Source: Lentisphaerota bacterium
Lineage (GTDB): Bacteria; Verrucomicrobiota; Lentisphaeria; Victivallales; UBA1829
Direction: 5' to 3'
Assembly: GCA_015061565.1 (NCBI GenBank)
Contig: SUWI01000018.1
Span: 1-36,004, forward strand
DNA: 36,004 nucleotides
How positions within the stretch are numbered: the stretch's first letter is position 1; every line of letters starts with the position of its first letter. Shown here one piece after another: positions 1 to 36,004 of this stretch. Position numbers and translations under genes: made by a program. Under the pieces are notes generated by a model that worked only from the letters and a program-made list of their open reading frames with translations, was not told where the DNA came from and searched no databases.

Positions 1-1
1 C

Positions 2-1357
2 TTCGGGCTGACCGACATCATCGACGACGCCCGTTTCTTTGCAAAAATGAATCAGGAAAAATGCACCTACGATGTGACGATTTTCCTGACCCTGCATCCT
101 GAAAGCGCGGATTTCGAACTGATCCTCGACGAGCGGCCGATCCCCTGGACCGAAGCACTCGCCGACTGGCGCAAACAGCTGAACATTCCCGTGCAGAAAT
201 TTCCCGCAGGCGCCTGGAAACCGGTCTTCTGCACCTGGTATGCGGTCCATGCCGCCGTCACGCAGGACTGGGTCGAAAAAAATGCCGAGATCGCCTCGGA
301 ACTCGGTTTCGGAACGTTGATCATCGACGACGGCTGGTGTTTCGATGTCATGAAACGCGTTTCCCCGCAGACCATTCCCGACTGGTATGAATGGATCGGC
401 GACTGGAACCTTTCCACGAAAAAATTCCCCGATTTCGTCAACCACCGCAACCGCGTTCAGGCTATGGGCATGAAATATATGCTCTGGGTGGCACCGTTCC
501 TGGTCGGAGCAAAAAGCGAATTCAAAAAACAGTATCCAGACTGTTTCAAGCCAGAATACAAGGAAGGCGAATACACCATCGACAGCCGGAAGAAAGACGC
601 CCTTGCGGCTCAGCTCGCAAAAATGAAACACGTCATGCACGATTATGGACTGGACGGGCTGAAAGTCGACTTCATCGATTATATCTATCCGAACACGGAA
701 GAATCGGAAGGACGCGAAGTCATGGCCTTTGTCCGCGAACTCGCCAAGGTGATCCGGGCCGAAAAAGCCGATGCGCTGATCGAGTTCCGTCAATGCTACG
801 CCACGCCCGGCATGGCTCCTTACGGCACCCAGTTCCGCGCCGGCGACGTCCCGTTCGATTTCATCGACAATTTCCAGCGGATCTCGCAGATCCGGATTTC
901 CATGGGCGACGGCATCCCGGTGCACGCCGATCCGGTTTACTGGCATCCGCAGGAATCCCCGATGAACATTTCCCGCCACATGATCGCCTCGCTCGGCGGC
1001 GTACCGATGCTGTCCATGGATCTGCTCGCGGTCAGCGAGACCGAAAAGAAAATCATCCGGCGCTGGCTGAAATTCTATGAAGAACACCTGGAAACCTTCT
1101 GCTTCGGACACTGGAAAGTGGTCCATCATCAGAGCAATACCGCTTATATGAGCGTAACCGGCAAAGGCGAAAGCATTGTCATCCTGCTCGATCCAGCCAG
1201 GCTGAACGAGGCGGTGAAAGACCTCAAGGGGACCGTCACCGTGCTGAACCTTTCGGAATACAACCTGGAATTGGCAGGAGCCGAGACCTCCGACGGCGAA
1301 GGCAAAGCCGGCAAAGCAGGCATCATTGTGCCGGGCGGCGCCGGGGTCCGGAAATAA
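2..1357 (+). CDS. GH36-like alpha-galactosidase, 5'-truncated by the window edge
   Basis: Probably hydrolyses terminal alpha-galactosides. The reading frame is open from base 2 with no stop, so the ATG at 47 is very likely internal and the N-terminal beta domain lies outside the window. Numbered from that ATG, the barrel shows LIIDDGW (91-97), LWVAPF (146-151), and LKVDF with Asp208 in the place of the family nucleophile (the GH36/27 K-x-D motif). Asp267 in RAGDVP is a candidate acid/base. The C-terminus ends in a beta-rich tail with IIVPGGAG, normal for the family, so the 3' end looks intact. No signal peptide can be judged because the start is missing. It is probably the last gene of an operon entering from the left. 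The family call is confident; alpha-galactosidase versus another GH36 activity is inferred. Confidence 0.8.
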   Translation, partial: FGLTDIIDDARFFAKMNQEKCTYDVTIFLTLHPESADFELILDERPIPWTEALADWRKQLNIPVQKFPAGAWKPVFCTWYAVHAAVTQDWVEKNAEIASELGFGTLIIDDGWCFDVMKRVSPQTIPDWYEWIGDWNLSTKKFPDFVNHRNRVQAMGMKYMLWVAPFLVGAKSEFKKQYPDCFKPEYKEGEYTIDSRKKDALAAQLAKMKHVMHDYGLDGLKVDFIDYIYPNTEESEGREVMAFVRELAKVIRAEKADALIEFRQCYATPGMAPYGTQFRAGDVPFDFIDNFQRISQIRISMGDGIPVHADPVYWHPQESPMNISRHMIASLGGVPMLSMDLLAVSETEKKIIRRWLKFYEEHLETFCFGHWKVVHHQSNTAYMSVTGKGESIVILLDPARLNEAVKDLKGTVTVLNLSEYNLELAGAETSDGEGKAGKAGIIVPGGAGVRK

Positions 1358-1510
1358 AACCGGATCAGGGGATCAAATGCCCCACGGTCTACACCTGCCA
1401 TGCGGACCGTTCCGTGCTGGAAATCGAATGGCAGATCAGCAACCATGCCGGCACAACGCCGCCGACTGATCCCTGCCGATAAAAAAATTGATTTTTTTTT
1501 GAAACGGGAC
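1358..1510 (+). other. Gene-free spacer with a short protein-like open stretch
   Basis: Between the GH36-like gene and the LacI promoter. Frame 1 is open from inside the previous gene to the TAA at about 1481 and reads plausibly as protein (for example VYTCHADRSVLEIEW), but it has no start codon or ribosome binding site of its own. It may be a remnant of a deleted gene end. The spacer ends in an A7/T8 tract near 1484-1500. Confidence 0.3.
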
Positions 1511-1539
1511 TTGACAAAAAAGATTGCAGCATATAAAGT
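1511..1539 (+). promoter_or_regulatory. Promoter of the LacI-DUF4838 operon
   Basis: TTGACA at 1511-1516 is a consensus -35 element. The -10 is either TATAAA at 1532-1537 (15-base spacing) or TAAAGT at 1534-1539 (17-base spacing). An inverted repeat begins two bases downstream, which suits repression by the encoded LacI protein. Confidence 0.6.
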
Positions 1540-1540
1540 A

Positions 1541-1564
1541 TACACGATTGATATGAATCGTGTA
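1541..1564 (+). promoter_or_regulatory. Candidate LacI-family operator (9-bp inverted repeat)
   Basis: TACACGATT at 1541-1549 and AATCGTGTA at 1556-1564 are perfect reverse complements separated by six bases whose inner four (ATAT) are also palindromic, so 11 of 12 base pairs are symmetric. The position just after the -10 and 29 bases before the start codon of a LacI gene is typical for an autoregulatory operator. Confidence 0.65.
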
Positions 1565-1592
1565 AAGTAACTCTTGCAGAGGAACGAAAAAT

Positions 1593-2624
1593 ATGGTGCG
1601 ACGCATTACCATGCAGCAAATTGCCGATGCCGTGCACATGTCGAGGGCATCCGTATCGGCGGTGCTCGGCAACAAGCCGAATTGTTTTGTTTCGGAAAAG
1701 AAGCGGGCACAGATCCATGAAACTGCCGTCCGTCTGGGCTATACACCGAATCTGCTGGCCCGCGGCCTGCGGAATGGACGGACCAATATGATCGGCCTGC
1801 TGTGCAGTTCGATGCAGAGCGAGATCAACAAGCGGGAACTGGTCTGTCTGGTCAATCTCCTGCTCGAACACGGTTACAGTTCCAATATCGTATATTATAA
1901 AGGTGAAATGGAAAAACTGCGTGCGGCCAGCTCGGAACTGATGGCCCGCGGCTGCGATGCCCTGATCGTTTCCCGGGCGCAGCACAGCACCGAAAACGAA
2001 GAACATACCATCGTCAATTCATTCACGGACAAGGCGGTATTCCTCTTTGCAGGAAATCCGGACCGGACAGCGGACCAGGATATCGTCTACGATTTCCGTG
2101 CCGGATTTCTGGAAGCGGCGGATCATCTGAAAAAACTCGGCCATCGGAAAATCAAAATGCTGAAGCACAGATCGGAACCGCATGATCCGGGATTGATCGG
2201 ATTTCAGGAAGCATTGGAGCAACTGCAGCTGGATACCGATTCACCTGTCTGCTGCGTTTCGGAGGTGAAGGATATCACCCCGGATTTCATGAAGGAATTC
2301 CTGCGGAAAAATCCATCCTGCACGGCGCTGGTCTGCCGCAACGACGTCATCGCCATGCGGGTCATCCAGAGCTGTGCGAAACTGGGCATCCGCGTTCCCG
2401 AAGACCTTTCCGTCATCGGCTTCGACGACATTGATACAAGCGCATATTCCATTCCGGCGCTGACCACGATCCAGCAGCCGGTCGAAGCCGCGGCGGAAGA
2501 AACAGTCAACCTGATACTGAATATGCTGGAAGGTCAAGCAAATCCGGTATGTCACAGTCTGTCGACCAGACTGGTCATACGGGAAAGCACAGCGAGAATT
2601 CCGAATAAAACACAAGTTCAATAA
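1593..2624 (+). CDS. LacI-family transcriptional regulator
   Basis: DNA-binding repressor or activator of the adjacent sugar genes. The N-terminal helix-turn-helix covers about residues 5-27 (ITMQQIADAVHMSRASVSAVL), followed by a hinge helix near 50-62 (YTPNLLARGLR) and a periplasmic-binding-protein-like effector domain to the end (VIGFDDIDTSAYSIPALTTIQQP is the usual C-terminal lobe signature). At 343 aa it has normal length. AGAGGA at 1578-1583 is the ribosome binding site for the ATG at 1593; an ATG at 1611 is possible but less well placed. The DUF4838 gene follows after 41 bases, so they are probably co-transcribed. A 24-bp palindrome directly upstream suggests autoregulation. The effector sugar cannot be told from sequence. 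Confidence 0.92.
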   Translation: MVRRITMQQIADAVHMSRASVSAVLGNKPNCFVSEKKRAQIHETAVRLGYTPNLLARGLRNGRTNMIGLLCSSMQSEINKRELVCLVNLLLEHGYSSNIVYYKGEMEKLRAASSELMARGCDALIVSRAQHSTENEEHTIVNSFTDKAVFLFAGNPDRTADQDIVYDFRAGFLEAADHLKKLGHRKIKMLKHRSEPHDPGLIGFQEALEQLQLDTDSPVCCVSEVKDITPDFMKEFLRKNPSCTALVCRNDVIAMRVIQSCAKLGIRVPEDLSVIGFDDIDTSAYSIPALTTIQQPVEAAAEETVNLILNMLEGQANPVCHSLSTRLVIRESTARIPNKTQVQ

Positions 2625-2665
2625 AAAAAGAGGCCGGGATCTTTGAAACCGGACCGGAGGAGAAA

Positions 2666-5026
2666 ATGATGAAAAAATTGATGACTTTGCTGATCGTTTC
2701 GGCGGTATCCGCGGCGATGGCCGCGTCTTTTACCGTGGATCCGGAAAACGCCCTGATCGTGGTGGCTCCCAAAGCCGGAGCGGTTTCCCGTCTGGCGGCG
2801 GCTGAACTTCAATACTATCTTCAGCTGATGACCGGCAAAAAGATCGCCGTCGCCTCCAAGGCGGCACCGGACAAATATATTTTCCTCTTTGAAAAACCGG
2901 CCGGGATCAAGCTGAAGCCCGAGGAAGCGGTCTGGGAAACCACGGAAAAGATGACCCGTTTTTACGGGGACTCCTCCCCGGTCCATCCGCGTGCCAATGC
3001 ACTTGCCATTTTCCTTCGCGCTCCGCGGACCGGCGATCTGACCGCGGTCTATGACTTCCTCGAGCGTCAGCTCAAATTCCGCTTTCTCGCACCCGGCGAA
3101 CTGGGGACGGGTTATGTTCCCGCCGGGACGCTCAAGCTGGAAACCGGGGAGAACCGCTGGGCGCCGGGTCAGCTGATCAAGCGGGAGATCCGCAGCGGCA
3201 ACGGGAATGCCAAAGCGGCAGCGAACAACCTGACACTGCCGGAATTTTACCGCAGGAAAGCGCCGACGGATATTCCGAAACGCAATCTGGATACGCTCCG
3301 CTGGCTGAAGCAGCAGCGCATGGGTTCGAGCGTCCATTTCACTTACGGACATGCCTTCACCAGGTGGTGGAAACTCTACGGGGCCGAACATCCGGAGTAT
3401 TTTGCCCTTCACAAGGGAAAGCGCGCCCCCTGGGGCAATCCGGCCAACATCAAAATGTGCCCGTCCTGCAGCGGCCTGATCGACCAGATCGTCAGCAACT
3501 GGAAAAACGCCAAGGTCCGCTCTTCCATGATCAACGTGTGTGAAAACGACTGGGGAAATTACTGCGAATGTGAGGGATGCCGCAAGCTGGACGCCCCGGT
3601 CCGTCCGGGCGAAAAATGGGACACCGACCTGACCGACCGTTATCTCTGGATGGCCAACGAAGTCATCCGGCGGGCGCGTAAGATCGACCCCGAGGTGAAA
3701 GTCGGCTTCTATGCCTACAGCGTCTACCGCTTCCCGCCCCGGAAATTCCGCGTGGAGCCGGGCATCGTCATCGGTTTTGTTCCCGGCATGACGAGCTGGC
3801 AGAAGACCGACGAGATGTATAAGGAATGGCGCAAAATGGGCGCGGACATGATGTTCCAGCGTCCCAACGACCAGCATATCAACACCGGGCTTCCCATGGG
3901 GATCGAAGAGATCATGTTCAAACACTTCCAGATCGGATACCGGAACGGCATGATCGGCACGGACTACGATATGCTCCACGGCTTCTGGCCGGCGACCGGG
4001 ATCGCCGATTACATTCTCGCCCGTGCCCATATTTATCCGGAACGGAGTTTCGAAGAACACGTCGACGAATATTGTTCGGCATACGGAGACGCAGCTCCCG
4101 AGGTCAAGGAGTATTATGCATACTGGCGCAATGAAGTCTTCGATAAACGCCTCTATCCGAACCGGAAGAAAATCGAGGAAAAAGGACGTTACGGCAACTT
4201 CCGGCGCGGGCTGATGTGGGATCTGCCCAAATATTATTTCGAAAAGGATTTCGATCTCACGGACGCCATGCTGCAGAAGGGGCTGCAGAAAAATCTCAAC
4301 CGCCGGGAAAAGGAACTGCTGGAACAGCTGATCCTGGCGAACCGGCACGCCCGGCTGACCTATTCTGCGCTTGCAGCCTCCGGCGATGCCAAATTTGCGG
4401 CGGCCAGGCCCCTGCATCAGTTCCGGCAGGAGAACTGGGACAAGATCAACATGAACTGGTACCGGCTTTTCAGCATTGAGGCGGCATTCGGAGATGTGAC
4501 CGGAGGCAAGCTCTCCGCCGCCCTGGAACAGTTTGCCGACGGCAAAGCCCTCACCCTCCGCTGGTATTTCAAACCCGATCCCAAAGATGAAGGGGACAAG
4601 ATGAACTGGAAGGATACCCCGTTCACCTCAGCGGAAAAGGAATGGCACAAGGTCTATGTCAACTCCGGCTGGGAAAACCCCGGAAATTACGCCGATCCGG
4701 CCATGCGCAGTTTCATGAAAAATTACGACGGCACCGGCTGGTATGCACTGCGCCTCAATATTCCGAAGAAATGGCAGGGCAAAAAAATCTTTCTGCACTT
4801 CGGTGCTGTCGATGAATCCGCCTGGATCTACCTCAACGGAAAATTCTGCGGCGAACGTGTCAGCAAAGATCCCGATGACTGGAAGAAATCTTTTTCGATC
4901 CGGATCGACCAGAATATCAACTGGCAGCAAAAATACCAGTCGCTCGTGGTCAAGGTGCGGGACATCGGCGGACAAGGCGGCATCTGGCAGCCGGTGGCAC
5001 TGGGATGCAAGGAAAAAGAGGAATGA
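2666..5026 (+). CDS. Exported DUF4838-type putative glycoside hydrolase with C-terminal sugar-binding domain
   Basis: Probably acts outside the cytoplasm on a carbohydrate; the activity of the DUF4838 family is unknown to me. The N-terminus (MKKLMTLLIVSAVSAAMA) is a signal peptide. GGAGG at 2656-2660 is five bases from the first ATG and eight from the second (2669), so the second may be the true start. Residues about 25-150 resemble the alpha-glucuronidase-like N-terminal domain found before many GH barrels. Residues about 180-480 are the DUF4838 core, with HPEYFALHKG and a Cys cluster (C300, C302, C305) in NYCECEGC. About 690-786 is a GH2-type jelly-roll sugar-binding module (HFGAVDESAWIYLNGKFCGE). 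It follows a LacI gene and precedes a pseudopilin gene. Confidence 0.82.
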   Translation: MMKKLMTLLIVSAVSAAMAASFTVDPENALIVVAPKAGAVSRLAAAELQYYLQLMTGKKIAVASKAAPDKYIFLFEKPAGIKLKPEEAVWETTEKMTRFYGDSSPVHPRANALAIFLRAPRTGDLTAVYDFLERQLKFRFLAPGELGTGYVPAGTLKLETGENRWAPGQLIKREIRSGNGNAKAAANNLTLPEFYRRKAPTDIPKRNLDTLRWLKQQRMGSSVHFTYGHAFTRWWKLYGAEHPEYFALHKGKRAPWGNPANIKMCPSCSGLIDQIVSNWKNAKVRSSMINVCENDWGNYCECEGCRKLDAPVRPGEKWDTDLTDRYLWMANEVIRRARKIDPEVKVGFYAYSVYRFPPRKFRVEPGIVIGFVPGMTSWQKTDEMYKEWRKMGADMMFQRPNDQHINTGLPMGIEEIMFKHFQIGYRNGMIGTDYDMLHGFWPATGIADYILARAHIYPERSFEEHVDEYCSAYGDAAPEVKEYYAYWRNEVFDKRLYPNRKKIEEKGRYGNFRRGLMWDLPKYYFEKDFDLTDAMLQKGLQKNLNRREKELLEQLILANRHARLTYSALAASGDAKFAAARPLHQFRQENWDKINMNWYRLFSIEAAFGDVTGGKLSAALEQFADGKALTLRWYFKPDPKDEGDKMNWKDTPFTSAEKEWHKVYVNSGWENPGNYADPAMRSFMKNYDGTGWYALRLNIPKKWQGKKIFLHFGAVDESAWIYLNGKFCGERVSKDPDDWKKSFSIRIDQNINWQQKYQSLVVKVRDIGGQGGIWQPVALGCKEKEE

Positions 5027-5045
5027 TGAAAGATGAGAGATGAAA
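5025..5045 (+). repeat. Three 7-bp tandem units
   Basis: GATGAAA, GATGAGA, GATGAAA lie head to tail, starting in the stop codon of the DUF4838 gene. The function is unknown; it could be slippage-prone filler. Confidence 0.5.
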
Positions 5046-5088
5046 AAAGAAACGCATATCTCATATCTGGACGGGTCTGCCGCGAACA

Positions 5089-5124
5089 GTCGGACCGGTC
5101 CAACTTGTCAGACTTGTCCGACAA
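5089..5124 (+). repeat. Array of four degenerate 9-bp units
   Basis: GTCGGACCG, GTCCAACTT, GTCAGACTT and GTCCGACAA follow each other exactly. The array is flanked by the direct repeat CCGCGAA (starting near 5080 and 5126). The same type of array occurs twice at 35601-35769. No ORF of quality covers the area. Confidence 0.6.
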
Positions 5125-5229
5125 CCGCGAATCCAGGGATCTCGCAATACGGCATCGGCCTCGCCGGATAAAAATGCAGAAACGAAGATTTTCGACACAA
5201 TTATATAACTCGCAGAAAGGAAACAGACC

Positions 5230-5970
5230 ATGAACATTATTTCATCATTCATCTCCATGTCCTCCGCAGCACGAAGAGCGGAGGAGGATCACCTTTCATC
5301 ACCCCGGCGAAAGCGGAGCTTTACGCTCATAGAGCTTCTGGTGGTGATCGCGATCATTGCGATCCTGGCCTCGCTGCTGCTGCCGGCGCTGAAGCAGGCG
5401 CGGAACAATGCCCGCGCCATCAGCTGTGTGAATCTTTTCGGACAGTTCGGCAAATGCACCGTGCAGTATGTCGATGACAATCAGGGATTCCTGATGCCCT
5501 ACATGAATTACGGCACTGCCGGTTCCTGGAGTTCCACCACCAAGATGGCGATGGGATGCGAACCGGCCCGGTGGCTCTTCACCCCCTATATGCAGCCGCG
5601 GGGATCGAGCTCAATCGGTCTGCTGAGAAGGAATCAGACGAAACGTCCCAGTATTGACTGTCCAGCCCGGGAATTCGATCCTTCGACCAGCGGCGATACC
5701 GAATTTATTTTCGGAATCAATTATTCCATTGCAGGAACCAATGCCCCGCCGAAAACCACCCGCTGCCAGAGACCTTCCGCAACCTCCATTCTGGCGGAGT
5801 GCCATTCCACAGCCGCCGCCCAGTACGGGCTGGGGGCCGCAAGAACGATCTGGTTCGTCCAGCATCAGAACCGGGCAAGCGTTGCTTACATCGACGGTCA
5901 TGCCGGTCTGCTCAGACGCGAACAGCACCCGGCGATCGATACCTTCCCATTCTATAAGGTCCGCCCGTAA
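5230..5970 (+). CDS. Prepilin-type N-terminal methylation domain protein (pseudopilin-like, DUF1559-like)
   Basis: A short secreted or membrane-anchored protein with a type IV pilin/type II secretion pseudopilin N-terminus: [17 protein letters not shown], with the conserved Glu at +5 (E35). The residue before the cleavage position is Ser30, not the usual Gly. A 30-residue basic, Ser/Arg-rich extension precedes the motif, longer than the few residues of standard prepilins. The C-terminal half is globular and ends in [13 protein letters not shown], the aspartate-glycine-histidine ending common in this lineage's paralogues. GAAAGG at 5214-5220 supports the ATG at 5230. It follows the DUF4838 gene by 203 bases and is probably in the same sugar-responsive unit. 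A role as a substrate-specific surface component is only an inference. Confidence 0.85.
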
Positions 5971-5978
5971 GAAAACCA

Positions 5979-6013
5979 CCGGCGCAGGTTCTCCGAAAAG
6001 AATGCTGCGCCGG
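5979..6013. terminator. Bidirectional terminator between convergent operons
   Basis: CCGGCGCAG at 5979-5987 pairs perfectly with CTGCGCCGG at 6005-6013, and inside the loop TTCT (5989-5992) pairs with AGAA (5999-6002). On the minus strand a TGGTTTTC tract follows; on the plus strand only ATTT. It sits between the stop codons of the pseudopilin gene and the minus-strand GH20 gene. Confidence 0.6.
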
Positions 6014-6031
6014 ATTTGCCCGACTCGAAAA

Positions 6032-7516
6032 TCAGTATATCTGATGCGGATGATGGCCCGGATCGACCTGATACTGCGCGAATCCGGTCTTTTCGTATTC
6101 GGAAACCTTCATATCCCAGCCGATCTGGCGGACATGATGCGCTATACTCAGACGGAAACCCAAAGCATCGGTGCAAATGACCGCCGGATTCCAGGCGGAA
6201 CAGGCGGCATGTCCGAAGATATTGAGGAACTTCGTGTCATGGGAAACATGCCAGGTAGTTTCGAGCATGCCGAAGAGTTTTTCCTTCGCCGCCATTTTGC
6301 CGAGACTGACCGTGCCGCCGGTATTGAGCCAGGGACAGACCAGCACGCTGAATTTCTCATTTTTGAAAAATTTCGTGGTCGGCCATTCAGGTTCGGGATC
6401 TTCATCCTTCGCTTTGTATCCGTACTGCCAGTCGGCGATCACGATATCGCGGGGAAGTTCCTTGTAAAGACTGCTCAGTTTATGTTTGGGAAGACCGCAG
6501 ACGATATATCCCTTCCAGCGGGGATCGCCCTTTTCCAGCAGCATATCATGCCACATGATGATCCGTGCGCCTTTCTTCCGGAACAGGTCGTGGAAATACA
6601 GGATATGATCGCGGACCAGGTCCTTGAGCACATGGTGGCGGCAGTCGCGGCAGGTCCCGATATTGTCCGCTTCATCGCAGCCGATATGGAAGAACGGCGG
6701 ACGGTCGTAGAATTCATACAGCTCAAGCACCAGATCGGTCAGGATGCGCCGGACATTCGGATTGCTGACGCACCAGGTCCAGCCTTCCGGTTCGAACAGC
6801 GGCTGCAGCTCCGGATGATAATCCAGAATGGCGTGTTTGCCGGTGACCGAACGGGAGGCAGCGGCGTGTCCGAGCAGGTTGAACTGCGGGACCAGCGTGA
6901 TTCCGAGTTCCTTGCCGAGACGGATCAGACGCTTGAGTTCCTTTTTGTCGATCCAGCGGTCCGCCCAGCAGAATTCAGGGTGGGATTCGAACGGAAACAC
7001 GCCCCAGGTCTCGATCACCGCGTAATTGAATTTGTGATATGCGGCGAGCCGGATCTGTTTTTCGATATCCCAGAGCGGAGTTTCCGGAAACACGCAGAGA
7101 TGAATGCCGCGGAATTCCATCGCCGGTTCGTCGCCGATCTCGCATTGGACCAGGAAATATCCGGTGAGTTTTTCCGTGCCGCGGTCAGGCTCCGCCAGCT
7201 GGCGAAGCGTTTTCATCGCGTTCATCAGTCCGGCGGCTGTTGCGGCAGAAATCTCCAGTTCGAATCCGGTCACTTTGATCCGGTAAGCCTCGGAGGAAAG
7301 TTTTTTGGCCGCGGAACTTTCCTTCACGGTAATCCCGGGGACAATCTGCCAGTAAGACTTGAACAGAGCGGCGGCCGTTTTGCGGACCGCGGCGGGACCG
7401 CACAGGACCACGGAACAGCCCTTCCGGAGCTGATACACGGGTCCGTCCTTGAATTTGACTTTCTTCGGGACCGGGATCAGCCGGTCGGTCAGGATTCTGG
7501 TTTCTTCGGCATTCAT
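6032..7516 (-). CDS. GH20-type beta-N-acetylhexosaminidase-like protein
   Basis: Probably removes terminal beta-N-acetylhexosamine (GlcNAc/GalNAc) in the cytoplasm, as no signal peptide is visible. The start was set at the ATG at 7516 (MNAEETRILT); the frame is open further upstream but that part overlaps the end of the preceding gene and is not protein-like. Residues about 10-120 form the GH20b-like N-domain (LIPVPKKVKF, then GFELEISAATAAGLMNAMKT). The barrel starts at about 133 (MEFRGIHLCVF). HIGCDEAD contains the Asp281-Glu282 pair that in GH20 orients the acetamido group and acts as acid/base. A CRDC Cys pair follows shortly after. Length 494 aa. It is the last gene of the minus-strand amino-sugar operon, 14 bases after the oxidoreductase gene. 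Confidence 0.8.
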   Translation of the reverse strand: MNAEETRILTDRLIPVPKKVKFKDGPVYQLRKGCSVVLCGPAAVRKTAAALFKSYWQIVPGITVKESSAAKKLSSEAYRIKVTGFELEISAATAAGLMNAMKTLRQLAEPDRGTEKLTGYFLVQCEIGDEPAMEFRGIHLCVFPETPLWDIEKQIRLAAYHKFNYAVIETWGVFPFESHPEFCWADRWIDKKELKRLIRLGKELGITLVPQFNLLGHAAASRSVTGKHAILDYHPELQPLFEPEGWTWCVSNPNVRRILTDLVLELYEFYDRPPFFHIGCDEADNIGTCRDCRHHVLKDLVRDHILYFHDLFRKKGARIIMWHDMLLEKGDPRWKGYIVCGLPKHKLSSLYKELPRDIVIADWQYGYKAKDEDPEPEWPTTKFFKNEKFSVLVCPWLNTGGTVSLGKMAAKEKLFGMLETTWHVSHDTKFLNIFGHAACSAWNPAVICTDALGFRLSIAHHVRQIGWDMKVSEYEKTGFAQYQVDPGHHPHQIY

Positions 7517-7530
7517 CGTGGTGTTATCTT

Positions 7531-8607
7531 TCAGATCTTCGCGGGGACGCCGGACTCGACGCTGGTGTAGCAGGCGTTCATGCAAGCGATGGTCTGGCGG
7601 TGCCATTTCAGGTTGATCTTCGGCTGCTTGTGATTGCGGATGCAGTCCACGAATTCGTCGATCAGACCGACCCATTCATCGAAATAAGTGTATTGGACCG
7701 TGTAGCGGTCGTTCGGCGCGCCGTTGTGATAGACGTTCGGGCCGAAGCAGTCGCACTGGATCATGCCTTTTTCGCCGGTGATGGTGAGGTTGACTTCCAT
7801 GCGTTTGGGGAAGACTTCCCAGCCGGGAGCGGGCACTTTGAGCCGTTCTTCCAGACGGGACCAGGAGGGGTCGAAGAGGAATGCGGTGCCGTCTTTGAGC
7901 TTGCCGGCCGCCATGATCATGTCTTCGACTTCCAGTTCTTTCCGGAGATTCGGTGCGACTTGCGCGAAAACCGTGTCGTAATCGGAGCCGGTCAGCCAGC
8001 GGATCAGATCGAAAATGTGCGGATGGTCGCAGAGCGCGCCGCCGCGGAAACGCTTGTCGCCCGGAGCCAGCGGAACACGTTTGCCGTAACTGGCTTCCGG
8101 ACTGCCCTGCCACGGGAAGGCCCAGACCGGCGACAGCGTGATGTTGGTCGCCTGGATCGAAAGCAGTTTTCCGAGTTTCCCGGAAGCGATTTCCTGCTGC
8201 AGCCGTTTCACCACCGGATTGTAGTGCATTTCCAGTTCAATCTGACAAACGATTCCGGCCTTGTCAACCATTTCGATCATCTTGTCATATTCGTCCATGT
8301 CGAAAGTCGGAATTTTCATGGACAGGATATGGATTCCGCGTTCGGCGCAGAATTTCATCTCTTCGAAATGCTTTTCGTTGGCGGACGCCAGCACGATGGC
8401 TTCGATATCGGGATGTTCGGCAAGCATCTTTTCGGGATCAAGGTAGCAGGGAACGCCGGTTTTGTAGAGTTCATAAACTTCCTTGGCACGCTCGTCGGCG
8501 GCGCAGGAGGCGACCCAGTCGAGCTTCCGGTTCTCGATCAGGGTCTGGTAATATTTGCGGGTATGGCCGTGGGTCATGCCCATCATGGCGATTTTCACAG
8601 GTTTCAT
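7531..8607 (-). CDS. Gfo/Idh/MocA-family NAD(P)-dependent oxidoreductase
   Basis: Cytoplasmic oxidoreductase likely acting on a sugar or sugar derivative released by the glycosidases of the operon; some members of this superfamily are instead NAD-dependent glycosidases. The Rossmann fold is at about 1-120, with the dinucleotide loop written GMTHGH. The usual EKP motif is MKIP with Lys98 kept. The C-terminal domain has GGALCDHPHIFDLIRWL, giving Asp194 and His197 as the usual active-site pair. Length 358 aa. The ATG at 8607 (MKPVKIAMMG) was chosen because GGAG lies just upstream and because an earlier ATG would overlap the previous gene. Spacing is 13 bases from the gene before and 14 from the GH20 gene. 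Confidence 0.88.
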   Translation of the reverse strand: MKPVKIAMMGMTHGHTRKYYQTLIENRKLDWVASCAADERAKEVYELYKTGVPCYLDPEKMLAEHPDIEAIVLASANEKHFEEMKFCAERGIHILSMKIPTFDMDEYDKMIEMVDKAGIVCQIELEMHYNPVVKRLQQEIASGKLGKLLSIQATNITLSPVWAFPWQGSPEASYGKRVPLAPGDKRFRGGALCDHPHIFDLIRWLTGSDYDTVFAQVAPNLRKELEVEDMIMAAGKLKDGTAFLFDPSWSRLEERLKVPAPGWEVFPKRMEVNLTITGEKGMIQCDCFGPNVYHNGAPNDRYTVQYTYFDEWVGLIDEFVDCIRNHKQPKINLKWHRQTIACMNACYTSVESGVPAKI

Positions 8608-8620
8608 TTCGGTCTCCGGT

Positions 8621-9331
8621 TCACAGCGTGACAGGTTTATTATCGGCATCGGACTTCACGATCGCCGCGGCGTATTTTTCCATATCGGCGGCAGCCTGGT
8701 TCCAGACGGGGCCCAGCTCGGCTTTCATCAGCACGGCGAAGGCGGCACGAACGATCCAGATCTGATCGTTGGGCAGACCGAACAGTTCGGTATCCACATC
8801 GGTGAAAGTGGTCAAACCTTTGTCGGTCCATTCGTAGATGGAACTCTGCGGGACCTGGGTATCGACCGTGCGGTCGGAGGCCACGCCGCGGCGGGCGATG
8901 ATCTCATGGCGGTCCATGGGATCGGCCCCGGCGGGCAGTTTGGAACCGCATTCGACCGAGGCGCTCATGCCGTTGGCGAAACGGGCCAGGATGTTGCAGG
9001 CGGCATCACCGCTGCGGACGGCGAAAATGCGCCGGATCGGACTGTCCGCCAGATAAGCGGCCAGATCGAGCTCGCGCGCGGCCGTCTTCACCGGATCGCC
9101 TCCGGCTGAAAACGAGGCGAAACGGAAGGTGGAAACATCTTCCAGCGTCTTGCCGTCGATGATTTTCTTGAGTTCGACGAAACGGCGTTCGACCCGCCAG
9201 GGCAGCAGACGGATCTTCTTTCCGTCCGGCAGGACGAGTTCGGGACCGGCGTTTCCGTTGACGATCTCTCCCGCGGGACAACCGTATTTCTCCCGCAGGA
9301 AAGCCAGCGCTTGATTCATTTTTTCCGACAT
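8621..9331 (-). CDS. Uncharacterised protein, weakly like the C-terminal half of Gfo/Idh/MocA oxidoreductases
   Basis: I do not recognise a named family with confidence. The 236-aa protein has no Rossmann dinucleotide loop. Its middle (about 95-170: RRIFAVRSGDAACNILARF, SASVECGSKLP, HEIIARRGVASD) resembles the substrate-side beta-sheet domain of Gfo/Idh/MocA enzymes. No signal peptide or membrane segment is visible. It lies directly before such an oxidoreductase and one base after the SIS gene, so it is tightly co-expressed. It may be a non-catalytic partner or regulatory subunit of that enzyme; this is inference. Confidence 0.7.
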   Translation of the reverse strand: MSEKMNQALAFLREKYGCPAGEIVNGNAGPELVLPDGKKIRLLPWRVERRFVELKKIIDGKTLEDVSTFRFASFSAGGDPVKTAARELDLAAYLADSPIRRIFAVRSGDAACNILARFANGMSASVECGSKLPAGADPMDRHEIIARRGVASDRTVDTQVPQSSIYEWTDKGLTTFTDVDTELFGLPNDQIWIVRAAFAVLMKAELGPVWNQAAADMEKYAAAIVKSDADNKPVTL

Positions 9332-9332
9332 T

Positions 9333-10091
9333 TCACAGACTCTTGATTAAAGGTTTGTATTTTTTGAGGTAAGCGGCATTCTTCTGATCCCCGCCCGGGG
9401 TGTTGGCACTGTTCCAGACCGGCGGCACGATGCCGCGTTCCAGACAGATCCGGCAGCATTCGATCTCGAGCAGATGGGCGATGGTGAAATCGACCACGTT
9501 GGAAACGGGCGCGATCGGGGTGTCCAGTCCGGGCAGGTTCACGATAGCGTCGCCGACCGGATTGTAATCATCGATGCAGACTTCGGCAAAGTCGAACAGG
9601 TTTTTGCCGGAAGAGTGCCGGATGAAATGGTCCGCGGGCATTTCCTTCTGCCAGTATGAGCTGGCGACGGCGATAATCCGTCCGCCGCGTTTTTTGATCT
9701 CCATGGCAGCGTCGATCGTGGCCGGATTGATGCCGATATTGTGGAAGATCAGCACCACATCGTCCTTCTGGATATCATAATACTTGATGATCGAAGCGCC
9801 GAAATTCTCGGTGCGTTCGAGCTCGAGATACTTCAGCGCCTGGTTGAACACGGAAAGCGCGGTCTCCATCAGCGGATTGATGTTGGCCAGACCGCCGGCG
9901 CGGAAGAACATTTCACCCATGGCGAGCGTGGTGTGTCCGCCGCCGGCATAGACGTTGATGAGCTTGTCGTTTTGGATGGCGTCGGCCATCAGTTCGGCGC
10001 CCCGATGGATGTTGTCCGCCTGTTCGGCAGCGACTTTCCGGATATTGGCAACGGCTTTGTCCACATACCCGAAATCATTGAGTTGACTCAT
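9333..10091 (-). CDS. SIS-domain sugar isomerase-like protein (UPF0309 type)
   Basis: Binds phosphosugars; SIS-domain proteins isomerise or regulate aldose/ketose and amino-sugar phosphates. The single SIS domain covers about residues 35-200: NVYAGGGHTTLAMGEMFFRAGG forms the phosphate-binding loop region, VVLIFHNIGINPATIDAAME the second strand-loop, and RIIAVASS the next strand. At 252 aa it has the size of stand-alone UPF0309 proteins. It is cytoplasmic and sits between the GH89-like gene (12-base gap) and the unknown protein (1-base gap). In this context a role in handling an amino-sugar phosphate is plausible but not shown. Confidence 0.85.
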   Translation of the reverse strand: MSQLNDFGYVDKAVANIRKVAAEQADNIHRGAELMADAIQNDKLINVYAGGGHTTLAMGEMFFRAGGLANINPLMETALSVFNQALKYLELERTENFGASIIKYYDIQKDDVVLIFHNIGINPATIDAAMEIKKRGGRIIAVASSYWQKEMPADHFIRHSSGKNLFDFAEVCIDDYNPVGDAIVNLPGLDTPIAPVSNVVDFTIAHLLEIECCRICLERGIVPPVWNSANTPGGDQKNAAYLKKYKPLIKSL

Positions 10092-10103
10092 GGTGATCTC
10101 CTC

Positions 10104-12425
10104 TTATTGACGGTTGATGGAATTGCGTTCGAGAACGTCCGCCAGTTTTTTCAGGTTGGCGGGCAGTTTTTTCATAGCGGCCGCGGGATTCGGCGCGATG
10201 GACTTGAGCGGCGTTTCATAGAACCGGTCGCGGACCGCGGCAAAACGCGGATCGCCCTGGTTCTTCTCCTCATCCATGACGCGTTTGCCGCTTCGTTCGG
10301 CCTCGCGCCAGATCTCGCGGCAGACATCCAGTTCGGGGATATAGATCTGCGTGAAAAGCTCCGTGATATAGCTGCGGCAGTAGCCGTTTTCCGAATTGCC
10401 TTTGAGAGTATATTCGAATTTCGGATTGGTGCGGTGTTTCCGCTGCAGGTCGCAGAGCGAAGCATACAGTGAAAACTCGTCCCACGCGGCCAGGATGTCG
10501 GCGAACAGCACATGCCCGGTCCGGAGTTCATCGAACCGGGTCTCCACCTCGGCGGCATTGTCCTTGCCGGTCTGCCAATCCTGAATGGCGAGCGCAAGCC
10601 GGTCGAAGAGGAAGCTGAGGCCGCGCGACCCCACCGTCCGGATCAGGTCGAAAACGTCGCGCCGGATGAATTCGTCTTCCTTCGCGATATTCAGTTCGGC
10701 GAAACGGCGGAGCAGAGCGGCGCCGGCAGCCTGCACGGGACCGAGGGTCATGAGAGCGTATTGAGCCCGCAGATAAGTTTTTTCCGCATTGAACCGCATC
10801 AGGAAACGCGAGGCCAGGAAAATGACCTTGCCCTGACAGAGGCAGTTTGCCTGGCGGCGGAGACCGGGTCCGTGCCAGTATTCGGCAGTGATCAGCGGCA
10901 GCGCATCGCGCCAGAACGCGAGCATCTGACCGCGTTTCTCCTCGCTGTAGCGGGCGGCGCAGAACCGTTCGATGAAAGATCCGATCTCCCGGTTGCCTTT
11001 TTCCGGATCCCAGCTGTTGGCGGCGCAGAATTCGATCATCAGCGTGTCGGCATGGGAATTTTCCGGCCACAGGATGAAGCCCCGGCACATGGGATCACCG
11101 GCCGCAGTCCGGAGCCGCCGGGCGATGACCTCGTAATTGCCGCGCGGTTCCGTGTCCGGTTCGAAGGACTGGAAGACGCCGAAGACCCACGGGAATTTGC
11201 CGATCACGCCCCAGTTCAGGAAATTCCGCGATTCGTCGTCGTTGTCGGACGTGTAATCGAAGATGACCGTGCGGTCGGGATCGAGCTCGTTGAGCAGTTC
11301 CCGGACCTCTTCCGGCTCCCAATACATGCAGAAATCCCAGCTGGCGATCAGCAGCGGCGCGTTCGGATAATGCTCGCGCAGTTTCTTCTGGATCCGCCGG
11401 TAGGTGTAAAGCTTCATCTGCTGATTGGATTCGCGGTCGCTGTAGCAGCGGCGTTCCGCCAGGCCGATGGTATGGAAAATGTCCGGCGAACCGTATTCGC
11501 GGATGTGCGCCTCGGTCAGTTTCCAGTAGGCCTCCAGATTTTTCTCCTGCCGGATGTCCCAGACCAAGCCACTTTTTTCGCTGTAGCCGCCGGTGGCCTG
11601 CGGCATGAAATCCGGTTTCACCTTGTCCAGATATTCATGCGGAGTGCGGCTGTACCAGTGGGTCATGGTGCCGATGTCCTCGGGATGGAGCAGATCGCGT
11701 TCGCGGGCGTAGGCCAGCACTTTTTTCCGCAGTTCGCCGCGGTATTTCAGGCTCCAGAACAGCGTATGGTCGTCATACGAACGCGGCGTGGAATTGTCGA
11801 TCTCATAGCCTTCCGGATACGAAACGATGTCCGGAAACGCTTTCTGGAACAGGTCGTCGATGCCGATCCGCAGCATGAAAAGATTCATGCGTTTTTTCAG
11901 GATCCAGTCGATCTCGCGTTTCCATTCGGCGAAATCCCAGTGTTCCGCCTGGAACCGGGTCAGGCTCCGGTGGGCGAAATAGCGCAGTCCGCGATACTGG
12001 AACCGGGGCGATTCCACCACATCCAGTCCGGTGATGTCGATCTTCTTCGCCCTGGGGATCCGGTCGCCGTCCCAGAAATAACGGCAGCCGGCCCGGAGTT
12101 CGAAGAACCGGTAAACCGCATACAGCATCGCGCGGGGACGTCCGCCCGCCAGGAACAGCAGATTCCGTCCGGCATCGGATGCCGAACGCAGCTGGTAGGT
12201 ATCCGTGCCGGAGGGTGCGGCAAACTGAGGAATGACTTTTTCCACGATCTTGGCGTGTGAAAAGGAGTTGAACGCATCCGAACCGATCACGACCAGGTCG
12301 CTCTTCGGATCGTCTTTGGCGGTCACTTCGAGTTTTCTGCCCGTGATCTGCTGCCACATGGAGGCGAATTCCGCTGCCGCAAGCGGGCAGATGCCCTGCT
12401 TTTCGGTGATCAGGATCTTCAGCAT
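10104..12425 (-). CDS. GH89-like alpha-N-acetylglucosaminidase, cytoplasmic
   Basis: Family members (human NAGLU, clostridial GH89) cut terminal alpha-linked GlcNAc, as in heparan sulphate or mucin O-glycans. Residues about 1-135 are the N-terminal alpha/beta domain. At about 140-185 comes RYFAHRSLTRFQAEHWDF, EWKREIDWILKKRMN, the family's W-x-E-IDW signature. MTHWYS (254-259) and IGLAERRC follow, then FILWPENSHAD. Glu324 and Glu455 are candidate catalytic residues; their 131-residue distance matches that of the two active-site glutamates of human NAGLU (316 and 446, from memory). The rest is the helical C-terminal domain. No signal peptide is present, unlike secreted family members, so the substrate must be imported. 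A paralogue of similar layout lies at 32051. Confidence 0.78.
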   Translation of the reverse strand: MLKILITEKQGICPLAAAEFASMWQQITGRKLEVTAKDDPKSDLVVIGSDAFNSFSHAKIVEKVIPQFAAPSGTDTYQLRSASDAGRNLLFLAGGRPRAMLYAVYRFFELRAGCRYFWDGDRIPRAKKIDITGLDVVESPRFQYRGLRYFAHRSLTRFQAEHWDFAEWKREIDWILKKRMNLFMLRIGIDDLFQKAFPDIVSYPEGYEIDNSTPRSYDDHTLFWSLKYRGELRKKVLAYARERDLLHPEDIGTMTHWYSRTPHEYLDKVKPDFMPQATGGYSEKSGLVWDIRQEKNLEAYWKLTEAHIREYGSPDIFHTIGLAERRCYSDRESNQQMKLYTYRRIQKKLREHYPNAPLLIASWDFCMYWEPEEVRELLNELDPDRTVIFDYTSDNDDESRNFLNWGVIGKFPWVFGVFQSFEPDTEPRGNYEVIARRLRTAAGDPMCRGFILWPENSHADTLMIEFCAANSWDPEKGNREIGSFIERFCAARYSEEKRGQMLAFWRDALPLITAEYWHGPGLRRQANCLCQGKVIFLASRFLMRFNAEKTYLRAQYALMTLGPVQAAGAALLRRFAELNIAKEDEFIRRDVFDLIRTVGSRGLSFLFDRLALAIQDWQTGKDNAAEVETRFDELRTGHVLFADILAAWDEFSLYASLCDLQRKHRTNPKFEYTLKGNSENGYCRSYITELFTQIYIPELDVCREIWREAERSGKRVMDEEKNQGDPRFAAVRDRFYETPLKSIAPNPAAAMKKLPANLKKLADVLERNSINRQ

Positions 12426-12441
12426 GATTCCGCTCCCGGTT

Positions 12442-13473
12442 TTACTTTTTCAGCAAACGTTTATAGTTTTCGCCGATGGTGTCCCAGAGTTTCAGTGCAT
12501 CGGGCGCGCCGACCACGGTGCCGTAGCCGCCGCGGTAAGTCCACGCGGCAATGCGGTCCACGCCCGCCTGTTCGGCAATATCCGCCCAGCGGGCCACCTG
12601 CGACCAGTCTTTCGGCTGTTTGTAGTAGCCCATCAGCCAGCGTTCGGATTTCTTGCCGTATTTCTTCGCGACCGCCACGGTCCGTTCGGTGATGTCGCGG
12701 AAGAAATCTTCCGGCAGCGCCCAGTTCACGATCGTGGTGGAAAAAACGTCGAAATACGGACAGGACGCCACCATGTCCCAGTTGTCGTAGCCGCGGTATT
12801 CGGACACGTAATAGCCGTTCTGCGTGGCGTGGACGCAGCAGGTGATCTCCAGCTTCGGATCGATCTCCTTGAGCGCCTTGGAGGTCTCCGTAAGCACCAC
12901 CAGCGCCTCGCGCCAGCGGAACTGTTTGACGTCATTGGTCATATAGCGCGGCATGGCATAGCCGTAATAATCCTCGAACCGTTTGCGGCAGACCGGGCAA
13001 TAGCAGGTCCAGTCGTCGGCCACACCACCGGTGATCGAGGCGATGCCTTTCGGGAACGCGTAATGCGGCTCGTCCCAGAAGAAACCGTCCGGCTTGCATT
13101 CGCGCGCCAGCGTGGTGCAGAAATTGCGGAAATAATCGCGGTAGCTGTTCGTGTTGAAACAGGCATAAGGCAGTTTCTCGCCGGTCAGCGCGGAAACCTG
13201 ACGGTTTTCCACATTGTCCTGCAGGAATTTGGAGACCTGTTCGCCGCCGAAATATTTACCGTTGCCCCAGGGATCGATGAGCACGCGCAGTCCCATTTCA
13301 TGCGCTTTGTCCACGATTTTCGGGATGTTCGGACGCCAGAAATCGAAATCGAATTCCGTGACCGCCAGGATGACCGTGGTGCAGCCGTGCGCCAGCATTT
13401 CCGCGAAATCCTTTTCCGCATGTTCCACATAGTTCAGTCCGTAATAACTGATCGAGGTTTGGGTGATCGCCAT
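12442..13473 (-). CDS. Putative TIM-barrel glycoside hydrolase of unknown specificity
   Basis: A 343-aa protein without signal peptide whose sequence reads as a single (beta/alpha)8 barrel: VILAVTEFDFDFW (strand 2), MGLRVLIDPWGNG (strand 3), GFFWDEPHY with Asp134-Glu135 (strand 4, place of a catalytic acid), LEITCCVHAT (strand 5) and DRIAAWTYRGGYG (last strand). A Cys cluster CYCPVCRKRF (C157, C159, C162) follows strand 4 and may bind metal; similar clusters occur in DUF4838 proteins. It is the second gene of the operon, 16 bases from both neighbours. A sugar-cleaving role is inferred from fold and context only. Confidence 0.72.
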   Translation of the reverse strand: MAITQTSISYYGLNYVEHAEKDFAEMLAHGCTTVILAVTEFDFDFWRPNIPKIVDKAHEMGLRVLIDPWGNGKYFGGEQVSKFLQDNVENRQVSALTGEKLPYACFNTNSYRDYFRNFCTTLARECKPDGFFWDEPHYAFPKGIASITGGVADDWTCYCPVCRKRFEDYYGYAMPRYMTNDVKQFRWREALVVLTETSKALKEIDPKLEITCCVHATQNGYYVSEYRGYDNWDMVASCPYFDVFSTTIVNWALPEDFFRDITERTVAVAKKYGKKSERWLMGYYKQPKDWSQVARWADIAEQAGVDRIAAWTYRGGYGTVVGAPDALKLWDTIGENYKRLLKK

Positions 13474-13489
13474 TGTTTTTCCCTTTCTG

Positions 13490-14557
13490 TTATTTGAGTT
13501 GAGTGCTTTGTCTCACAATGAGTTTCGAGTCCAGATAACGGCAGACGCCGTCCGAAACGGATCCGAATTTGATCCGGGTGTAGAGCGATTCGAACGCCAG
13601 CCGGGCCATGTCCTGCACCGGATACGACACGCTGGTCAGCGGGGGGAAGGTCTCCGCCGCCGCGGGCAGATCGTCGAATCCGGCCACCGCCACCTCCTGC
13701 GGAATGCGCAAGCCGAGCTGATGACACAATCCGATCGCCCGGATCGCGAACAGATCATGGTAGCAGAAGAGTCCCAGCGTGCCGGAACGTTTCTTTTTCA
13801 GCAGGCGGGAAATGGTCTTCCGGCATTCGTCCGGGTTCTGGCTGTCCACCCGCAGGATGTTGGCTTCCGGCAGGGTGATCCCCGCCGCCGCCAGTTCCGC
13901 CCGGAATCCGAAAAGACGCTGGTCGTGCACTTTGCCGTTCTGTCCGATATACGCGAAATCCCGGATCCCCTGCTCCAGCAGATGGCGGGCAGTCTTCTGC
14001 GCGGCTTTCTGGTTGTTGACCAGGACCGCATCGCAGTCGGTGCTTTCCAGTTTCCGCCCCAGCATCACATACGGCACCGGCAGCTGCGAATAGAACGCTT
14101 CCTGTTCGGGCGTCGACGCCCAGGGGCAGATCAGGATGCCCGCCACGCCCTGACGGCAGAACATCCTGAGCCGTTCGCATTCGGTTTCAAAATCGTAGTT
14201 GCTCGAGGCAATGATCAGGCTCGCGCCGATGGAATGTGCGAATTCCTCCGCATGGCCCGCCAGCTTGGCAAAGTAAGGACTTTCCAGACAGGTCGCCAGA
14301 AATCCGATCAGCAGCGGCTTTTCCGTCTTGCCCGCCGGTGCAAAAACCGACGCCAGACGGTAATCCCGGCCGACTTTTTCCAGAATGCCGTCCTCCCGCA
14401 GCCTCGTCAGAATATGGAAAGCGGTTTTCAGGGACACCTGCTTGCATTCGCAGATTTCCCGCGTGGTCAGAAAACGGCCGCCGCTTCCGCCGAATTCCCC
14501 GGCGGCGATCCCGTTTTTCAGTTCCTCAACGATCCGCTCCGTTTTCGTCTTCCGCAT
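13490..14557 (-). CDS. GntR-type/LacI-type chimeric transcriptional regulator of the amino-sugar operon
   Basis: A one-component sugar regulator with a GntR-like winged helix at about residues 3-70 (ATG to LTTREICECKQVSLKTAFHI, wing GRDYRL) joined to a LacI-type periplasmic-binding-like domain at about 80-350 (GFLATCLESPYFAKLAGHAEE; AGFDDLPAAAETFPPLTSV). This is the architecture of AraR-type repressors. At 355 aa it has normal length. It is the first gene of the minus-strand operon, 16 bases before the TIM-barrel gene. Three TGTTATA copies (TATAACA in its own direction) lie within 50 bases upstream and are candidate binding sites. The inducer is unknown; an amino sugar or a fragment of the target glycan is a reasonable guess. 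Confidence 0.9.
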   Translation of the reverse strand: MRKTKTERIVEELKNGIAAGEFGGSGGRFLTTREICECKQVSLKTAFHILTRLREDGILEKVGRDYRLASVFAPAGKTEKPLLIGFLATCLESPYFAKLAGHAEEFAHSIGASLIIASSNYDFETECERLRMFCRQGVAGILICPWASTPEQEAFYSQLPVPYVMLGRKLESTDCDAVLVNNQKAAQKTARHLLEQGIRDFAYIGQNGKVHDQRLFGFRAELAAAGITLPEANILRVDSQNPDECRKTISRLLKKKRSGTLGLFCYHDLFAIRAIGLCHQLGLRIPQEVAVAGFDDLPAAAETFPPLTSVSYPVQDMARLAFESLYTRIKFGSVSDGVCRYLDSKLIVRQSTQLK

Positions 14558-14561
14558 TTTC

Positions 14562-14602
14562 TGTTATACTTTTTGTTATACCAATTATTTCATTTTGTTA
14601 TA
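14562..14602 (-). promoter_or_regulatory. Three TATAACA direct repeats upstream of the amino-sugar operon
   Basis: On the minus strand TATAACA ends at 14562, 14574 and 14596 (plus strand TGTTATA at 14562-14568, 14574-14580, 14596-14602). Spacings of 12 and 22 bases keep them roughly on one face of the helix. They lie 5-45 bases before the start codon of the regulator and probably overlap the promoter; no convincing -35/-10 pair could be assigned. Confidence 0.45.
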
Positions 14603-14831
14603 ACTTTACTGCAACAAAACGAAAAATCAAGCGGGTTTTTCAAAAAAAAGATATTTTTTGTAGTTTTATTATGGTATCGGTCGCAATGGGGCACTGCCCT
14701 GGGAAACGCCTGATCGCGCGAGGGTGTGGGGGAGTAAACGTTCCGGGAATATCAGGAGTAACGGAAATCGCTTCCTTTCCCCTGCGGGAGCGGAGCGGAA
14801 GAGCAATCTCCGGCAGCCGGAAAATTTGCAG

Positions 14832-14853
14832 GAAATACGTTTCATCGTATTTC
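14832..14853. promoter_or_regulatory. 8-bp inverted repeat upstream of the esterase-dgoD promoter
   Basis: GAAATACG (14832-14839) and CGTATTTC (14846-14853) are perfect arms with a six-base spacer, the same geometry as the LacI-type operator at 1541-1564. It ends 13 bases before the -35 of the esterase gene, so it would suit an activator or an upstream operator. The protein binding it is unknown. Confidence 0.4.
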
Positions 14854-14866
14854 TCCGATTCCGGAT

Positions 14867-14894
14867 TTGCATTATTGCCGCGGGGAAGTATATT
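14867..14894 (+). promoter_or_regulatory. Promoter of the esterase-dgoD operon
   Basis: TTGCAT at 14867-14872, a 16-base spacer, and TATATT at 14889-14894. The -10 is the same hexamer seen at several other promoters in the window. The start codon lies 56 bases downstream. Confidence 0.5.
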
Positions 14895-14950
14895 TTCAGG
14901 AAAAGTTTTTTCGTAATGATATCTGAACTGATGCGGAAAGGAAAAACACC

Positions 14951-15799
14951 ATGTTCAAGACGATGTTAACGGCTGCCGGCAGTCTGCTGCTGGCAGGTTC
15001 GCTCGCGGCGCAGGTCGCAGTCAAATCCGGCGACAGGATCGCTTTCCTCGGCGATTCGATCACTGCGCAGGGCAACAGTTCTCAGGCAGGTTATGTCAAT
15101 CTGGTGATGCTCGGACTCAAAGTCAACGGGATCGCCGCGGTGAAGATTCCCGCCGGCATCAGCGGGCATAAATCCAATCAGATGCTTGCCCGGCTGAAAC
15201 GGGATGTGCTGGATAAAAAACCGCAGATCATGACGCTCAGCTGCGGAGTGAACGACGTCGGGCACGGCAAGCGCGGCGTGGAACTGCCGGATTTCAAGAA
15301 AAACATCACGGCGATCGTCGAACAGGCGCAGGCAGCGGGGATCCGGGTCTGCATCCTGACCGCAACCATGAACCGGGAAGATCCGAAACATCCGCACAAT
15401 ATCAAACTGGCGGGTTACAACGACTTTCTGCGCAGCCTCGCCAAAGAGAAAAATTGTCTGCTGGCCGACCTGAACAGCGACATGCAGAAAATCGTTGCCG
15501 ATTTCAGGAAGTCCAGTCCGAAATACCAAGGCAATGTGCTCACCGTCGACGGGCTGCACATGAATCCGGACGGCAACGTGATGATGGCCAGAGGCGTGCT
15601 CCGCGCGCTGGGATTGGACGACGCTCAGATCGCCAAAGCCGAGGCGGCCTGGGATAATCAGAAAAGCGGCATTGGAACGGTCCAGCTCTCCGTCAGGGAT
15701 TTCCGCCTGCTCCGCAGTCAGGCGGCAGCAGCGGGTCTGACAATCCAGGAATATATCACCCGACTGGTCAACCGTGAAGCGGAAAGGATGGCAAAATGA
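14951..15799 (+). CDS. Exported SGNH/GDSL hydrolase
   Basis: Serine esterase of the SGNH superfamily; members remove acyl groups from carbohydrates or lipids. The signal peptide is at residues 1-20 (MFKTMLTAAGSLLLAGSLAA). Block I is FLGDSITAQG with Ser36, block II the Gly of GISGHKSN, block III GVND with Asn101, and block V DGLHMN with Asp200 and His203. All catalytic and oxyanion positions are therefore present. The last 50 residues, beyond the domain, are helical and charged. AAAGGA lies just before the ATG at 14951. Its stop overlaps the start of dgoD by four bases (ATGA), indicating translational coupling. The substrate is unknown; deacetylation of a galactose-containing glycan would fit. 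Confidence 0.88.
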   Translation: MFKTMLTAAGSLLLAGSLAAQVAVKSGDRIAFLGDSITAQGNSSQAGYVNLVMLGLKVNGIAAVKIPAGISGHKSNQMLARLKRDVLDKKPQIMTLSCGVNDVGHGKRGVELPDFKKNITAIVEQAQAAGIRVCILTATMNREDPKHPHNIKLAGYNDFLRSLAKEKNCLLADLNSDMQKIVADFRKSSPKYQGNVLTVDGLHMNPDGNVMMARGVLRALGLDDAQIAKAEAAWDNQKSGIGTVQLSVRDFRLLRSQAAAAGLTIQEYITRLVNREAERMAK

Positions 15800-16944
15800 A
15801 AATCGTATCGCTGGAACTGTTCAAAGTCGCCCCCCGCTGGCTTTTCCTTAAAACCACGGCCGATGACGGCACCGTCGGCTGGGGCGAACCCGTGATCGAG
15901 GGACGCGCCGACACCGTTGCCGCGGCTGTCAAAGAACTTTCCCCCTATGTGATCGGACGCGACCCGGCTCATATCGAAGACCTGTTCCAGGTGATGTACC
16001 GGGCAGGATTCTACCGCGGCGGACCGGTGCTGACCAGCGCTATCTCGGGCATCGAACAATCCCTGTGGGACATCCGCGGCAAATCGCTCGGACTGCCGGT
16101 TTACGATATCCTCGGCGGACCCGTGCGCGAAAAAATCCAGGTTTACTGCTGGATCGGCGGGGACCGTCCGGACGATACCGCCGCCGCGGCAAAGGAAAAA
16201 GCTTCGCAGGGCTACCATGCAGTCAAGATGAACGGCACCGCAGAACTGGATTATATCGACACCTGGGCGAAAGTCGAGGCTGCGGTCGGCCGCGTGGCGG
16301 CGATCCGGGATGCGCTGGGCAAGGATTTCGGCATCGCAGTCGATTTCCACGGCCGGGTGCATCAGGCCATGGCCCGCGTGCTGATGAAGGAACTGGAACC
16401 GTATCACCTGATGTTCATCGAGGAACCCGTGCTGATCGAAAACCTCGAAGCTTTCGCGGAACTGCGGCGTCACACTTCCACACCGCTGGCGACCGGCGAA
16501 CGCAATTTCACCCGCTGGGGCTTCAAAGAGATCCTGACCCGCGGGGTGGCGGACATCATCCAGCCCGACCTGTGCCATGCCGGCGGCATTCTGGAAGTGC
16601 GGAAGATCGCGGCGATGGCGGAAACTTTCGACGTCGCGGTGGCGCCGCATTGTCCGCTGGGACCGATCGCGTTTGCCGCCAGTCTGCAGCTGGATTACGG
16701 CACGCCGAACGCGGTGATCCAGGAACAGAGCCTCGGCATCCATTACAATCAGGGCGCCGATCTGCTGGATTATCTGGTTGACCGCACCGTCTTCGATTAT
16801 AAAGACGGCAGTGTTTACCGCAACGCCCGGCCCGGCCTGGGGATCGAAATCAACGAAGCCAAGGTCAAAGAAGCGGCGGCAAAGGGCCACGAATGGAAAA
16901 ATCCCGTCTGGCGCACCGCCGACGGCGTGGTCGCGGAGTGGTGA
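15796..16944 (+). CDS. dgoD: D-galactonate dehydratase (enolase superfamily)
   Basis: Converts D-galactonate to 2-dehydro-3-deoxy-D-galactonate, the second step of the De Ley-Doudoroff galactose route, in the cytoplasm. It is 382 aa, the same length as E. coli DgoD as I remember it, and collinear with it: PRWLFLKTTADDGTVGWGEPVIEGRA at the capping domain and MYRAGFYRGGP near 67-77. Metal ligands Asp183, Glu209 and Glu235 and catalytic His185 and His285 fall at exactly the E. coli positions (AVDFHGR, FIEEP, ATGER, APHCPLGP). The C-terminal tail ends NPVWRTADGVVAEW as in the family. The ATG overlaps the esterase stop. No galactose dehydrogenase, KDGal kinase or aldolase is in the window. Confidence 0.92.
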   Translation: MKIVSLELFKVAPRWLFLKTTADDGTVGWGEPVIEGRADTVAAAVKELSPYVIGRDPAHIEDLFQVMYRAGFYRGGPVLTSAISGIEQSLWDIRGKSLGLPVYDILGGPVREKIQVYCWIGGDRPDDTAAAAKEKASQGYHAVKMNGTAELDYIDTWAKVEAAVGRVAAIRDALGKDFGIAVDFHGRVHQAMARVLMKELEPYHLMFIEEPVLIENLEAFAELRRHTSTPLATGERNFTRWGFKEILTRGVADIIQPDLCHAGGILEVRKIAAMAETFDVAVAPHCPLGPIAFAASLQLDYGTPNAVIQEQSLGIHYNQGADLLDYLVDRTVFDYKDGSVYRNARPGLGIEINEAKVKEAAAKGHEWKNPVWRTADGVVAEW

Positions 16945-16950
16945 AAACTT

Positions 16951-16970
16951 TTTCCTGCGGCCGGAAATTT
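16951..16970. terminator. Possible weak terminator between dgoD and the dipeptidase gene
   Basis: TTTCC (16951-16955) and GGAAA (16963-16967) can form a 5-bp stem with a 7-base loop, followed by TTTATTT. It lies in the 24-base gap between two convergent genes. The stem is short. Confidence 0.3.
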
Positions 16971-17787
16971 ATTTGACCGGATGGTCGAAATAGGTGTTGG
17001 GATATGGCTCTTTCGCCAGGGTGAAATGCCACCATTCTTCGGCGAGGGGCTTGAATCCGTGCCGCAGCATCGCGTCCCGCAGGAGCATGCGGTTGCGGAA
17101 CTGGACGGCATTGATCTGGCCGCCGGACGGCGGGGTATTGCCCGGATATTTTCCCGTATATTGTTTCGTTTCGGGATTTCCGCACCAGGAGGGATGGCTT
17201 TCCTTGCCGAACCAGTCGAACGTGCCGCCCATATCCACTTCCTTGCCCTTCGCCATGTCGAACAGCGTCAGGTCGACCGTGCTGCCGCGGCTGTGTCCGG
17301 ATTTTTCGGCAATATAGCCCTGCGGAAACAGGACGGATTTGTCCAGCGCCGGATAAAAATACGGTTTCATACGGACATCGCCGACTTGTTTTGCCCATCT
17401 CATGAAATGATTGACCGCCCGCTGGGGACGGTAGGCGTCATAGATCTTGAGGCGGTAGCCTTGTTTCCTGACATCGTCGCTCACCGCTTTAAGCGCCTTC
17501 GCCGCTTCCACGGTCAGCAGCGCGGTCGGTTTTTCATAACCGTCGATCCGGTCGCCGACGAAATTGTAGGTGGAATGGTAACGGATCTCCAGAATGGCAT
17601 CGGGCACGGCCTCGGTGACATGCACGAATCCGGCCGGCGGGGCGTCCGAAGCACCGGTCCGGCAGGCCGCAAGTCCGGTCATGATCATACCCGCCAGCAT
17701 CAGGACGAGCAAATGCCGTCCCAGCTTTTGCGCCGGCCGTTTTTCCAGGTTCCGGATTACCGTTTCGCGTCTGTTCGATAAAATCAT
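16969..17787 (-). CDS. VanX-type D-alanyl-D-alanine dipeptidase, lipoprotein
   Basis: Zinc peptidase of family M15D that splits D-Ala-D-Ala. The N-terminus has a hydrophobic segment ending in a lipobox (GLAAC, Cys42), so the enzyme is probably lipid-anchored outside the cytoplasm. Residues seen: Arg120 in AYRPQ, SGHSRGSTVD giving the zinc ligands His165 and Asp172, and EEWWHF giving Glu251 (catalytic base) and His254 (third ligand). GGAGGA is seven bases upstream of the ATG at 17787. The gene stands alone under its own consensus promoter, and no vanH/vanA-type ligase is nearby. A role in peptidoglycan turnover or nutrient dipeptide use is therefore more likely than glycopeptide resistance; this is inference. 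Confidence 0.9.
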   Translation of the reverse strand: MILSNRRETVIRNLEKRPAQKLGRHLLVLMLAGMIMTGLAACRTGASDAPPAGFVHVTEAVPDAILEIRYHSTYNFVGDRIDGYEKPTALLTVEAAKALKAVSDDVRKQGYRLKIYDAYRPQRAVNHFMRWAKQVGDVRMKPYFYPALDKSVLFPQGYIAEKSGHSRGSTVDLTLFDMAKGKEVDMGGTFDWFGKESHPSWCGNPETKQYTGKYPGNTPPSGGQINAVQFRNRMLLRDAMLRHGFKPLAEEWWHFTLAKEPYPNTYFDHPVK

Positions 17788-17833
17788 GATCGTTCCTCCT
17801 GTCGGATTTGATTTTCTTGATCATCTTCGCTGT

Positions 17834-17862
17834 AATATAATCATACGTATTCCAGTTGTCAA
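17834..17862 (-). promoter_or_regulatory. Promoter of the VanX-type dipeptidase gene
   Basis: On the minus strand TTGACA (17862-17857), 17 bases, then TATATT (17839-17834). The spacer contains the 8-bp palindrome ATACGTAT (17843-17850). The start codon is 46 bases downstream of the -10. Confidence 0.7.
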
Positions 17863-18092
17863 TCCGGTTTTTCAAAAAACGCATCGTACATTCAGCGATT
17901 GCCGCCATGAAGATGGAGTTTCCTATATCCCTATATTTCTCCAGACGGCCAGACAGGCAGCCCGCAAATCGTCTTCATAACTTATTTCGACAGGGTATGG
18001 AGTTGAAATATCATCGTGCGTTTGCAGAATTATTCAATTGAATTACCGGCAAAAAAAGGTGAGATTTTTTCATTTTTTTTTATGAATGCGGC

Positions 18093-18121
18093 TTGACATG
18101 TCCGAAGGGGCGGTATATATT
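18093..18121 (+). promoter_or_regulatory. Promoter of the GntR-GH42-pseudopilin-DUF4838 operon
   Basis: TTGACA at 18093-18098, a 17-base spacer, TATATT at 18116-18121. This is the same consensus pair as the divergent dipeptidase promoter. A perfect inverted repeat covers the expected transcription start just downstream. Confidence 0.72.
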
Positions 18122-18131
18122 GTCCAAACAA

Positions 18132-18155
18132 GGTAAATACAATAAAATATTTACC
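18132..18155 (+). promoter_or_regulatory. Candidate GntR operator (8-bp inverted repeat)
   Basis: GGTAAATA (18132-18139) and TATTTACC (18148-18155) are exact reverse complements with eight bases between. The site begins 11 bases after the -10 and ends 13 bases before the GTG start of the regulator, a classic repressor position. Confidence 0.65.
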
Positions 18156-18168
18156 ATGGAGCGAAAAA

Positions 18169-19254
18169 GTGAATCGCGTATCCAAAAACGTCAAACGAAG
18201 CAAGCTGAAATCCGCGCTCGAAAAGCGGATCAGAAACGGGGAATATCCCTTCGGATCCCGCTTCCCGGGATTGAAGGATCTGATCCGCGAATACGATGCC
18301 AGTTACGTCACAGTCAACAAGGCGGTGAAACTCCTGGCGGATGAAGGCTATCTGCGGTGCCGTCCGGGAATCGGTTACTTCGTCTGCTATACGGGCCCGG
18401 ATACGGCTGCGCGCAGGAAAGTGAATCTGATTTCTTCAATGGTGTACTATGGAAAGCATCGCTCGATCTTTCGCTGCGCGCAAAAGCTTTTTGAGGATCA
18501 CGGCTGGGAAGTGAAGCTTCTGCTGGGCAGAGATCTGTATGAATTCACGGAACAACTGAGCGCCCCGGATGCGTATTCAGTCATCACGGCATTCAATGTC
18601 AACTGGGAACGCTTCTCCGCCACCATTGGACACATGGTGCATCGGACCTTGGTGCTGGGTCATCTGTCGGGGAATCCGGACATCACCAGCATTATCTGCG
18701 ATGAGTATGAATCCATCCGGCAGTGCATGGATCATTTTACGGCTTTGGACAAAAAGAAAATCGCGTTGATCTGTTCCAATCCGCAGAGCGAGCTTGAATC
18801 TCTGCGTATCGCAGCCTGGCGCAGTCTGTCGCATGGGGCAGGACTTTCCCAGGAATGGACGATGGATCATCTGTTTTCCCTGGATTTGGGACACCAGTCC
18901 GACTCCGGGCAACGGCTCTCCGGGCTTTTCCGGAAATGGTTTCGCGCCGGTTTGAAGGATGCCGACGGTGTCATCCTGCCCGGTTTTTCATCTCTCTTCC
19001 TTTCCAGCTGCCGGGAAGAGAAGATTTCCGTGCCGGAAGATCTCGCGGTCACCGTTATCGGATCTGATGACAAGCCGCAGCAGAACGTATTTTTTCTGGA
19101 CAACAATTTGGCGGGACATTTTCAGTATGCGTTTGAACTGCTGGAAAAACGTTTCAAATCGAACCGGATCGAACCGGGCTCATGGCATTTCTGCAACCCC
19201 CTGGGTATTCGTATGTTTGCTCAAACAACCGCTCGGAGGAAAGCAGAAAAATGA
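18169..19254 (+). CDS. GntR-family transcriptional regulator with sugar-binding-like domain
   Basis: Likely local repressor of the downstream glycan operon. A winged helix covers about residues 10-75 (SRFPGLKDLIREYDASYVTVNKAVKLLADEGYL, wing PGIGYFV). The remaining 285 residues look like a divergent LacI-type effector domain (VAVTVIGSDDKPQQN near the C-terminus). Translation starts at a GTG; GGAG lies about seven bases upstream, and an ATG at 18156 is in another frame. Length 361 aa. The stop TGA overlaps the next gene's ATG by four bases, so regulator and GH42-like enzyme are translationally coupled. An inverted repeat at 18132-18155 is the probable autoregulatory site. Confidence 0.87.
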   Translation: MNRVSKNVKRSKLKSALEKRIRNGEYPFGSRFPGLKDLIREYDASYVTVNKAVKLLADEGYLRCRPGIGYFVCYTGPDTAARRKVNLISSMVYYGKHRSIFRCAQKLFEDHGWEVKLLLGRDLYEFTEQLSAPDAYSVITAFNVNWERFSATIGHMVHRTLVLGHLSGNPDITSIICDEYESIRQCMDHFTALDKKKIALICSNPQSELESLRIAAWRSLSHGAGLSQEWTMDHLFSLDLGHQSDSGQRLSGLFRKWFRAGLKDADGVILPGFSSLFLSSCREEKISVPEDLAVTVIGSDDKPQQNVFFLDNNLAGHFQYAFELLEKRFKSNRIEPGSWHFCNPLGIRMFAQTTARRKAEK

Positions 19255-21011
19255 AGGCTGAAAAACCGTTTTTTGCCTACCGCTCATTCTGGAAAGAGCT
19301 TGACGCCAAGGCGCGCTTTGCCGCCATCGGAGTCGATCAGTTCGCGGTTTTCCCCTCGCACAGCACCAATTCGCTGGGAGAACCGTATGGCCAGTATGCT
19401 CCGACCTGGCGGTGGTTTGACACTTATGATTTTTCGCCCTTCGATCAGCAGATGAACGATGTGATCGGGATCTGCCCCGAAGCAAGAATTCTCTGCTTGA
19501 TCGACCTGAATTCTCCACCGTGGCTGGCGCGGCAGCTCCAAGTGGACAGTTTTCCTGCTGTGACCCTGGCGGCGGCCCATGACCGCTGGCAGGAGGAGAC
19601 GCGCAAATATGTCCGGGCCTTCGTGGAGCATGCGGAAAAACAGTTCGGAGACCGGATCATCTGTTATATCCTGATGTGCGGCACCACGGATGAATGGATG
19701 GATTTTTCCAACGGAGCCGACAGTCCGGGCAAACTCCGGGCTTATCGGGAGTGGTGCGCGCGGAAGGGACTTTCCGAACCGGCCGACATTCCCGGCATCT
19801 CCGTGCGCGATCATGTGTCGCATGAGCACACAGGCATGAAACTGCGCGATCCCGTGACGGACCGCGAAGCGATCCGATACTGGCATTTCCACAGCGAGTT
19901 CAACGCGTCAAACATTCTGGAATTCTCTTCATTGGTCCGGTCGCTCGTGCAGCGGCCGGTGGAACTGGGCGTATTCTACGGCTACATCCTGCAGCTGTCG
20001 CAAATGACGGTAAACCGGGCGCATCTTGCCTATGAAAAACTGGAAAGTTCTCCCGATATTGATTTTCTGATCAGTCCCGGTTTTTACTCCGGCCGGGAGA
20101 TGGGCGGAGGCAGCGGATTCATGACTCCGAACGGGACCATAAAACTCCATGGGAAGGACTGTCTGTATGAAATCGACCACCGGACGACCACCGCCAATAT
20201 GCAGTTGACGCCCCATGTGGCGCTGCCGTGGATGACTCCCTGGAAATCACTGGCGGAGGACCGGGCCGGGCTCCGGCGGGAGTTCTGCCGGACGCTCTTC
20301 CATGGATCGCATCTCTGGTGGTTCGACATGTGGGGGAAATTCTATGAGAAGCAGGAACAGCTGGATGTCATCGCCAAATGCCGGGAAATCTGGGATAAGT
20401 ATGCAGACCGTTCCTTCACGCCGGAAGCCGAAATCGCAATCATCGTCGACCCCGAAAGCGCCTGCTTCATCGGGTATGACGATTTCAATCCGGTTCTTCA
20501 CCCGGTAATGAAGGCAGCGAACCGCCTCGGCACTCCCTGTGAGTTCTATTCCCTGAACGACCTGCCGCGCATTCCGGAACGAATCAGATTCGCCGTGTTC
20601 ACCGGCGTTGTCCGCCTGGATAAACGCAATCGAGCAGAATTGGACGCCTTTGCCAAAGGCCGGCATCTGCTGTGGAACGGACCCTCCGGCCTGACCGATG
20701 GAGAAGTCTGGCAGGAACAGACGCTGCCGGGCGCCCGGTTTGCCGACAACCGCTCAATCACTGCGGAAAACCTGCGCGCCGAGGCGGAGAAGGCGGGAGT
20801 GCATTTCTTCATGAAAGAGTGCTGCCCTGTGTGGTTCGGCCGGGACATGCTCTCCATTCATTGTGCGGACGGCGGACGCCGGAAAATCTCGCTTCCCAAA
20901 GCATATCGGCTTGCAGAAGAACTTTTCAGCGGCATGATCATCGAGGTGAACGGAACCGCTTTCGATTACGAATTCGAAGCGCCGGAGACGGTGCTTTTTC
21001 ATTTGACATGA
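19251..21011 (+). CDS. GH42-like putative beta-galactosidase, cytoplasmic
   Basis: Clan GH-A-type enzyme, probably acting on beta-galactosides or a related linkage. The start at 19251 (MKAEKPFFAY) follows GGAGGA at 19235-19240; an in-frame ATG at 19182 lies inside the regulator gene. The barrel spans about 10-400: MCGTTDEW, with Asp147-Glu148 near the acid/base position, and LYEIDHRTT with Glu307 as candidate nucleophile, in the way GH42 enzymes are written. About 405-510 (EIAIIVDPESACF; IRFAVFTGVVRLDKRNRAEL) is the flavodoxin-like trimerisation domain of GH42. A small beta domain ends the protein. Length 586 aa, slightly shorter than typical GH42. No signal peptide. Exact family membership could also be a GH42-related uncharacterised family. 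Confidence 0.72.
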   Translation: MKAEKPFFAYRSFWKELDAKARFAAIGVDQFAVFPSHSTNSLGEPYGQYAPTWRWFDTYDFSPFDQQMNDVIGICPEARILCLIDLNSPPWLARQLQVDSFPAVTLAAAHDRWQEETRKYVRAFVEHAEKQFGDRIICYILMCGTTDEWMDFSNGADSPGKLRAYREWCARKGLSEPADIPGISVRDHVSHEHTGMKLRDPVTDREAIRYWHFHSEFNASNILEFSSLVRSLVQRPVELGVFYGYILQLSQMTVNRAHLAYEKLESSPDIDFLISPGFYSGREMGGGSGFMTPNGTIKLHGKDCLYEIDHRTTTANMQLTPHVALPWMTPWKSLAEDRAGLRREFCRTLFHGSHLWWFDMWGKFYEKQEQLDVIAKCREIWDKYADRSFTPEAEIAIIVDPESACFIGYDDFNPVLHPVMKAANRLGTPCEFYSLNDLPRIPERIRFAVFTGVVRLDKRNRAELDAFAKGRHLLWNGPSGLTDGEVWQEQTLPGARFADNRSITAENLRAEAEKAGVHFFMKECCPVWFGRDMLSIHCADGGRRKISLPKAYRLAEELFSGMIIEVNGTAFDYEFEAPETVLFHLT

Positions 21012-21063
21012 AACAATAATGAAAACTAAAAACAAAACTCAGAAAGGAAGGGAAGTATAAGCA

Positions 21064-21738
21064 ATGAAAACATGTAAACCTTTTACACTCATCGAGCTGC
21101 TGGTAGTTATCGCCATCATCGCCATTTTGGCGGGAATGCTGCTGCCGGCACTGAACAAAGCCAGGGAAAAAGCACGCGCGATCACCTGCATCAACAACCT
21201 GAAACAATTGGGTCAGGCCAGTCTTATCTATGCGGATGACAATGCAGGACGGCCGTTCGTCTACAACAACAATCTGGGACCAGGCAGGGGCACGTGGAAA
21301 TATATGCTTCTCACATACACCAGGCTGGTACGGAACAACGGCACTTTCGTATGCCCCAGCGATACCAATCTGGATCATCGCAAGACGTATCAGCAAGGGG
21401 ACACTAGCTTTATCCAGGCCAGCTACAACTTGCACAGCGGCATCAGCAGCACTCCGATCGGGAGAGTGTTCCAGCCGGGAAGAAAAATTTTCTTCCTTGA
21501 GCGAGGAGAATATGCGGGGGCTGACGCCTGGTATTCCGCATCTGCCGGCGGAGGCGTAACAGGAAGCAGCGCAGGAGACAAAAAATACAACTTCAGGAAT
21601 GCTCCCCTGATGGGCTGGCGTCATGGAAAACGGGAAATGAATATGGCTTTTATTGACGGACATGCCGCGCCGAACAACGAGTATCACACTTTCGCCATCA
21701 ACCACATGAAGCCATACCTGTCACGGGAGAAATTATGA
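21064..21738 (+). CDS. Prepilin-type N-terminal methylation domain protein (pseudopilin-like)
   Basis: A 224-aa protein with [18 protein letters not shown] at residues 5-22. The conserved Glu is at +5 of the mature form and the residue before the predicted cleavage is Pro6 rather than Gly. Here the leader is short and basic (MKTCKP), unlike the 30-residue leader of the paralogue at 5230. The ectodomain has [16 protein letters not shown] after the helix and [14 protein letters not shown] near the C-terminus. At DNA level the shared N-terminal motif is diverged between the two copies, so they are not a recent duplication. GGAAGG lies upstream of the ATG. Its stop overlaps the next gene's start (ATGA), so it is a true member of this sugar operon. 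Confidence 0.88.
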
Positions 21739-22733
21739 AAAAAATTACCTCCGTTTTATTGCTGAGCGCCATCGCGGCTTTTGCGGGCGATGAATGGAAC
21801 AGCCAAACCGGCTTCCAGGACTGGGGCAGACCCGCAAGATGCACCGTGACTTATGAGAACGGACATCTGCAGATGAATGTCACCGGCAAGGATTGCAGTG
21901 TGAGCAATGCCAAGGTCGATCTGGATCCGAACGACTACGAGTCGATCATGATCGAATATCGGGCGGACGGCGACATCAAGCCCAATCCGGGCCAGTTTTA
22001 TTTTGCGGGAGAAGACGGCGCGATCACCGGCAAAAAATTCTGGAAGATCAATCCGCTGAAAGCTGACGGCAAATGGCATCAGACGTGGATCTCGGAAATT
22101 CCCGGCGGGATGGAATTGTGGACCCAAGAGAAAAGAATCACCAGACTGCGCTTCGACCCGTTCAACATCGGGACCGGCAAGGTCGAATTACGGCTGATCA
22201 AATTCATCCGCAGGACGCTCTTCATCGAACCTGCCGACGAGGACATCGGCTACGGATCCTCCATGCACCCGCATCTCTGGATAACTGGTCGTAAGAGCAA
22301 AAGCACATTTATCGTCGGCAAAGGAAACCGGTTTGACCACCGTTACCGTTTTCTGGCCCGCCTCCCGCTTGATACGCTTCTGCCGAAGGGCCAGGTCAAA
22401 AAAGCGGAATTGCAGTTCCAGCTGAGGTTTTTCGTCGGATCCAAACCCAGCCGGATCTATTTGGTGGAAGCCATCAACGAGGAAATTCTGAAGCTGAAGG
22501 CCAATTATTTGAACGCTGGCAGGGTCACTCTGCTCGGCAAAGTTGAACTCAGCGCGGAAAACGTCAACCTTCCGGTGAGGATCGATATGACGAAAGTCGT
22601 CAACCAAGCTCTGGCAGAAGTCTGGTCCGGCGTGACCATCCGCATTCGTCCTGAAGACGAACCCAACGATGACCATGGCGCCTCGGGAGCCGCGATCAAT
22701 CCGAATCTTGTGAGGATGTACTATACGAGGTAA
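21735..22733 (+). CDS. Exported protein of unknown function, beta-rich, possibly carbohydrate-binding
   Basis: Not recognised. The signal peptide is [17 protein letters not shown] (residues 1-17). The first part (about 20-155) reads like a jelly-roll binding module: [27 protein letters not shown], then [13 protein letters not shown], then [23 protein letters not shown], the usual spacing of a CBM-type fold. The second part (about 165-332) resembles a secreted adhesin- or DNRLRE-like beta domain ([35 protein letters not shown]). There are no obvious catalytic motifs. It overlaps the pseudopilin stop by four bases and is followed three bases later by the DUF4838 gene. It may help display or bind the polysaccharide. 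Confidence 0.75.
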
Positions 22734-22736
22734 AAA

Positions 22737-25052
22737 ATGAAAAGATTGCTTCTGGCGTTTTTTTTATCAGCATCGACCGCGTCATTTGCCCAGATCAAAC
22801 TCGGCGAGACGGACCTGACCGGAATCGTCGTGCCGGCCAATTCCGCCGACTCCGTGAAGCTGGCGGGACGTGAGCTCCAGACATTTATCGGGCAAGTCTG
22901 CGGAAAGCGTCTGGAGATTGTGGACAAGGCGGAAGGCTGCGGGAACATCATACTCGGCGAGCAGCCGGACCTGCTGCGGAATGTTCGGGAAGACGGTTTC
23001 ATTATCAAGGACAAAGGGGGAAACCTCTACATCAGCGGACGAGACCAGAAGGGTGTCGTATACGGCATCCGCAACCCGTGGAACAGGCACGAGGTCTATA
23101 ACGGAAAGCTCAAACTCGGCGCATTCGGCGAATCCGGCACTCTGTACGGCGTCTATGCCTTTCTGGAGAAGTTCGCCGGGATCCGGTTCTATATGCCCGG
23201 AGAGATCGGGACGGTCATTCCGAAGAAAAGCATCGTCATTCCCGCGGGGATCGAATTCGGGAACAATCCCAAATTTGCCTACCGGCATCCATGGTTCTGC
23301 AACTTTGACGTCGCCCCGGAAGATGCGCTGTGGTACAAGCGGGCAGGCTTCGGCGGCAAAGCCCCCGTTCAAATCATCGACTATTTCCAATATTTCACCA
23401 GGCAGTTGAAGAAAAGCAACCCCGAATACTTTGCAATGGTCAATGGACAGCGCGACTTTGGCAATAAGTGCGCCATCCGAGGCGGGGGACATCTCTGCTT
23501 CAACGCTCCGGGCTGCAAAGAGACTGTCGCGGAGCTTATCAAGGATTACTTCCGCAAACATCCAGAACAGCGCTATTTTCCGCTGACGCCGAACGACGGG
23601 CTCGTCCGCTGCTGCGAATGTCCTCAATGCCGTGCCGAACAGGACATGGACAAACCCGGATACGCCAAGTTCTCCAATCACGTCTGGAAATTCGTCAATG
23701 AAGTAGCAAAACTCGTGGAGAAGGAATTTCCGGACCATTTTGTGGGTTGTCTGGCCTACGACACCTATCTGGCACCGCCTGACCGCATCGCGAAACTCAA
23801 CCGGAATGTCGCAGTCATGTTTTGCCGCAACCGCGGCAACATGGCCTCGAAGGCTTATGCGGACGCCATGCACCGGCGCATAGAGGAATGGCAGACCAAA
23901 ACGGACAACCGCCTCTTCGGCTGGGACTACTATCTCCACTGCTGGATCCCGTGGCGTGAACTGCCCGTCTTCTTTCCGCAGATCATCCAAAGTGATCTGC
24001 AATATATGCTCCGGCACGGCTTTGCTGGAGAATTCATCGAGGCGGAAAGCTGGCGTTCCCGCGCCATGCCGAAAAAGATGAACTATCCCGCAACCCAGCA
24101 CCTCAATCTCTATCTTACCGGCAAACTTTACTGGGATCCGGACGCGGATGTAAACGCCCTGCTCGATGAATACTATTGTCTTTTCTACGGGCCGGCCGAG
24201 AAGCCGATGCGGGAATTCCACATGCTGGCCATCAAATGCTGGAATGACGGAATGAAGAGCCGCACCTCCACCTCGGGCATCTCCGAGGCCGCCAAGCCAT
24301 CCGATATTTTCCCCATTGCGGCCCTGGACAAGATGCTCGGCCTGATTGACAAGAGCAGGCGTCTGGCTGTCCGGTCTCCTTACAAGGAACGAGTCCAACT
24401 CATGGCGAATGAATTCGCCCATGGGCGGAGAACGCTCGTTGCGATGGTACGCAGCAGCATGCCTGAACTCGTCTCGCTGAAAACCAATGAAAAGATGGTC
24501 ATCGACGGAATCTTGGACGAAGAGACCTGGAGCCACGGCCAAGGTTCGCCGATGGTGACCAAAATGGGCGAGACAACTCCCCACCGCACTTTCATCTACT
24601 CGCGCCACGATTCCAGGAACCTCTATTTCGGCTTCATTCTCCACGAAAGCAAACCGGACAAGCTGAAAATATCAGCCCGCGGCAGGGATCCCAAGGGGAT
24701 CTACGAGGATGATTGCATGGAAATCTACTTGCGGAACCGGAATGGCAGGAACTATCAGTTCATCATCAGCCCGGGTGGTCTTTGGGATGCAGAGATCGAT
24801 GCTTTGCGTTCCCGCAATGCCGAATGGAATTCGGATGCAAAATATGCCGTTAAAATCAGCGGCAAACGGATCTGCATGGAAATCGCCATCCCGAAAGCAT
24901 CGGTCGGCATTGCCGAAGATGAATCGCTCAAGGCAAACTTCTACCGCAGCCGCGTCGTTGACGAAGGACAGACATTTTCCGTCTGGTCTCCCGTTTTCGA
25001 GGAAAGACACTACAAGCCGGAAAACTTCGGAACCATCCTTCTGAAACCGTAA
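22737..25052 (+). CDS. Exported DUF4838-type putative glycoside hydrolase with C-terminal CBM9-like domain
   Basis: Second DUF4838-type protein of the window. The signal peptide is MKRLLLAFFLSASTASFA. Residues about 25-170 are a glucuronidase-like N-domain (GRELQTFIGQVCGKRL, then GTLYGVYAFLEKFAGIRFYMPGE). The core (about 180-560) has NPEYFAMVNGQ and the Cys cluster RCCECPQC. Residues 587-771 look like a family 9 carbohydrate-binding-like domain: VIDGILDEETW, YSRHDSRNLYFGF, EDDCMEIYL, MEIAIPKASVG, WSPVFEERHYKPENFG. This differs from the GH2-like tail of the copy at 2666. It is exported, so it probably acts on polymer or large oligosaccharide outside the cytoplasm. It is the last gene of the operon; no strong terminator follows. 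Confidence 0.83.
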   Translation: MKRLLLAFFLSASTASFAQIKLGETDLTGIVVPANSADSVKLAGRELQTFIGQVCGKRLEIVDKAEGCGNIILGEQPDLLRNVREDGFIIKDKGGNLYISGRDQKGVVYGIRNPWNRHEVYNGKLKLGAFGESGTLYGVYAFLEKFAGIRFYMPGEIGTVIPKKSIVIPAGIEFGNNPKFAYRHPWFCNFDVAPEDALWYKRAGFGGKAPVQIIDYFQYFTRQLKKSNPEYFAMVNGQRDFGNKCAIRGGGHLCFNAPGCKETVAELIKDYFRKHPEQRYFPLTPNDGLVRCCECPQCRAEQDMDKPGYAKFSNHVWKFVNEVAKLVEKEFPDHFVGCLAYDTYLAPPDRIAKLNRNVAVMFCRNRGNMASKAYADAMHRRIEEWQTKTDNRLFGWDYYLHCWIPWRELPVFFPQIIQSDLQYMLRHGFAGEFIEAESWRSRAMPKKMNYPATQHLNLYLTGKLYWDPDADVNALLDEYYCLFYGPAEKPMREFHMLAIKCWNDGMKSRTSTSGISEAAKPSDIFPIAALDKMLGLIDKSRRLAVRSPYKERVQLMANEFAHGRRTLVAMVRSSMPELVSLKTNEKMVIDGILDEETWSHGQGSPMVTKMGETTPHRTFIYSRHDSRNLYFGFILHESKPDKLKISARGRDPKGIYEDDCMEIYLRNRNGRNYQFIISPGGLWDAEIDALRSRNAEWNSDAKYAVKISGKRICMEIAIPKASVGIAEDESLKANFYRSRVVDEGQTFSVWSPVFEERHYKPENFGTILLKP

Positions 25053-25173
25053 AAAACTTTTCGCGTCCGGCATTGCAAAATGCACTCGATCCGGCATTTG
25101 CGATTCTGAACGCTCAATCGGTCTTTCTGCCGTATGCGGGAATATTTTCAATTGACATGCCCCGGATTCTTTG

Positions 25174-25240
25174 TTCATTCAGGAAATTTCACTTGTTTTT
25201 TCGGTGAAATGGTGCTATATTAATAAGTTACCTGAATGAA
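25174..25240. repeat. Nested inverted repeats around the typA promoter
   Basis: Outer arms TTCATTCAGG (25174-25183) and CCTGAATGAA (25231-25240) are perfect. Inner arms ATTTCAC (25186-25192) and GTGAAAT (25204-25210) are also perfect. The outer right arm ends just before the ribosome binding region of typA. Confidence 0.6.
25193..25221 (+). promoter_or_regulatory. Promoter of the typA operon
   Basis: TTGTTT at 25193-25198, a 17-base spacer, TATATT at 25216-25221. The -35 lies between the arms of an inverted repeat (ATTTCAC at 25186-25192, GTGAAAT at 25204-25210). Confidence 0.5.
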
Positions 25241-25260
25241 TAAGGATGATGGGAAAAATT

Positions 25261-27120
25261 ATGCAGGAAATCAGAAACATCGCGATCATCGCACACGTGG
25301 ACCACGGGAAGACCACGCTCGTCGACCAGATCATCAAACAGGCCAAGATCTTCCGCGACAACCAGGAAATGCAAGAATGCTTCCTGGACAGCAACGACAT
25401 CGAACGCGAACGCGGGATCACCATTCTCGCCAAAAACATCAGCGTCACTTACAAAGGCTGCAAGATCAATATCATCGACACCCCAGGGCACAGCGATTTC
25501 GGCGGCCAGGTGGAGCGCGTGCTCAATATGGCGGACGGCGTCCTGCTGCTGGTGGACTCCGCCGAAGGCCCCCTGCCCCAGACCAGGTTCGTGCTCGACA
25601 AGGCGCTCAAGCTCAATCTGAAACCGGTCGTCATCATCAACAAGATCGACCGTCCCGACGCGCGCCCGGATGAAGTGCTCAACAAAGTGTTCGATCTGTT
25701 CGTCGACCTCAACGCGAACGAAAGCCAGCTGGATTTCCCCGTCCTTTATGCCAGCGGGCGCGACGGCTGGGCAACCAAAGACCTGCAGAACGGCGCCCGC
25801 GACTCGATCCTGCCGCTGATGGATGCCATTCTCGAATACATTCCGGCGGCGCCGTTCCAGGACGGTCCGATGCAGATCCAGGTTTCCACGCTCGATTATA
25901 ATGATTATGTGGGCCGTATCGGCATCGGCCGGGTCCACCGCGGCACACTCAAGATCAACGAACCGGCAGTCATCATCAAGCGCGACGGCAGCCAGAAACC
26001 CGCCCAGATCAAGCAGCTATTCACCTTCGAAGGCATCACCCGCAAAGAGGTCGAGGAAGTCCGCTGCGGCGATATCTGCGCCCTGGTCGGAGTTGAAAAC
26101 ATCGATATCAGCGACACGATCGCCAGTTCCGCCGCGCCGGAACAGATGCCCCCGATCGCCATCGACGAACCCACGCTTTCCATGACCTTCATGGTCAACG
26201 ATTCGCCGCTGTTCGGACAGGAAGGCAAATACATCAGCAGCCGCCATATCAAGGAACGTCTGCTCAAGGAAGCCGAGCGCGATGTGGCGCTCCGGGTGGA
26301 ACAGCTCGGACCGGATTCGTTCAACGTCAGCGGACGCGGCGTGCTCCATATCTCCATTCTGATCGAAAACATGCGCCGGGAAGGCTATGAACTGATGGTG
26401 TCCCAGCCGCACGTGATCATCAAGGAGATCGACGGGAAGAAATGCGAACCGATGGAACTGCTCACGATCGACGCCCCGGACGCGACCGCCGGCAAAGTCA
26501 TCGAACAGGTCGGCATGCGGCGCGGCGAAATGATCAGCATGGAAAACCATGCCAGCCGCCAGCTGCTCCAGTTCTATATTCCGACCCGCGGCATCATCGG
26601 CCTGCGCACCAAGGTCATGAACGTGACCTCCGGCGAGGCGATAATGTCCCACTTGTTCGACCATTACGAACCGCTCAAAGGCGACATTCCGCAGCGGACC
26701 AACGGCGTCATGGTCTCCATGGCCGGCGGCAAATCGATCATGTATGCGATCGAAGGTCTGCAGGGACGCGGCATCTTCTTCATCGATGCCGGCGAGGAAT
26801 GCTACGAAGGCATGATCGTGGGCGAACACTGCAAGGAAGGCGACATCGAAGTCAACGTGCAGCGGGCCAAGAAACTGTCCAACATGCGCGCCGCCGGTTC
26901 GGACCACTATGTGCATGTGGCGCCGCCCTTCCGCATGAGTCTGGAAGAAGCGCTCGAATACATCGCGGTCGACGAATACGTCGAAGTCACCCCGAAGAAT
27001 ATCCGTCTGCGCAAGCAGTATCTGAGCGAACTGGAACGCAAGAAAATCCGTTATGCCAAAGCCTCCGCGGCCAAAGCGGCCGAACTGGCCGAAGCCAACG
27101 GCGGCGACAGTGAGAACTGA
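25261..27120 (+). CDS. typA: Ribosome-associated GTPase TypA/BipA
   Basis: Translational GTPase of the EF-G/EF-Tu superfamily that acts on the ribosome, in 50S assembly and stress or cold adaptation in studied species. From the ATG at 25261 the protein is 619 aa and begins MQEIRNIAIIAHVDHGKTTL, matching the family's usual start; ATGs at 25246 and 25249 would sit on top of the AAGG motif. G1 is AHVDHGKT (11-18), the switch I region ERERGITI, G3 DTPGH (73-77) and G4 NKID (127-130). Beta-barrel domain II, two EF-G-like alpha/beta domains and the TypA-specific C-terminal domain (RAAGSDHYVHVAPPFRMSLE, then ITPKNIRLRK-like VTPKNIRLRK) follow. It heads an operon with an ABC-F gene 18 bases downstream. 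Confidence 0.96.
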   Translation: MQEIRNIAIIAHVDHGKTTLVDQIIKQAKIFRDNQEMQECFLDSNDIERERGITILAKNISVTYKGCKINIIDTPGHSDFGGQVERVLNMADGVLLLVDSAEGPLPQTRFVLDKALKLNLKPVVIINKIDRPDARPDEVLNKVFDLFVDLNANESQLDFPVLYASGRDGWATKDLQNGARDSILPLMDAILEYIPAAPFQDGPMQIQVSTLDYNDYVGRIGIGRVHRGTLKINEPAVIIKRDGSQKPAQIKQLFTFEGITRKEVEEVRCGDICALVGVENIDISDTIASSAAPEQMPPIAIDEPTLSMTFMVNDSPLFGQEGKYISSRHIKERLLKEAERDVALRVEQLGPDSFNVSGRGVLHISILIENMRREGYELMVSQPHVIIKEIDGKKCEPMELLTIDAPDATAGKVIEQVGMRRGEMISMENHASRQLLQFYIPTRGIIGLRTKVMNVTSGEAIMSHLFDHYEPLKGDIPQRTNGVMVSMAGGKSIMYAIEGLQGRGIFFIDAGEECYEGMIVGEHCKEGDIEVNVQRAKKLSNMRAAGSDHYVHVAPPFRMSLEEALEYIAVDEYVEVTPKNIRLRKQYLSELERKKIRYAKASAAKAAELAEANGGDSEN

Positions 27121-27138
27121 TCCGGGGCAGGTTTCCGC

Positions 27139-29100
27139 ATGATCGATTTCACCGGCATCTGCAAAAGCTACGGCAAACAGGACATCTTCGACAACGTGTC
27201 GTTCCGGATCAATCCCGGCGAACGGGTCGGCATCGTGGGTCCGAACGGCATGGGCAAGACCACGATGTTCCAGATCCTGACCGGTGAGATCTCACCTGAC
27301 AAAGGCGAAACCGTCATCCCGAAAAAAGCCCGGCTCGGCTATCTGCGCCAGCAGCTGGATTTTTACGATCCCGAGGCCAAACTGATCGATTTCGTCTGCG
27401 CCGCGGAAGGCGAACTGGCACGGATCGTTGAACAGATCCACGAACTGGAGAAACAGATCGCGGCCGGCGACAGCAATCCCTCGAAACTCAATACGCTCGG
27501 CCATCTGCAGAGCGCGTTCGAAGCGCAGGGCGGCTACGACCTCAAACACAAAGCCGCGGCGGCGCTCGCCGGACTCGGTTTTCAGGAAAGCGACCTCGAA
27601 CGCAAGATGGGCGATTTTTCCGGCGGCTGGCAGATGCGCGCCTGCATGGCGAAAACCCTGCTGTCCGAACCCGATATCCTGCTGCTGGACGAACCGTCCA
27701 ACTATCTGGATACACCCGCCGTGGAATGGCTCCGCAAGCGGCTGAAAAGTTTTGCCGGAACCCTGCTCATGATCTCGCACGACCGGTTCCTGCTCAATTC
27801 ACTGACCAATGTCACACTGGAAGTCAACAGCGGACACGTGACGCGTTATCCGGGTAATTACAGCTACTACACGCGGGAACGCGTGGAACGGCAGCGTCAC
27901 GCGGAAGCCGCGCAGGAAAACATCGACCGCGAACGCGACCGGCTCGAACGCAACATCAACCGTTTCCGCGCCAAGGCGACCAAGGCCGCGCAGGTGCAGT
28001 CATGGATCAAGATGCTCGACAAGCTCGAGGACGCCGACCTGCCGCAGGACCTGCATTTCAAAGGCACGATCCGGATCCCCGATCCGCCCCACTCCGGCGC
28101 GGAAACTGTCCGGCTCGAAGACGCCGCTTTCTCCTACGACGGCAAACGGAAAATCTTCGAACATGTGAATCTGGCGTTTCAGCGCGGCGACAAGGTCGGG
28201 ATCATCGGCTACAACGGCATGGGCAAGACCACGCTGCTCAAGGTGCTGGCGGGCCGCATGGCTCCGACCGAAGGAACGCATACGCTCGGACATAAAGTCA
28301 TCACCGGTTATCAGGCGCAGGAATTCGCCGAACTGCTGACGCCGGAAATGACCGCATTCGACATCGTCCGCGCGGCCGCCGGCGGCCTGGTCCCGACGCA
28401 GCGGATCCGCGAGATCCTCGGCTCCTTCGGTTTTTCCGGCGAGAATGCGGAAAAAACCTGTTCCGTGCTCAGCGGCGGCGAAAAGATCCGGCTCTGCTTT
28501 GCCCGGATCTTCGTCAACCCGCCGAACTTCCTGATCCTCGACGAACCGACCACGCATCTGGATATCGCGGCGCGGGAAGCCCTGCAGCAGGCGATCAACC
28601 AGTTCACCGGCACGGTCGCCCTGGTCAGCCACGATATCGAGTTCATCCGCGGCACGGTCAAGACGATCGTGGAGATCCGCCCCGGACAGGTCCGCCAGTT
28701 CACCGGCGGATACGATTATTACATGGAACGCATCACGGCGGAACAGAATGCGGCCGCGGCCGATAAAAATGCGAATGCGGAAAACCGGCCCGAATCGGCC
28801 GATTCCAAAAAAGACCAGCGGAGGGAACGCGCCCGCAAACGGCAGGAACTTTCGCAGGAAAAACGCCGGCTGGAAAGTGAAACGAAACGTCTGGAACAGT
28901 TCATTGCCAAAGCCGAGGCGGAAAAGGCCGAACTGATGGAACAGTGGATGGTCCCCGGCAAGGATTTCGATTTCGCGGCGAATCAGAAACGATTGGCGGA
29001 ACTGGAGATCGATCTGGCGTCAGCCTCGGAAAAGTGGGAAAAAGCCGCATCCGAGCTGGAGACCCTGATGGAACAGTATAACGCGATCGGCGAACAGTGA
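27139..29100 (+). CDS. ABC-F family ATPase (Uup/EttA-like)
   Basis: Soluble ABC-F protein with two ATPase domains and no membrane segments; such proteins act on ribosomes. First domain: Walker A GPNGMGKTT (34-42), signature FSGGW (160-164), Walker B LLLDEPSNYLD. A charged linker (about 240-310, RERDRLERNINRFRAKATK) is the P-site tRNA-interaction motif region. Second domain: Walker A GYNGMGKTT (357-365), signature LSGGEK (444-449), Walker B LILDEPTTHLD. A C-terminal coiled coil covers about 545-653, of the kind found in Uup. Which ABC-F subfamily it belongs to cannot be settled by eye. Gene order typA, ABC-F supports a shared role in translation. Confidence 0.93.
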   Translation: MIDFTGICKSYGKQDIFDNVSFRINPGERVGIVGPNGMGKTTMFQILTGEISPDKGETVIPKKARLGYLRQQLDFYDPEAKLIDFVCAAEGELARIVEQIHELEKQIAAGDSNPSKLNTLGHLQSAFEAQGGYDLKHKAAAALAGLGFQESDLERKMGDFSGGWQMRACMAKTLLSEPDILLLDEPSNYLDTPAVEWLRKRLKSFAGTLLMISHDRFLLNSLTNVTLEVNSGHVTRYPGNYSYYTRERVERQRHAEAAQENIDRERDRLERNINRFRAKATKAAQVQSWIKMLDKLEDADLPQDLHFKGTIRIPDPPHSGAETVRLEDAAFSYDGKRKIFEHVNLAFQRGDKVGIIGYNGMGKTTLLKVLAGRMAPTEGTHTLGHKVITGYQAQEFAELLTPEMTAFDIVRAAAGGLVPTQRIREILGSFGFSGENAEKTCSVLSGGEKIRLCFARIFVNPPNFLILDEPTTHLDIAAREALQQAINQFTGTVALVSHDIEFIRGTVKTIVEIRPGQVRQFTGGYDYYMERITAEQNAAAADKNANAENRPESADSKKDQRRERARKRQELSQEKRRLESETKRLEQFIAKAEAEKAELMEQWMVPGKDFDFAANQKRLAELEIDLASASEKWEKAASELETLMEQYNAIGEQ

Positions 29101-29108
29101 GGCATATG

Positions 29109-30005
29109 ATGGATCTGACCGTTTCCTTATGGTTTCTTCCGGTCCTGGGCTCCGCGCTCGGACTGGGTTTCTACGATCTCTGCAAGAAACACGCGGTGCG
29201 CGAAAATTCCGTGATGCCGGTGCTCTTTTTCGCCACCCTCTGCGGGTCGGCGGTGTTCGCGGCCATGACTTTCCTGTTCGGCGACTGGCACAGCTGCGTG
29301 TTCTGTTCGGCCCACACCTGGATCCTGATCCTGCTCAAATCCCTGCTGGTGTCGGCGAGCTGGATCTGCGTCTATTACGCGATGCGCGACCTGCCGATCT
29401 CGCTGGCCAGCCCGATCCGCGCCAGCGCGCCGCTGTGGACTTTCCTGGGCAGCATGCTGCTCTATTCCGAATTTCCGACGCTGCTGCACGGGATCGGCAT
29501 GTTTTCGATCTTCGCCGGCTATTATTTCTTTTCGGTTTTCGGCAAGCTGGAAGGTTTTTCGCTGCGCAGCAGCCGCGGGATGCATCTGATCATCCTCGGC
29601 ACCCTGCTGGGGGCCGGGTCGGCGCTGTATGACAAATATCTGCTGGGGATCCTGCATCTGCCGCGCGGCACGGTGCAGTTCTGGTTCTCGGTCGACCTGG
29701 TGTGGATCCTCGGACTGGCCTACGCGCTCCGGGTGTGGTGTTTCGGACACAAACATCCGTTCCAGTGGCGCTGGTCGATCCCCGCGACCGGAATCTTGCT
29801 GATCGCCGCGGATTATCTCTATTTCTACGCCTTGAGCCTGCCGGACACCTATATTTCGGTGGTGTCGCTGGTGCGCAGATGCAATTGTCTGGTGACGTTC
29901 TTCGTCGGCGTGATCTGGTTCAAGGAAAAGAACATCCGCAAAAAAGCCTTCGCGCTGCTCCTGATCATCCTCGGTGTTTTCATGCTCGCCATGGGCGGGA
30001 AATAA
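29109..30005 (+). CDS. EamA/DMT-family transporter
   Basis: Inner-membrane protein of about 300 aa with around ten hydrophobic segments in two repeats, typical of the drug/metabolite transporter superfamily: LWFLPVLGSALGLGFYDL at the start, SLLVSASWICVYYAM, LPISLASPIRASAPLWTFLGSML, then the second half from about 160 (LIILGTLLGAGSAL) to KKAFALLLIILGVFMLAMGG. The substrate is unknown. GAGG at 29099-29102 is six bases before the ATG at 29109; an ATG at 29106 and a GTG at 29097 that overlaps the ABC-F stop are other in-frame choices. It is the last gene of the typA operon, followed by a terminator. Confidence 0.85.
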   Translation: MDLTVSLWFLPVLGSALGLGFYDLCKKHAVRENSVMPVLFFATLCGSAVFAAMTFLFGDWHSCVFCSAHTWILILLKSLLVSASWICVYYAMRDLPISLASPIRASAPLWTFLGSMLLYSEFPTLLHGIGMFSIFAGYYFFSVFGKLEGFSLRSSRGMHLIILGTLLGAGSALYDKYLLGILHLPRGTVQFWFSVDLVWILGLAYALRVWCFGHKHPFQWRWSIPATGILLIAADYLYFYALSLPDTYISVVSLVRRCNCLVTFFVGVIWFKEKNIRKKAFALLLIILGVFMLAMGGK

Positions 30006-30032
30006 GCAGGCCCCTTTTCAGCCTGCCCTTTT
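30006..30032. terminator. Rho-independent terminator after the typA operon
   Basis: GCAGGC (30006-30011) and GCCTGC (30021-30026) are exact arms with a nine-base loop, followed by CCTTTT. On the opposite strand TTATTT follows, so it may also serve the converging GH27 gene. Confidence 0.65.
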
Positions 30033-30057
30033 ACGGTAACGGGTTGATAATCCGGAC

Positions 30058-31569
30058 TCAGCCGATTTTCAGGACGCGGGCGCCGTGACGGGGCAGATTC
30101 ATGACCAGACGATCCGTTTTTCCTAATGTCCGGCAGGCGCTCAGGTCACGGACATTCTGTTCCCGGTCCAATGGGAATTCATAATGCTGCGGCGTCTCCG
30201 AGAAGTTGAAGAAGCCGTAAGCCGCCGAACCGTCCGCCAGGGCTTTGCGGTAGACCCGGATCTCCCGGACCGTCCTGCCGGCATTGTCATACGCGGTCTC
30301 ATTGCGGATCATGACCGTGTGATCCGTGACATCCTGATTGACCGCCAGCAAATCCTCATTGGAAAAGAGGTCCAGCGTGAAATCGTCGATCGTGTCGAAA
30401 TTGCAGCTGAGCTGGACGGGACTGGAAAGCAGGGTCCAGGCGGAAAAACAGAAGATCATTTCCTCGTGCGTGAGTTCCGATTTGAAAGCATAAGGATGCA
30501 CGGGACCAAGCGCGAGCATGTCGAGGTCATACCAGGAACCCGGACCGGTATGCGGCAGCCAGGCGTCCGAGGTGCGGAGCGTGGCCTGGATGGAATCCCA
30601 GCAGGTCAGGTTGTCATTGTTGTCGCGGAACATGTTGGCAGCTTGCTTGTATTCGTCCGCCAGACGCGGAGAGCAGTGGGTGGTGAGCGAATAGACGAAA
30701 TCGCGTTCGGTGGCCAGCAGGGCCTCCTTCATGCGGTTGACATGGACCAGATCGCATTCCGGCCAGTCGTATTTGAGATAATCGAAACCCCATTGCGCCC
30801 ATTGGAGGGCGTCTTCCTTTTCGCGGCCGTTCTTGCCGATGCCGCCGAAATTGCCGTTTTTGCCGATGCCCTTGGCATAACCGCGTTCATCGGTCTGCAT
30901 CCAGAGCGACAGGTCGATCGGATAATCGGTGCTGCCGCGGAAAACTTCTTCCGGATTGGACCCCCAGGCCATGACCATCGGAGTGGAATAGATGCCGGCT
31001 TTCAGGCCGAGCGAATGGATCTCCCGCACCATGGCGGCCATATCGGGGAACCGTTCGTTCGGGATCAGCGCCAGCGTGTCGAGCCGCCGTTTGCAGCCCT
31101 GCCAGCCGGAGTCGATATTGACATACGCATAGCCGCGGGCCGCCAGACCGAGATCTTTGATGAAATGAGCCTGCCGGAGGACTTTTTCCTGATTGAGCCA
31201 GCGGTCCATGGCATTCCAGGAGGACCAGCCCAGCAGCGGCGCCAGTCCGGTCATGCCCGGATGCACTTTCAGCGTAAACTCTTTTTCATCCTTGCCCCAG
31301 CGGTTCTCCGCGGTGATCCGCAGCGGATAATCGCCTTCCGCGAGGGTCGTGCCGGTCAGCCGGCCGGAAACGGTATCCAAGGTGATCCCAGGCGGAAGAT
31401 TGCCTTCACAGCGGAAAGAAACGGGAGTTTCGCCGCGCACGGGGAAGACATAAAAACAAATCTTGCCCGGAGTCAGGCCGAAGACGGCCGGTCCGTTGAT
31501 ATGGGGTGCGCCGCTTTGGAACGGAATGCGCTGCGCGAGTGTGACAGATTCTTCCAGCAGGGATTTCAT
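30058..31569 (-). CDS. GH27 alpha-galactosidase with N-terminal Ig-like domain, cytoplasmic
   Basis: Hydrolyses terminal alpha-galactosides. Residues about 20-103 form a putative Ig-like domain (LPPGITLDTVSGRLTGT, EFTLKV). The barrel begins LLGWSSWNAM (112-121) and has NIDSGWQ (151-157), LKYDWP with the nucleophile Asp268, and WYDLDML with the acid/base Asp348. A beta-sandwich follows and ends at about 503. All GH27 landmarks are present. No signal peptide is visible, so it acts on imported oligosaccharides. It is a single gene with its own promoter; the neighbour across the intergenic region, a GH89-like enzyme, is divergent. Confidence 0.93.
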   Translation of the reverse strand: MKSLLEESVTLAQRIPFQSGAPHINGPAVFGLTPGKICFYVFPVRGETPVSFRCEGNLPPGITLDTVSGRLTGTTLAEGDYPLRITAENRWGKDEKEFTLKVHPGMTGLAPLLGWSSWNAMDRWLNQEKVLRQAHFIKDLGLAARGYAYVNIDSGWQGCKRRLDTLALIPNERFPDMAAMVREIHSLGLKAGIYSTPMVMAWGSNPEEVFRGSTDYPIDLSLWMQTDERGYAKGIGKNGNFGGIGKNGREKEDALQWAQWGFDYLKYDWPECDLVHVNRMKEALLATERDFVYSLTTHCSPRLADEYKQAANMFRDNNDNLTCWDSIQATLRTSDAWLPHTGPGSWYDLDMLALGPVHPYAFKSELTHEEMIFCFSAWTLLSSPVQLSCNFDTIDDFTLDLFSNEDLLAVNQDVTDHTVMIRNETAYDNAGRTVREIRVYRKALADGSAAYGFFNFSETPQHYEFPLDREQNVRDLSACRTLGKTDRLVMNLPRHGARVLKIG

Positions 31570-31614
31570 TACTTTGAGCTCCTGTTTTGACCGTTGATGT
31601 TTGATATTCCGGAT

Positions 31615-31642
31615 AATATAACCGCAGGGCGTCCGAATGCAA
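31615..31642 (-). promoter_or_regulatory. Promoter of the GH27 gene
   Basis: On the minus strand TTGCAT (31642-31637), 16 bases, then TATATT (31620-31615), 45 bases before the start codon. It has the same hexamers and spacing as the esterase-dgoD promoter at 14867-14894. Confidence 0.55.
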
Positions 31643-31767
31643 ATCCCGGCCCCGATATTTTTTGATATTGCTCTGTTCGCGATATAGGTTGCAAATTCCG
31701 GTCAGATCTCGCGTATTCCGCTTTTCAAGTCACAAAACATCATTGTTTTCAGCTGTAAGCTAAAACC

Positions 31768-31840
31768 GTTTTGAGTCAAATCCACGACGTCGGTAATTGA
31801 GCACGAATTACCGACGTCGTGGTAATATAATCTCAAAAAC
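31768..31840. repeat. Long hairpin with 17-bp perfect arms
   Basis: CCACGACGTCGGTAATT (31782-31798) and AATTACCGACGTCGTGG (31806-31822) are exact reverse complements with a 7-base loop. Outer arms GTTTTGAG (31768-31775) and CTCAAAAAC (31832-31840) extend the symmetry. No T-tract follows on either strand, so it is not an ordinary terminator. TATAAT at 31826-31831 lies within the outer part. Confidence 0.75.
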
Positions 31841-31970
31841 ATCAAAGTCAAGGGAAGATTGTTGTGAATCATGAAAGTTACCCGGGAATCGGCAAAGTTG
31901 ATCAACTGCCAGGGGGAACAGAGTATTGGATATAAAATATAACCGTTTTCCGGGAAAACCGGATTTTCCG

Positions 31971-32019
31971 GTTGTATTAACTTGACAAATCCGGTTGTAC
32001 TATCTATATTCCTGTACAA
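31971..32019 (+). promoter_or_regulatory. Promoter and operator of the GH89-like gene
   Basis: TTGACA (31982-31987), 17 bases, TATATT (32005-32010). GTTGTA half-sites at 31971 and 31994 lie on both sides of the -35, 23 bp apart. TTGTAC (31995-32000) is mirrored by GTACAA (32014-32019) across the -10. The arrangement suggests repression by the GntR protein encoded downstream at 34475. Confidence 0.7.
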
Positions 32020-32050
32020 AAGAATTTTTTAAGTTCGGGGAGTCGGTTTT

Positions 32051-34405
32051 ATGGGGAAAGTTGTATTACTGCCGGGATCCGGGCGGTTGGATGCTTGCGC
32101 GGGAGAATTTGTCCGTTACTGGGAAAAAACGACCTCGGAAAAACTGCCGGCCGTCCATTCCGCGGCCGGACATGAGGAACTGATCGTATTCGGGACCGAT
32201 ACGGAAAATCCGCTGGTCCATCAGCTGATGCTTGACGGCGCCCTGCCCCGGCTCGCGGTGCGGAGCGGATCGGACGATTACCGGATCCGTTCATTCAAGA
32301 CCAAAGACCGTCGCGGACTGCTCATTCTGGGCGGCAATATCCGGGCGTATTTCTATGCGGTCTACGATTATTATGAGCGGTGCGGCGTCTGCCGGTATTT
32401 CTGGGACGGAGACCGGATCCTCCCGAAAAAAACTCTTCCGCTGACGGGTTTCGACATTCATGAGCAGCCCGGGTTCAGTTATCGCGGGACCCGTTATTTC
32501 GCGCATCGCGGACTGCACCGTTTTCAGGCGGAACACTGGGATCTGGACGACTGGAAACGGGAAATCGACTGGCTGCTGAAAAAACGACTGAATCTGATGT
32601 TCATCCGGACGGGGATTGAAGACCTTTTCCAGCTGGCGTTTCCGGACGCGGTGCCGTATCCGAAATTCGGGGTGAAAGCACCTGAGCGGCAACGGAACAG
32701 TTATCTGGACCGGACGCCGTTCTGGAAACTCCAGTACCGCGGGAAAATGCTGCGGGAAGTGTTTGCGTATGCACGTTCGCGGGGACTGCTGCTGCCGACC
32801 GACTGCGGCACCATGACCCACTGGTACAGCCTGACGCCGCCGGAATTTCTGGCCAAATATCAGCCGGGCTTCATTCCGGAACAGGTCCGCTACAACGGCT
32901 GTGCCGAGGGGCGCGTCTGGGATGTCGCCAAAGACGAAAATATGGAAAAATACTGGAAGCTGAGCGAGGCCCAGCTGAGGGAATACGGCAGTTCGGAACT
33001 TTTCCACACCATCGGGCTGGCGGAACGGCGCTGTTTTCCCGATCACGAAAGGAACCATTATTTCAAGCATTACGCCTTCCGCCGGATCGAAGATGAACTG
33101 CGGAAACATTATCCGGATTCACCGCTGCTGGTCAGCACATGGGATTTCATCACGACCTGGACGCCGCAGGAGATCCGGGAATTCGTTGCCGAGCTGAATC
33201 CGGCCAATACTTTGCTGCTGGATTACACGTCGGACATCTATCGGGAGACGCATAATTTTCTGAACTGGGACATTGTGGGGAAATTCCCCTGGATCTACGG
33301 GATCTTCCATGCGTATGAAGCCTCGAACGAACTGCGCGGGAATTATGACAATATCGCGAGGCGTTTTCCGGCTGCAGCCGCCGATCCGATGTGCCGCGGG
33401 ATGGTGTTCTGGCCGGAAAATTCCCATGCGGACACGCTGATGCTGGAATATTTCAGCCGCATGGCATGGACGCGGAAATTCATTCCAGCCGAAGATTTCA
33501 TTGGGGAATTCTGTGCCGCGCGGTATCCGGAAGCGTCGGCAGGGAAAATGGCGGAACTCTGGCTTACCGCACTGCCGCTGATCAAAGCATCGTTGTGGGG
33601 CGAAGCCGGACCGCTGGCGGGCGAACCGATCCGGGAAGTTTATCCGCACATGTATTTCCAGCTGCTGAACCGGGGCAATTACTGCTGGAGTCTGGGTGAA
33701 CTGGACGAAGAACGGCAGGAATTCCACCGGCATACGGTGAAACAGCTGTCGGGTCTGCTCGACTCTGCCGCGGCGGGACTGAAAACCATTGCCGCATGGC
33801 GGAAGGCGGAAGGTTTCCTCTTCCGGGATCAGCTCGACCTGGCACGGACGATCGCGATCCGGATGCTGGACTACGGACTGTCCTCGTTCGCGCTGGCGCT
33901 GGAAGGATGGCAGCTGGATCCGAATCCGCAAACGGAACGGCGGGTCCGCATTTTAGTTGAAACCATCACGAAAATGTCGAAACTTTTCAGCCGGATGCTG
34001 GCCGCCTCGGAGGAATTTTCGCTGGCTTACAGTCTGGATCGGCTCAAAAAAGTGCAGAAAGTGAACAGTGTCTTCGAGGACACGTTCAAACGTACCGCAG
34101 TCAGCCATTACTGCCGTTCGTTTACGGCGGAAACGGCGAAATATTGTTATGAGTCCGAATGGCAATATCTGGCGGACCGGGCGGAGAAGTGTCTGGATAC
34201 CGGGGACACGCGGCCGTGGCGGGGCTTGCTGGAGGAATTCGAGCAGGCTGACCGGAAAATCACCGAGTCCTTTGCCCAACGCAGTCTGGAAGAGATGAGG
34301 CCGGATGTGAAAACGGCGCGGAAAAATCTGTCCGGCGTGCTGAAGGAACTGGCGGAACTCGTTCCGGAGCTCCGGAAACAGGAAGTGAAATATGTCATCT
34401 TCTGA
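32051..34405 (+). CDS. GH89-like alpha-N-acetylglucosaminidase, cytoplasmic paralogue
   Basis: A 784-aa paralogue of the enzyme at 10104, collinear throughout. CRYFWDGDRI is at 114-123, RYFAHRGLHRFQAEHWDLDD and WKREIDWLLKKRLN at about 148-181, MTHWYS at 255-260. IGLAERRC (Glu325) and FWPENSHAD (Glu456) carry candidate catalytic residues, again 131 apart. The C-terminal helical region diverges most from the paralogue, so linkage preference may differ. No signal peptide. GGGGAG at 32037-32042 supports the ATG. Early codons 4-6 are GTT GTA TTA, unusual in a gene that prefers CTG, and they recreate the regulator half-site. The GntR gene follows after 69 bases. Confidence 0.77.
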   Translation: MGKVVLLPGSGRLDACAGEFVRYWEKTTSEKLPAVHSAAGHEELIVFGTDTENPLVHQLMLDGALPRLAVRSGSDDYRIRSFKTKDRRGLLILGGNIRAYFYAVYDYYERCGVCRYFWDGDRILPKKTLPLTGFDIHEQPGFSYRGTRYFAHRGLHRFQAEHWDLDDWKREIDWLLKKRLNLMFIRTGIEDLFQLAFPDAVPYPKFGVKAPERQRNSYLDRTPFWKLQYRGKMLREVFAYARSRGLLLPTDCGTMTHWYSLTPPEFLAKYQPGFIPEQVRYNGCAEGRVWDVAKDENMEKYWKLSEAQLREYGSSELFHTIGLAERRCFPDHERNHYFKHYAFRRIEDELRKHYPDSPLLVSTWDFITTWTPQEIREFVAELNPANTLLLDYTSDIYRETHNFLNWDIVGKFPWIYGIFHAYEASNELRGNYDNIARRFPAAAADPMCRGMVFWPENSHADTLMLEYFSRMAWTRKFIPAEDFIGEFCAARYPEASAGKMAELWLTALPLIKASLWGEAGPLAGEPIREVYPHMYFQLLNRGNYCWSLGELDEERQEFHRHTVKQLSGLLDSAAAGLKTIAAWRKAEGFLFRDQLDLARTIAIRMLDYGLSSFALALEGWQLDPNPQTERRVRILVETITKMSKLFSRMLAASEEFSLAYSLDRLKKVQKVNSVFEDTFKRTAVSHYCRSFTAETAKYCYESEWQYLADRAEKCLDTGDTRPWRGLLEEFEQADRKITESFAQRSLEEMRPDVKTARKNLSGVLKELAELVPELRKQEVKYVIF

Positions 34406-34416
34406 GAAAAATCCAA

Positions 34417-34450
34417 GTTGTCTTATGCAGGCAGGAAGAGTTGTATCGAG
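34417..34450 (+). promoter_or_regulatory. Candidate operator before the GntR gene
   Basis: GTTGTC at 34417 and GTTGTA at 34440 are 23 bp apart, the same spacing as at 31971/31994 and 35846/35869. AAATCC precedes the first half-site, as it precedes the second one at 31994. There is no -35 between them here, so the site may act on read-through transcription or on a promoter I cannot see. Confidence 0.5.
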
Positions 34451-34474
34451 GAATATTCAACAGGGAGTTCGATC

Positions 34475-35563
34475 ATGGCAATGAAGGATGGAGAACTGAA
34501 AAAAGATTATGCATACCGGCGCATTCTGGAGATGATCGGCAGCGGCAAGGTGTCGGGCGGCCGGTTTCCCTCCGAACCGGAATTCTGCAAGGAATTGAAA
34601 GTATCGCGCGTGACGCTGCGTTCGGCGCTGAAACGACTGGAACAGGAAGGGATGATCACACGTTCGCATTATTACGGGACCCGGGTCTCCACGGAACGTT
34701 CTTCACGGAAAATCCTGATCACCGGAATCCCATCCAACTACGGTTACTGCGAGCGGAAGACAAGGGAAGGACAATATATCGAGGCGGCATGCCGGCAGCA
34801 GAAACTGCGTTATGATGCCTTCAATCTGCATTATCTTCAGGACCCGGAAAAACTGGCGGAAAAATATTGCGGGATCATCTTTTCGGGAGCCGCGATCCGG
34901 GGCGATGAACCCTTCATGGAGGTCATCCGGCGCAGCGGCCTGCCGGCGGTCTACTGCCGGGAGGACGAATGCAATACCATCACCGGCAGTTTTTCCAGCG
35001 TGGGGGTCAACATGAAAAACGCCTGGATCGCCGGGATCGATTACCTGATCTCCCTGGGATTCCGTCGGATCATGACTCTGATCTCGGACGACGGCCGGTC
35101 CGAACAGCGCCTCGGCTTCACCCGGAGCACGCTGGCGGCGCTGTTCCGGAAAAAAGGATTGGACGAGGCCGCCGGCATGGTCGTCAATGTCCGTGAAAAT
35201 GAATTCAACGCCAGCGTGAAGGAAACGATCCGGGAACTGAAACCGGAAGCGGTCTTCTGTTATTCGGATTATTTTGCGATCCTGACCTACAACGTGCTGC
35301 GCGAACTGGGGCGGCGCATTCCGCAGGACACGGCAGTGCTGGGATTCGGATGCGGGTCCGAGCTGACCAATCCTCCGCTGTCCTCGGTTTCGCTGGTTCC
35401 GCCGTTATTCGGCACGGCAGTGGTTTCACTGCTTCAGAGCATGACCGAGAACCCCAATCTGAAACCGCTCGAACTGGAATTGCCGTTCAACATCTACGAG
35501 GCAGAAAGCACGGCGCGGATTAACCTGGACAATCTGTTTCAGAAAAAAAGGCGGAAAAAGTGA
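34475..35563 (+). CDS. GntR-type regulator with LacI-like effector domain
   Basis: Local sugar-responsive regulator of AraR-like architecture. The winged helix is at about residues 10-75 (RFPSEPEFCKELKVSRVTLRSALKRLEQEGMI). The effector domain at about 80-355 contains GIIFSGAAIRGDEPFMEVIR and YSDYFAILTYNVLRELGRRIPQDTAVLGFGCG, the usual C-lobe pattern. GGGAG at 34463-34467 is seven bases before the ATG at 34475. The frame is open upstream to a TTG at 34418, but that stretch contains the operator repeats and is not needed. Length 362 aa. It probably binds the GTTGTA pairs found before its own gene and before its two neighbours; this is inference from proximity. Confidence 0.88.
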   Translation: MAMKDGELKKDYAYRRILEMIGSGKVSGGRFPSEPEFCKELKVSRVTLRSALKRLEQEGMITRSHYYGTRVSTERSSRKILITGIPSNYGYCERKTREGQYIEAACRQQKLRYDAFNLHYLQDPEKLAEKYCGIIFSGAAIRGDEPFMEVIRRSGLPAVYCREDECNTITGSFSSVGVNMKNAWIAGIDYLISLGFRRIMTLISDDGRSEQRLGFTRSTLAALFRKKGLDEAAGMVVNVRENEFNASVKETIRELKPEAVFCYSDYFAILTYNVLRELGRRIPQDTAVLGFGCGSELTNPPLSSVSLVPPLFGTAVVSLLQSMTENPNLKPLELELPFNIYEAESTARINLDNLFQKKRRKK

Positions 35564-35600
35564 GTCAGTTGTCTCCGCAATACTGCTGCCGCGGTTAACG

Positions 35601-35636
35601 GACTCGACGGACCTGACGGACCTGACGGACAATACG
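35601..35636 (+). repeat. Array of four 9-bp units, forward arm
   Basis: GACTCGACG, GACCTGACG, GACCTGACG, GACAATACG follow each other without gaps. The array is complementary to the array at 35734-35769. Confidence 0.75.
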
Positions 35637-35733
35637 CGGAAGAAACGGCACGTTATAAAGAAAACGGCAGGCGCGATCCCATCCGACAGCGATCCTTTGA
35701 CTCTCGCATCATGACACGGAATTTCGCGACATC

Positions 35734-35769
35734 GTCCGTCTGGTCCGTCCTGTCCGTTTTGTCCGTCAA
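35734..35769 (+). repeat. Array of four 9-bp units, reverse arm
   Basis: GTCCGTCTG, GTCCGTCCT, GTCCGTTTT, GTCCGTCAA. In RNA or single-stranded DNA it could pair over about 30 bases with the array at 35601-35636, leaving a loop of about 100 bases. Confidence 0.75.
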
Positions 35770-35845
35770 ACGCGCCGAGCAATGATCCCGGATTGTGCTA
35801 CAGACATTCTACCACACAAAAACCGGCAAAAAACTGATTTTTTAA

Positions 35846-35878
35846 GTTGTATCATATTGACAAATCGGGTTGTATTAT
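35846..35878 (+). promoter_or_regulatory. GTTGTA-type operator and probable promoter of the gene at 35966
   Basis: GTTGTA half-sites at 35846 and 35869 (23 bp apart) flank TTGACA at 35857-35862. About 40 bases around this site align with 31961-32003. The -10 expected 17 bases downstream is poor (GAGGTA), so the exact start of transcription is unclear. Confidence 0.6.
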
Positions 35879-35965
35879 TGAGGTAATTTCAAAATAAAAA
35901 ATTAAAATTACTTGAAAAAAGTCAGCTGAAAGTTCATTTTACGCCAATCACAAAAAAGGAGTAAC

Positions 35966-36004
35966 ATGAACAATCAACTGAATCATTACATTAGCATCGA
36001 ACCG
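35966..36004 (+). CDS. Start of an unidentified protein, cut by the window end
   Basis: ATG at 35966 preceded by AAGGAG (35956-35961). Thirteen codons are visible, MNNQLNHYISIEP, with no stop before the edge. This is too short to assign a function. The GTTGTA-type site upstream suggests it shares regulation with the GH89-like gene at 32051. Confidence 0.6.
   Translation, partial: MNNQLNHYISIEP

What the first reader, a model, noticed from the sequence alone, without database searches (positions are those of the whole stretch)
6032..14557. Seven-gene intracellular operon for an N-acetylhexosamine-containing glycan
One regulator plus GH89-like (alpha-GlcNAc), GH20-like (beta-HexNAc), an unknown TIM-barrel protein, SIS, a Gfo/Idh/MocA oxidoreductase and a Rossmann-less relative are spaced by only 1-16 bases. 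None of the enzymes has a signal peptide. The set does not match any catabolic operon I know: there is no NagA or NagB, and oxidation through the Gfo/Idh/MocA enzyme may replace the usual kinase route. Possible substrates are mucin O-glycan or glycosaminoglycan fragments.
Basis: partly seen in the sequence, partly recalled or inferred. Interest (0 to 1): 0.62.

Follow-up and report, generated by a model that had tools for sequence, protein, structure and literature searches.

The report
Conserved intracellular amino-sugar breakdown gene cassette
These seven genes are a local version of a four-gene core that recurs in gut Verrucomicrobiota and Clostridia, usually beside enzymes that clip off N-acetylated sugars, and its parts suggest a way of handling the freed sugar that differs from the textbook phosphorylate-first route.

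Summary
The operon is real: seven minus-strand genes, spaced 1-16 bp, at 6032-14557. The GH89-like and GH20-like calls hold (Pfam above cut-off; GH20 Asp-Glu pair and GH89 nucleophile Glu conserved). It is one edition of a recurring cassette whose core is an unnamed TIM-barrel protein, a UPF0309 SIS protein, a Rossmann-less Gfo/Idh/MocA tail protein and a full Gfo enzyme. A GTDB scan gave 358 TIM relatives; the best 80 (Lentisphaeria, Kiritimatiellae, Clostridia, unnamed MAGs) were examined. TIM, SIS and Gfo are very conserved; the glycosidases vary but are mostly N-acetylhexosaminidase families (GH20, GH89, GH123). The cassette SIS proteins keep the catalytic residues of GlcNAc-6P dehydratase NagS but have lost its phosphate-binding serines, which predicts an unphosphorylated substrate. 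Kiritimatiellae GH20s carry signal-peptide-like starts, often beside a sugar porter, so the core probably acts on imported monosaccharide. "No NagA/NagB" holds only inside the operon: both exist elsewhere in the genome. "Oxidation replaces the kinase" is unproven, since sister cassettes also carry a PfkB kinase and a phosphate-type SIS. Best reading: a HexNAc catabolic cassette with early steps on unphosphorylated sugar; the exact reactions are unknown.

The parts
13490..14557 (-). Transcriptional regulator: GntR-like winged helix (weak) plus LacI/PurR-type sensor domain; first gene of the operon
   Evidence: PF13377 1.6e-28, PF00392 0.054; a homologue precedes TIM in 28 of 91 related loci
14558..14607 (.). 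Possible operator/leader: copies of TATAACA(A/G) just upstream of the regulator start
   Evidence: TATAACAAAAWG twice in the window vs 0.10 expected; repeats; function inferred only
12442..13473 (-). TIM: 343-aa TIM-barrel protein, core gene, no named family; D134-E135 at the end of strand beta4, no conserved Glu after beta7
   Evidence: No Pfam/NCBIfam family; AlphaFold pLDDT 78.7, pTM 0.85; Foldseek best hits GH42 beta-galactosidases, E 2e-11; 71-97% identical in the best 80 GTDB loci
10104..12425 (-). GH89-like (NAGLU) glycosidase, no signal peptide, predicted alpha-N-acetylglucosaminidase type
   Evidence: PF05089 2.8e-17; E455 aligns with the catalytic Glu of 4xwh (E446 in human numbering, from own knowledge), and its paralogue's Glu with the one that is Gln in 4a4a; E324 and E455 invariant in 13 homologues
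9333..10091 (-). SIS1: UPF0309/NF002805 SIS-domain protein, core gene; NagS catalytic residues kept, phosphate-binding serines lost
   Evidence: NF002805 225 bits; PDB 3cvj and NagS 9eol; residue counts
8621..9331 (-). Rossmann-less Gfo/Idh/MocA C-terminal-domain protein, predicted partner of the Gfo enzyme
   Evidence: AlphaFold pLDDT 90.4; Foldseek to Gfo/Idh/MocA dehydrogenases from E 1.8e-10; immediately upstream of the close Gfo type in 42 of 45 loci, two of the other three by profile hit in an overlapping frame
7531..8607 (-). Gfo/Idh/MocA NAD(P)-dependent dehydrogenase, core gene (ATG 8607)
   Evidence: PF01408, PF22725, PF02894 above cut-off; K98, D194, H195 and H197 invariant in 45 sequences
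6032..7516 (-). GH20-like glycosidase, no signal peptide (ATG 7516), predicted beta-N-acetylhexosaminidase type
   Evidence: PF02838 2.2e-11, PF00728 1.6e-9; D281-E282 pair conserved in 40 sequences and aligned with PDB 8bal

Best explanation
A regulated operon for catabolism of N-acetylhexosamine (HexNAc) residues, built from a widespread four-gene core (TIM, SIS1, Rossmann-less protein, Gfo) to which each lineage attaches the exo-N-acetylhexosaminidases suited to its glycans. In this organism GH20-like and GH89-like enzymes work in the cytoplasm and release beta- and alpha-linked HexNAc from short imported oligosaccharides (inferred from family, catalytic residues and lack of signal peptides). 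The freed, unphosphorylated HexNAc is then handled by the core: SIS1 does C2-proton chemistry (isomerisation or C3 dehydration, as in the NagS/MurQ branch) in a pocket that no longer binds phosphate (residue loss shown; substrate inferred); the Gfo enzyme, probably as a heteromer with the Rossmann-less protein, oxidises a ring hydroxyl with NAD(P) (fold and Lys/Asp/His shown; position and partner inferred); the TIM protein, a glycosidase-fold enzyme with an Asp-Glu pair, acts on the same small metabolite (inferred from its extreme conservation and constant pairing with SIS1). Products reach central metabolism through steps encoded elsewhere, which may include NagA/NagB and kinases.
For: Operon anatomy. 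HexNAc theme: GH20 in 39, GH89 in 17 and the GH123 group in 7 of 91 cassette loci, against 13 GH20 and 3 GH89 in the whole 5.45-Mb genome; alphaproteobacterial SIS relatives beside NagA-like and NagB-like genes with ABC sugar transporters. Core conservation: TIM 71-97%, SIS1 68-92%, close Gfo type 64-94% versus Rossmann-less 35-77% and GHs 27-70%; fourfold sites of TIM nearly randomised at 90% or more amino-acid identity, i.e. strong purifying selection. SIS1: H53, R64, E94, D179, N228 equivalents kept; S54->Thr (69/69), S119->His, S121->Ile/Tyr, whereas SIS2 beside the kinase keeps the serines. Free monosaccharide as core substrate: 18 of 42 cassette GH20s, essentially the Kiritimatiellae ones, have signal-peptide-like starts, about half with a sugar-porter MFS gene in the operon, while SIS1, Gfo and Rossmann-less proteins never do. 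Dehydrogenase pair: Rossmann-less gene almost always directly upstream of Gfo; a diverged Rossmann-less/Gfo pair replaces it in other cassettes.
Against: No substrate or activity is measured. Some TIM loci carry no HexNAc-type GH; haloarchaeal TIM relatives (about 30%) sit partly with other sugar genes (four-carbon acid sugar kinase, class II aldolase, xylose dehydrogenase), though one set has a PIG-L deacetylase and a Rid protein. SIS proteins at 26-36% identity to NagS did not dehydrate GlcNAc-6P (PMC12680351), so SIS1's reaction may differ; and single serine mutants of NagS kept activity in vivo, so serine loss is not proof of a new substrate. The acid/base Glu of the GH89-like enzyme is not proven by alignment. 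Related loci are not independent, so counts overstate the evidence.
Confidence: 0.5

Rival explanations
1. The core runs a 3-keto-glycoside route: Gfo (with its partner) oxidises C3 of an intact HexNAc glycoside, and SIS1 and/or TIM break the bond by elimination and hydration, so GH20/GH89 are helpers.
For: Gfo shows weak NCBIfam similarity to disaccharide/glycoside 3-dehydrogenases, levoglucosan dehydrogenase and UDP-GlcNAc 3-dehydrogenase and PDB similarity to DgpA; C3 oxidation followed by elimination is known for C-/O-glycosides (PMC8563793, PMC10628242).
Against: The DUF1080 hydrolase or AP-endonuclease-type lyase of the known routes is not part of the core; Kiritimatiellae appear to place the hydrolases outside the cytoplasm with a sugar porter.
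Confidence: 0.17
2. Conventional HexNAc scavenging: GH20 and GH89 release GlcNAc/GalNAc, which is phosphorylated and sent to NagA/NagB; TIM, SIS1 and Gfo only process a side sugar or a repair product.
For: nagA and nagB are in the genome; sister cassettes have a PfkB kinase and a phosphate-type SIS2; the genome also has a phosphate-type SIS beside an FGGY kinase at contig C261.
Against: TIM, SIS1 and Gfo are the most conserved genes and stay when the GHs change, which is unlike side enzymes; no kinase in this operon.
Confidence: 0.17
3. The cassette degrades a different or rarer sugar, and the GH20/GH89-like enzymes are divergent members with other specificities.
For: The GH89-like match is distant and covers the catalytic barrel only; haloarchaeal TIM contexts include other sugar-acid genes; galactonate dehydratase genes lie beside the operon here and in L067.
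Against: Three unrelated HexNAc-specific families (GH20, GH89, GH123) converge on the same core.
Confidence: 0.16

Closest known systems
Classical GlcNAc catabolism (kinase or PTS, then NagA, NagB)
   Same: HexNAc as likely substrate; nagA and nagB present elsewhere in this genome
   Different: No kinase, NagA or NagB in the operon; core is TIM-SIS1-Rossmann-less-Gfo
NagS (UPF0309/NF002805), GlcNAc-6P dehydratase of Streptomyces (PMC12680351; PDB 9eol)
   Same: Same NF002805 family; catalytic residues H53, R64, E94, D179, N228 conserved
   Different: Phosphate-binding S54/S119/S121 replaced by Thr/His/Ile; encoded with Gfo and TIM; dehydratase activity untested
Marine ong cluster for oxidised GlcNAc (GlcNAc1A) (PMC9537276)
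   Same: HexNAc derivative handled before phosphorylation; beta-hexosaminidase in the cluster
   Different: Uses OngB deacetylase, PLP deaminase OngC, Rid protein and KdgK; none is in this operon
Gfo/Idh/MocA 3-keto-glycoside pathways (DgpABC; BT2157-BT2160 type)
   Same: Gfo/Idh/MocA oxidation of a sugar hydroxyl coupled to other sugar enzymes; heteromeric enzymes are known there
   Different: No DUF1080 hydrolase or AP-endonuclease-like lyase in the core; the small partner here is a Gfo tail, not the beta-sandwich subunit
GH89 and GH20 glycosidase families
   Same: Catalytic motifs and Pfam domains
   Different: Distant members, predicted cytoplasmic, embedded in the cassette

Membership tests
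GH20 (beta-N-acetylhexosaminidase) | Catalytic domain over the Pfam cut-off with the Asp-Glu pair | tested here: met
   PF00728 38 bits vs 22.3; D281-E282 in HIGCDE conserved in 40 homologues, aligned with 8bal
GH20 (beta-N-acetylhexosaminidase) | Hydrolysis of beta-HexNAc | not testable with these tools
   Needs an enzyme assay
GH89 (alpha-N-acetylglucosaminidase) | NAGLU barrel and nucleophile Glu | tested here: met
   PF05089 63 bits vs 25.5; E455 aligned to the 4xwh catalytic Glu, paralogue aligned to the 4a4a E->Q site
GH89 (alpha-N-acetylglucosaminidase) | Acid/base Glu | tested here: inconclusive
   E324 invariant at a fitting spacing, but the HMMER alignments do not cover it
NagS GlcNAc-6P dehydratase | Catalytic residues H53, R64, E94, D179, N228 | tested here: met
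   Invariant in 69 cassette SIS proteins
NagS GlcNAc-6P dehydratase | Phosphate-binding S54, S119, S121 | tested here: not met
   Thr, His, Ile/Tyr; not filed as NagS
Gfo/Idh/MocA dehydrogenase (7531-8607) | Rossmann NAD domain, C-terminal domain and Lys/Asp/His catalytic residues | tested here: met
   PF01408, PF22725, PF02894; K98, D194, H197 invariant
Gfo/Idh/MocA dehydrogenase (8621-9331) | Rossmann NAD domain | tested here: not met
   Only the C-terminal fold is present
Classical nag operon | NagA and NagB in the operon | tested here: not met
   Absent from the operon; present at C340 and C291
Clan GH-A retaining glycosidase (for TIM) | Acid/base Glu after beta4 and nucleophile Glu after beta7 | tested here: not met
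   E135 follows beta4; no conserved Glu after the beta7 strand 275-279; loops partly of low model confidence

The most novel reading that the evidence does not exclude
The TIM-SIS1-Rossmann-less-Gfo core is an undescribed pathway that begins HexNAc breakdown on the unphosphorylated sugar, using a two-subunit Gfo dehydrogenase, a SIS enzyme that has lost its phosphate pocket, and a new TIM-barrel enzyme family, spread across Verrucomicrobiota and Clostridia of animal guts.
Probability: 0.35. Interest if true: 0.75.

Novelty: new variant of a known kind. Interest (0 to 1): 0.56.

Why it matters
If right, a large group of poorly cultured gut bacteria (Victivallales, Kiritimatiellae, some Clostridia) degrades host or dietary amino-sugar glycans through a route that standard annotation misses. 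The TIM protein is an unnamed, almost invariant enzyme family; the SIS protein makes a direct prediction (unphosphorylated substrate); and the Rossmann-less partner suggests a two-subunit form of a very large dehydrogenase family. Each is a single-enzyme test.

Tried and rejected
Kinase-free by necessity: rejected, because sister cassettes carry PfkB and a phosphate-type SIS2. Missing nagA/nagB: rejected. TIM as an ordinary clan GH-A glycosidase: not kept, no nucleophile Glu. High TIM identity explained only by very recent transfer: rejected, fourfold sites are 23-60% identical while protein identity is 71-97%; transfer is still likely, since BipA is only about 52% identical or has no close match in genomes where TIM is 90% or more identical. 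A PDB profile search for TIM gave only chance hits. Literature: no paper naming UPF0309 and nothing describing this gene set; one paper on an alternative glycan pathway (recalled DOI) is not held. Promoter/terminator scan at chance level. A Pfam scan of 63 other neighbours showed no further constant partner.
Full report
WHAT IS THERE. Seven minus-strand genes occupy 6032-14557. With sensible starts (Gfo ATG 8607, GH20-like ATG 7516) the gaps are 16, 16, 12, 1, 13 and 14 bp. Order: regulator, TIM, GH89-like, SIS, Rossmann-less Gfo relative, Gfo, GH20-like. Downstream, 61 bp away, a convergent pilin-like gene ends at 5970; upstream, a divergent GDSL-galactonate dehydratase pair begins at 14951. 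The window lies in a 5.45-Mb, 396-contig assembly estimated 85.6% complete; its closest cassette relatives are Lentisphaeria/Victivallales MAGs.

THE GLYCOSIDASES. The GH20-like protein passes PF02838 and PF00728 and keeps the catalytic Asp-Glu (HIGCDE), conserved in 40 relatives and aligned with solved hexosaminidases. The GH89-like protein passes PF05089; its WPExSH Glu (455) aligns with the catalytic Glu of human NAGLU (4xwh), and the window's second GH89-like protein aligns there with the position that is Gln in the 4a4a structure. The genome has 13 GH20 and 3 GH89 matches, so finding both in one 8.5-kb operon is not chance.

THE CASSETTE. Searching 289 genomes of the phylum found the TIM protein in 42. 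A GTDB-wide pattern scan found 358 relatives; the best 80 (titles: Lentisphaeria, Victivallales, Kiritimatiellae, Verrucomicrobia, Clostridia, Oscillospiraceae or 'uncultured bacterium' MAGs, many from animal guts) were taken with flanks. Gene-order analysis shows in 91 loci: SIS1 67, Gfo 54, Rossmann-less 39 by gene call, GH20 39, regulator homologue 28, GH89 17, GH123 group 7, PfkB 13, sugar-porter MFS 13, second SIS (SIS2) 13. Many loci are cut by contig ends, so these are lower bounds; family names for PfkB, MFS and GH123 rest on representatives. A profile search finds the Rossmann-less family in 48 of 93 loci; it lies directly upstream of the close Gfo type in 42 of 45, and two of the other three have it in an overlapping frame. 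A diverged protein (k13) beside a diverged Gfo is the same Rossmann-less family (hhalign E 3.4e-7). The two most distant bacterial TIM loci retain only TIM-SIS (L078, L079). Haloarchaeal plasmids hold TIM relatives at about 30% identity, one set beside a PIG-L deacetylase, Rid protein, glucose 1-dehydrogenase and an enolase-superfamily enzyme, others beside Gfo enzymes and sugar-acid genes.

CONSTRAINT. TIM is 71-97% identical across these loci, SIS1 68-92% and the close Gfo type 64-94%, while Rossmann-less, regulators and glycosidases are far more diverged. At fourfold-degenerate sites TIM genes with 90% or more protein identity share only 41-56% of bases, so the protein is held by strong selection. 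In same-class genomes BipA is about 52% identical, and in several same-phylum genomes no close BipA match is found, so lateral transfer has probably also happened.

SIS1. It belongs to NF002805, with NagS (9eol) and 3cvj as nearest solved sequences. The NagS paper (PMC12680351) reports H53, R64, E94 and D179 as essential, N228 and S91 as important, and S54, S119 and S121 as phosphate contacts whose single mutants still function in vivo. Cassette SIS1 keeps the H53, R64, E94, D179 and N228 equivalents in all sequences, but S54 is Thr, S119 is His and S121 is Ile or Tyr. SIS2, next to a ribokinase-like PfkB gene in Kiritimatiellae and Clostridia, keeps the serines. The contrast inside one operon supports different phosphorylation states for the two substrates; it does not prove it.

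GFO PAIR AND TIM. The 236-aa protein is modelled at pLDDT 90.4 as a Gfo C-terminal domain without a Rossmann fold. The full Gfo keeps Lys/Asp/His and shows weak similarity to 3-dehydrogenase families and DgpA. TIM (pLDDT 78.7, some active-site loops poorly modelled) is a clan GH-A-like barrel with D134-E135 after beta4 and no Glu after beta7. The adjacent Asp-Glu resembles substrate-assisted N-acetylhexosaminidases (established for GH20; the comparison is mine), but a non-hydrolytic role is equally possible.

WHERE THE CHEMISTRY HAPPENS. In the window and its Victivallales and Clostridia relatives the GHs lack signal-peptide-like starts; 18 of 42 cassette GH20s, essentially the Kiritimatiellae ones, have them, often with a sugar-porter MFS gene (a hydrophobicity heuristic, not SignalP). 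SIS1, Gfo and Rossmann-less proteins never do (the few TIM hits were not checked individually; over-long gene starts are the likely cause). So the shared intracellular substrate is probably the released monosaccharide.

NagA and NagB exist at C340 and C291; the genome also has a phosphate-type SIS next to an FGGY kinase at C261. Replacement of a kinase route is therefore unproven. Mucin or glycosaminoglycan as the source is plausible (Victivallales with GH20 and GH89 are listed among mucin-GH carriers in PMC9120202) but open.

VERDICT. A real and recurrent HexNAc-linked cassette with an apparently undescribed core. Best explanation 0.5; three rivals share the rest. Shown: gene content, residues, folds, conservation and co-occurrence. 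Inferred: substrate identity, oxidised carbon, subunit pairing and the TIM reaction.

Noticed in passing
window 32051-34405 (+) and 34418-35563 (+): A second GH89-like gene (PF05089 2.2e-19, 41% identical to the first) followed 12 bp later by a GntR/LacI-type regulator; two of the genome's three NAGLU matches are in this window.
   Followed up: partly
window 2666-5026 (+) and 22737-25052 (+): Two DUF4838 proteins, one with a GH67 N-terminal-like domain; related genes also occur in a few cassettes.
   Followed up: no
window 14951-16944 (+): GDSL hydrolase overlapping a galactonate dehydratase (NF010624 631 bits vs 311), divergent from the operon; a homologous dehydratase follows the cassette in L067.
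   Followed up: partly
window 5230-5970 and 21064-21738: Prepilin-like proteins with an N-methylation motif; a cluster of 22 such genes recurs near cassettes in related genomes.
   Followed up: no
L165, L166, L167 (alphaproteobacterial plasmids): SIS relatives (32-38%) lacking two of the phosphate serines sit between a NagB/6-phosphogluconolactonase-like gene, a NagA-like amidohydrolase, a ceramidase-like protein and an ABC sugar transporter: another possible non-phosphorylated amino-sugar route.
   Followed up: partly
L083, L084 (haloarchaeal plasmids): TIM relative next to PIG-L deacetylase, Rid, class V aminotransferase, glucose 1-dehydrogenase and an enolase-superfamily enzyme: looks like oxidative amino-sugar breakdown in archaea.
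   Followed up: no
L177 1471-3639 (own genome contig C261): Phosphate-type SIS (STSGKN) directly before an FGGY-like sugar kinase.
   Followed up: partly
L176 1477-2235 (own genome contig C255): Third UPF0309-type SIS protein with an altered phosphate loop (LVNFYGLN), beside a creatininase-like gene.
   Followed up: no
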